Virus record (IMG/VR): IMGVR_UViG_3300012936_004598
Span: 1 to 39,230 of that record
DNA: 39,230 nt
Reading direction: 5' to 3' (one strand)
Source of the DNA: a virus
How positions within the stretch are numbered: position 1 is the first letter of the stretch; the number at the start of each line of letters is the position of its first letter. Positions 1-39,230 of the stretch are shown here, in pieces. A model generated the notes under the pieces. It was not told the origin of the DNA. It made no database searches and saw only the letters and a list, made by a program, of their open reading frames with translations. Made by a program: the position numbers and the translations under genes.

Positions 1-4
1 CTAA

Positions 5-568
5 TCATTTCTTCTCCTCATATAAGTAATCAATAACAAAAACATTCTTTTCTTTTCTAGTTGGGTACGATCCATGTAATACCGTACTTTTAAAAATAAG
101 CACATCACCTATATTTGGTTGATAACTTAAATCGTGTGTATTACCCATACCGTCATATAAAAAAGCAAACGTTGCTCCGTGTGACGCTGATTTGTCTTCG
201 TCTGGTTCAGTTAGATAACATACCGCACTTATTTTATTTACACTTTGATCGCTGTGTCTATGTGCTTTCTGCCATCCGCCTTTTTTATAATCAACTATCC
301 ATAGAGCGCATAAGTCTGTTAGTTCTATATTTAACCCTACTTCATCTATCTTCTCTTGTAAAAATGGTTTGTATTTCCATTCGTTAAGATATGCTCTTGG
401 ATGTATATTAAATTGTTGTCCTCTGTATGTGCTTGTTTGATCGCTTACATCTTCTCTTGTATCTTTTGGAAAAACTTTTTTATCCCAGTGGTATAAAAAT
501 TCTTCACTATCAGGATAGTGTGTTTCTATAATCCATTGATGTTGATTACCTAATAAGTGTGTCTTCAT
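5..568 (-). CDS. 2-oxoglutarate/Fe(II)-dependent oxygenase-like protein
   Basis: This 187-residue protein resembles the 2OG-Fe(II) oxygenases common in marine T4-like phages. Visible candidates for the iron triad are H105-x-D107 (in AHRHSD) and H165 (in VLHGSYP), with R171 placed to bind 2-oxoglutarate. The surrounding strand pattern (GDVLIF before the distal His, NVFVIDY after the Arg) fits a jelly-roll fold. The substrate is unknown; phage members of this family have been proposed to hydroxylate proteins or nucleobases. The ATG overlaps the stop of the upstream zinc-finger gene (ATGA), so the two are translationally coupled. The gene is complete, ending four bases from the window edge. Confidence 0.8.
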   Translation of the reverse strand: MKTHLLGNQHQWIIETHYPDSEEFLYHWDKKVFPKDTREDVSDQTSTYRGQQFNIHPRAYLNEWKYKPFLQEKIDEVGLNIELTDLCALWIVDYKKGGWQKAHRHSDQSVNKISAVCYLTEPDEDKSASHGATFAFLYDGMGNTHDLSYQPNIGDVLIFKSTVLHGSYPTRKEKNVFVIDYLYEEKK

Positions 569-1251
569 AAGTTTGATTCCTTTGCTACTTCTTTAACAGT
601 CGCAACATCTGCTTGTTTACGTTTGAACTTAATAGCCCAGTGTTGTGGATCAATAATCATACTTACAAATCCTAGTTGCTCATCGTTAAAATTTGATAAC
701 ATTTGTTTTCCTGTTTTACAATTTAAGACTAGCCAAGGACTTACTTTGCCATCTTTAATATCTCTAACAGCTCTATTTAAACTTACATATTCAAAGTAAT
801 CATTCCAAGCGGCTTCTTTTTCTTCGCCCCATTCCATCATAGTAGTAATTGATCTTTTAACTGCTGTTTCCATATCTTCTTTTAATACAAATTCAATAAC
901 GTACTTTTCATACAATTCATCTCTACACCAGTGGTCAAGTTTTACTCTACTTGTTACGACATGATCAATATAACGCTCAGGATATAGAGGGCGCACATTA
1001 TTGATAAACGACCCAAACTTGACGAAAGCATTGTAGTACTGCGAGTTACAAAAGTCTTCATATGTTTTTTCTTTCTTAGTGCCTGCGCTAAGTTTATAAA
1101 ATCTTTGAAACGCATAAAAGCCGACTTGTACACGTTTTTCATTTTTTTGTAATGCTCTACGTTTCTTTTCACACATATGTACTGCTAAAGTTTTTTCTCT
1201 AACAAAACTTGCTCCGCAGTATTCGCATACGTAGGGTTTAGATGTCGACAC
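565..1251 (-). CDS. Conserved marine T4-like phage protein with N-terminal zinc finger
   Basis: This gene encodes about 228 residues and has no assigned function. The first 30 residues carry a zinc-finger-like pattern, C9-x2-C12-x12-H25-x-C27 (CEYCGASFVREK...HMC), followed by a basic stretch (KKRRALQKNEKR). The remainder is an all-alpha-looking domain rich in aromatic residues. I recognise it as a protein conserved in T4-like cyano- and pelagiphages, so it is probably core rather than cargo. The open frame extends to a TTG at 1317, but that would overlap the upstream gene by 80 bases. A GTG at 1251, just before the conserved finger and overlapping the upstream stop by 14 bases, is the more likely start. 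A nucleic-acid-binding role is inferred only from the finger. Confidence 0.7.
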   Translation of the reverse strand: MSTSKPYVCEYCGASFVREKTLAVHMCEKKRRALQKNEKRVQVGFYAFQRFYKLSAGTKKEKTYEDFCNSQYYNAFVKFGSFINNVRPLYPERYIDHVVTSRVKLDHWCRDELYEKYVIEFVLKEDMETAVKRSITTMMEWGEEKEAAWNDYFEYVSLNRAVRDIKDGKVSPWLVLNCKTGKQMLSNFNDEQLGFVSMIIDPQHWAIKFKRKQADVATVKEVAKESNL

Positions 1252-1699
1252 TTTTCTTATCCATCCCGTATGCTTCTCCAAGGGCATACAATTCTTTTTT
1301 TGTAGATATTTTAGCAAGTAATTCTACCTCATCTTTTTTCATATTAGGAAAAAGTTTTTCTAAAAACTTTACACTTTTACTATTTGATCCGCTTTTCTTT
1401 TTGTGGCCAATCCATTCATGATATTCTATTTTGCCAGTGTTGCCACTTATACATAATAGTTGCCAAAGTAATTTTTTATGTTTTTGTAATGTAAAAAAGT
1501 TTTTGTTGTAGTATTCATTTGTTTTGAATACAGCAAGTTCTGCTTTTTCTCTGTTTCCTTTTACACTACTTACATATCTGTTCAACAAATAAAAACTAAC
1601 TTGTTTCTTTTCATCATCGGACAATTCGTCCCACACTTCTAAACCGCCCATGTCTATTGCGGCAAGTATATCTTTTAGAGGAAGTTTTTTCTGCGTCAT
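1238..1699 (-). CDS. Conserved marine T4-like phage protein, function unknown
   Basis: This gene encodes about 153 residues. The N-terminal half is helical and rich in aromatic residues (W, FYLLNRYVSS, KLLWQLLCISGN); the C-terminus holds the motif VKFLEKLFPNMKKDEVELLAKISTKKEL split over two helices. The upstream TTG at 1720 lacks a ribosome binding site. The ATG at 1699 has GAAGG about nine bases before it and is preferred. Similar proteins sit beside the zinc-finger gene in marine T4-like phages. A distant relationship to the small clamp-loader subunit gp62 is conceivable from the W...NRYVS pattern, but I do not consider it established. It is the first gene after the promoter at 1725-1753. 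Confidence 0.65.
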   Translation of the reverse strand: MTQKKLPLKDILAAIDMGGLEVWDELSDDEKKQVSFYLLNRYVSSVKGNREKAELAVFKTNEYYNKNFFTLQKHKKLLWQLLCISGNTGKIEYHEWIGHKKKSGSNSKSVKFLEKLFPNMKKDEVELLAKISTKKELYALGEAYGMDKKSVDI

Positions 1700-1724
1700 T
1701 TGTTTACAACCTTCATACAATAAA

Positions 1725-1753
1725 AGTATACACTCTTATAATCTATTTGCCAA
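1725..1753 (-). promoter_or_regulatory. Sigma70-type promoter for the 1238-1699 gene and downstream genes
   Basis: On the minus strand, TTGGCA (1748-1753) and TATACT (1725-1730) are separated by exactly 17 bases, each one mismatch from the sigma70 consensus. It lies in the short gap after hemE and would start an RNA around 1718 with a leader of about 18 bases containing the GAAGG ribosome binding site. It implies early-type transcription independent of the upstream hemE cluster. Confidence 0.6.
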
Positions 1754-1769
1754 CCATTTTTTAGCCGTT

Positions 1770-2747
1770 TCATCTGTATTTCTCTCTTACTAATCTAACA
1801 AATAATTTTACATTTTCTTCAGGAGTTGTTTTATCTATTCCGTGTCCTAATCCGCAAACCCAACCTGTGTCATCTATTGCTTCCATTTTATCTAAAAACT
1901 GTTGTATACTTTTTCTACATTCTTGTTCGCTTTGTAACAGCAGAGATTCATCAAAGTTGCCTTGTATAAAACCTTTTTTGTATTTTTTAAAAGCATGAAC
2001 AATATCTACAGAACTATCAAGTCCTAGTCCAGACCAATTCATTTTATACAGTGTAGGTAAACATCTTTTATTAAGTTCCTTTGTATAGTATCCTGTGTTT
2101 TTCATTACTAACGGTTCAAGTAAATCTACATAGTATTTTTTAAAATACATTTCGCTCATATTAGATACACCGCTATCAAGTATCATTACTTTTTCTGCGC
2201 CAGCACGTAATTGTAAATCTATGTTGTTTACTAGTAAAGGAACTATTACATCTTTTAAATATTTTGTTTTCCATTTTAAGGATACGTTTGTTTTTTTACC
2301 TGTAGCATAATTAAGTAATGTCCATGGACCTCCTACAAATCCTATAAGACTTTTACTAGCAGGCAATAAATCTAGAGTGGCTTTGATTGCCTGTGCTTGA
2401 AACTTCATATGTTTAGATGCTTTATCTACATTAGAATGATCTTTATAATTTTCTTCATTTATAAACCATTCAAACTTAGGACCTGGATCAAATTTTAAAG
2501 GAACTCCTAATCCTTCGATGGGAAATAAAATATCACTAAACAAGATAGCAATATCAAAATCAAAATCTTTTATTGGTAACATTGCTGTTTGTGCGGCTAG
2601 TCTTGGCAATTTACACATCTGCTCAAATGTAAATCGATCTTTCATTTCCATATAACTTTTTTGATATCTGCCAGCCTGACGCATCATCCATATAGGTGGA
2701 CATTTTTGTTCTATTCTATTACAAGCATTATTAAACTTTTCGTTCAT
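1770..2747 (-). CDS. hemE: Uroporphyrinogen decarboxylase
   Basis: HemE removes four acetate carboxyls from uroporphyrinogen III to give coproporphyrinogen III in haem biosynthesis. At 325 residues it is slightly shorter than bacterial HemE (about 340-355) and appears complete. Diagnostic motifs are present in order: PIWMMRQAGRY (R23, R27), ILFSDIL (catalytic-type D72), GGPWTLLNYATG (Y147), ILDSG (S192), QGNFDESLLL, and the C-terminal LGHGIDKTTPEENVK (H302). The active-site residues of characterised URO-D (Arg, Asp, Tyr, Ser, His) are therefore all kept. The MRQAGRY and LGHGI motifs distinguish it from MtaA-type methyltransferases of the same fold. Its ATG overlaps the end of kdsA by 17 bases. 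A haem-pathway enzyme in a T4-like phage is unexpected. Confidence 0.93.
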   Translation of the reverse strand: MNEKFNNACNRIEQKCPPIWMMRQAGRYQKSYMEMKDRFTFEQMCKLPRLAAQTAMLPIKDFDFDIAILFSDILFPIEGLGVPLKFDPGPKFEWFINEENYKDHSNVDKASKHMKFQAQAIKATLDLLPASKSLIGFVGGPWTLLNYATGKKTNVSLKWKTKYLKDVIVPLLVNNIDLQLRAGAEKVMILDSGVSNMSEMYFKKYYVDLLEPLVMKNTGYYTKELNKRCLPTLYKMNWSGLGLDSSVDIVHAFKKYKKGFIQGNFDESLLLQSEQECRKSIQQFLDKMEAIDDTGWVCGLGHGIDKTTPEENVKLFVRLVREKYR

Positions 2748-3501
2748 ATTGATACTTTACTATATCGTCAATTACTGTTTCAAAATCTTCTAGTCTAAGC
2801 ATATTAGGTCCATCACTTGGAGCATTATCTGGATCTGTGTGAACTTCTATGAAGAAGTTTTTGATTCCGAGCGCGGACGCGGCTCTGGCCAATGGTGGAA
2901 CGTAAGATCTATTTCCACCTGACGATCCACCCAAGCCTCCAGGTTTTTGAACGCTGTGTGTAACATCATAAACAATATCGGCATCAACATTATTAAGCAT
3001 ATAATCAAGTCCTGTAAAGTCAGTAACCAATGTGTTGTATCCAAAGCTAGTACCCCTTTCTGTAATCCAAACTTCTTTCGCACCTTTTGTTTTACTTAGT
3101 ATTCCCTGGACATCCCAAGGTGCTAGGAACTGTCCTTTTTTAATATTAACTATACAATCTGTTACACAAGCACGTTGTATTAAATCAGTTTGTCTACACA
3201 AGAAAGCAGGTATCTGAATTACATCTACAATAGTATCTACCCATTTCACTTGTTCAACACTATGTACATCTGTCAGTAGTTTTATACCAAGCTCCATTTT
3301 CATTACAAGGAAATCTGTCATTGTCATGCCAGCACCTATACCTCTTTTGCCATCTATGCTTGATCTATTTGCTTTGTCATAACTTGCTTTGAAATAATAA
3401 TCTATTCCGTGTTTATCACAAACCCTTTTACACTCTTTAGCAATAATAGTGCTATGTTCTAGTGATTCATGCTGACATGGTCCTGCTATAACCTTAATCA
3501 T
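2731..3501 (-). CDS. kdsA: 3-deoxy-D-manno-octulosonate-8-phosphate synthase (metal-dependent type)
   Basis: KdsA condenses phosphoenolpyruvate with arabinose-5-phosphate to form Kdo-8-phosphate, precursor of Kdo in lipopolysaccharide inner core and some capsules. The 256-residue protein has the full signature set: AGPCQHES, FKASYDKANRSS, TDVHS, QIPAFLCRQTDL, NIKKGQFLAPWD, TERGTSFGYNTLV, DVTHSVQKPGG and IEVHTDPDNAPSDGPNML. C9, H182, E219 and D230 match in type and spacing the metal ligands of metallo-KdsA (Cys11, His185, Glu222, Asp233 in the Aquifex enzyme); Escherichia coli KdsA has Asn at the first position. It is a little shorter than the E. coli enzyme (284) at the N-terminus. It overlaps hemE downstream. 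Upstream, its start (ATGATTAA) would overlap the restored end of the FkbM gene. Confidence 0.95.
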   Translation of the reverse strand: MIKVIAGPCQHESLEHSTIIAKECKRVCDKHGIDYYFKASYDKANRSSIDGKRGIGAGMTMTDFLVMKMELGIKLLTDVHSVEQVKWVDTIVDVIQIPAFLCRQTDLIQRACVTDCIVNIKKGQFLAPWDVQGILSKTKGAKEVWITERGTSFGYNTLVTDFTGLDYMLNNVDADIVYDVTHSVQKPGGLGGSSGGNRSYVPPLARAASALGIKNFFIEVHTDPDNAPSDGPNMLRLEDFETVIDDIVKYQYERKV

Positions 3502-3543
3502 AATGTGCTACCGTTTCCTCTTTAAATCTTTCTAATGTATAAC

Positions 3544-4032
3544 CTATTTCTCGCAAAAGGTTGATACTTTCTCGTACTTGCCATTCAACTTACTTTCAAA
3601 CATTATTACTGGCTTACATCTTAATAATGTTTGTACACTTCCCTCTAAAATTTCTAATTCATAATCTTCTACATCTATTTTAATAAAACTAACATTATCT
3701 ATATTAAAACTATCAAGTGTTGTTTGTTCTACTAACCAACTTTTTACGCCCTCACTAAATCTACTAACACTACCTTGACTGTAATCTATTTTTCTTTTAT
3801 TAGGGATAGTTAATTCTACCATATCGTTTTTGTTACCTAATGCGTAATCAAAAACTTTAATTGTGTCTGGTATATTTTTGACTGTTTCTGGATTTGGTTC
3901 AAATGCGTAAACTCTTTTAAACTTGTCTAACAAAGGAATACATGTGTCGCCTTTATATGCTCCTACATCAATGTATGTATGAAAGTTTTTTACATATGGA
4001 ATGGCATATTCGTTAATCTTGTTTATACTCAT
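3544..4032 (-). pseudogene. FkbM-family methyltransferase, C-terminus lost to a 1-base frameshift
   Basis: The 162-residue reading frame matches FkbM-type SAM-dependent methyltransferases: motif I IDVGAYKGDTC (about residues 20-31), VYAFEPNPETV, TLDSF and the conserved FIKIDVEDYELEILEG, then PVIMFE. FkbM proteins methylate sugars or other small acceptors, often in polysaccharide loci. The frame stops at a TAG just after KVSTF. In the -1 frame the DNA goes on with LREIGYTLERFKEETVAHYD and stops at 3494-3496, giving a normal FkbM end that overlaps the kdsA start as ATGATTAA. Adding one T to the T4 run at 3555-3558 restores it. The core domain is intact, so it might retain function. Either a real mutation or a sequencing error is possible. 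Confidence 0.8.
3555..3558 (-). other. Probable frameshift site in a T homopolymer
   Basis: The minus strand reads ACCTTTTGCGAGAAATAG. One additional T in the run would give codons for S-T-F-L-R-E-I-G-Y and keep the frame open to 3494. This is the simplest single-base change that joins the two halves of the FkbM protein. Confidence 0.75.
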
Positions 4033-4279
4033 CTTTAACCACGTAATACAAATTTACTAATTTTTCTAATTGTTTTTTTAATGTTACATTTTTTTGAGCT
4101 ATATCGCACAAGTTTTGCCACTCGCCGTAATCTAAAAGTTTACCTTGTGCTCTAGCTACTCCTCCCGGATCACCGCCTATTATCCATCGTGGTATTTCGG
4201 GCTTGTCACGATATCGAGCGAACACAACACCGTTGGCCCGCTCGTATATCAATTTTTCATTGGGTAATAAATCACCCAT
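4013..4279 (-). CDS. Small hypothetical protein
   Basis: This gene encodes 88 residues and I do not recognise it. The N-terminal half is rich in charged and aromatic residues with a YERANGVVFARYRDKPEIPRW stretch (residues 12-32) and a glycine-rich turn (IIGGDPGG). The C-terminal half looks helical (QKNVTLKKQLEKLVNLYYVVKDEYKQD). There is no signal peptide or membrane segment. Its ATG overlaps the stop of the permease gene (TAATG) and its 3' end overlaps the FkbM start by 20 bases, so it belongs to the same operon. A similar text pattern appears in small proteins of T4-like marine phages, which suggests a phage rather than a host origin, but no function can be given. Confidence 0.7.
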   Translation of the reverse strand: MGDLLPNEKLIYERANGVVFARYRDKPEIPRWIIGGDPGGVARAQGKLLDYGEWQNLCDIAQKNVTLKKQLEKLVNLYYVVKDEYKQD

Positions 4280-5571
4280 TAAACAGCAACAAAGTAAATT
4301 ACACTCACTACTGCGATAGCAATACTACCAGCATTTAGATCAGCTGTACGTCCGCTTAATGCTTTGATTACAGCGTATGTAATAAAGCCTAAAGCAATAC
4401 CATGTGCGATACTAAACGTCAGAGGCATAAGCACAGCCGCTAGTACTGCTGGAGCATATTCTGTAACATCATCCCAATCGATGTCTGCGATGTTGCGTAA
4501 GAAATATGTAGCAATAAAAATTAAAGCTGGTGCTGTAGCAAAAGCAGGAATACTTTGTGCTAGTGGCGCTAAAAATAAACAAGCACCAAACAAGATAGCA
4601 ACAACTACTGCTGTAAGTCCTGTCTTGCCACCTTCTTTAATACCTGCTCCACTTTCAATATATGAAGTAGTATTTGATGTTCCTACAAGAGCTCCTGCTG
4701 AGGTTGCTACGGAGTCTGCTAGTAATGCTCTATCGATTCCTTCTACCTCACCATTTTCATTTACTTTTCCGGTTAAGTTAGCAACACTTGTTAGTGTTCC
4801 TGCTGTATCAAAAAAGTCAACAAATAGAAAAGCAAAAGCAGTACCAATAAATCCTGCTGTAGCAATCATACTAAAGTCTAAACTAAAAGCATGATCTGGA
4901 TTAGGAATAGCACCTGCTACGCCGCCAAGTTCTGAAATGCCTGTTACCCAAGCAATAGCAGACACAGCAAGGATACCAAGAATGATTGCTCCTGGTACTT
5001 TACGTTTATCTAAAATAGCCATTACAATAAATCCTAGTCCTGTAAGTAAAACTGGCCAACTTGTAACATCACCTAAGCCAACAAGTGTGGCAGGATTGTC
5101 TACTACAACTCCGGCATTCTTCAAACCGATAATAGCAAGGAATAAACCAATACCTGCGCCTACTCCTAGTTTCATAGATTTAGGAATACTGTTAATAATA
5201 TACCTACGTGCTGGTGTTACACTTAAAGCAATAAACACTAAGCCTGCTACAAATACAGCCGCTAGTGCTTGTTGATATGTGTATCCCATACCAAAGATCA
5301 CACCAAATGTAAAGAACGCATTAAGTCCCATACCTGGTGCTAGTGCTACTGGCCAGTTAGCCCATAGTCCCATAATCAAAGTACCAATTACAGCGGCAAT
5401 GATTGTTGCCGTGAATACAGCGCCGAAGCCCATGCCTGTTCCTTCAGTTGAAAGAATTGCTGGGTTTACAACAGTAATGTAAGCCATTGTCAAGAATGTA
5501 GCAATACCTGCCATTACTTCTGTTTTCACGGATGTGCCGGCCTTAGTAAGACCGAATAGTTTATCTAACAT
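4279..5571 (-). CDS. NCS2-family (AzgA/PbuG-like) purine permease
   Basis: This 430-residue integral membrane protein has roughly twelve to fourteen hydrophobic segments. It starts MLDKLFGLTKAGTSVKTEV and continues with GIATFLTMAYITVVNPAIL, the N-terminal signature of the AzgA branch of nucleobase:cation symporter-2 proteins, which take up adenine, guanine or hypoxanthine with protons. Other family marks are ALAPGMGLNAFF, KLGVGAGIGLFLAIIGLKNAG, VDFFDTAGTL and the substrate-binding-type region GTSNTTSYIESGAGIKEGGKTGLTA. It is full length with no lesion, and the ribosome binding site GGAGAG lies a few bases before the ATG. Its local GC looks higher than that of its neighbours, partly from Ala/Gly content. 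It would sit in the host inner membrane; exact purine specificity cannot be read from sequence. A transporter of this kind in a phage is unusual. Confidence 0.93.
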   Translation of the reverse strand: MLDKLFGLTKAGTSVKTEVMAGIATFLTMAYITVVNPAILSTEGTGMGFGAVFTATIIAAVIGTLIMGLWANWPVALAPGMGLNAFFTFGVIFGMGYTYQQALAAVFVAGLVFIALSVTPARRYIINSIPKSMKLGVGAGIGLFLAIIGLKNAGVVVDNPATLVGLGDVTSWPVLLTGLGFIVMAILDKRKVPGAIILGILAVSAIAWVTGISELGGVAGAIPNPDHAFSLDFSMIATAGFIGTAFAFLFVDFFDTAGTLTSVANLTGKVNENGEVEGIDRALLADSVATSAGALVGTSNTTSYIESGAGIKEGGKTGLTAVVVAILFGACLFLAPLAQSIPAFATAPALIFIATYFLRNIADIDWDDVTEYAPAVLAAVLMPLTFSIAHGIALGFITYAVIKALSGRTADLNAGSIAIAVVSVIYFVAV

Positions 5572-5583
5572 ACTTCTCTCCGT

Positions 5584-5934
5584 TTATGTTTTGGTGCCAA
5601 CTGTTCGACGAACAATGTCATCGTGATTAAACTCAGCCCAATAAAGTTCAAAAGCGACACCGTCTTCTAAACCTTCAAATTGATGGACTTTGCCTGGCTT
5701 CACTTGCGTGAAGTCTCCTGCTTCCAAAATAGTTTCGTCTACTAAACCATCTTGGTCTCCGTCCTGCCATACTCGCACAACCATCTTTCCTGACTCTACA
5801 TAGAAGCCATTCCATTTGTATTGATGCTCATGTTCAGAACATTTAAACCCCGCTTTAAAATTAATGCGGTGGAATTCTAATACGCCGTTAGCGTGGATCA
5901 ACTCTGTTTGACCCCATATCTTTCCTGCTTTCAT
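5584..5934 (-). CDS. Small cupin-domain protein
   Basis: This gene encodes 116 residues when started at the ATG that overlaps the upstream stop (TAATG at 5932-5936); a longer in-frame extension upstream is not supported. It is a single-domain cupin. The first motif is in KCSEHEHQYKWNGFYVESGKM, where two His and a Glu can bind metal; the second motif is GDFTQVKPGKVHQFEG with a His. The substrate is unknown. Cupins of this type occur in several marine T4-like phages and may act as sugar-binding or isomerase-like enzymes. It is followed after 12 bases by the permease gene and coupled to the gene before it. Confidence 0.78.
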   Translation of the reverse strand: MKAGKIWGQTELIHANGVLEFHRINFKAGFKCSEHEHQYKWNGFYVESGKMVVRVWQDGDQDGLVDETILEAGDFTQVKPGKVHQFEGLEDGVAFELYWAEFNHDDIVRRTVGTKT

Positions 5935-6440
5935 TAGAATAATTCTCCGTATTGTATTAGTTCTGTTTGCCTTGTTACATCTTTTATAAAAAAGGCGCAC
6001 AGCGGATTTTCACCGGATGTCAAAGGAACACTTAGGAGTTGTCCTTGACGGACTTTAGGGAAGAACCATTTAACATCATTATAATAATTAATTACCTTTA
6101 CGTCCTTGAACTCTGCCTTAAAGCTGGTTAGAGGATTGAATAAAAATGCTTCAAAACCTCTGTCCCCTAAACTTGTTAGAGGTAAAACTTCTAAATCATT
6201 ACCACTGTCGCTACATCCAACAGCTACATGCCAATCTATTGGCATTTGTATTTCGTGTTCACCAATTCTTAATACTACGCCTGGTGAGCTAAATGATTCT
6301 AAAAAAATTAACGGAATGTAAAAGAAGTCCGGGTTATCTTTATCCGAATTATCTAATACACTAAATCTTATATCTTCTTCAATTTGGTCTGGGAGCGTAT
6401 TTAAATTCAACGCCTCATTTTCCAATGTTAGTATGTTCAT
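5934..6440 (-). CDS. Conserved T4-like phage protein downstream of uvsW
   Basis: This 168-residue protein is one I recognise as conserved in T4-like marine phages but of unknown function. The motif series PLIFLESFSSPGVVLRIGEHEIQMP, DWHVAVG, LEVLPLTSL, RGFEAFLFNPL and VKWFFPKVRQGQLLSVPL suggests a beta-rich fold. There are no membrane segments. The preferred ATG at 6440 overlaps the uvsW stop (ATGA), replacing a TTG at 6446. Tight coupling to uvsW suggests co-expression with the recombination and replication proteins. Confidence 0.72.
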   Translation of the reverse strand: MNILTLENEALNLNTLPDQIEEDIRFSVLDNSDKDNPDFFYIPLIFLESFSSPGVVLRIGEHEIQMPIDWHVAVGCSDSGNDLEVLPLTSLGDRGFEAFLFNPLTSFKAEFKDVKVINYYNDVKWFFPKVRQGQLLSVPLTSGENPLCAFFIKDVTRQTELIQYGELF

Positions 6441-7894
6441 TTCCAATCTACCTTTTCAATGGTGAATGGGTATTCTGCTTCCTTATAAAACTTTTTACGT
6501 TGGGTAAGGTGCCGCTTCGCAAACTTACAAGTACTTGTAAGATCCCATATTTGAACGAAGTCTTTGTCCTTTGCCTTTCTAACTCCTCTGCCTATGCTTT
6601 GTATTACTCTTACAAAACTTTTGCCAGGTTCAATAAGTACAAGATTAAAAATACGAGGTATGTTTATACCAACAGCCGCAACACCATAAGTAGCAATTAC
6701 TACATGATTAGTGCCTTCGTTGATTTCATCGTATGCTTCTTTTCTATCTTTTAATTTTACATCGCCTTTAACAAATGTACTGCCTGGAATAAGTTTTTGT
6801 AATTTTTCGCCTGCTGAAATCCTGTCAACAAGAATAAGAGTGTTTCCTGATTCTTTTACTTTGTTTAACAAAGATCCTATATATGTTACCCTGTCTTCAT
6901 TAGTAACTAGATACTTTAATTCTGATTGATAATCACTGTGTACTTGGGTATCAACCAATTGTACAATATTAACATGACATTGTGATAGCACACCTTTGTC
7001 TTGTAATTCTTTTGCTGAGACTTGTCCAATTACAGGTCCAAGGCTAGCATGAATACTTTCAAATTCAAATTTTTCTTTTGGTATTGTTCCAGTAAGACCC
7101 CAACGTATAGGAGCATTACGTAAGTTGCGTGTCAATAAATTTTTAAGAACTTCTGCTTTTGCTTGATGTACTTCGTCAATAATAATTGTCGAAACACCTT
7201 CGAGAAACTCAGCAAGACTTAATACTGCTGACCCGTCTTTAAATTTTTTGTCTAAAATATTCAAAGATTGCCAAGTACAAATAGTATGAGTCTTGCCAAG
7301 TTCTTTTCTATCACCGAAGTATACACCTACATCAAGACCACAGTTTATATAATCCTCTTCAGTTTGTGTAACCAAACTTTTATTAGGAACAACCACAAGA
7401 CTACGTCCATATGGTTCTGTTATCTTGGAAAGGGTTGCTGTTATGATAGTTTTACCTGCCCCAGTCGCTACTTCTTGAAGAGCTTGCGGATTCTTCAAAA
7501 AGTTATTGATTACCTCTACTTGATAATCACGCAAGCGTATTGGTTCACCTTCAGCAGGATGTCCTTTGGGCCAACTTTTGTTACCCCAAAACTCTTCTGA
7601 TATTGTATCAAATTTTAAATCAATTGGATGTCTTCGATCATCTATGTCAACTATTTGTACACCTTGTTTAGTAAGTACATCAACAATAGTATCAAGGTGA
7701 TTGACATAGCCTGTACCGCCGATGCCGAAAAAAGCAACTTTACCATCCCATCGTCCCAATTTATATTGCGGCATGTATCTGGCATATGGCACTTCAAACT
7801 TAAGAGCGTTAGATATTTTTCGTCGAACATCTACTTCGAGTCCTTCTAATTTAATATTGACTTCGTCTTCTATAATAAGTCTACATGTTGCCAT
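6437..7894 (-). CDS. uvsW: UvsW-type RNA-DNA/DNA helicase
   Basis: This 485-residue superfamily 2 helicase is the size of T4 UvsW (about 500). The N-terminal region (residues 1-110; ARYMPQYKLGRWDGKVAFF) matches the UvsW DNA-binding domain. The helicase motifs follow: Q-like LRDYQVEVI, Walker A GAGKT (145-149), Walker B DEVH (240-243), motif III LTGT, and motif VI QSIGRGVRK near the C-terminus. In T4, UvsW unwinds R-loops and branched DNA and drives the switch from origin-dependent to recombination-dependent replication. It starts 14 bases inside the end of the 419-residue upstream gene and is part of the operon read from the 9147-9175 promoter. Confidence 0.95.
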   Translation of the reverse strand: MATCRLIIEDEVNIKLEGLEVDVRRKISNALKFEVPYARYMPQYKLGRWDGKVAFFGIGGTGYVNHLDTIVDVLTKQGVQIVDIDDRRHPIDLKFDTISEEFWGNKSWPKGHPAEGEPIRLRDYQVEVINNFLKNPQALQEVATGAGKTIITATLSKITEPYGRSLVVVPNKSLVTQTEEDYINCGLDVGVYFGDRKELGKTHTICTWQSLNILDKKFKDGSAVLSLAEFLEGVSTIIIDEVHQAKAEVLKNLLTRNLRNAPIRWGLTGTIPKEKFEFESIHASLGPVIGQVSAKELQDKGVLSQCHVNIVQLVDTQVHSDYQSELKYLVTNEDRVTYIGSLLNKVKESGNTLILVDRISAGEKLQKLIPGSTFVKGDVKLKDRKEAYDEINEGTNHVVIATYGVAAVGINIPRIFNLVLIEPGKSFVRVIQSIGRGVRKAKDKDFVQIWDLTSTCKFAKRHLTQRKKFYKEAEYPFTIEKVDWK

Positions 7895-9140
7895 GAATAA
7901 ACTTCCTTTGGTGTCTATCCCAATGTCCTAAGTTACTAGAATCATCCCAGATAATTTGTAAGTCACAGCTTTGTGCGTAACCAATTGTGTTATTCCATGA
8001 CAGACCTTTTTTATGTGTATGAAGAACACAGTTAGCTCTAAACTTACTTTGTAACAAAGGCTTGGGTAACTTTGTACTATTAATATACACAATTTTAGTG
8101 TTTTTGTCAACCGGATTATTCAATCCCTGTTGTTGAATGTAATAGTTAAAAGGATCTTGACCATCTTTTCTAAACATTACACTTACATCTTTACTATCTA
8201 CAACTCCTTTAAAAGCATTGTAAGTCAAGACTAAATCGTCGTGTGCGTGTTTATCCTCCAATACAACTAATACTGGAAAGCGTTGTAGCTCTATTACACT
8301 TTCAACAATTTGGTTCATTGGAAACTTATTTTTATCAATTATAATAGTTGCCTGGTCTCTTTCTACAATCTTTCTACTAAGAATATTAAGGTTTTTTAAC
8401 TTTTCCTCAGGGTTCTCAAAGTGATGCAAACCGTACAAATATCTTCTATCCATGTACAGGACATAATTGTCTTTATCTAAAGAACCTAACTCTTCTCTCA
8501 GTTTTTGTACAGCAGAATCGCATAAATTTACTAATTTGTTATCGTATATTCCGGGAACATATTCTTTTTTGTTTTCATTGAAATAACAAATTTTATCATA
8601 TGCTTCTAATATATCTTTTTGTATACTAAACTTATGTTCAAACCTTTTTGCTATCTGTACTAAAGCATATATGTTTTTTGTGTTAATACTAAAGTAGTGC
8701 GTGTGTTTATCATACTTAATATCTTGTCTTGGATTAAGCCTTCTTAATTCTTCAACACGATCTATTATTTTTTTATTAAAAGGGAATCTTATACCTAGTA
8801 TATCTTCATCATTGTATGTCATTACTTTGACCCAATGTGATCTGTCAACTTCACGTAGGGGATATTTTAATTCTTGTATAACATTTTTTAAGTCTACACC
8901 TGCTTTTTTAAATTGGTCTTTATAATCAGCTAATAATTTTGTTTTGACTAATTCATATTGCCTATCTGTCATTGGTATTTTTTTTGATAATTGTTTAGCA
9001 ATGCTAATCATAATAGTAGCATCATTTTGTTTTAAGACAAGTCCAAAATCTTGATATGATTTCGCAGACACACGTGGTATCTCAACTCCGGTGAGTAGAG
9101 ACAGACAGTCTTCACAAGTGGTTACTTTCTCATTGTACAT
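7881..9140 (-). CDS. Unknown 419-residue phage protein upstream of uvsW
   Basis: I do not recognise a family with confidence. The protein is soluble and charged and has an N-terminal C9-x2-C12 pair (CEDC). The middle contains Lys-rich helical stretches; the C-terminal third carries Rossmann-like strands (VLVVLEDKHAHDDLV, TKIVYINSTKLPKP, LQIIWDDSSNLGHWDRH). The last segment recalls a degenerate helicase or nucleotide-binding half domain, but no Walker A motif is present. The ATG at 9140 coincides with the predicted transcription start of the 9147-9175 promoter, so the message may be leaderless. Its 3' end overlaps uvsW by 14 bases, which suggests a related role in DNA processing. Confidence 0.65.
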   Translation of the reverse strand: MYNEKVTTCEDCLSLLTGVEIPRVSAKSYQDFGLVLKQNDATIMISIAKQLSKKIPMTDRQYELVKTKLLADYKDQFKKAGVDLKNVIQELKYPLREVDRSHWVKVMTYNDEDILGIRFPFNKKIIDRVEELRRLNPRQDIKYDKHTHYFSINTKNIYALVQIAKRFEHKFSIQKDILEAYDKICYFNENKKEYVPGIYDNKLVNLCDSAVQKLREELGSLDKDNYVLYMDRRYLYGLHHFENPEEKLKNLNILSRKIVERDQATIIIDKNKFPMNQIVESVIELQRFPVLVVLEDKHAHDDLVLTYNAFKGVVDSKDVSVMFRKDGQDPFNYYIQQQGLNNPVDKNTKIVYINSTKLPKPLLQSKFRANCVLHTHKKGLSWNNTIGYAQSCDLQIIWDDSSNLGHWDRHQRKFIHGNM

Positions 9141-9146
9141 AGAACT

Positions 9147-9175
9147 ATTATAAACTATTTTAGTTTAGAAGTCAA
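9147..9175 (-). promoter_or_regulatory. Sigma70-type promoter of the uvsW operon, inside the end of the previous gene
   Basis: The minus strand has TTGACT (9170-9175), a 17-base spacer and a perfect TATAAT (9147-9152). The -35 box lies in the last codons of the upstream glycan gene. With normal spacing, +1 falls at or beside the A of the ATG at 9140, leaving no room for a ribosome binding site. It separates the uvsW block from read-through of the glycan island. Confidence 0.75.
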
Positions 9176-10006
9176 GCGTTTAAGTGGAATTCCTTGAGAA
9201 ATTTCTTCTATTGTCCATTCAGTATGTGCGTAGTCATTAAGCCATTGTTGCCTATCTGGACGTATTGGGTCCTCTATGTTTCGCATATCATTTATATTAT
9301 TTGCTACAGGATAAGCAAGACTGCTAGGACCGACAAAGGCAGGAACACCAGCAATAATACTATGTATACCAGGGTTACTTGACCAACTTACTGTTGCCCA
9401 AATATTATCAAATCCTAAATTGAAATCATCGTAAGTACCATTAATATATTGCGGTTCACGTCTAATAACATTAAGTAATCCGCGTTCAATGTGTTCTAAT
9501 CTACAACGAGGATGAGGTCTAAAAATTATGGTTCTACTTGTATACTTACGTATCTCATCATATGTATCTAAAAACCAATTGCTCATGCGTGACATATTTG
9601 TCCATTGTAAACTTTTATCATGTTGCCCGCATACTAATATAAATTCACCTTGATGTGTCCAAGGTGTTAACGTAATACCAATATTATTGCTACGACTATT
9701 GTCATTACCACTAGGCCCGAAGTAAGCATCTCTATTAATTCCATTCAATCCAACTTTCCATGTATTCCCTCTTTTAATGCCGCCTACTTCAAGTACTATT
9801 GTTGGTCGTTCTTGTCGTTGGTTTGCTTCCCATATAGCACGGTTTCCACCCATGCGACCGTTGAAAAGTACGCTCCATATAACATCAATGCCATCAGTAT
9901 CATCAACGACAACATCATGCCCAAGAGCAGTAGCGCCAGCATGAAAGGCATCAAAAACAGGCTTACTATTAAGGGCACCGTATCTCGCATGTAAATTAAA
10001 TTTCAT
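9155..10006 (-). CDS. Capsule-synthesis-like glycan protein (paralogue 1)
   Basis: This 283-residue protein resembles capsule-polysaccharide synthesis proteins with a GT-B-like C-terminal half. It has IIFRPHPRCR (about 159-168), then ATVSWSSNPGIHSIIAGVPAF, a donor-site-like S-x-x-x-x-H/A-x-x-x-x-GVP pattern, and ends with W-T-x-E-E-I-S-Q-G. The same C-terminal plan is shared by the genes at 10829, 11751 and 21323, so this is a four-member paralogous family. Proteins of the PF05159 type (KpsS/KpsC) are Kdo transferases in group 2 capsules, which would fit the kdsA gene in the window, but that assignment is an inference. It is the last gene of the glycan island; its end carries the -35 box of the next promoter. 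Confidence 0.7.
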   Translation of the reverse strand: MKFNLHARYGALNSKPVFDAFHAGATALGHDVVVDDTDGIDVIWSVLFNGRMGGNRAIWEANQRQERPTIVLEVGGIKRGNTWKVGLNGINRDAYFGPSGNDNSRSNNIGITLTPWTHQGEFILVCGQHDKSLQWTNMSRMSNWFLDTYDEIRKYTSRTIIFRPHPRCRLEHIERGLLNVIRREPQYINGTYDDFNLGFDNIWATVSWSSNPGIHSIIAGVPAFVGPSSLAYPVANNINDMRNIEDPIRPDRQQWLNDYAHTEWTIEEISQGIPLKRLTSKLK

Positions 10007-10841
10007 TCCAATATGACTCAGTTCTACTCACCATTAAGTCCTTTTGTAAACTTTTGCCTTCTTTCTTCCTTCCGCCTTTCATATGGTCCATCCATTTACC
10101 TAAAGGACCATTTATTAACGGATGCCCTCCGCCTCCAGTTTTTGCTTCGCGCAAATACATATTAGCACTGTAATCTAATACATTATTATCAATTGCTTTC
10201 AATTGGTTAAGTATGTGTCCGAACACAAAACTATCGTGCCATTCGTCTAATTCAAATATACCATTATTGGCATCTTCATAAAATCTTTCAAACTCTTTTA
10301 AAAACTGTACACACATAGGATGTTTTAAATTCATTCCATAAAATCCACACTCTGGCCATGTTTGCGATCCTTTGCCTCTACCTACATATGTAATCCATTT
10401 GTCGTTTGGTAATAAATCTTTGAACTGATCATAGCTCCAGTTTGTATGAATGAAGCTATCAGCATCCATCCAAACGCACCAATCTTCGCTTCGTTCACAA
10501 GCATCAAACACAGCATAAGTCTTGTTGGCAAAACGTATTGCGTCCCATTTGAACTTTTTATGCCAATCTCTTGGACGTCTTACTTTGATATGATCTGGTG
10601 GAATACCATTTGCTTTTGGATCATTTCCCCAGCGTGATTTAAATTCATTTAGTTTTGGTAATGCTTCAAAAGCATCAAATACTTTAATATTTTCAGCATT
10701 TACTGTAGGTGTACATCCTTCTGCGTATACAAGCAAATTAATTCTATTATCTACTCGTTGAGCAAAACTATCTAAAAATCTTTGACCGTATTCGTCTAAT
10801 CCTGGTTTGTGGAATGTTGTTAGTACTGTTATTTTTTCCAT
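9996..10841 (-). CDS. Glycosyltransferase-like protein with DxD motif
   Basis: This gene encodes 281 residues from the ATG at 10841, which has GAGAG seven bases before it; a longer frame to 10868 is less likely. The start MEKITVLTTFHKPGLDEYGQRFLDSF is typical of a GT-A Rossmann-like nucleotide-sugar fold, and WCVWMDADSFI supplies the metal-binding DxD. Downstream, ECGFYGMNL and ELDEWHDSFVFGHIL hold acidic residues suited to acceptor binding or catalysis. The protein is probably soluble or peripheral and uses a nucleotide sugar; its acceptor is unknown. It overlaps both neighbours by about 11-13 bases. Confidence 0.75.
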   Translation of the reverse strand: MEKITVLTTFHKPGLDEYGQRFLDSFAQRVDNRINLLVYAEGCTPTVNAENIKVFDAFEALPKLNEFKSRWGNDPKANGIPPDHIKVRRPRDWHKKFKWDAIRFANKTYAVFDACERSEDWCVWMDADSFIHTNWSYDQFKDLLPNDKWITYVGRGKGSQTWPECGFYGMNLKHPMCVQFLKEFERFYEDANNGIFELDEWHDSFVFGHILNQLKAIDNNVLDYSANMYLREAKTGGGGHPLINGPLGKWMDHMKGGRKKEGKSLQKDLMVSRTESYWNEI

Positions 10842-11770
10842 ACGTATTCTCTCATGTGTTTCCAACATTCACCTGTTCTTAATTCTTCTAGTGTCCAATG
10901 GCTCATTGCCAATCTTCTTAGCCAGGCTTCTCTGTCAAAGTCATAGTTTATATCATGCATTTTAGCCAAGTTAGTATTTGCTACGTCACGTGCTTGACTC
11001 CTACTAGGATCTAAAACAAATATAGGAACTCCTTCAATGGCCGCCGCAACAGCCGGGCTACTATTATAACTTACTACAGCATAGGCGTCATGTAAATCTT
11101 TTATAAGTCCACTTGAAGGAGAACTAACTTGTACTTTATGTCCTATTGCTTTAAGTTGCATAATATGTTTATCTATTTTTTTATCGCCTGGATGAAACCT
11201 TACTCTAATTGGCTTGTCAGTAAATCTCTTTAAATTTTGTAATAACGGGTGTAACCAATTAATTACTTTGAGACCATCCATACTCCAACCGCCATCTCTT
11301 TGACAAGTTATTAAAATATAGTCGCCATATTTTTTCCAAGGCTTCAATTGTATGCTAAGCCTATCTCTAAGTTTGCCCCAACGTTCTGGCAATATTTTAT
11401 CATCACAGTATTCACCTGTATTAGGAAATATACCATCAAAACTATATCTTAAATATGTGTTTACGTTTTTGGGATCATATGCTAAAAATAAATTAGCATC
11501 AGCTATTACAGTTCTACCACCTATACTTTCTTGTCCTGCTAACACACGCCTACGTAAATCAAGATGTGGCACATGTTTACTACCAGGATGAACAAAACCT
11601 TGTAAGACAGCAACCTCACTTGCTTCATATTGGAATGTATTAATTATTTGTCCTGTGTCTCCAGCTTTTACTGCTCCTTCAACAAAGTTTTGAATTAATT
11701 GTGGCTTTTCTGGATTTTTATTTCCTGGAGGGATAGCTTTTAGATAAGCGTTAACCTTTAATTGCTTCAT
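10829..11770 (-). CDS. Capsule-synthesis-like glycan protein (paralogue 2)
   Basis: This 313-residue protein belongs to the same family as those at 9155, 11751 and 21323. It shows IRVRFHPGDKKI (about residues 195-206), followed by AVVSYNSSPAVAAAIEGVPIFVLDPS, and the family ending W-T-L-E-E-L-R-T-G-E-C-W-K. The N-terminal half (KVNAYLKAIPPGNKNPEKPQ, then FQYEASEVAVLQGFVHPGSK) is distinct, as expected if the acceptor differs. The role would be sugar or phosphosugar transfer in assembling a surface polysaccharide. It is translationally linked to its neighbours through short overlaps. Confidence 0.7.
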   Translation of the reverse strand: MKQLKVNAYLKAIPPGNKNPEKPQLIQNFVEGAVKAGDTGQIINTFQYEASEVAVLQGFVHPGSKHVPHLDLRRRVLAGQESIGGRTVIADANLFLAYDPKNVNTYLRYSFDGIFPNTGEYCDDKILPERWGKLRDRLSIQLKPWKKYGDYILITCQRDGGWSMDGLKVINWLHPLLQNLKRFTDKPIRVRFHPGDKKIDKHIMQLKAIGHKVQVSSPSSGLIKDLHDAYAVVSYNSSPAVAAAIEGVPIFVLDPSRSQARDVANTNLAKMHDINYDFDREAWLRRLAMSHWTLEELRTGECWKHMREYVWKK

Positions 11771-12629
11771 CGTACAACTTCTCCCCTTCTATAAGTTTCC
11801 AAGCAAGACCTGAACGCATTTCATCTAATCTGTATTGGCAGTAAGCGAGATAATGTAACAATTTAACAAACTCAGCATACTCTGGATAATGTGGATCTTC
11901 TATAGCTTCCAAACTTTTGTTAGCAAGTGAATCTACACAATTAGGAGCCATTGTAAAAGCAGGTATTCCATAGTGCATAGCTTCAAGTGCCGCCATACTT
12001 TGATATGTTACTACTGCCCAAATTTGATCTCTCATACATTGTGCGGCTACACTATTTTCTTTTATTCTAGCTGGACGCAAACCTTTGTTTCTTACAATTA
12101 TTTCTCTTTTTGTATATTTTCTAATTTCAGCAACAGTATCACTTACCCATTTATCTCTATCAATATTGTAAAATTGACATGGCTTTTCACTAGGTGTAAC
12201 AAGTAGTATTGGACCATTTTGTAACTTTAAAGGCTTTCTACCATGGTATTGCATATATGGAGCAAATCGTTGTAGTTGTTCAAATCTATCACCCGGCATG
12301 TCTTTAAACTTTGTGTGTTGGATATTATTTTTTACTACACGATAATATTCTTTACGCTTCATTAAGTTACCCATGTAACCATTATCTATGTAATAAAACG
12401 GACGACCTGTTTCCCAACATTTCCAAATTTCTTTCCGTTTAGTCATGCTACGAAAAGATACAGGTATATCGTTAGGCCAAGGACTTTCAGTAATCTTACT
12501 GCTAATATCTTTTCTATCTATAAGACAAGCACCAGTTCCATACTGCCAGTGCTTCATAATTTGGTCATCACCGTCTAAGTATAACATTCTTGGCATTTGT
12601 CCAAACTCTTTTGTTTTGTATCTTTCCAC
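11751..12629 (-). CDS. Capsule-synthesis-like glycan protein (paralogue 3), GTG start
   Basis: This gene encodes 292 residues. The start is GTG, lying immediately after the stop of the previous gene (TAAGTG) with GAGG five bases further upstream, so the choice is well supported. The central motif FYYIDNGYMGNLMKRKEYYRV is closely matched in the protein at 21323 (FFHIDNGYIGN...YYRI), making these two the closest pair in the paralogous family. The GT-B-like C-terminal half has VVTYQSMAALEAMHYGIPAF and ends R-L-D-E-M-R-S-G-L-A-W-K. A glycosyl- or phosphoglycosyltransferase role is inferred. Confidence 0.7.
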   Translation of the reverse strand: MERYKTKEFGQMPRMLYLDGDDQIMKHWQYGTGACLIDRKDISSKITESPWPNDIPVSFRSMTKRKEIWKCWETGRPFYYIDNGYMGNLMKRKEYYRVVKNNIQHTKFKDMPGDRFEQLQRFAPYMQYHGRKPLKLQNGPILLVTPSEKPCQFYNIDRDKWVSDTVAEIRKYTKREIIVRNKGLRPARIKENSVAAQCMRDQIWAVVTYQSMAALEAMHYGIPAFTMAPNCVDSLANKSLEAIEDPHYPEYAEFVKLLHYLAYCQYRLDEMRSGLAWKLIEGEKLYDEAIKG

Positions 12630-13310
12630 TTATACCTCGTCTTCCATCATATTATATAACTCTGTTTTCCATTCAGCATGAAATTCACAATCTCTATAAT
12701 TTTCAAACCAAGGACCACCTTCTGTATAATGGATTAGTTTTGGATGAGATATGTCGTCATATACTCCGACTAGATAATTCCATGTGTGACTTATACTGCC
12801 TACTTCTTCATCTTTTAACCAACTAAACCTATGTAGATATGCTCCTGTTACTGTAGGATCATTTACTAGTTTTTGAGTAACAACTTTATTACTTGGATGT
12901 CCACAATTCCATAACACCATGCTTGACCAATTTTTACGCGGATAGATAGTTTGTTTTTGCCCATCCATTTTAGTACCTTCTTCGACTTTGTAGTCATGTT
13001 GTACGCACATTACAGCATACTTGTCATCAGCTTCATCAAACAATTCTTGGATATCTGTTGTAAGGATCATGTCACTGTCCATAAACACTGCCCAACCTTT
13101 ATAGTCTGTAAGTTCGGGTATAAGAAAACGTGTGAATGTAAATTCTGTTGATGCCAGTTTATCAACCGGGCGTGTATACATTCCCGCATCTCTTAGTTCT
13201 TGTTGCTTTAATGGTCGCACGTCTGCTTCTGGATTACGTGCTATAATACTATGCTTACATACTTGATAAGCAATATCTTCTCTAGTGTCATAACCTACAA
13301 ATACTTTCAT
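12630..13310 (-). CDS. GT8-like glycosyltransferase
   Basis: This 226-residue GT-A glycosyltransferase is of a type common in marine T4-like phages and in marine bacteria. It opens MKVFVGYDTREDIAYQVCKHS and has LASTEFTFTRFLIP, the metal-binding motif FMDSDMI (D78, D80), YPRKNWSSMVLWNCGHPSN and the C-terminal HYTEGGPWFENYRDCEFH. The family transfers a hexose from a nucleotide sugar with retention; the product is unknown. The ribosome binding site AAGG lies just before the ATG. Only one base separates it from the nucleotidyltransferase-cupin gene, so both would be read from the late promoter at 14088-14095. Confidence 0.85.
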   Translation of the reverse strand: MKVFVGYDTREDIAYQVCKHSIIARNPEADVRPLKQQELRDAGMYTRPVDKLASTEFTFTRFLIPELTDYKGWAVFMDSDMILTTDIQELFDEADDKYAVMCVQHDYKVEEGTKMDGQKQTIYPRKNWSSMVLWNCGHPSNKVVTQKLVNDPTVTGAYLHRFSWLKDEEVGSISHTWNYLVGVYDDISHPKLIHYTEGGPWFENYRDCEFHAEWKTELYNMMEDEV

Positions 13311-13311
13311 A

Positions 13312-14082
13312 TTACCTTCTTTCTATATCTTCTTCTATACAGTTCTTTCCATACTGTATTTCAACTAATTTTAAATCTGTATCATGTTCGTTGGCAAGTT
13401 GATGCCAGGTGCCTTCCGGAATATGTAAACTGGAGTGTTGTTTATATACGCCTAATATTTCTTGGTCTGTTGAAGCATTAAGTGTATATACTGTTGCTGT
13501 ACCTTCTGCTACAAACCAATGTTCGCTACGTTCTTTATGACGTTGCATTGATAATCTATTTCCGGGAGGAACTGCTAGTTCCTTTACTTTAGTTTGTTTT
13601 TCATATTCATGTATCACTCTATAGTACCCCCAAGTTCTCACTGTTTTAGGTGCTTTCCATTCATCAAGTAACCAACTACTAGAATTCATTTTATTTTCTC
13701 CGCCAACTCCAAAAACAAATTCAACATCACAAATATCATTATAGGTTTTGTATTCAGGAGTAGTTGTATTAGTTCGATCACCTCCGTTGGCAAAAATAAT
13801 TTTACATCTAGAATTAGTTGCTAGTGTCTTATATATAGCACCGCAAGCACTACCGTCTTTGTCATCAAAGCTCAAAACTTTATCTACACAAGATAAGTTT
13901 TCTATAATTGTTGCTCTGTCTTTGAATGGCATAAAAGGTCTTCCTTTTTTATTTGTTAGCCATTCATCTGAATTAACTCCAACGTGTAATTCATCGCCTA
14001 GTTCTTTTGCGGCTTTAAAATATTCTATGTGTCCAGAATGAAGAGGATCGAAACCGCCTGTAACTAATACGATGTTTTTCAT
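13312..14082 (-). CDS. Nucleotidyltransferase fused to a mannose-6-phosphate-isomerase-type cupin
   Basis: This 256-residue, two-domain protein starts with a cytidylyl/adenylyltransferase-like domain (about 1-145): GGFDPLHSGH with the HxGH motif H15-H18, a KDRATII helix and NSSSWLL in place of the usual ISST motif. Such domains activate sugar phosphates, as in HldE/RfaE and TagD. The second domain (about 165-250) matches the cupin of type II phosphomannose isomerases: PPGNRLSMQRHKERSEHWFV (H182, H188) and IPEGTWHQLAN (H227). The pair suggests one polypeptide that isomerises and activates a sugar for the island. A TATAAATA late promoter sits exactly five bases before the ATG with no ribosome binding site. 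Confidence 0.83.
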   Translation of the reverse strand: MKNIVLVTGGFDPLHSGHIEYFKAAKELGDELHVGVNSDEWLTNKKGRPFMPFKDRATIIENLSCVDKVLSFDDKDGSACGAIYKTLATNSRCKIIFANGGDRTNTTTPEYKTYNDICDVEFVFGVGGENKMNSSSWLLDEWKAPKTVRTWGYYRVIHEYEKQTKVKELAVPPGNRLSMQRHKERSEHWFVAEGTATVYTLNASTDQEILGVYKQHSSLHIPEGTWHQLANEHDTDLKLVEIQYGKNCIEEDIERR

Positions 14083-14087
14083 ATAGA

Positions 14088-14095
14088 TATTTATA
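14088..14095 (-). promoter_or_regulatory. T4-type late promoter inside the glycan island
   Basis: The minus strand reads TATAAATA, the exact T4 late -10 octamer, followed by TCTAT and the ATG at 14082. It lies in the only real gap (20 bases) of the island. It would provide late transcription of the six genes from 14082 down to 9155. There is no ribosome binding site between octamer and ATG. Confidence 0.7.
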
Positions 14096-14102
14096 TACGC
14101 AC

Positions 14103-14762
14103 TTATTTACTTGTTGTTGATTTGATGCCTTGAACTTTTGTGTAGTATGGTTTGTGTACTCTAAGCCATGGACATAGTTGTTTACACATTATAGCATCAT
14201 TAGGCCACCAGCCAATATTATTTTGTAGTTCTATAATTTTTTTAGCACCTTCTGGCTTTATAATATAAGCACTATGTCCTGGAAGTCCTTGTGGAATACT
14301 TTCATCAGCTACCCAAGGAACTTCTTGTACGCCATTACTGTGTAATTTATTATATAACTTTGAATTGAAGGTAGCATGATCAGGGTCGTTAATGCTTATT
14401 GCTAATCCCTCAAACTCAAAAGGAATAAATTGTTTGGTGAAAATAGCATCATGTTCTAAAATGATAATAGGATTGTTTTCTTCTACACACTTTTGCCAAA
14501 GCCTATAATGACTGCCAGCCGCCGCAATACGTTTTGTCATATCATATGTTTTGTATGCCTTTAGTGTCATACCAGTAGTAGGACATTTTACTTTTTTTCT
14601 ATAAGGCCATTTCCAATTTACTTCCCACATCGACTCAGGAGTTATAGCATCAAACTTTTGTACATCTATTTCTGAATGTGTATCAATAATTGATTGAATA
14701 CACTTATCAGCATGTTTTTGACTGTCTTCGTGTCCTGGTATAGATATTATGTAAGCTCTCAT
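14103..14762 (-). CDS. GT25-like glycosyltransferase
   Basis: This 219-residue protein starts at the ATG that overlaps the preceding stop as ATGA (14759-14762). It resembles GT25 (LPS beta-galactosyltransferase-type) proteins: MRAYIISIPGHEDSQKHADKC at the start, a conserved GSHYRLWQKCVE helix, ILEHDAIF as the metal-site strand, and a C-terminal GLPGHSAYIIKPEGAKKIIE with WWPNDAIMC. It is likely to add one sugar to an oligosaccharide acceptor. A related protein is encoded at 19249-19815 in the same island. Confidence 0.8.
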   Translation of the reverse strand: MRAYIISIPGHEDSQKHADKCIQSIIDTHSEIDVQKFDAITPESMWEVNWKWPYRKKVKCPTTGMTLKAYKTYDMTKRIAAAGSHYRLWQKCVEENNPIIILEHDAIFTKQFIPFEFEGLAISINDPDHATFNSKLYNKLHSNGVQEVPWVADESIPQGLPGHSAYIIKPEGAKKIIELQNNIGWWPNDAIMCKQLCPWLRVHKPYYTKVQGIKSTTSK

Positions 14763-15460
14763 GTTATCATTTCCGCAAAGCCATGTACACTGTGATGTAT
14801 GTCGTTCCAAGGCTGGCTACATAGTTGATACCAACCCCATTGTGCTGGATATAGTTTGTGTTCTTCAGCAAACTCTCTAGCAGATCTATGATGAAAGTGA
14901 TGCCTTCTATGTATTATTAAATCGCTGGGCATATAACCAAACCAATCTCCTGCTTTATTATTTTTATCTTCTTCCTGCCATTTGCCACTTCCAAATTGAG
15001 GGCCTCTGTTTTTTCTTGTCATAAACCCAACAGGCCCTTTTTCATATGCTACTCTAATCCAATGTTGTATATCTACACGTTCATCTAATCTTGTATTCCA
15101 ATCTACCCTTACAATCAAATCAAAATGTGCTGGTATTTTTTTCAAGTGATCGGCGTGTGCGAGTATAGGAACTATTCCAAAATATTGTGTATCTTTAAGT
15201 TTAGGGTCTTCAGCATATATTTTATACTTTTCATGTTTAGACATTGGAGTAACATCCATTGGATGATAATGCCAACTAGGATAGTGCATAGTAGATAATC
15301 TGTCATGATACTCTTTTGGTATAAGATGTGTTTTATTTGTAAATGTATGATAATAAAAATTTACGCCAGTAAATTTATTTTTAAGTTGTTCTACAATATT
15401 AGAACCCTTATCATTTACACCTGATATACAAATTGCTATATTCAATTTTTTTCTATCCAC
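14759..15460 (-). CDS. Probable glycosyltransferase-like protein (unassigned family)
   Basis: This gene encodes 233 residues if started at the GTG at 15460, although no strong ribosome binding site is seen and the exact start is uncertain. The N-terminal strand LNIAICISGVNDKGSNIV, the central FDLIVRVDWNTRLDERVDI (a D-x-x-x-R-x-D pattern in the position of a metal site) and many aromatic and His residues recall WavE/DUF-type LPS synthesis proteins. I could not assign it to a defined family. It overlaps the SGNH gene upstream by 19 bases and the GT25 gene downstream by four, so it is part of the coupled operon. Confidence 0.6.
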   Translation of the reverse strand: MDRKKLNIAICISGVNDKGSNIVEQLKNKFTGVNFYYHTFTNKTHLIPKEYHDRLSTMHYPSWHYHPMDVTPMSKHEKYKIYAEDPKLKDTQYFGIVPILAHADHLKKIPAHFDLIVRVDWNTRLDERVDIQHWIRVAYEKGPVGFMTRKNRGPQFGSGKWQEEDKNNKAGDWFGYMPSDLIIHRRHHFHHRSAREFAEEHKLYPAQWGWYQLCSQPWNDIHHSVHGFAEMIT

Positions 15461-16083
15461 TTTCTAACTTTTTTACCATACATTTTATGTGTATTTGGAC
15501 CCACATGTACTTTATCATCAGCTAGATCAATTTTATCCCTATGGAATGACCAGTGTTTCCATTTCAGCTTAATTGGCAAATGGGTATACCAACTTGCTTC
15601 ATACATATCGTGGTCTGTAAATAAATGATAACATTTAATGTTTTTATTATCAAAAAAATTATGTATATGATTTGTGTATAACAATAAGTGTTGTTCAGCA
15701 TCATAGTATTCGAATATTTTTTTAAAATAAAAATTATTTGCTTTTGAATCTATTGATGGATGTAAATTTACATCTGTCTTTATTCTATCAAATTCTTTGC
15801 GTTCGTGGCTTTTTCGTAGTATGGCATACCTAGTAATATAGCTCCATTGCATAATAACTATATCATCTGGCCTATAATCAAAGTAATAATAAGCATTGTG
15901 CCAAATACGTTTGTTTCCTGCGCCTGACTGTCCTAGATTTACTAATTCTAAATTTAATTCTCTAGCAGTTTGGTTAGCCCAAGATAATTTGCTAGGAGAT
16001 AATCCAGGATGACCGTCTTCTAACAAACAATCTGATAATCCATGTCCATATGTGTTACTACAACCAAAAACAACTAATCTCAT
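15442..16083 (-). CDS. SGNH/GDSL-like hydrolase
   Basis: This 213-residue protein has the block I motif VVFGCSNTYGHG with nucleophile candidate S9, block II-III LVNLGQSGAGNKRIW (Gly and Asn of the oxyanion hole), a strand DDIVIMQWS, and a C-terminal DDKVHVGPNTH that can supply the catalytic Asp/His. SGNH enzymes in polysaccharide loci add or remove acetyl groups, so this one may tailor the glycan made by the island. Its ATG overlaps the stop of the sulfotransferase gene as ATGA. Similar SGNH proteins occur in marine T4-like phages. Confidence 0.75.
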   Translation of the reverse strand: MRLVVFGCSNTYGHGLSDCLLEDGHPGLSPSKLSWANQTARELNLELVNLGQSGAGNKRIWHNAYYYFDYRPDDIVIMQWSYITRYAILRKSHERKEFDRIKTDVNLHPSIDSKANNFYFKKIFEYYDAEQHLLLYTNHIHNFFDNKNIKCYHLFTDHDMYEASWYTHLPIKLKWKHWSFHRDKIDLADDKVHVGPNTHKMYGKKVRKWIEKN

Positions 16084-16697
16084 TTACGGACAGTCCTCCT
16101 ATCCTCAAACTGATATCCAAATTCTTTCATATCGTTCTTAAACATCTTTGATACTAATTCTATTGTTTCGTTATCATAGTATGTGCTATAATGTGGCTTT
16201 GTACTTCCTTGATTTAATTTTGGCATATTGTCTACGATCGGATAATTTAATTTTTGTAGTAATACATTCATATGAGGTTTAAAATTTTCAACTCTACCTA
16301 TAAAATCAATACGCTCACCATTAGGAACTGTCCATTCTGTTTGTTCTATATAATCCTGAGGAGACCCCATTTTCCAATGTACATAATGACGGAAATCATT
16401 CTTACCAATATTCTTCCACCTTGCTTTCCTATATAGATAAGAGCTAACAAGTTTATCGAAAGGATTTCGTACAAAAGCACATTTAAAATATTCGTCCCAA
16501 ACTTCCTGGCCAAACTCTTCAATATACTGATAAGGAAGCCTGTGATCAGCACTTCTTGGTTCAGCATTTCTGTCAAACAGTAAATGTTCTACAGTTTTGC
16601 CAGCACACTTAGGAATATGTAAAAAAATAATTTTCTTTTGATGATTTATGTTACAATATTTAAAGTTATAGTGTAGATCAATAAATTCTTTATTCAT
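16080..16697 (-). CDS. Sulfotransferase family protein
   Basis: This 205-residue protein has the two PAPS-binding signatures: the 5'-phosphosulfate loop in IIFLHIPKCAGKTVEHLLF (residues about 23-41) and the 3'-phosphate motif CAFVRNPFDKLVSSYLY (about 72-88). The IPKCAGKT form places it with the Sulfotransfer_2 group that sulfates carbohydrates. If active it would transfer sulfate from PAPS to the island's polysaccharide. The ATG overlaps the preceding stop by one base (TAATG). A second, divergent sulfotransferase lies at 17797. Confidence 0.83.
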   Translation of the reverse strand: MNKEFIDLHYNFKYCNINHQKKIIFLHIPKCAGKTVEHLLFDRNAEPRSADHRLPYQYIEEFGQEVWDEYFKCAFVRNPFDKLVSSYLYRKARWKNIGKNDFRHYVHWKMGSPQDYIEQTEWTVPNGERIDFIGRVENFKPHMNVLLQKLNYPIVDNMPKLNQGSTKPHYSTYYDNETIELVSKMFKNDMKEFGYQFEDRRTVRK

Positions 16698-17221
16698 TAT
16701 AATTTACGTCCAATAAAAATATGATCTCGCCATTTACGTGATCTTTCATCTGGGGCTTTGTGATCAATCCAATCAGCTACCGTTTCTAATCCAGATTCTT
16801 TTGCTATGGCTTTAAATCCGTCATCCATTATACGCCAACAATCTATAACATCATGTCTTGGACCAGCACTAGGAGCAATTAGTATTATGTAGCATCTAGG
16901 TTTTAACACCCTAGTCATTTCAGCAACACTCCTAAAAGGATTTTGTACATGTTCTAATGTTTGTCCACTTACAACAAGATCAATAGTATTAGATTCAAAA
17001 GGTAATTCATAAGGACCTGGCATTACATGCGATACTCCTTCTCCATCTACAATATCTGCGGTGTAGTAATTTGTAGCAATATCTTCGTAAATGGTTTTGT
17101 ATGTACGATCTTTACCATTAAGGTCTCTACCTCCAACATCTAAAATTGTTAGATTAGTTCCGAGTGTGACTTTTTTATGATTACGTGCTTTAATCATATT
17201 ATTAATGCTACTTGGATGCAT
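16697..17221 (-). CDS. Class I SAM-dependent methyltransferase (Methyltransf_11-like)
   Basis: This 174-residue protein has motif I LTILDVGGRDLNGKD (about 24-38), an acidic strand end YTADIVDGEG, the characteristic LPFESNTIDLVVSGQTLEHVQNP (about 74-96) and VLKPRCYIILIAPSAGPRHDVIDCWR. This is the ubiquinone/menaquinone-methyltransferase-like fold common in polysaccharide clusters. The acceptor is unknown; O-methylation of a sugar is plausible from the context. It is directly adjacent to the next methyltransferase gene at 17222. Confidence 0.8.
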   Translation of the reverse strand: MHPSSINNMIKARNHKKVTLGTNLTILDVGGRDLNGKDRTYKTIYEDIATNYYTADIVDGEGVSHVMPGPYELPFESNTIDLVVSGQTLEHVQNPFRSVAEMTRVLKPRCYIILIAPSAGPRHDVIDCWRIMDDGFKAIAKESGLETVADWIDHKAPDERSRKWRDHIFIGRKL

Positions 17222-17800
17222 CTAATTCTCCTTTACAAATTTTACTTGGTCCATGTAAAAATTATCAATGTTTAAGTTTTTTTGTTTAGCAAACTCTTTA
17301 ATAGCGTTTTTTACGCCTTCTTTTTTATCACTAAAATCGTCACACAGTAGGTAACCACCTACTTTAATCATGTTCCAACTTTTATGAAGATCATGTAAAC
17401 ATCCTTCATAAGAATGACTAGCATCAACATAGATCCAATCTAACTTTTCTGTAAATGTATCAAACCATTTATCTGTAGGCATCCTATGTATGGTTACACT
17501 TTGTCCAGCAAATCTTTTGACTACAGATCTATAAATTTTATCATAATATTTTTGAAAGTCAGCTGGATTATCACTACCAACAAGTGTACTATACCTATTT
17601 AAATATGCGTCATAACCTCCGTGTTCGTCACTACCTTTGTATGCTTCTATGGTCCAACTGTCAACTAAATGGATATGTTTTGCTCTTTTAATAAACTTAG
17701 CAGAACTATCACCTTTCCATACTCCTAGTTCAGCACCTATACTACCTTCTGGTATAATTGTTGCTGTTTTGTCTGTACCTGGATTTTTACCAAACATCAT
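17222..17800 (-). CDS. SAM-dependent methyltransferase (TylF/Methyltransf_24-like)
   Basis: This gene encodes about 192 residues when started at the ATG at 17800, which overlaps the upstream stop (ATGA) and has GGAG nine bases before it; the TTG at 17815 is less likely. Motifs are EGSIGAELGVWKGDSSAKFI for SAM binding, HIHLVDSW as the acidic strand, and LDWIYVDASHSYEGCLHDL with GGYLLCDDFS for metal and catalytic residues, as in macrocin-O-methyltransferase-type enzymes. It probably methylates a sugar hydroxyl. It forms a methyltransferase pair with 16697-17221. Confidence 0.8.
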   Translation of the reverse strand: MMFGKNPGTDKTATIIPEGSIGAELGVWKGDSSAKFIKRAKHIHLVDSWTIEAYKGSDEHGGYDAYLNRYSTLVGSDNPADFQKYYDKIYRSVVKRFAGQSVTIHRMPTDKWFDTFTEKLDWIYVDASHSYEGCLHDLHKSWNMIKVGGYLLCDDFSDKKEGVKNAIKEFAKQKNLNIDNFYMDQVKFVKEN

Positions 17801-18471
17801 TTGCCTATACTCCAATAATTTTTTTGGGCACTCGAATCAAAATCAAATCCCCAATAGTCTATGTCTTTTTTATACCAATCCGCTATAATTTGTATTGTTT
17901 TGTCATTGTATAAATCTTTATAATCTTTTTTTATAGTAGTTATGTTTCTAGCATCAGTCATCTTTTGTAAACCAAAATAATCACAAAGTTCTGTGTCCAT
18001 ATGCTCTAGTCTTATAATATCACAACTTACTTTTTCTTCTTTATTTACAACATGGTCTAATTGCGGGAACCAACCTCTTATTGCCCTGTGCCATAAAAAT
18101 TCTTTGTTTGCCCATATGTGTCTTTCTTCAATAAAATGATCTAAACTACGTACATCAGCATATGTGTCAGGACTAGCACCGTTTTCGATACTTTGTTTAG
18201 CAAAAAGATATCTACTTACTACTTTACTCCATGGATTGCGAACAATAGCAAACGCACCATGTTCTTTTGTCCAGTCTTTTACATCTCTATATCTAGCATG
18301 TCCTATGCCGTGATGATCACCTAAAGACTTCATAGTACGATTTAGTCTTTGTAAATAATCTGGAGAAATTAATTTATCTTTCGTTACAATAATTACTTTT
18401 TTCTTTAATAAATCGCTATGACGTATTGTCATTCCACCGTTTTTTGGAATGTGTATAAAAAGTTTACGCAT
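17797..18471 (-). CDS. Sulfotransferase family protein (second copy)
   Basis: This 224-residue protein has the PAPS-binding signatures LFIHIPKNGGMTIRHS at the N-terminus (residues 4-19) and FAIVRNPWSKVVSRYLFAK (about 94-112). The rest of the chain differs from the sulfotransferase at 16080, so the two are not a recent duplication and may act on different positions or acceptors. The ends overlap the glycosyltransferase gene upstream by 8 bases and the methyltransferase downstream. PAPS would have to come from the host. Confidence 0.82.
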   Translation of the reverse strand: MRKLFIHIPKNGGMTIRHSDLLKKKVIIVTKDKLISPDYLQRLNRTMKSLGDHHGIGHARYRDVKDWTKEHGAFAIVRNPWSKVVSRYLFAKQSIENGASPDTYADVRSLDHFIEERHIWANKEFLWHRAIRGWFPQLDHVVNKEEKVSCDIIRLEHMDTELCDYFGLQKMTDARNITTIKKDYKDLYNDKTIQIIADWYKKDIDYWGFDFDSSAQKNYWSIGK

Positions 18472-19252
18472 TGATTGCCTCCATTAGAGCTGGTACATTT
18501 TCACCTCTTTGAGGCAATTTATCTTTCAAGAAGAAATGTATAAAATATGCTTGTGGCAAATAATTATCGTCTATGCCTTTGTAGAGTCCATTCCATCTCC
18601 AGTCCATATTTTTTGTTGGAATATTTTCTTTCTTTACCCACCAATTAAGTAACATTTGATCTGTAGACCATTTATAAAATCCTACTCCATCTACAAAATC
18701 TTTAAATTCATTTCTAGAAATAAATTCTTTAGCAGTTTGGTTACGCAAATAAGGTTTAAAGTTTTTACAATTAATAACCATTAATCCCATGTTATAAAAT
18801 TCAGCACCTAGTTCGTTCCATTTCCAATCTACATCTTTTAAATTATTAAACGCATTTTTACTATATTTTCTAATTTTACTTTTGTATTTCTTAGCACACG
18901 GTAAGTCTCTTTCTACTACAGCGCCAAAAGCATATTCTTGTGACAAGTCATTAAATATATTTGGTGCGTTTGATCTTATATAGATATCACTGTCAATAAT
19001 AGCAATTTGGTCAAAATCATCTATGTGTTCAAAAGCATTTTCTTTTTCGTATATAGGCAGGTATCCTAATCTTTCAACTGCTTCTTTACTTCTGCCAGTC
19101 CTTTCTAAATCAGGACGTATTTTAAGTATAGGATTTGTTTGAACAACATGTTTGATATTATGTTTACTACAATAAGCATTTACACTTTGTATACAATGCT
19201 GATATAATTGACTTTGCTTACCTACAGCAACTTGGTATATCATGCGTTTCAT
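18464..19252 (-). CDS. Glycosyltransferase (GT8-like fold)
   Basis: This 262-residue protein has the start MKRMIYQVAVGKQSQLYQHCIQSV, the DxD-type strand QIAIIDSDIYIRSNAPNIF (about 86-104) and later EFYNMGLMVINCKNFKPYL and STDQMLLNWW, a pattern typical of GT-A enzymes that bind a nucleotide sugar and a divalent metal. It ends with YFIHFFLKDKLPQRG, where His may complete the metal site. The acceptor is unknown. It is coupled to the GT25-like gene downstream by a four-base ATGA overlap. Confidence 0.8.
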   Translation of the reverse strand: MKRMIYQVAVGKQSQLYQHCIQSVNAYCSKHNIKHVVQTNPILKIRPDLERTGRSKEAVERLGYLPIYEKENAFEHIDDFDQIAIIDSDIYIRSNAPNIFNDLSQEYAFGAVVERDLPCAKKYKSKIRKYSKNAFNNLKDVDWKWNELGAEFYNMGLMVINCKNFKPYLRNQTAKEFISRNEFKDFVDGVGFYKWSTDQMLLNWWVKKENIPTKNMDWRWNGLYKGIDDNYLPQAYFIHFFLKDKLPQRGENVPALMEAINA

Positions 19253-19815
19253 ACTAAGTTCCTTGTGTAACTTTCATCTGATTTATATGTAACTTTTGAC
19301 CCCATATCAAATTCCATTTCAACTATTCCGTCACATAACATCCAATCAGCAGGCATAGCGCCATATGTGTGTACCCAATTTAATATTTTTCTTGCTCCAC
19401 TAGGTTGAATACAATAAGCTCTAGCACCTTCATACCAATTACCTGCTTTTATAGGTTTTGCTCTTTTAAATCCTTCAAATTTATATATGTCTGTCATTAT
19501 AATATCGCCCATAGGTTTTTGGAATATTACATCATGCTCAAATATACAAATTGCTTTACTAGTATCACTACATTTTTTCCAAAGTAAATATTGACTTAAA
19601 AAACAACCTTGAACTCCGGGCAGTTTCATTAACTTGTTTGCTTTTTTACTTTCTAATGTAGGCAACAATCCAAAATCTTTAAGCCCTTGTTTTTTGCCGT
19701 TTATTCCTTCATATAATTCTAGTTCCCATCCGTTTTCATAACCTGTAGCAAAAGCTCTTTCGGCCATTTGAACACTACTTTCGTATTCAGGTAGATACAC
19801 AATATAGCCCTTCAT
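19249..19815 (-). CDS. GT25-like glycosyltransferase (second copy)
   Basis: This 188-residue protein has the plan of the GT25-like protein at 14103: MKGYIVYLPEYESSVQMAERA, the helix CFLSQYLLWKKC, the metal-site strand CIFEHDVIF, and GARAYCIQPSGARKILNW near the C-terminus with MPADWMLCDG. The chain is short for GT25 (often about 230-260) but no break is seen. Its ATG overlaps the stop of the 19812 gene (ATGA), as does its own stop with the next gene, so translation of the whole block is likely to be coupled. Confidence 0.78.
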   Translation of the reverse strand: MKGYIVYLPEYESSVQMAERAFATGYENGWELELYEGINGKKQGLKDFGLLPTLESKKANKLMKLPGVQGCFLSQYLLWKKCSDTSKAICIFEHDVIFQKPMGDIIMTDIYKFEGFKRAKPIKAGNWYEGARAYCIQPSGARKILNWVHTYGAMPADWMLCDGIVEMEFDMGSKVTYKSDESYTRNLV

Positions 19816-20657
19816 ATGCCTTGTACCTCTTTACGCAATTTTTCTTTCCAATGTATCGGTAACCAATTAAATTGTGCTCTGAGATATCTTATATCATTTT
19901 TCTTATTGCCTTTGCCTGTGCTAAAAATTTCATCTCTCTTCAGTCCCCAAGCATTCCATTTGTATCCTATGTGTGCTAAATTGTTTCCATTTGTAGCCCA
20001 ATTATTTGCTACGCTACGTAAGATATCTTGATCAATAAACCAATAACAGCCGTTTTCAAATCCTTCAATCATAGCATCTGAAAAAACTTTTCTAAACACC
20101 ATACCGGAATCTCCTGTACCAATGCTCAACGCACTAGCAATGTATACACCTTTGTCTTTGGGTTTTGGCATTACGGCAGGATGGGTTGTTAAATGAATAA
20201 AATCATTCATATGAAAGCCATTACGTAAAATACTATCGCAATCTAATTGTAAAATATGTTGTTGAGGTAATGTAAACAACTCTTTCATTCTCATAAATCT
20301 TACACTAGCAAGGTATGTTCTTCGTCCAATATAATCAATATCTCGTGTCTTAAATATATCAAAACCTTCCTTCATTTTTGATTTATTCTTTGGCATATTA
20401 TGATAAAAAAGATCGTCTACATTTTCATAACTGTAAGTAAACTTATAGGTATTTTTTAGTGTATCTAACACTGTTGTATTCATATTACCTTCATTTATAA
20501 TATGACAATGTACATGAACCCAGCTTACAGTTCTGTTAATACTTTGTTGTAATGCGAATCCATGTCTATCAAAATAATTATAATCGCAACTAAAATATAT
20601 AATATATTTTTCACTGTGTGGAACACTTTGTCCTTGTAGTTTTGGTAATTTAAACAT
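19812..20657 (-). CDS. Glycosyltransferase-like protein with DCD motif
   Basis: This 281-residue protein has an N-terminal strand KYIIYFSCDYNYFDRHGFALQQSI, the metal-binding-type motif ILQLDCDSILR (about 134-144) and GDSGMVFRKVF and WFIDQDIL further on, consistent with a GT-A fold. The family looks like a poorly described glycosyltransferase group of marine phages and bacteria. It has no membrane segment. It overlaps the FkbM gene by 8 bases upstream and the GT25-like gene by 4 bases downstream. Confidence 0.72.
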   Translation of the reverse strand: MFKLPKLQGQSVPHSEKYIIYFSCDYNYFDRHGFALQQSINRTVSWVHVHCHIINEGNMNTTVLDTLKNTYKFTYSYENVDDLFYHNMPKNKSKMKEGFDIFKTRDIDYIGRRTYLASVRFMRMKELFTLPQQHILQLDCDSILRNGFHMNDFIHLTTHPAVMPKPKDKGVYIASALSIGTGDSGMVFRKVFSDAMIEGFENGCYWFIDQDILRSVANNWATNGNNLAHIGYKWNAWGLKRDEIFSTGKGNKKNDIRYLRAQFNWLPIHWKEKLRKEVQGI

Positions 20658-21330
20658 CAGGAGCCATCCCTGGGCGATAACCTAGTACGGCGTTTTTTTC
20701 GCCTCTCCCTATTTTACGAATCATTCTATATCCTAATTCCATAAGGACATTTCTAATACTTTCACTGTTGTAGCCATATCGGGTTGGATGATCTTTTCTT
20801 TCATACAAAATTATAGGCTTACATTTTTCTATAGTTTTAAGTCCACCCATAGCAACAAAAGGTTCGTATCCTTCAGCATCTATTTTAATAAAATCAACAT
20901 TTCTTAAATGAAAAAAATCTAATGGTTTTACTACACAGCTTCCTGTTCCTGAACTATTAGGGCGAACATGTGTTCCAAAACTTTTATTTGTTGTGTTTAT
21001 TTTGACAGTTTCTTCTTTTTGTCCTAAACCTATAGGATATGTAGTAACATTGTCTATATTTTTATTTTTTAAGTTTTTTTGTAAACAATCATAAATTATT
21101 GGATTAATTTCAAAAGCATGTACATGTTCAAATGATCGTGCTAATTGATATGCTGTAATACCTACGTGAGCTCCAACATCAACTGCTACTCTTAAATCAC
21201 TACAATAACTCATAGCACAATTTAGTTCCCAGTTTTGATATTCTTCAATTTTGCCGCCGCCTTGTTTTTTAGCACTTTTCAAGCAAATATCAAATTCAGT
21301 AGTAATCCATCCGTCTATTGTTTTATACAT
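20650..21330 (-). CDS. FkbM-family methyltransferase
   Basis: This 226-residue protein has motif I VAVDVGAHVGITAYQLA (about 48-64), VHAFEINPIIYDCL, and FIKIDAEGYEPFVAMGG (about 147-163), then PIILYERKDHP and the C-terminal NVLMELGYRM. It is complete, in contrast to the shortened FkbM homologue at 3544, and its normal end (ELGYRMIRKIG) shows what that gene has lost. It is expected to O-methylate a sugar or sugar-linked group. It overlaps both neighbours by 8 bases. Confidence 0.85.
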   Translation of the reverse strand: MYKTIDGWITTEFDICLKSAKKQGGGKIEEYQNWELNCAMSYCSDLRVAVDVGAHVGITAYQLARSFEHVHAFEINPIIYDCLQKNLKNKNIDNVTTYPIGLGQKEETVKINTTNKSFGTHVRPNSSGTGSCVVKPLDFFHLRNVDFIKIDAEGYEPFVAMGGLKTIEKCKPIILYERKDHPTRYGYNSESIRNVLMELGYRMIRKIGRGEKNAVLGYRPGMAPDV

Positions 21331-22102
21331 CTATCCCAACCTGATACTTGAATGTACACTTCCATGCTTCACCGTCTTGGAACTCTTCTCTATTAAATTG
21401 ACTCCAAGCAATATGTTCTAACATTTGTGTCCTATCAAAACCAAACTGTCCTTGCCAGTGTTGTACAGCACTTTGGCCAAGGATTTGAATAGGTTTACCT
21501 AAACATAGAGCTTCAACTGCGGCCATGCTGTGATGTGTAATTACTTTTTTAGCATCACGCATTAGCGGAAGTATCGATTGAAATCTTGCTCTACGTTTAC
21601 CTTCCTTTTCTCTGATCTTAACAGGGACTTTCAAACCTTCATAGTATTTAACCGTATCACGTCTCCAGGTTGTGTAATCCTTTCCTAAGTATTTGAATAT
21701 GTTACTTGGATTTGGCATTACAAGTAAATTGTAATTGCCTTTATCATTCCATTCACTCCACAGACTTTTGTCTACTTCGAGAAAATCTTTTCTCGAATAC
21801 TGTATAGATTTTACTTTTGTGTTTTGTAGGGAATTGTAACTTATACGATAGTACCACGGTTTTTTATAATTATGGTTACCTATGTATCCGTTATCTATAT
21901 GAAAAAAATTTATATTTTTATTTTTTGTTATTGCTTCAAATACCCAATTATCAAATGGATGACTAAAAGCAAGTAATCTGTCTTGTTCTAAATCTTCAGC
22001 GCACTCTATTGTTTTGACATCACAACTTTTATATAGGTATTGAAATAACTGTCCTCTAAGTTGTTTTGAATTAATAGGTACCTGAAACTTATACTGACGC
22101 AT
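21323..22102 (-). CDS. Capsule-synthesis-like glycan protein (paralogue 4)
   Basis: This 259-residue protein is the first gene of the glycan island. It shares FFHIDNGYIGN...YYRI with the protein at 11751 and the family C-terminal plan ITHHSMAAVEALCLGKPIQI followed by F-N-R-E-E-F-Q-D-G-E-A-W-K. The basic stretch VKIREKEGKRRARF corresponds to the sugar-nucleotide or phosphate-binding region of the other members. Its ATG lies 14 bases inside the end of uvsY, so the island can be translated from the gp32-uvsX-uvsY message. Activity is inferred from the family only. Confidence 0.7.
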   Translation of the reverse strand: MRQYKFQVPINSKQLRGQLFQYLYKSCDVKTIECAEDLEQDRLLAFSHPFDNWVFEAITKNKNINFFHIDNGYIGNHNYKKPWYYRISYNSLQNTKVKSIQYSRKDFLEVDKSLWSEWNDKGNYNLLVMPNPSNIFKYLGKDYTTWRRDTVKYYEGLKVPVKIREKEGKRRARFQSILPLMRDAKKVITHHSMAAVEALCLGKPIQILGQSAVQHWQGQFGFDRTQMLEHIAWSQFNREEFQDGEAWKCTFKYQVGIDV

Positions 22103-22544
22103 CTTCCATTCCGGCTACTCTTAGTTTGACTACGTTTGTAATTTGCCATTGCTTTTGATCAAGACCTTTCAGCAATCCTAACCATTTGTTTCGCAACAAC
22201 GCAAATTCGTTTATGATTTTTTCATAGTCAACTACGTCAGCTTCGCCGTCAACGTATTTTTCAACGTCTCTACTAGATAATGCCCGTTGATAGTTTTCAA
22301 GATATTTTTTAAATTTTGTACTACGCAAACGCTTACATTCAATGTTCATGTAGTTCAATATTGCTTCAATTTCTTGTAGTTGATTAAATCTATGTTCAAC
22401 AATACCAGGTAGTTCAGAGGCTGCCTTTTCGACATTACCTCTGAGCTTAACTTCGTCCTTAGATTCTATAAGCTGACTTTCAAAGTAACTTATAGCATCA
22501 GGAATCTTACTTATGTCTCTCGCTACTTCCGAGTACCAACCCAT
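22089..22544 (-). CDS. uvsY: UvsY recombination mediator
   Basis: This 151-residue protein is close in size to T4 UvsY (137). The conserved centre is KAASELPGIVEHRFNQLQEIEAILNYM, followed by RSTKFKKYLENYQRALSSRDVEKYVDGE and LLRNKWLGLLKGLDQKQW, features I recognise from UvsY of marine T4-like phages. UvsY loads UvsX on gp32-covered single-stranded DNA. It lies downstream of uvsX and one small gene, as in related phages, and runs directly into the glycan island. Confidence 0.9.
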   Translation of the reverse strand: MGWYSEVARDISKIPDAISYFESQLIESKDEVKLRGNVEKAASELPGIVEHRFNQLQEIEAILNYMNIECKRLRSTKFKKYLENYQRALSSRDVEKYVDGEADVVDYEKIINEFALLRNKWLGLLKGLDQKQWQITNVVKLRVAGMEDASV

Positions 22545-22546
22545 AA

Positions 22547-22789
22547 TTAATCATCCCACACATCGTCATCTGGTTCTTCATCGTAATCAATGTCCTCGTC
22601 TATGTCTAAGTAGTATGAAATTGCCGCATCTAAAATATCACATGAACCCATAGCATCTCTAAAATGTACATCATCTGCGCCATAATCTGCGCAAGTATCT
22701 ACAAATCTTTCTGCTACAGTTTCTACCTGTTTTTTATCTAGTGATTCTTTGAATGTTGTCCACATATCTACTATTAGGCTTGCGTCCAT
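22547..22789 (-). CDS. Small acidic protein between uvsX and uvsY
   Basis: This 80-residue, very acidic protein has a C-terminus that is almost all Asp/Glu (YYLDIDEDIDYDEEPDDDVWDD), while the N-terminal part is helical with FVDTCADYGADDVHFRDAM. Its function is unknown. An acidic tail in this place could mimic DNA or bind UvsX/UvsY, but that is speculation. Small genes at this position are found in T4-like marine phages. The GGAG ribosome binding site lies inside the end of uvsX. Confidence 0.75.
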   Translation of the reverse strand: MDASLIVDMWTTFKESLDKKQVETVAERFVDTCADYGADDVHFRDAMGSCDILDAAISYYLDIDEDIDYDEEPDDDVWDD

Positions 22790-22795
22790 TTAAAC

Positions 22796-23869
22796 TTACT
22801 CCTGCTCTTGTAATTCATCTGTGGTTTCTTTGACCTCGTCGATATTTACCACAGAATTTTCTTTTTCGAGATAATCTGACATTACACGATTAAGAAGTTC
22901 TCCTGTCCAGTTTTTACGATATTCTAATAGTTCTTCACCTTCAGTTGTAACATATTTTAGCCTGTTACCACTTTTCTCAATTACACCTTTTTTCTCAAAA
23001 AGTTCTACAAGTCCGCTATAAGGATTCATACCTGTTTCATATGGAATCTTAACTTGTACACCTTCAAAAGGTTTTGCGTAACGTGTTTTCATAACTTTAC
23101 AACCAGCTCTAATACCACGCACATCACTTATTTTATTACCATCTTCATCTTCTTTTAGTTTCAACTTCTTCATTGCTACTACAATAGATGAAGCATAGAT
23201 AAAGCCTTGTCCGCCTGATATCTTGTCATCTGGATCAAACATATCTTGTGATGCGTATGTATGGTTAGTACATACAAGTCCTACATTATGCGAACCAATC
23301 ATATTCACTGTGTTACGCACAAGTGATGTAAGTGCCTTAGGTTTACGACCCATATCACCTTTCATATCACCTTTGTTAAACTGATCAACATCTGTCGGTG
23401 TTAGTAACATGCCTAAACTATCAATTACAAATAATACTTTAGGACGCTCTTCTTCAGCCATTGCTTTATAATCTGACATAAATGTCGAAACAGTTTTAGC
23501 AACATCATCAATCATTGACATATTAAGTTTTAGAAGTTTGTCTTCTGAAGTATCAACTTCAAGAGCTTGTAGCCACGCTTCATCAAGTGCGTTCTCTGAG
23601 TCAATTAAGACTACAAAGATATCTTGCTCTTGTGCCGCTTTAACAATATTACCAGCACAAATATAAGACTTGCCTGCTCCACTTTCACCAGCAAATACAC
23701 TTACTTTGCCTAGCGGAACGCCTTTATTAAAGTCTCCTGAAATAAGATAGTTAAGAGCATAGTTACCAGTTGAGATCCAATCTGTAGGATCATTAAATCC
23801 AGCACTCATGCCTGTAATAGATTTAGTTAATTGTGTCCGAAACTTAGTCGGATCAAACGCCTTTGCCAT
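22796..23869 (-). CDS. uvsX: UvsX RecA-like recombinase
   Basis: This 357-residue strand-exchange ATPase is similar in size to T4 UvsX (391). Walker A is GESGAGKS (residues 61-68), the Walker B strand is VLFVIDSLGML (about 135-145), and NHTYASQDMFDP plus ISGGQGFIYASSIVVAMKK correspond to the DNA-binding loop region. It acts with UvsY, gp32 and UvsW in recombination-dependent replication and repair. AAGGAG lies just before the ATG, and a strong hairpin (23892-23913) stands between it and gp32. Confidence 0.96.
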   Translation of the reverse strand: MAKAFDPTKFRTQLTKSITGMSAGFNDPTDWISTGNYALNYLISGDFNKGVPLGKVSVFAGESGAGKSYICAGNIVKAAQEQDIFVVLIDSENALDEAWLQALEVDTSEDKLLKLNMSMIDDVAKTVSTFMSDYKAMAEEERPKVLFVIDSLGMLLTPTDVDQFNKGDMKGDMGRKPKALTSLVRNTVNMIGSHNVGLVCTNHTYASQDMFDPDDKISGGQGFIYASSIVVAMKKLKLKEDEDGNKISDVRGIRAGCKVMKTRYAKPFEGVQVKIPYETGMNPYSGLVELFEKKGVIEKSGNRLKYVTTEGEELLEYRKNWTGELLNRVMSDYLEKENSVVNIDEVKETTDELQEQE

Positions 23870-23891
23870 AGTATCTCCTTTTAAAGCCTAT

Positions 23892-23913
23892 TGTGGGGGA
23901 TTGCTCCCCCACA
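23892..23913 (-). promoter_or_regulatory. Strong intercistronic hairpin between gp32 and uvsX
   Basis: The minus strand has a perfect 9-base-pair stem (TGTGGGGGA/TCCCCCACA) closed by GCAA, a GNRA tetraloop. No T tract follows (ATAGGCTTTAAAAGG), so it does not look like a normal terminator. It may protect or end the gp32 mRNA by processing, giving more gp32 than UvsX. Confidence 0.75.
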
Positions 23914-23920
23914 GTATATA

Positions 23921-24910
23921 TTACTGATTGTTCTGTCTAGCACGAATCATTGAAAGAATGTCTTCGGCTTTATTACCGTCACTTGTCGGAGCCGCTTCAG
24001 CTGTTGGTGCTGGAGTTGCTTCTGCCGCTGGAGCAGTTTCTGCTACTGGAGCAGGAGTTGCTTCAGGTGCTGGTGCCGGTGTTGGTGTAGTTGCCGCTGG
24101 TGTTACAGGATCACCTGTTCTAGCCGCCATTCCCGCTGGACGGAAATATTGACCCCAACGATCCGCATCAAATGCTTCGCCATCAACTGACGCTTCAAAC
24201 ATTTCTTGCATTACTTTCACTTCAACTTCACCTGGCTTCTTAGGAAGGAAGTCATTTAGATTATACAAGCCATTTGTTTCGATAGCTTTCATTTCAACGT
24301 CTGAAAGTGGACGCTCTCTACGAGCCCAGTTAGATGTTGAATAGTCTGCGTAACCGCCTTTTGAAGTTTTATTAAGACGGAAATCAACTCCAGCAGTATA
24401 ATCTGTTGGCAGTTCTTCCATGTCTGGATCCATAAGTGCTTGCTTTATGATCTGGAAGATTTGAGGACCAATAATAAATCTACGAATTGGATTTTCTGGA
24501 GTAGAATCTTCACCTAGTGGATTCTCCGTTACAAATCCTTGGAAGATATATGAACGCTTCTTCCAATATTTACGACCCATGTCCTCTAATGATGGGTCTT
24601 TGAACCAACCACGAACTTCGTTCAAAATATTACAAGTTTCATTATACATTTCCATACAAGGAATCTGTACTTGACAAGGTTTGCTACCTGTGTCACCTTT
24701 AATTCCTGCGAATGGAAGTTTGATCATCAAACGTTCTTTCCAAAAGAAAGTGTTTGATTCGTCTCCGTCTGGGAGAAAACGCATAACGGAAGTTTGTCCT
24801 TCCTGCATATTCCAAAATGGGTAAATTGCGTTATCACCACCTGATGAATTGCCACCTGTGCGTGATTCTTGTTCTTTGAGCTTTGCTCGGATTTCTGCTA
24901 ATGATGCCAT
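23921..24910 (-). CDS. 32: gp32 single-stranded DNA-binding protein
   Basis: This 329-residue protein is of T4 gp32 size (301) plus a long linker. The core includes PFWNMQEGQTSVMRFLPDGD (31-50), FFWKERLMIKLPF, the cysteine segment C79-C85-C93, RKYWKKRSYIFQGFV (113-127) and NPIRRFIIGPQIFQII. T4 gp32 binds zinc through His and three Cys; here three Cys are seen but no obvious His, so metal binding is uncertain. Residues about 268-309 are an Ala/Pro/Thr/Glu linker, leading to a short conserved end, KAEDILSMIRARQ. AAGGAGG lies 7 bases before the ATG. The promoter region has two dyads and a leader hairpin. Confidence 0.92.
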   Translation of the reverse strand: MASLAEIRAKLKEQESRTGGNSSGGDNAIYPFWNMQEGQTSVMRFLPDGDESNTFFWKERLMIKLPFAGIKGDTGSKPCQVQIPCMEMYNETCNILNEVRGWFKDPSLEDMGRKYWKKRSYIFQGFVTENPLGEDSTPENPIRRFIIGPQIFQIIKQALMDPDMEELPTDYTAGVDFRLNKTSKGGYADYSTSNWARRERPLSDVEMKAIETNGLYNLNDFLPKKPGEVEVKVMQEMFEASVDGEAFDADRWGQYFRPAGMAARTGDPVTPAATTPTPAPAPEATPAPVAETAPAAEATPAPTAEAAPTSDGNKAEDILSMIRARQNNQ

Positions 24911-24936
24911 AGTAATGCCTCCTTATAATGTTGCCT

Positions 24937-24968
24937 ATGTGCTTTGTGCCTTTTTGTGTATAGCACAT
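24937..24968 (-). promoter_or_regulatory. Possible 5'-terminal hairpin in the gp32 leader
   Basis: ATGTGCT (24962-24968) and AGCACAT (24937-24943) can pair perfectly over an A-rich 18-base loop. The stem would begin at the predicted 5' end of the transcript. T4 gene 32 has a structured 5' leader for autogenous translational control; an equivalent here is an inference. Confidence 0.45.
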
Positions 24969-24982
24969 TTTATACTATACAC
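24956..24982 (-). repeat. Perfect dyad over the gp32 -10 box
   Basis: The inverted repeat is GTGTATAG / CTATACAC with an 11-base centre, including the -10 hexamer TATAGT in its left arm. Arms of 8 identical bases around a promoter suggest a dimeric regulator site. Confidence 0.6.
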
Positions 24983-25002
24983 AACTTACTTATTAAAGTC
25001 AA
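24974..25002 (-). promoter_or_regulatory. Sigma70-type promoter of gp32-uvsX-uvsY
   Basis: The minus strand has TTGACT (24997-25002), 17 bases, then TATAGT (24974-24979), giving a predicted start near 24967 and a 57-base leader. The -35 box lies in one perfect inverted repeat and the -10 box in another (listed separately). It would be used early, and could also carry transcription into the glycan island. Confidence 0.78.
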
Positions 25003-25019
25003 CCTAAAAGTTTGACTTT
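24995..25019 (-). repeat. Perfect dyad over the gp32 -35 box
   Basis: The inverted repeat is AAAGTCAA / TTGACTTT with a 9-base centre. The right arm contains the -35 hexamer TTGACT. It could be an operator, or a weak hairpin after the end of the preceding gene; the lack of a T tract and of a GC-rich stem makes a terminator less likely. Confidence 0.6.
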
Positions 25020-25029
25020 TTTGAAAAAA

Positions 25030-27309
25030 TTAACGTACTCCAGCTAATTGCTGGATTCTAGCCATTTCTTCGTCTGCCCCTTGTAATAGTTCTGATATTA
25101 CTTGTTGGGCTTCTTCGATAGCTTCATCACCGTACTGTTTTTGTACTTGTGTCAAAACTGCCGTTTCACCTTTTGGAAATGAGTTTGTTGTATAATCATA
25201 CAAGCTCTTAATAAACTCATCTAAAGGAATTTCGTTCTTTGCCTTTAGTTCATCTCCTGAACCTTTTGGGCTAATATCAATTGTTGTTGGTTTTTCGCTT
25301 TCATTGTCACGCATATCAGGTTTGCCATATGATGGATCATCGGCATGTGCCATATCGTCAACTTGTTCTTCGTCGATACCATACTTATCCATTATAGCAT
25401 TGATTGTAGAAAACATTTTAGCTGTTATTGGACTAACACCCGATTTGTTTGAAGTAAAGTCTGCATGATCACCGTCTTGCCAATCAGCGTCTAGGCCTTC
25501 ATACCCTTTCATTTTGTTAAATGCTTCAAGTTCATCTTCGTCATAAGCATCTGCCATGATACCTGTATCTAATACAGCTTTTATCCATCCTTGTGCTAGA
25601 CGATCGCCGTTTGTTCCTCTGGTCTTATTAAATTTGTTATACCAATCTTGTACTTCTATTTCGGCTTGTTTCATTCCACCTTCGTTTGTTTGGCTGTCAG
25701 CTAGTAGTTTGGCCGCTGTGCCTTTGTCCATCTTAGTAGGATGTTTTTTGCCTGAGCCTTTTGGATATTCAAATTCTTTTTCACCTTTTGCGGCCGCATT
25801 AGCCGCCGCCATTTTAAAGTCTTCAAATGCTCTTTCGTATTCTTCTTGTGGATTTACTTCGTGCTTTGCGTTAGCAATTACATTATCTAAATGTGTTGCG
25901 TATTCTGTTTCCATGTCAACAACAGATTCAGCATCCATTCCTTTTTTCTTTTTTCTAAGTTCTAAATATTGTGTACCATCTGTTGCTACCAATCCCATTC
26001 TATCAGCGTCAGCAGTAGATTGTTTAATATGCATCATTGGATATGTTTTCTTAACTTCTAGTGTTTCAGGATCATATACTACACGCATAGTTCTATATTT
26101 TTCGTACTCTGATCTTTCGCCTACAGTATCTTCAGCTACACCAATATCTTGTACCATCAAGTCGATAATTGTTTCGTGATCATCATCACCATGTAAACCA
26201 TTTTCGCCTGCCATAATTTCATACTCTCTTCTGATAAAATCACCTTCTGGACCTTTTACCTTCATTAGGTTTTCAATAGCCTGTTCTGGCTCCTGAGATT
26301 TTGAAATCATCATTTTTACTTTTTCGTCAACGCCTTCACCTAACAAGTCGTCTGGGCCTAGCTCTATAGTTTTATTTGCTTCGCCAATTAGTTTGTAAAT
26401 GTATGGAAAAACATTTTTAAGTTCTTCATTAAATTGACGTATTGTAAGTTCATCAATCCAGTTTGCTGTTACATCTTCTGGAACTTCTTCTAGCACGATT
26501 GATTCAAAGTTCTCAAATGTCTTAGCATAACCAGTTTGTTTTTGTAATGACTCTACAGTTTTCTTTACTGTTAAAATTCTGTCATTTACAACATCCATAT
26601 ACTGAGCAAGTCCTTCAGCCATTACACTTGAGCGATTCATGTATGTCTTAAACTTGCGTAGATTTGATAGTTCTTCTGATAGTCCTGAAATATGTTTACC
26701 AAAATCGTCATATGGGTTGCCACCTTCACTTACATGGCGTGCCATTGCTCTAGCACCATTCATATGTTTGTATGGATACTTGAATCTTTCGCCACCTTCA
26801 CTTTCAATATAAATGCTGTGGATATTTGTGTTACGTCCTGTAACTGATTCTTGATTTACTGGAGCAGAGTGTTTTACAATCATCCTCGCTGTCCCAATAT
26901 CTTGATAACTAGTCCTGCTAGTACCATATAGTTTTGATTCGCTCATTTTCTTCTCCGTGCTAAGGTATTCGTAATCTCTTTTATCTAAGTTTGATTTTGT
27001 TATATCTCTAGTATCAAAATTTAAAAGACGTTTTTTAGCAAATACTCTCATTTCCTTCATAAAATCAAACCATTTGCTTTTAAGAACTTCTTCATGTTCA
27101 GCAAATAAATTTTTGCTATACATAATAGTCAGATCTTTTTGATCAATGCTTACACTTACTTTTTTTCCATTTGTAAAATCAAATTCAAAAAAACGACCAT
27201 CATCTGGTGAGTTTGTAATTTTAGCAGATTCGTTACCAACTGTTACGTTAGGAAAACGTCCTCTAATCTTATTAAATAATTCTTTTGCTACTATGTCAAG
27301 GTTTTTCAT
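25030..27309 (-). CDS. Large unknown phage protein downstream of gp17
   Basis: This protein is about 759 residues from the ATG at 27309 and I do not recognise its function. It is hydrophilic and acidic, with helical stretches (LSEELSNLRKFKTYMNRSSVMAEGLAQYMDVV split over residues about 210-245) and a C-terminal helix ending EEMARIQQLAGVR. No enzymatic motif or membrane segment is visible. Its position after the terminase and its late promoter suggest a virion, internal head or packaging-associated protein. The open frame continues 18 codons upstream into gp17, but the late octamer five bases before 27309 and AGGA upstream favour this start. Gp32 follows after about 120 bases. Confidence 0.7.
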   Translation of the reverse strand: MKNLDIVAKELFNKIRGRFPNVTVGNESAKITNSPDDGRFFEFDFTNGKKVSVSIDQKDLTIMYSKNLFAEHEEVLKSKWFDFMKEMRVFAKKRLLNFDTRDITKSNLDKRDYEYLSTEKKMSESKLYGTSRTSYQDIGTARMIVKHSAPVNQESVTGRNTNIHSIYIESEGGERFKYPYKHMNGARAMARHVSEGGNPYDDFGKHISGLSEELSNLRKFKTYMNRSSVMAEGLAQYMDVVNDRILTVKKTVESLQKQTGYAKTFENFESIVLEEVPEDVTANWIDELTIRQFNEELKNVFPYIYKLIGEANKTIELGPDDLLGEGVDEKVKMMISKSQEPEQAIENLMKVKGPEGDFIRREYEIMAGENGLHGDDDHETIIDLMVQDIGVAEDTVGERSEYEKYRTMRVVYDPETLEVKKTYPMMHIKQSTADADRMGLVATDGTQYLELRKKKKGMDAESVVDMETEYATHLDNVIANAKHEVNPQEEYERAFEDFKMAAANAAAKGEKEFEYPKGSGKKHPTKMDKGTAAKLLADSQTNEGGMKQAEIEVQDWYNKFNKTRGTNGDRLAQGWIKAVLDTGIMADAYDEDELEAFNKMKGYEGLDADWQDGDHADFTSNKSGVSPITAKMFSTINAIMDKYGIDEEQVDDMAHADDPSYGKPDMRDNESEKPTTIDISPKGSGDELKAKNEIPLDEFIKSLYDYTTNSFPKGETAVLTQVQKQYGDEAIEEAQQVISELLQGADEEMARIQQLAGVR

Positions 27310-27314
27310 ATTAA

Positions 27315-27322
27315 TATTTATC
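27315..27322 (-). promoter_or_regulatory. Late promoter directly before the 25030-27309 gene
   Basis: The minus strand reads GATAAATA, then TTAAT, then the ATG at 27309. The expected start of transcription is at or near the A of the ATG. An AGGA overlapping the octamer could serve as ribosome binding site only on read-through RNA. Confidence 0.6.
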
Positions 27323-28909
27323 CTAATAGCCGCTCGTAACGAAGATTGGCATTGGTGGTTCATAGTCTTCTAGTTCATTTTCTGTTTGAGAAAATGTGTT
27401 ATATACTCTCGGATCCCAGTCTTTAATTACATTCATCATACGTAAAGCCAACAACGTAGCACTAACTAGATCGTCTGTAGCTCCTGGTTTTGCTTTGAAA
27501 CTTGTTCCTGTTGCTACAAAGTTTTTAAGTTCACTTAATAATACCGCACTATTAATTTTTAATTTTTCATTTTCAACCATTGTCTTTAATCTACTACAAG
27601 CAGTAATTTTTGTACCATGTGTAGTGTTAAATCCTTTACGAAACTTTCTTACATGTCCTTTACGCTGTGGTTCACTTACAAATAAGCCTGGTATATTTTC
27701 TTCTCCAAAGTCGTTAATTACAATAAGTGCGGCTTCTCCAATACTGTTATTTTCAACACTCCAGTATATATTACTACCGTTGTTCTTACACTCAGTTTGT
27801 ATGTGGTTACATATATCTGCCATTACTCTAATTTGTTGTGGTATAGGAGTTTCATTATGTCTCCACTCGGCAACCTGAATATAATTTGGCAGTTCAAAAA
27901 CTTGTATAGCGGCGTAATCTCCTCCTGTACCCATACTAGGATCTAAAGCAATAGCGTAAGTTTGATTTCCGTCTAACTTCTTAAACCATCTTGTTTGCCC
28001 CATATTCATGATAGGTTCTGAGCCTTCAAGTGTGCTTAATTTTATACTGTTAATTAGTGTTTCGTCATATACTAAAAATTCACAACCATATTCACGTCTA
28101 AATCTTTCTTCGCCAATACGTCCAATTTCTTCTTTTTTCCAATCTTCATCTCTATCAGGATGTTCGTCCCAATCACATGTAAATCCATGAAAACCGTTTA
28201 TACCTACAGTTTGCTCATGGCCATAATCATCATATTTGTTTTGGCTGTCTTTCCAAATAAGAGCAAAGGTATCTTCATCTGAGTTTGGTGTGCTTGTAAT
28301 AATAGCACGACCACCCGTTGCTAGTGTAGGAGATATTGAAGTCCAAAACTCGTCAGCAATACTAGGATTAACGAAAGCAAACTCGTCACAGTATAACAAT
28401 GATATACTCATACCACGTCCTGTATTACCTGTTGTTGTAGCACTTACAATACGTGAACCATTTTCAAATTCTATACTACCTTTATTATAGGACACTACTC
28501 CTGCTCTAATATGATCAGCACAAGTTTCATAAACATAACGTATACGTTGCATGATTTCTTGTGCGCCACTATATTTGTGGGCGGCAATAAGTATAGTTTG
28601 ATCAGGATGAAACATAGCATACCAAGTTAGATATACAGCGGCACAAGTTGTTTTGCCCGTTTGTCTTGGTAACATGTTTACATTAAATCTATGATTGTGA
28701 TATGATGCTAGTAAACGTTCTTGATAATTATATGGCTCAAATAATAACTTACCTTTGACAGGATGCTGTATATAAGCAAATTGTTTAGCAAATTGTAAGT
28801 ATCCCAGATCAGGATCCATACACATAGCAAGTTCTGCTATCTGCGATTCAGAAAACGTCTCTCTTTTATTTGCTTTCTTGGTGAGAACACCGTCTAGACT
28901 CTTACTCAT
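27323..28909 (-). CDS. 17: gp17 terminase large subunit
   Basis: This is the 528-residue DNA-packaging motor (T4 gp17 has 610). ATPase domain: Walker A PRQTGKTT (81-88), Walker B LLYCDE (171-176), motif III-like TSTPNS. Nuclease domain: D323 in ALDPSMGTGGDYAA, E386 in SVENNSIGEAAL, and D479/D480 in ATDDLVSATLLALR, matching the acidic triad of RNase H-type terminase nucleases. It pumps DNA into the prohead and cuts the concatemer. It is preceded by a terminator and its own late promoter GTTAAATA five bases before the ATG, with no ribosome binding site. Confidence 0.96.
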   Translation of the reverse strand: MSKSLDGVLTKKANKRETFSESQIAELAMCMDPDLGYLQFAKQFAYIQHPVKGKLLFEPYNYQERLLASYHNHRFNVNMLPRQTGKTTCAAVYLTWYAMFHPDQTILIAAHKYSGAQEIMQRIRYVYETCADHIRAGVVSYNKGSIEFENGSRIVSATTTGNTGRGMSISLLYCDEFAFVNPSIADEFWTSISPTLATGGRAIITSTPNSDEDTFALIWKDSQNKYDDYGHEQTVGINGFHGFTCDWDEHPDRDEDWKKEEIGRIGEERFRREYGCEFLVYDETLINSIKLSTLEGSEPIMNMGQTRWFKKLDGNQTYAIALDPSMGTGGDYAAIQVFELPNYIQVAEWRHNETPIPQQIRVMADICNHIQTECKNNGSNIYWSVENNSIGEAALIVINDFGEENIPGLFVSEPQRKGHVRKFRKGFNTTHGTKITACSRLKTMVENEKLKINSAVLLSELKNFVATGTSFKAKPGATDDLVSATLLALRMMNVIKDWDPRVYNTFSQTENELEDYEPPMPIFVTSGY

Positions 28910-28914
28910 GTAAG

Positions 28915-28922
28915 TATTTAAC
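28915..28922 (-). promoter_or_regulatory. Late promoter-like octamer directly before gp17
   Basis: The minus strand reads GTTAAATA, one base off the ATAAATA core, then CTTAC and the ATG at 28909. It follows the terminator at 28924-28950 with only one base between, so gp17 seems to need this promoter. Confidence 0.5.
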
Positions 28923-28923
28923 C

Positions 28924-28950
28924 AAAAAAATAGCGCCTCTCGACGCTATT
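28924..28950 (-). terminator. Rho-independent terminator between 28953-29486 gene and gp17
   Basis: The stem AATAGCGTC/GGCGCTATT (nine pairs including one G-T) is closed by GAGA, a GNRA loop, and followed by seven T residues on the minus strand. It begins just after the stop of the Met/Pro-rich gene. Confidence 0.88.
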
Positions 28951-28952
28951 GA

Positions 28953-29486
28953 TTATTTGTAGTTCTTTGTATAAAAGTTTTCAAGCTCTTCTTTGATCTT
29001 ATCTTTCAGTGCCATTGGATTATCTCCCCCCGCGGCTTTCGGATATGATTTCTTCGGCTTGTTCAAATCGTCACCACCCCTAGTCATGTCGCTATATGGT
29101 GCGTATTCTTCGTCTGGAGCATTTGCCCAGTCTTCTGTTTCAGTGTCGTCAGCCATCGGTGGCATGTCCATTTTATCCATTGGTGGTTTATCCATTGGTG
29201 GCATAGCCATTTTTGGCATTGGTGGCATAGGCTTATCCATTGCTGGCATTGGTTTTACACCAGCATTTGAAATTAATGAAACAAGTTCAGCAACTTCTGG
29301 AGCAGTATGTCCTGCCATTGTTACACTTACATCTTCGTTGATGATTTCTTTTTCTGGCTCACTATTTTTAACTTTTTCCAAACCTTCTAAAATTGATTTC
29401 ATATCATTAAAGTTTGGATCACCTTTGAACGGTTTATTGCCTACTGCGGCCGCGTCCATTGATTCTAAGATTTTTTTCATGTCCAT
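28953..29486 (-). CDS. Met/Pro-rich phage protein of unknown function
   Basis: This gene encodes 177 residues. The N-terminus is helical (MKKILESMDAAAVG, MKSILEGLEKVKN). Residues about 79-111 are an imperfect repeat of Pro, Met, Lys and Asp (units like PMPPM, MDKPPM). The C-terminus is acidic and then basic, ending NPMALKDKIKEELENFYTKNYK. Proteins with a similar C-terminus are placed near the terminase genes of marine T4-like phages, so it may be a head or packaging factor. GGGAG precedes the ATG. A terminator follows at once. Confidence 0.65.
   Translation of the reverse strand: MDMKKILESMDAAAVGNKPFKGDPNFNDMKSILEGLEKVKNSEPEKEIINEDVSVTMAGHTAPEVAELVSLISNAGVKPMPAMDKPMPPMPKMAMPPMDKPPMDKMDMPPMADDTETEDWANAPDEEYAPYSDMTRGGDDLNKPKKSYPKAAGGDNPMALKDKIKEELENFYTKNYK
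29154..29252 (-). repeat. Degenerate tandem repeat coding Pro/Met-rich segment
   Basis: On the plus strand short units such as TTATCCATTGGTGG and GGCATTGGTGGCAT recur several times. They encode the Met-Pro-Lys-Asp segment (residues about 79-111) of the 28953-29486 protein. Copy number might vary between related phages. Confidence 0.65.
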
Positions 29487-30047
29487 TTATTTACTCCCTA
29501 CAGGACTAGTAGTCCCATCAGTTATTGTTGCGTTACTGGATTCGCCAGCTTTTACATCTCTCATCGGATCTACTTCTCTGTCTTTGCGAGTAGCTTCTAA
29601 TTCTTTTAATAGTTCCATTACCCTGTTATCGCCTACGTGATCTTGTGCTTTAGGATCAGCTGATTCCATCTCCTCTGTATCTAATTTTGACACATATGGT
29701 TGATCATCTTTAATGTCTTGCATTTCAATATGTGGATCACCTGCTGTCCTTACTAGTACATCAGCACGTTCTACTTTACAACATTGGCTAATATATTCTT
29801 CAAGTACTTGTGGTGTTGTTGGGTAATTTACAGCAACATCATAATATGTTACTTCGCAGTTTGTTCTATTTGGAAAATCTAAAGGTCGTTCTTGAATTGG
29901 TGTTTTCTTTCCTGCGCTCATGGATGATACACTGTACCTTTGAAGTGCTCGTTCCATTGTATCAGGGAAACCTTCTGGTAATTCTCCACAAACTCCAATT
30001 TGGAATTCGTACACTTTTTTTGATTCTGCTAGATATTTTTCAAACAT
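29487..30047 (-). CDS. Conserved T4-like marine phage protein near terminase
   Basis: This 186-residue protein of unknown function has the conserved segments MFEKYLAESKKVYEFQIGVCGELPEGF, SAGKKTPIQERPLDFPN, VTYYDVAVNYPTTPQVLEEYI and NRVMELLKELEATRKD, which I recognise from marine T4-like phages. The N-terminal half looks like a small alpha/beta domain; the C-terminal 40 residues are low-complexity. Its place between gp16 and gp17 suggests a structural or packaging role. A late promoter GATAAATA is 20 bases before the ATG, with AGGAAA as ribosome binding site. Confidence 0.72.
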   Translation of the reverse strand: MFEKYLAESKKVYEFQIGVCGELPEGFPDTMERALQRYSVSSMSAGKKTPIQERPLDFPNRTNCEVTYYDVAVNYPTTPQVLEEYISQCCKVERADVLVRTAGDPHIEMQDIKDDQPYVSKLDTEEMESADPKAQDHVGDNRVMELLKELEATRKDREVDPMRDVKAGESSNATITDGTTSPVGSK

Positions 30048-30066
30048 GTTCTTTTCCTATTATAAA

Positions 30067-30564
30067 TTATTTATCCATATTCTTAAGTTTTTCTAGCAAA
30101 CTATTGCGATCCGTTATGATAGCACCTTCACCATGTACAAAGCTACCTTCGTCATTTGAGTCTTCTTTGTCCATTTTTTCTTTCTTTAACTGTAATTCTA
30201 CCATTTTAAGTTTTTTATCAAGTTTTGCTACTTTAGCATCAAGAGAAGTTTTTAGCATACCGCCAGCCACTTCAAATACTCTACCACTGTAACGGCTTTC
30301 GACATTCATTCCTAGATCCATTAGATCTTCATATGCTTCCATAGCTTTATCTGCTACTTCATTAAGTTCTCTATCCGCCATTTCACCTAAGCCTTTGACT
30401 GCTGGTAAAGCACTAGAGATTTTGTCAAACTCTGCTATGTCACGCAATGTTTCACTATTTTGTTCTACAACTTCTTTGTTTTGCTTCTTTTCTTTTTTTC
30501 TTTCGTCTTTGATAATTTCTTTACTATCGGGAAGATCAAGAAGTTCTTCTAATTTCTTAGTCAT
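30067..30564 (-). CDS. 16: gp16 terminase small subunit-like
   Basis: This 165-residue protein is the size of T4 gp16 (164). It is largely helical and charged with a likely coiled coil near residues 110-140 (LDAKVAKLDKKLKMVELQLKKEKMDK). The central VADKAMEAYEDLMDLGMNVESRYSGRVFEVAGGMLKT resembles the repeat core of gp16 from marine T4-like phages, where the small subunit forms a ring that recognises DNA and stimulates gp17. It is separated from gp17 by two unknown genes. A late promoter GATAAATA lies 22 bases before the ATG. Confidence 0.75.
   Translation of the reverse strand: MTKKLEELLDLPDSKEIIKDERKKEKKQNKEVVEQNSETLRDIAEFDKISSALPAVKGLGEMADRELNEVADKAMEAYEDLMDLGMNVESRYSGRVFEVAGGMLKTSLDAKVAKLDKKLKMVELQLKKEKMDKEDSNDEGSFVHGEGAIITDRNSLLEKLKNMDK
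30068..30075 (-). promoter_or_regulatory. Late promoter before the 29487-30047 gene
   Basis: GATAAATA on the minus strand lies 20 bases upstream of the ATG at 30047 and overlaps the last codons of gp16. It leaves a leader of about 15 bases carrying AGGAAA. Confidence 0.6.
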
Positions 30565-30586
30565 TATATGCTCACTTTATTGTAAG

Positions 30587-30594
30587 TATTTATC
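30587..30594 (-). promoter_or_regulatory. Late promoter before gp16
   Basis: GATAAATA on the minus strand lies 22 bases before the ATG at 30564, overlapping the end of the gp4-like gene. GTGAG is the likely ribosome binding site. Confidence 0.6.
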
Positions 30595-31024
30595 TTGTGC
30601 CTTGATGGAACATGTCCTTTTCTGTCACAATTCTAAAGCGTATTCCTTTAGATTTACAGTAAGCATTAGCCGCTTGCCATTTTACTTGGTTAAGAACAGC
30701 ATGTGCTTTATTAGTCCTACTGTTTCCGGCACTTTCTAAAGAAACTTGATTGCTTGGTTTAACTTCTACTAGCTCAACCATATTTCTTCCTGTTTTTGTT
30801 TTATATTGTATAAAAAAGTCTGGGACGTAAATTGTTTGTTTTCCTGTAAACGGATTTTTATATGGTATCTTTACTGCTTCACTTGCCCAAGATTGGACAG
30901 CTGGATTTTCATCGCAAAATTTACAAAACGCAAATTCCCAACTACTTCTATAAGTTGGCGTTTTACGTCCTACGTATTTTTCAGGATATTTAAGTGTATA
31001 TTTTCCTTGAGCAAAACGGGACAT
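30590..31024 (-). CDS. 4: gp4-like head completion protein
   Basis: This 144-residue protein is similar in size to T4 gp4 (150), which acts in finishing the packaged head. The conserved text is YPEKYVGRKTPTYRSSWEFAFCKFCDENPAVQSWASEAVKIPY, NPFTGKQTIYVPDFFI and ELVEVKPSNQ, the E...PD...VEVKP series of a restriction-endonuclease/TnsA-like fold with E, D, and E-x-K. In T4, gp4 is implicated in protecting or trimming DNA ends. GGGG lies shortly before the ATG. The 31028 gene precedes it with three bases between. Confidence 0.88.
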   Translation of the reverse strand: MSRFAQGKYTLKYPEKYVGRKTPTYRSSWEFAFCKFCDENPAVQSWASEAVKIPYKNPFTGKQTIYVPDFFIQYKTKTGRNMVELVEVKPSNQVSLESAGNSRTNKAHAVLNQVKWQAANAYCKSKGIRFRIVTEKDMFHQGTR

Positions 31025-31027
31025 ATG

Positions 31028-31411
31028 TTACCCCATAATGTTTCTTGCTTCTATAGGTTTTGTTGTATTATCAACTTTAAATCCTAAGGCACTTATTTTT
31101 TGCCTGTTAAAGTTAATTACTTGTGCTACAGCGTAACTTAACTGTAATCTATCTAAACCTTTTAACGTGTCTAAAAGTTCAAAAACTTTTACTTTATCAA
31201 TTTTAGCCTGTTGTAGAAGTATTGCTCCTGTAGATTTTGCGGCTTCTTTATCAAATCCTTTAGATTCTAAAAAACCAACTACAGCATCTACTTCATTTGC
31301 TCCAAATGATAATTGTTGTTTATAATATGTATTGAATAATTTTTTTGTATTTTCTTGATTATCTGTTACTTCTTTTTTAGGAAGATTTAAATTAAGAGTG
31401 TCTGTAGTCAT
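31028..31411 (-). CDS. Small conserved phage protein of unknown function
   Basis: This 127-residue, mainly helical protein has LFNTYYKQQLSFGANEVDAVVGFLESKGFDKEAAKSTGAILLQQA as its best conserved-looking part and VDNTTKPIEARNIMG at the end. The helical segment looks like a UBA-like or small three-helix unit, though this is not a firm assignment. It lies between a tube-like gene and gp4 in the virion module. The ribosome binding site AGAGGAA is clear. Confidence 0.62.
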   Translation of the reverse strand: MTTDTLNLNLPKKEVTDNQENTKKLFNTYYKQQLSFGANEVDAVVGFLESKGFDKEAAKSTGAILLQQAKIDKVKVFELLDTLKGLDRLQLSYAVAQVINFNRQKISALGFKVDNTTKPIEARNIMG

Positions 31412-31414
31412 TTA

Positions 31415-32698
31415 TTATTCCTCTGGAAACTCTGGGCCACTCAACGCATTTTCTGCTGATGCCGCTCCAATCTGACGACCAAGATCAGCACCAAGCAAGT
31501 TATCTCGTACACCCGCGGCGAAGCTACTAGCATTAAAACTACTAAAGTTAGCTCCACTACTAAAGTAATCATTAGCCAATTTACCAGCACCTACCACAGC
31601 ACCAGCAGTTGCTAAAGTTTTTAGATTGCCGCCGCCAGCGCCTTTGGGAAATGCTAAACCTGATACACCACTGACATCAATACCTGTAGCTTCACCTATA
31701 GCATCTAAACCTGCTCCTAACAATTCGCCTTTTAATCCACCTAATGATAAACCTTGCGCATTTGCTATTGTATTAGCGGCCTTAAGTACAGTTCCGAAGT
31801 TTGCTTTTCCGCTTGTGATATCATCAATTACACCAAAGCCTCCTGCTAATACGCCTCCAACACCTAATAAACTACTAGCGCCTCCACCTGATAGACTGTT
31901 AGGACTTGATGTCTTATCATAATGATCTGTGCCAAAGCCTTTTGGAGTTCCGTTATTTACTGGACCTCTACTATAGTGAACAGTTTCATATTCTAATGTC
32001 ATTTGGTTAGTGACACCCTCACTTACTGAATTATCCATAGTATCATGTTGCCAACCACTTATAATTGGATTGATTAAAGCCATTGTAGTATAACGTTTAC
32101 GTGATAATTGGTGTATTTGTATACTACTAAAAAATGGAACGCTTACATCGTTATCCATACCATAACGATATTGTTTTTGACTATATGATACTCCTGCGGC
32201 ATATTCATCTGAAAAACTAGGCTTTGTACTTGCGTATTGTCTAATAGTTGGTTCAGGTGCGCCAGCTGGACTTACTTTTGAATAGTTACCGTCTCTAAAA
32301 TAATATCTATAGTATGCTTCCCACATGGCAGTAGTAACACCAAAGTTATCATCATGAAATTGTATTGTCACTGGTGAATAATCAATTCTTTTATGTACTG
32401 CACGTTTTTTATTATATTGATGCTTGATATCAGTTTGTATTTGGAAAGCAGGTAATTGTACATTTTTTACAAGCATTCCTAATTCTGTTAGATGTTTTTC
32501 TGCTAGTTGCGGTATACTTTTTGTTGCTTCTCTATTAATATTAAATGTGACATGAAAAAGAAATTTTGACTTTGGAGCCAAACGCATGTTATCATCAACA
32601 TACATTCTTGAAGCATGAGCATAATCACCAAGATTTCCTTTAGGACTTAATGCTCCTGATACTACATTATCTAAAAAACCATTTAAAAAACTTGCCAT
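31415..32698 (-). CDS. Tail-tube-fold structural protein (gp19/gp54-like)
   Basis: This 427-residue protein has an N-terminal region (about 40-245) with tail-tube-like features: FLFHVTFNI, LVKNVQLPAFQIQTDIKHQYNKKR, PVTIQFHDDNFGVTTAMWEAYYRYYFRDG, and TMALINPIISGWQHDTMD with MTLEYETVHYSRG at its end. This matches the tube or tube-initiator fold of T4 gp19/gp54. The remaining 180 residues are Gly/Ala/Ser-rich and low in complexity. It lies after gp19 and may cap or initiate the tube; the exact T4 equivalent is uncertain. A terminator, a dyad and a late octamer five bases before the ATG precede it. Confidence 0.72.
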   Translation of the reverse strand: MASFLNGFLDNVVSGALSPKGNLGDYAHASRMYVDDNMRLAPKSKFLFHVTFNINREATKSIPQLAEKHLTELGMLVKNVQLPAFQIQTDIKHQYNKKRAVHKRIDYSPVTIQFHDDNFGVTTAMWEAYYRYYFRDGNYSKVSPAGAPEPTIRQYASTKPSFSDEYAAGVSYSQKQYRYGMDNDVSVPFFSSIQIHQLSRKRYTTMALINPIISGWQHDTMDNSVSEGVTNQMTLEYETVHYSRGPVNNGTPKGFGTDHYDKTSSPNSLSGGGASSLLGVGGVLAGGFGVIDDITSGKANFGTVLKAANTIANAQGLSLGGLKGELLGAGLDAIGEATGIDVSGVSGLAFPKGAGGGNLKTLATAGAVVGAGKLANDYFSSGANFSSFNASSFAAGVRDNLLGADLGRQIGAASAENALSGPEFPEE

Positions 32699-32703
32699 AT
32701 AAA

Positions 32704-32711
32704 TATTTATC
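32704..32711 (-). promoter_or_regulatory. Late promoter directly before the 31415-32698 gene
   Basis: GATAAATA on the minus strand, then TTTAT, then the ATG at 32698. AAGG overlaps its 5' side. The predicted start of transcription is at the start codon. Confidence 0.62.
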
Positions 32712-32714
32712 CTT

Positions 32715-32740
32715 TTGAATTATATGGGTAGATAATTCAA
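32715..32740 (-). repeat. Perfect 9-base dyad next to a late promoter
   Basis: TTGAATTAT and ATAATTCAA flank an 8-base centre (CTACCCAT on the minus strand). It lies between the terminator at 32745-32768 and the late octamer at 32704-32711. It could be a regulator site or an AT-rich hairpin; no T tract follows it. Confidence 0.55.
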
Positions 32741-32744
32741 TCAT

Positions 32745-32768
32745 AAAAAAAGGGGCATTAAGCCCCTT
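32745..32768 (-). terminator. Rho-independent terminator after gp19
   Basis: The stem AAGGGGC/GCCCCTT with loop TTAAT is followed by a run of T on the minus strand. It lies 25 bases after the gp19 stop and ends the gp18-gp19 transcript. Confidence 0.93.
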
Positions 32769-32792
32769 AATTTACTGTCATTCTAATTTGTA

Positions 32793-33422
32793 TTAACCAG
32801 AACCGCCGCCTGTGATAGCTGTGTTAACAGTTCTACCTATTGCTGTACCTATTCCTGTACCTTGTGGTGTTTGGATAGCATTGTCGTAGCGGATACTTAG
32901 TGTTGTAGTAACAACCTCTGAAGTTGCGTAATTCAGTGTGTTGTAGTTTGCGTTTTCTAAGTAGCAACCATACAGCTCAAATGTTTCAAGCACTGTCGGA
33001 ACACTAGCACCATTACCGCCATCAAGTATTTCAATACGTGTAACAAATTTGTAGTCTGCGCCTGAAGCTGCACTTGACTGTTCGAAGAAATCGAACTGTT
33101 TCTGTAGCTGTTCGCCTACTAGTTTTTGTACATTATTTGAAACATCTTCACGTAAGTTAAGTGTAATTGGTTCCCAAGTGTGTTTACCTGCTAGATAAAC
33201 TCTTGAGTTGTAAATATCAACAGTCATCTGATCAAAAGTAACGTTAGGTCTTGTTACGTCCATAACTTGTTTTGTTAGCTCTGTTGACGGACTTGATACA
33301 CCAAAGTTTTCCAATGACACTCTAAAGCGGTATTGAAGCTTCGGCATCAACAAACCCTGGTTAGAAGCACTTGCGTTACTATCTAATGGTACTGTTAATT
33401 TTGAAAGTGTTGAAATTGCCAT
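32793..33422 (-). CDS. 19: gp19 tail tube protein
   Basis: This 209-residue protein is somewhat longer than T4 gp19 (163). It has MPKLQYRFRVSLENFGV near the N-terminus, DVTRPNVTFDQMTVDIYNSRVYLAGKHTWEPITLNLREDVSN in the centre and ETFELYGCYLENANYNTLNYATSEVVTTTLSIRYDNA towards the C-terminus, typical of the tube beta-barrel of T4-like phages. It polymerises as the inner tail tube within gp18. It has AGGAG and a late octamer GATAAATA (33442-33449) upstream, and a terminator downstream. Confidence 0.93.
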   Translation of the reverse strand: MAISTLSKLTVPLDSNASASNQGLLMPKLQYRFRVSLENFGVSSPSTELTKQVMDVTRPNVTFDQMTVDIYNSRVYLAGKHTWEPITLNLREDVSNNVQKLVGEQLQKQFDFFEQSSAASGADYKFVTRIEILDGGNGASVPTVLETFELYGCYLENANYNTLNYATSEVVTTTLSIRYDNAIQTPQGTGIGTAIGRTVNTAITGGGSG

Positions 33423-33441
33423 TATATACTCCTGTTACTTT

Positions 33442-33449
33442 TATTTATC
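33442..33449 (-). promoter_or_regulatory. Late promoter before gp19
   Basis: GATAAATA on the minus strand lies 19 bases before the ATG at 33422 with AGGAG between, a conventional late-gene leader. It sits in the 30-base gap after gp18. Confidence 0.68.
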
Positions 33450-33452
33450 AAA

Positions 33453-36400
33453 TTATAGTCCTGCTATTTCTCCGGTATTTTTCAGTCTCAACGGAATGTA
33501 AATAAATTCAACTGCTTTGACTGGTTCAATCGCAATATCAACATAAAGTTCATTTCTGTCAATTCTGCTTGGAGTATTGTTAGACTCATCACATACAACT
33601 AAGAAGTCATATAATGCTCTTTGTGATACAAGCTCTAGCATTAAGCTATCTACCTGTGCCTTGATTTCATCACGTGTGATTTTATCATTTGGCTCAAAGA
33701 TATATGGCTTAGCAAGTTTCTTAAGTTGTGATCTTAAGTAAATTACTAGTCTTGCTACGTTAATTCTATCTAACGCACTAGCATTTCTTGCTCTTGTTTT
33801 TTGTCCAAAGTTAACAAGTCCAGCACCTGTTAGGAACGTAATTGGATTCACATTAAGTGCATACAGTGTATCACGTTGTCCTTCATTTAGTGCTATTGAT
33901 TTAAATTCGCCTTCAGCATCTACAAAACCTGAAGCACTTGCGTTTGTAATACCACCACGTCTTGTTCCTGCTGGAGCAAACCATGGAAAAGATACTTGAT
34001 CGCTTAGTGCTAGTGTTCTTAGCATACCGTGACTTGGTGGAACAACAACATTGTTACCTGCGTTGTCACTAGTAAATAAACTCGGATAAAACACACCTAA
34101 GTATTCATCTCTGCTTACAAGTCCTTGATCGTTATCTTCAACAGCAAGAGCTACGTTACTACCCCAATTATTAAGTGTAGTAGCATCACTTGTTAGTCTT
34201 ACTGGTGAATCACCTACGATAAATGCTGTCAAACCTCTATCAAAGTTAAGTGAAATCATTTCACCTATTAGCTCTGGATAACCTGGAGTTGCCATAACAT
34301 TGAATAATCTTGATTCATCGTCACGGATTTCTTGGTTACTGTTTACCATTGCTTGTAGTGCTTGAATAACTACTTTACGTTGTGCTTTACGTCCAAAGCT
34401 ACCTGCGCCATTTGGCTGGTTAGCTGATTCTGTTAACCATCTGTGTGGATAATAGTTAGACATACTTTCGTCACCATTTCTTTCATTCTTCTTAGTGGTG
34501 TCGATATAGTTACGTACAAACTTCTTAACATTAAAGCCAGAACGTCTTAAGTTCCATAACAGCATACCTTTTGGATATAGTGCTGGATCTGGAGCATCTG
34601 GATCTTTGTAATTACTCAATAGTAATTCAGGTATTGTTCCACTAGGTGCTACAGGATTAGTTCCGCCTGATCCACCTGATGTTCCAAATCTAACGTCAGC
34701 AAACAAAATACCATCTTCAGTTGTTTGATCGCCTTCATCTAGCTCAAGCCATTTTTGTAAATCTTGATTATAAACATGTACTTGAGGATAATTTTCTAGA
34801 TCAGCAGTTGATACCCAAATATCGCCTGTAACAAGTTGGCTTGTATCTGATTGTTGTGTTGGCTCGGTAGCACTTACAATTGGTCCAGCTGGATCTGAGT
34901 CAGGATATACATTTTGATAACCTACAAAGTCTGTACCATTATGTACAAGAATATCTACTTCATCAACAATTGAGCTGTACCAAAGTCTACCATCTGCTGT
35001 TAAAGCAGTTGGAGCATCAGGACTTGCTGTTTGTGTTAAAATTTTCCAGTTTGACACATGGAAGTCATAAGCTGTATCTCCTGATGGAGCATCATACAAG
35101 TTAGGTGTACCTGTCTTATTTGTATAGTTCCAAGCTGAGAAACCAATGCCTGCGAATAAACTGTTAGTATCTTTGATTCTAATTTCACCGCCATCATTAT
35201 GTTCAATTACAACTCTGTTACTTGAATCAACACTTGCTACAATGTTTTCAAATCCACCTGCGTTAATTGATGCCGCAACTAAGTCTGCGTCACTAGCCGC
35301 ACCAGTTGCTACAACTTGTAATGCTTTTCCGCCTTGTATTGCCGCTTTAGTTGGATCACTTTCAGCCATTGTATACCCATATGTGCCTGCTGATAGTGAA
35401 CTTGCTGTAATTATTTCTGAAACAATTTTTGTAGAACCTGAAGCATTTCTTGCTTTAATACAAAAATCATGTTCTTCATTTTCTTCATTTGTTACGTGTG
35501 CCATTACATATAATTGAGCAAGTGCTAAATTAATTCCGCCACCAGTTTTATCTAACTTAAATAATGCTTCTTCGTTTGTTGTATAAATCGGAGCATCTTT
35601 GTCTTCCCAAAGTCTTGTTGTTCCGTTGTATACTTTAACTTTTATTTGAGCACCTAAGTTAGCATCTGTAGTTTTAAACCATACAGACCCTGTTGGTCTT
35701 GATTGTGTATCAGCAGTCTTAAATGCTGGAACATTTGTATGTGGCGCAATCGATAGTGCCGGTGCGTAGTATGTACCTGCTGTAAGACCTAAGTCTGAAA
35801 GTAGTGTACCTGTAGCACCTGCTTGTAAAACAATAGCACCGTCATCATCAGTTGATCCATCAGTTGTAGATGAACCATCACTGTAAATGTATAGTTTTCC
35901 ATCAACTGCTTTTGCTGTAACACCAGTAATTCCAGCATCGTTAACGGATGTAACCATATTACCAACTGCTGTACCACCACTTAATGATACTGTAGTACCA
36001 TTGATAATGATTGTCTCTCCATTTGCTAATGTTGGGTTACTTACACTTGCTTGGATTGTTGGCCAGCTACTTACCCAGGCAGAGCTACCTACTTTTACCC
36101 AATTACCGTCTGTGTTTTTATAGTAAACTTTGTTTGTAGTAGTAGTGGTAACAACAGCATAATCACCTACTTGTCCTACAGCACCTTTTGGAATACCTGT
36201 ATTTTGGTTTCCTACAAGGTTTGTTTTGTCTGTAATGACTAGTGGTACTTTATTTGTAAATTGCTGTCCGCCTGTAACAGTAATAGCGTTTCCGTTCCAC
36301 TCAAAAATTCCGTATTTTGTATTTGCTGTATCAAACCAATAAGTTCCGTTAGCAGGTGCCGCCGCCGGCGCTGTTGAACTTGGTTCAATTTCTGCTAAAT

Positions 36401-36746
36401 CAATATCAGCTCTTACAACAAATGATCTGTTGCTAACACCTAGATAACTGTATGCGGCTTGTAAACCATATTCGTTTAATTCGCCACCATGTATTGGATT
36501 GTTGTTAGCATCTGTTTGGAAGATTGGATCACCAAATGTGTCTGCCAAATCTCTCTGTGATGTAATAAGGAAAGGTACCCCAGCATTGGCTTTTGTTGTG
36601 CCTGTAGCTGTACCTGTTCCGCTTGCGTTTGCCTTGTCTTGTTTAGACGCAACAAATATCATTGGAGTAGTGCCTGGTTCTGCTGGAGTGTAAAAACTCT
36701 CGTCGATTACACTAACCTGTACTCCCGGTGAAACTAATCCTGCCAT
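33453..36746 (-). CDS. 18: gp18 tail sheath protein, strongly enlarged
   Basis: This 1097-residue contractile sheath subunit compares with 659 in T4. The N-terminal MAGLVSPGVQVSVIDESFYTPAEPGTTPMIFVASKQ and the C-terminal part from about 728 (WNLRRSGFNVKKF, NVMATPGYPELIGEMISLNF, INVARLVIYLRSQLKKLAKPYIFEPND, and the end AVEFIYIPLRLKNTGEIAGL) are sheath-like. Residues about 130-670 contain repeated modules: G-x-x-W-F/Y-x-T followed by V/I-x-N-G, at about 134-152, 353-380, 586-611 and 641-668, plus a less regular copy at 194-222. Two copies of a second domain type lie near 230-310 and 450-525. These probably protrude on the tail surface. The late promoter is exact TATAAATA; the ribosome binding site is AGGAG. 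Confidence 0.95.
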   Translation of the reverse strand: MAGLVSPGVQVSVIDESFYTPAEPGTTPMIFVASKQDKANASGTGTATGTTKANAGVPFLITSQRDLADTFGDPIFQTDANNNPIHGGELNEYGLQAAYSYLGVSNRSFVVRADIDLAEIEPSSTAPAAAPANGTYWFDTANTKYGIFEWNGNAITVTGGQQFTNKVPLVITDKTNLVGNQNTGIPKGAVGQVGDYAVVTTTTTNKVYYKNTDGNWVKVGSSAWVSSWPTIQASVSNPTLANGETIIINGTTVSLSGGTAVGNMVTSVNDAGITGVTAKAVDGKLYIYSDGSSTTDGSTDDDGAIVLQAGATGTLLSDLGLTAGTYYAPALSIAPHTNVPAFKTADTQSRPTGSVWFKTTDANLGAQIKVKVYNGTTRLWEDKDAPIYTTNEEALFKLDKTGGGINLALAQLYVMAHVTNEENEEHDFCIKARNASGSTKIVSEIITASSLSAGTYGYTMAESDPTKAAIQGGKALQVVATGAASDADLVAASINAGGFENIVASVDSSNRVVIEHNDGGEIRIKDTNSLFAGIGFSAWNYTNKTGTPNLYDAPSGDTAYDFHVSNWKILTQTASPDAPTALTADGRLWYSSIVDEVDILVHNGTDFVGYQNVYPDSDPAGPIVSATEPTQQSDTSQLVTGDIWVSTADLENYPQVHVYNQDLQKWLELDEGDQTTEDGILFADVRFGTSGGSGGTNPVAPSGTIPELLLSNYKDPDAPDPALYPKGMLLWNLRRSGFNVKKFVRNYIDTTKKNERNGDESMSNYYPHRWLTESANQPNGAGSFGRKAQRKVVIQALQAMVNSNQEIRDDESRLFNVMATPGYPELIGEMISLNFDRGLTAFIVGDSPVRLTSDATTLNNWGSNVALAVEDNDQGLVSRDEYLGVFYPSLFTSDNAGNNVVVPPSHGMLRTLALSDQVSFPWFAPAGTRRGGITNASASGFVDAEGEFKSIALNEGQRDTLYALNVNPITFLTGAGLVNFGQKTRARNASALDRINVARLVIYLRSQLKKLAKPYIFEPNDKITRDEIKAQVDSLMLELVSQRALYDFLVVCDESNNTPSRIDRNELYVDIAIEPVKAVEFIYIPLRLKNTGEIAGL

Positions 36747-36788
36747 TTTATTTTCTCCTGTTAAAATTACAAAGTTTACTGTTGTATG

Positions 36789-36796
36789 TATTTATA
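36789..36796 (-). promoter_or_regulatory. Late promoter before gp18
   Basis: Exact TATAAATA on the minus strand lies 42 bases before the ATG at 36746, with AGGAG near the start codon. It lies in the 117-base divergent gap between gp18 and the HNH gene. On the plus strand that gap shows only a weak GGTAAATA (36852-36859) four bases before the HNH start codon. Confidence 0.75.
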
Positions 36797-36863
36797 CCTT
36801 CACGACAAAAAAACTTATAAAATACACCAATAAAAGGGACCAAAAAGGGTAGGTAAATACAAT

Positions 36864-37202
36864 ATGCGTCCATTATGCGAATATTGTAAGAAAAGACCTG
36901 CCGCTGTAAACTATAAAAAAGGCAATAGGGTATATTATCGTAAACAATGCGAAACGTGTCTACATAACGGTAAAGGACATGGTATTCCTAAATGGTATAA
37001 GGCAGGTTATAGACAATTAGAAGTTTGCGAAAAATGTAATTTTAAAAGTAGAAGTCCTGAACAATTTAATGTTTATCATATCGATGGTGATTTGAATAAT
37101 TGTAGACACACAAACTTAAAAACTATTTGTGCTAATTGCCAGCGGATTTTGCAGAAGCAAGGCGTAAAGTGGAAGCAAGGCGACCTCGTACCTGACTTTT
37201 AA
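36864..37202 (+). CDS. HNH endonuclease-like zinc protein
   Basis: This 112-residue protein is one of only two plus-strand genes here. It has paired cysteines C5-x2-C8 (CEYC), C30-x2-C33 (CETC), C55-x2-C58 (CEKC) and C90-x2-C93 (CANC), and the HNH-type stretch YHIDGDLNNCRHTNLKTICANC with His, Asn and Asn in the right order. It may be a homing-type nuclease or a small DNA-binding protein kept in the T4-like core. Its last 71 bases overlap the 3' end of the kinase gene on the other strand. A possible AGGT ribosome binding site overlaps a weak late octamer. Confidence 0.75.
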   Translation: MRPLCEYCKKRPAAVNYKKGNRVYYRKQCETCLHNGKGHGIPKWYKAGYRQLEVCEKCNFKSRSPEQFNVYHIDGDLNNCRHTNLKTICANCQRILQKQGVKWKQGDLVPDF

Positions 37203-37758
37203 GTTCATCAATAGTACCTTCATTGTAAATACTGTGTTCAAACGATGTCTTTGCCCAAGCCCATTCTGACCTGTGTACATCTGTTGGTTCAATATCAAGA
37301 TCTACATACTGTCTAAACCAAAGTGGATCTGGTCCACGTTTTACACACCAGACATTGCCACCTAGGCCTTTTATTATTTCTGCTTCATTTTCGAACCGTA
37401 CATCTGGAATCACATAATTGTTTTGAGGATTTTCTTGTATTGTTTTCTTTACAAAACTTACCCATACGCCGTCGTAAAATCCCATGCGCATACAATCAGT
37501 ACCAAAAAGTTGTAGGACAAGTCTAGGTGTTATTTCTTTGCCTGTTTCCTTTGTCCAAAATTCATCTGGTTGTTCTCGCCAATATCTGCTTTCTGATGTT
37601 TCTCCTTCAAGCATATCTCTATCCCAATCAAACATCAAAGCAACAGCATCTTTAAGTTTATCGGCAAAACTTATTTTTTCGAATTTGTGTTCTTCAACCA
37701 AAAGATCAGCTACAGTACCTTTGCCACTACCTATCAGTCCGCATATTCCTATAATCAT
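37132..37758 (-). CDS. 1: gp1-like deoxynucleoside monophosphate kinase
   Basis: This 208-residue protein has Walker A GLIGSGKGT (residues 7-15), then KISFADKLKDAVALMF, the LQLFGTDCMR motif, NNYVIPDVRFENEAEII and W-x-V-K-R-G. It matches T4 gp1, which phosphorylates dGMP, dTMP and hydroxymethyl-dCMP to supply DNA synthesis. T4 gp1 has 241 residues. The C-terminal 23 codons overlap the HNH gene on the other strand. It has a perfect sigma70-consensus promoter and AGAGGA before the ATG, unlike its late-promoter neighbours, so it is probably expressed early. Confidence 0.92.
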   Translation of the reverse strand: MIIGICGLIGSGKGTVADLLVEEHKFEKISFADKLKDAVALMFDWDRDMLEGETSESRYWREQPDEFWTKETGKEITPRLVLQLFGTDCMRMGFYDGVWVSFVKKTIQENPQNNYVIPDVRFENEAEIIKGLGGNVWCVKRGPDPLWFRQYVDLDIEPTDVHRSEWAWAKTSFEHSIYNEGTIDELKSQVRGRLASTLRLASAKSAGN

Positions 37759-37784
37759 AGAGATTCCTCTTCGTAGTTCTCTAT

Positions 37785-37813
37785 ATTATATACATAATTT
37801 GTTTGATTGTCAA
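37785..37813 (-). promoter_or_regulatory. Perfect consensus sigma70 promoter for the dNMP kinase
   Basis: On the minus strand TTGACA (37808-37813), a 17-base spacer and TATAAT (37785-37790). The expected start is near 37778, giving a leader of about 20 bases with AGAGGA. It is the strongest promoter by consensus in the window. Confidence 0.88.
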
Positions 37814-37821
37814 GTGTTTTT

Positions 37822-38583
37822 TTAACCTATAGTGAATGCGTATCCTACACCGCCTGGAACTGCTAGTGCTACATCAGACTCTAGTTTTTCCATTTCACTT
37901 TGTGCTTCAGCTTTAAGGCTTTGTCCGTTTAAACTAGTGCCGCCTTGTGGTCCAGCAATAGTAGCAAACTTCTCTCTTGCCTCGCCTAGTATGTACTTAC
38001 ATTTAGCAAGTGTATAATCTTTAATCCATTGTATGGCCATGTAATCTTCAAGTAATTCAAAGTCCGGTCTAAAGTTATAACAATACAAAAGAAGATCTTC
38101 TTCAGCTCTTGGCCTTTGTAGAATTGTTAGTTTTTTGCTTGATCTATTCCATTTAAATTCAATAAAAGATCCAAACATTCTTCCAACAAGTTCTTGATAA
38201 CCAGCAAAAGCATTATAAGTTGCTAATCCGCCCATGTTAGAACTTGCTAACAAATAAGTGTTTGTGTATGCTAGATTGAACGGTTCAAATAATGTTCCAC
38301 CATCGCCTCCACCTGTGCGTGATCCTATTGATCTACGGAATATTTGCTTTACTTCCATTACTTCGGCTGGTAACACATAATCGTTTTGATCGATTACTGT
38401 TGGTAAAAATATGTAAGATTCTTCTACACCATTGTCTGAACGTTGTCTAAATTTTGTTAACGCTGTATTCAAGGCACTTTCGTAATGCTCTGGATCTAGC
38501 TCAACGTCAATCATACCTCCGCCGAGACTTAGTTCAACATACTTGTAAATTTCTTGCTTTTTAGTTTGGATATTTGTTGCCAT
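37822..38583 (-). CDS. 13: gp13-like neck protein
   Basis: This 253-residue protein has the conserved text KQEIYKYVELSLGGGMIDVELDPEHYESALNTALTKFRQRS, YVLPAEVMEVKQIFRR, and ILGEAREKFATIAGPQGGTSLNGQSLKAEA, as in gp13 of marine T4-like phages (T4 gp13 has 309 residues). It joins the completed head and, with gp14, forms the neck where the tail attaches. The late octamer CATAAATA is 19 bases before the ATG and GGAGAAG is the ribosome binding site. It diverges from gp14 on the plus strand, with only 48 bases between start codons. Confidence 0.88.
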   Translation of the reverse strand: MATNIQTKKQEIYKYVELSLGGGMIDVELDPEHYESALNTALTKFRQRSDNGVEESYIFLPTVIDQNDYVLPAEVMEVKQIFRRSIGSRTGGGDGGTLFEPFNLAYTNTYLLASSNMGGLATYNAFAGYQELVGRMFGSFIEFKWNRSSKKLTILQRPRAEEDLLLYCYNFRPDFELLEDYMAIQWIKDYTLAKCKYILGEAREKFATIAGPQGGTSLNGQSLKAEAQSEMEKLESDVALAVPGGVGYAFTIG

Positions 38584-38602
38584 ACAATCTTCTCCGCTAA
38601 TG

Positions 38603-38610
38603 TATTTATG
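38603..38610 (-). promoter_or_regulatory. Late promoter before gp13
   Basis: CATAAATA on the minus strand lies 19 bases before the ATG at 38583. It is one of a back-to-back pair; five bases separate it from the plus-strand octamer. Confidence 0.65.
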
Positions 38611-38615
38611 CTAAC

Positions 38616-38623
38616 GATAAATA
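38616..38623 (+). promoter_or_regulatory. Late promoter before gp14 (plus strand)
   Basis: GATAAATA on the plus strand lies eight bases before the ATG at 38632. The leader would be about three bases long and no ribosome binding site is visible. Confidence 0.6.
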
Positions 38624-38631
38624 CTATTACT

Positions 38632-39230
38632 ATGCCGAGACTAAGTTTATACAAACCCGAAAAGGGAAAAGATTACGCTTTTCTAGATAAAACTATCACT
38701 GAAATGTTTACAGTCGGTGGTACAGATATCTTTGTCCATAAGTATTTAGGACCAAAAAATCCATCTGAAGATGATGCCACAGCAACAACACCTCGTTATG
38801 ATGCTGTAAAAGAAACAAACATTCAAGACATGTTGTTTATGGAAAATAGAGATCGAAAATATGATCCAGATGTGTATACAATGCGTGGCATATACAATGT
38901 CAGTGATGTAGATTTTGATATGAGCCAATTTGGTTTATTTTTACAAAATGATATTATTTTTATGACTATTCCTATAAATTATAGTGTAAAAACTTTAGGA
39001 CGTAAAATTATGTCTGGTGATGTTATAGAGTTACCTCACTTAAAAGACGAAAATGCTCTAAATGATTTTTCATATGCTTTAAAAAGATTTTATGTAGTTG
39101 AAGACGTCAACCGAGCAAGTGAAGGTTTTTCGCCGACTTGGTACCCACATTTGTATAGAATTAAAATGAAGCAAATACTAGACGCACAAGAATTTAAAGA
39201 TATTTTAGATTTGCCAGCAGAAGAAGGCGC
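38632..39230 (+). CDS. 14: gp14-like neck protein (5' part, cut by window end)
   Basis: The frame is open from the ATG at 38632 to the window end, giving 199 residues of a protein that in T4 has 256. It begins MPRLSLYKPEKGKDYAFLDK and continues with EMFTVGGTDIFVHKYLGP, MLFMENRDRKYDPDVYTMRGIYNVSDVDFDMSQFGLFL, LGRKIMSGDVIELPHLKDENALNDF and FYVVEDVNRASEGFSPTWYPHLYRIKM, which matches gp14 of marine T4-like phages. With gp13 it closes the neck. Its direction is opposite to gp13, which differs from the collinear order in T4. Confidence 0.85.
   Translation, partial: MPRLSLYKPEKGKDYAFLDKTITEMFTVGGTDIFVHKYLGPKNPSEDDATATTPRYDAVKETNIQDMLFMENRDRKYDPDVYTMRGIYNVSDVDFDMSQFGLFLQNDIIFMTIPINYSVKTLGRKIMSGDVIELPHLKDENALNDFSYALKRFYVVEDVNRASEGFSPTWYPHLYRIKMKQILDAQEFKDILDLPAEEG

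What the first reader, a model, noticed from the sequence alone, without database searches (positions are those of the whole stretch)
1770..2747. A complete-looking haem-pathway enzyme (HemE) in a T4-like phage
All residues known to matter in uroporphyrinogen decarboxylase are kept (R23, R27, D72, Y147, S192, H302), so it is likely an active enzyme. Haem or tetrapyrrole genes in phages are known mostly for bilin and cobalamin steps (for example ho1, pebS, cobS). HemE would push precursor flux towards haem or chlorophyll in the host.
Basis: partly seen in the sequence, partly recalled or inferred. Interest (0 to 1): 0.8.

Follow-up and report, generated by a model that had tools for sequence, protein, structure and literature searches.

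The report
Haem-pathway enzyme gene in marine phages
A fragment of a very large bacterial virus carries a working-looking gene for one step of haem (blood-pigment) synthesis, and its relatives carry most of the other steps too, which suggests that several groups of probably marine viruses keep their host's haem supply running while they multiply.

Summary
The gene is real: minus strand, 1770-2747, 325 aa, URO-D fold, every cited catalytic residue present. It is HemE, not an MtaA-type methyltransferase (207 vs 25 bits; AlphaFold2 model matches solved UROD structures first). It sits in a conserved phage gene block (kdsA-hemE...), so the contig is not a chimera. dN/dS among relatives is about 0.15.

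The window is a fragment of a jumbo, PA5oct/Phosso-like phage. HemE relatives occur in at least 98 IMG/VR stretches on several unrelated phage backbones. Many carry hemE with hemC and hemF; some add hemB and alaS. The window's nearest kin contig (collinear gene block) has alaS, hemE and hemH. Two records add hemJ and haem oxygenase. HemD was never found.

The phage HemE clade groups (99/98 support) with HemE of one order of small, AT-rich alphaproteobacteria, probably HIMB59. One other phage took an ordinary HemE independently.

Best reading: an active auxiliary metabolic gene pushing uroporphyrinogen III to coproporphyrinogen III so that haem synthesis continues during infection. Activity, expression and host are untested. 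Phage alaS, and hemC/hemF in one sentence of one paper, are published; I found no report of phage hemE, hemB or hemH, or of the cassette.

The parts
1770..2747 (-). hemE, uroporphyrinogen decarboxylase, 325 aa; catalytic residues R23, R27, D72, Y147, S192, H302
2731..3501 (-). kdsA, KDO-8-phosphate synthase, 256 aa, directly upstream; the hemE start overlaps its end by 17 nt, so the two are probably co-transcribed. kdsA-hemE adjacency is conserved in relatives, most of which also have kdsB after hemE
1238..1720 (-). conserved phage gene of unknown function downstream of hemE (PHROG 11758), same order in relatives
565..1317 (-). conserved phage gene of unknown function (PHROG 11058; weak C2H2 zinc-finger match below Pfam cut-off), same order in relatives
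5..568 (-). 2OG-Fe(II) oxygenase, phage type (PHROG 81), same order in relatives
3544..4032 (-). FkbM-type methyltransferase; in relatives it lies after hemE/kdsB, here it lies upstream of kdsA and no kdsB is present
27323..28909 (-). terminase large subunit, 54% identical to PA5oct-type jumbo phages: identifies the record as phage
23921..24910 (-). gp32-like SSB, 48-58% identical to jumbo phages PA5oct and Phosso

Best explanation
The gene encodes an active uroporphyrinogen decarboxylase. During infection it converts uroporphyrinogen III, supplied by the host (HemD in particular), to coproporphyrinogen III. This keeps flux in the haem branch, and away from sirohaem and cobalamin, while host gene expression is being shut down, so that respiratory haem proteins and ATP supply are maintained. 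It is one member of a pool of haem-pathway genes (alaS, hemB, hemC, hemE, hemF, hemJ, hemH, not hemD) that several unrelated phage lineages acquired from bacteria and exchange with each other. Shown by sequence: the gene, its intact active site and predicted fold, purifying selection, conserved phage context, co-occurrence with other haem genes, and common descent with one alphaproteobacterial order. Inferred: activity, expression during infection, direction of flux, benefit to the phage, host identity.
For: Full-length URO-D match and intact catalytic residues. AlphaFold2 model pLDDT 92.5, with UROD structures as the 24 best PDB matches. dN/dS 0.05-0.22 in the 30 closest pairs, median 0.15 over 191 pairs. 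Conserved phage context in more than 20 contigs. Adjacent hemC and hemF in many relatives, over their NCBIfam cut-offs. Gene run hemF-hemC-hemE-hemB. alaS in 12 of 50 phage records and hemH in the nearest kin contig. HemJ in two records. An independent phage acquisition of an ordinary HemE, 404 bits.
Against: No biochemical or expression data. The score is below the NCBIfam equivalog cut-off (207 vs 303 bits), although cellular HemE proteins of the same short lineage also score 210-230. In the window itself only hemE is seen, because the record ends 1.8 kb downstream; the wider set is inferred from relatives. Many kdsA-hemE contigs show no other haem gene in the DNA held. The host is unknown.
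Confidence: 0.72

Rival explanations
1. The phage haem genes feed a haem oxygenase, so the purpose is bilins or iron release rather than haem for respiration.
For: Haem oxygenase lies about 1.5 kb from hemJ in G008 and G017, which also carry hemE-hemF-hemC, and a HemO-like match lies in G006. Known phages pair alaS with hemO and a bilin reductase (PMC11480375).
Against: A haem oxygenase was seen in only three records in the DNA examined locally, none in the window or in the G003 stretches read. hemH in G003 points to haem as an end product. No systematic search for bilin reductases was made.
Confidence: 0.13
2. HemE acts as a safety valve: when host enzymes decline, it removes photoreactive uroporphyrin(ogen) before it damages the cell in sunlit water.
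For: HemE alone would drain uroporphyrinogen; several phages carry hemE without other haem genes in the DNA held.
Against: Co-carriage of alaS, hemB and hemC would increase, not reduce, porphyrinogen load.
Confidence: 0.07
3. The protein has drifted to another reaction of the URO-D superfamily, such as methyl transfer (MtaA/CmuA type).
For: Score below the HemE equivalog cut-off; about 31% identity to ordinary HemE.
Against: All UROD catalytic residues kept; MtaA models only about 25 bits; MtaA structure 4ay7 ranks after every UROD structure, E 3.4e-12 vs 1.2e-21; cellular homologue L016 lies in a haem gene cluster; linked to hemC and hemF.
Confidence: 0.04
4. Assembly chimera or bacterial contamination at this point of the contig.
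For: No isolated phage in INPHARED carries it; hits there look like bacterial DNA.
Against: Same kdsA-hemE order in over 20 contigs; collinear gene block with G003; GC3 of hemE close to neighbours; clade distinct from every cellular sequence found.
Confidence: 0.01

Closest known systems
Cellular HemE (URO-D family PF01208 / TIGR01464)
   Same: Fold, catalytic residues and full-length alignment
   Different: 325 aa, about 31% identical to ordinary HemE and 43-49% to the short lineage of Bdellovibrionota and some small-genome alphaproteobacteria; below the equivalog cut-off; human Arg50 position is Lys
Phage alaS (vAlaS) cassettes, Wegner et al. 2024 (PMC11480375)
   Same: Phage-carried tetrapyrrole-synthesis gene in aquatic phages, presumed to sustain haem or tetrapyrrole flux
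   Different: That work concerns ALA synthesis with hemO and pcyA/X; its main text has no hemC or hemF, and uroporphyrinogen only as an intermediate. Here the mid-pathway steps are present and alaS occurs in the same records
Pelagimyophage 'deep ecotype' genes, Zaragoza-Solas et al. 2020 (PMC7029224)
   Same: One sentence reports coproporphyrinogen oxidase and porphobilinogen deaminase in a pelagimyophage
   Different: No hemE, hemB or hemH is mentioned there and the genes are not analysed
Cyanophage ho1, pebS, pcyA; cobS/cobT
   Same: Phage auxiliary genes of tetrapyrrole metabolism
   Different: Those act after haem or in cobalamin synthesis; hemE acts upstream of haem

Membership tests
HemE / uroporphyrinogen decarboxylase | URO-D (beta/alpha)8 fold over the full length | tested here: met
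   Pfam 2-322 of 325; AF2 model, UROD structures are PDB hits 1-24, TM about 0.86
HemE / uroporphyrinogen decarboxylase | Catalytic residues equivalent to human R37, R41, D86, Y164, S219, H339 | tested here: met
   R23, R27, D72, Y147, S192, H302, invariant in 13 phage sequences
HemE / uroporphyrinogen decarboxylase | Arg at the position of human R50 (a usual substrate contact, not an absolute criterion of the family) | tested here: not met
   Lys36, invariant in 13 phage homologues; a conservative change
HemE / uroporphyrinogen decarboxylase | Groups with HemE rather than MtaA/CmuA | tested here: met
   207 vs 25 bits; structure ranking; no MtaA rows were put in the trees
HemE / uroporphyrinogen decarboxylase | NCBIfam annotation threshold of TIGR01464 (302.95 bits; a naming cut-off, not a biological feature) | tested here: not met
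   207 bits; cellular short-lineage HemE, one of them in a haem gene cluster, also score only 210-230
HemE / uroporphyrinogen decarboxylase | Decarboxylates uroporphyrinogen III to coproporphyrinogen III | not testable with these tools
   needs an enzyme assay or complementation
Phage auxiliary metabolic gene | Encoded in a phage genome in a conserved phage context | tested here: met
Phage auxiliary metabolic gene | Homologous to host metabolic genes and under purifying selection | tested here: met
Phage auxiliary metabolic gene | Expressed and alters host metabolism during infection | not testable with these tools
   no transcript or metabolite data here

The most novel reading that the evidence does not exclude
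Several unrelated phage lineages of (probably) marine bacteria, including jumbo phages, carry a modular, exchangeable and collectively near-complete haem biosynthesis pathway (alaS, hemB, hemC, hemE, hemF, hemJ, hemH) that leaves only HemD to the host, so that such phages take over haem production in the infected cell.
Probability: 0.45. Interest if true: 0.8.

Novelty: new member of a known kind. Interest (0 to 1): 0.62.

Why it matters
Phage genes that keep photosynthesis or nucleotide supply running are well known; for non-photosynthetic ocean bacteria the metabolic bottlenecks of infection are far less clear. A widespread, selected and repeatedly acquired set of haem-pathway genes would mark haem supply, and so respiration, as such a bottleneck. 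It gives a specific enzyme to assay and a clear prediction: the HemD step is left to the host.

Tried and rejected
MtaA-like methyltransferase: rejected. Chimera or contamination: rejected. Isolated phages carrying hemE, hemC or hemF in INPHARED: every hit looks like bacterial DNA deposited as phage. Viral structure library BFVD: no match at E<=0.001. PHROGs: no family for phage HemE, HemC, HemF or KdsB. HemD in phage records: none of 37. Typical SAR11 as donor: the order whose member G427 has SAR11-like 16S mostly has ordinary HemE, so rejected for this gene. A single donor for hemE and hemC: not supported; HemC of G490, close for HemE, ranks far below others and the HemC tree shows no clear donor. 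A wider scan for HemF relatives used poor seed patterns and found only the two known ones.

Full report
OBSERVATION. The ORF lies on the minus strand at 1770..2747 (325 aa, ATG start); the plus strand there has no long frame. Pfam URO-D covers residues 2-322 at E=3.1e-63. NCBIfam hemE scores 207 bits against 25 for MtaA/CmuA models. The Arg that is Arg50 in human UROD is Lys36 in the phages (human numbering from memory).

WHAT CARRIES IT. The window is a whole IMG/VR virus record of 39,230 bases. Its terminase is 54% identical to PA5oct-type jumbo phages, its SSB 48-58% to PA5oct and Phosso, and it has phage UvsX and tail-sheath proteins. It is thus a fragment of a jumbo phage with T4-type genes. 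Nearly all long genes run on the minus strand; hemE starts 17 nt inside the end of kdsA (KDO-8-phosphate synthase, over its cut-off).

NOT A CHIMERA. kdsA-hemE is seen in more than 20 IMG/VR contigs, mostly followed by kdsB and the same downstream genes. The window shares a collinear block of about 12 genes, most at 52-90% identity, with record G003. GC3 of hemE (0.19) is like that of its neighbours (about 0.20-0.30).

SELECTION AND FOLD. Nei-Gojobori dN/dS among 191 phage pairs with dS below 1.5 has a median of 0.15; pairs with the window itself are near saturation in dS. An AlphaFold2 model from 36 sequences has pLDDT 92.5 and pTM 0.91 (its query lacked Met1). Its 24 best PDB matches are all uroporphyrinogen decarboxylases; MtaA of Methanosarcina comes next at E 3.4e-12. 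No protein of the viral structure library matches at E<=0.001.

RELATIVES. A scan with the 13-sequence alignment found 98 viral stretches encoding HemE relatives; HemC gave 194. Around them: (A) kdsA-hemE-kdsB, the window's type; (B) gp47-gp46-hemE-(hemF)-hemC, whose gp46 is about 50% identical to PA5oct; (C) hemF-hemC-hemE followed at once by hemB; (D) hemE-hemF-hemC in other backbones. HemC (227-269 bits, cut-off 164), HemF (300-310, cut-off 297), AlaS (560, cut-off 339) and HemH (208, cut-off 125) pass their NCBIfam cut-offs; HemB is a clear match below its own (171 of 297) but over the Pfam one. HemB is in 6 of 36 phage records, AlaS in 12 of 50, HemH in 1 of 36, HemJ in 2 of 45. HemD is in none of 37. 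Records G006, G011 and G037 hold alaS, hemB, hemC, hemE and hemF. G003, the window's nearest kin, holds alaS, hemE and hemH; its hemH lies about 10 kb downstream of hemE, a stretch the window does not reach. G008 and G017 hold hemE-hemF-hemC, hemJ and a haem oxygenase, and G008 a P450. These are fragments, so absence proves little.

EXCHANGE BETWEEN PHAGES. G006 shares only hemE (70%) and kdsA (71%) with the window, and in the trees type A and type C HemE interleave (L116 with L118, L107 with L109). The gene therefore moves between unrelated phage backbones.

ORIGIN. In a careful tree the phage HemE sequences join HemE of one alphaproteobacterial order with 99/98 support, inside a 'short HemE' lineage that also holds sequences from the phylum of an Oligoflexia genome (called Bdellovibrionota here) and stands far from ordinary alphaproteobacterial HemE (100/100). 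The Oligoflexia member lies in a haem gene cluster (HemL-like ORF upstream, HemN- and HemG/HemY-like ORFs downstream, read by eye). Members of this lineage that are certainly cellular score only 210-230 bits with the HemE model, so the phage score below cut-off is a lineage trait. The order in question has genomes of at most 1.6 Mb and 28-30% GC around hemE in four loci checked. One further phage, L091, has an ordinary HemE of 404 bits, nearest to alphaproteobacterial HemE (95/90): an independent acquisition beside viral-type hemC and hemF. HemC does not point to the same donor as HemE, so the cassette looks assembled from several sources.

MECHANISM. Shown: gene, residues, fold prediction, selection, context, co-carriage. 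Inferred: the enzyme is active; it takes uroporphyrinogen III made with host HemD to coproporphyrinogen III; with host or phage HemF, HemJ and HemH this yields haem. The likely benefit is keeping respiratory haem proteins supplied when host expression fails. The kds neighbours concern the cell-surface sugar KDO and need not be functionally linked.

PRIOR WORK. In a library of open papers I found phage alaS with hemO/pcyA/X (PMC11480375) and one sentence on coproporphyrinogen oxidase and porphobilinogen deaminase in a pelagimyophage (PMC7029224). Searches for phage hemE, hemB and hemH found nothing. Some surveys report viral ahbD and unspecified 'heme biosynthesis' genes. Most subscription papers, and all preprints, are missing from that library, so priority cannot be claimed.

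VERDICT. It is a new step in a known kind of phage auxiliary gene; the wider multi-gene set is the more interesting result and deserves bench work.

Noticed in passing
window 4279-5571 (-): NCS2-type purine/xanthine permease (Pfam Xan_ur_permease, 171 bits) that also matches PHROG 27398, labelled 'tail protein', at 450 bits: that PHROG label looks wrong. Several relatives have a different membrane protein at this place.
   Followed up: partly
window 9155-22102 (-): A run of about 18 genes, many glycosyltransferase-, sulfotransferase- or methyltransferase-like by eye: a sugar-modification island whose target is unknown.
   Followed up: no
L229:17841-19001; G003:C1:1471-2640: Phage 5-aminolevulinate synthase (TIGR01821, about 560-570 bits) in the same records as phage hemE.
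   Followed up: yes
L227:7381-8493 (-): Ferrochelatase gene in the window's nearest kin contig, about 10 kb downstream of hemE.
   Followed up: partly
L245:9728-10975 (-) and L245:16151-16741 (+): Cytochrome P450-like and haem oxygenase genes in a phage record that also has hemE-hemF-hemC and hemJ: possible consumers of the haem.
   Followed up: partly
L229:13384-14448 (-): Fatty-acid desaturase (Pfam, 100 bits) near the hemF-hemC-hemE-hemB-alaS region of a phage.
   Followed up: no
L082: HemC is split into two ORFs (179 and 62 aa) in this phage contig: decay or a sequencing error.
   Followed up: no
L010-L014 and others, HemC: Phage HemC is 245-256 aa in most phages, lacking most of the C-terminal domain (profile ends at 258 of 293), but keeps the HSLKD motif and a conserved Cys that may bind the cofactor.
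   Followed up: partly
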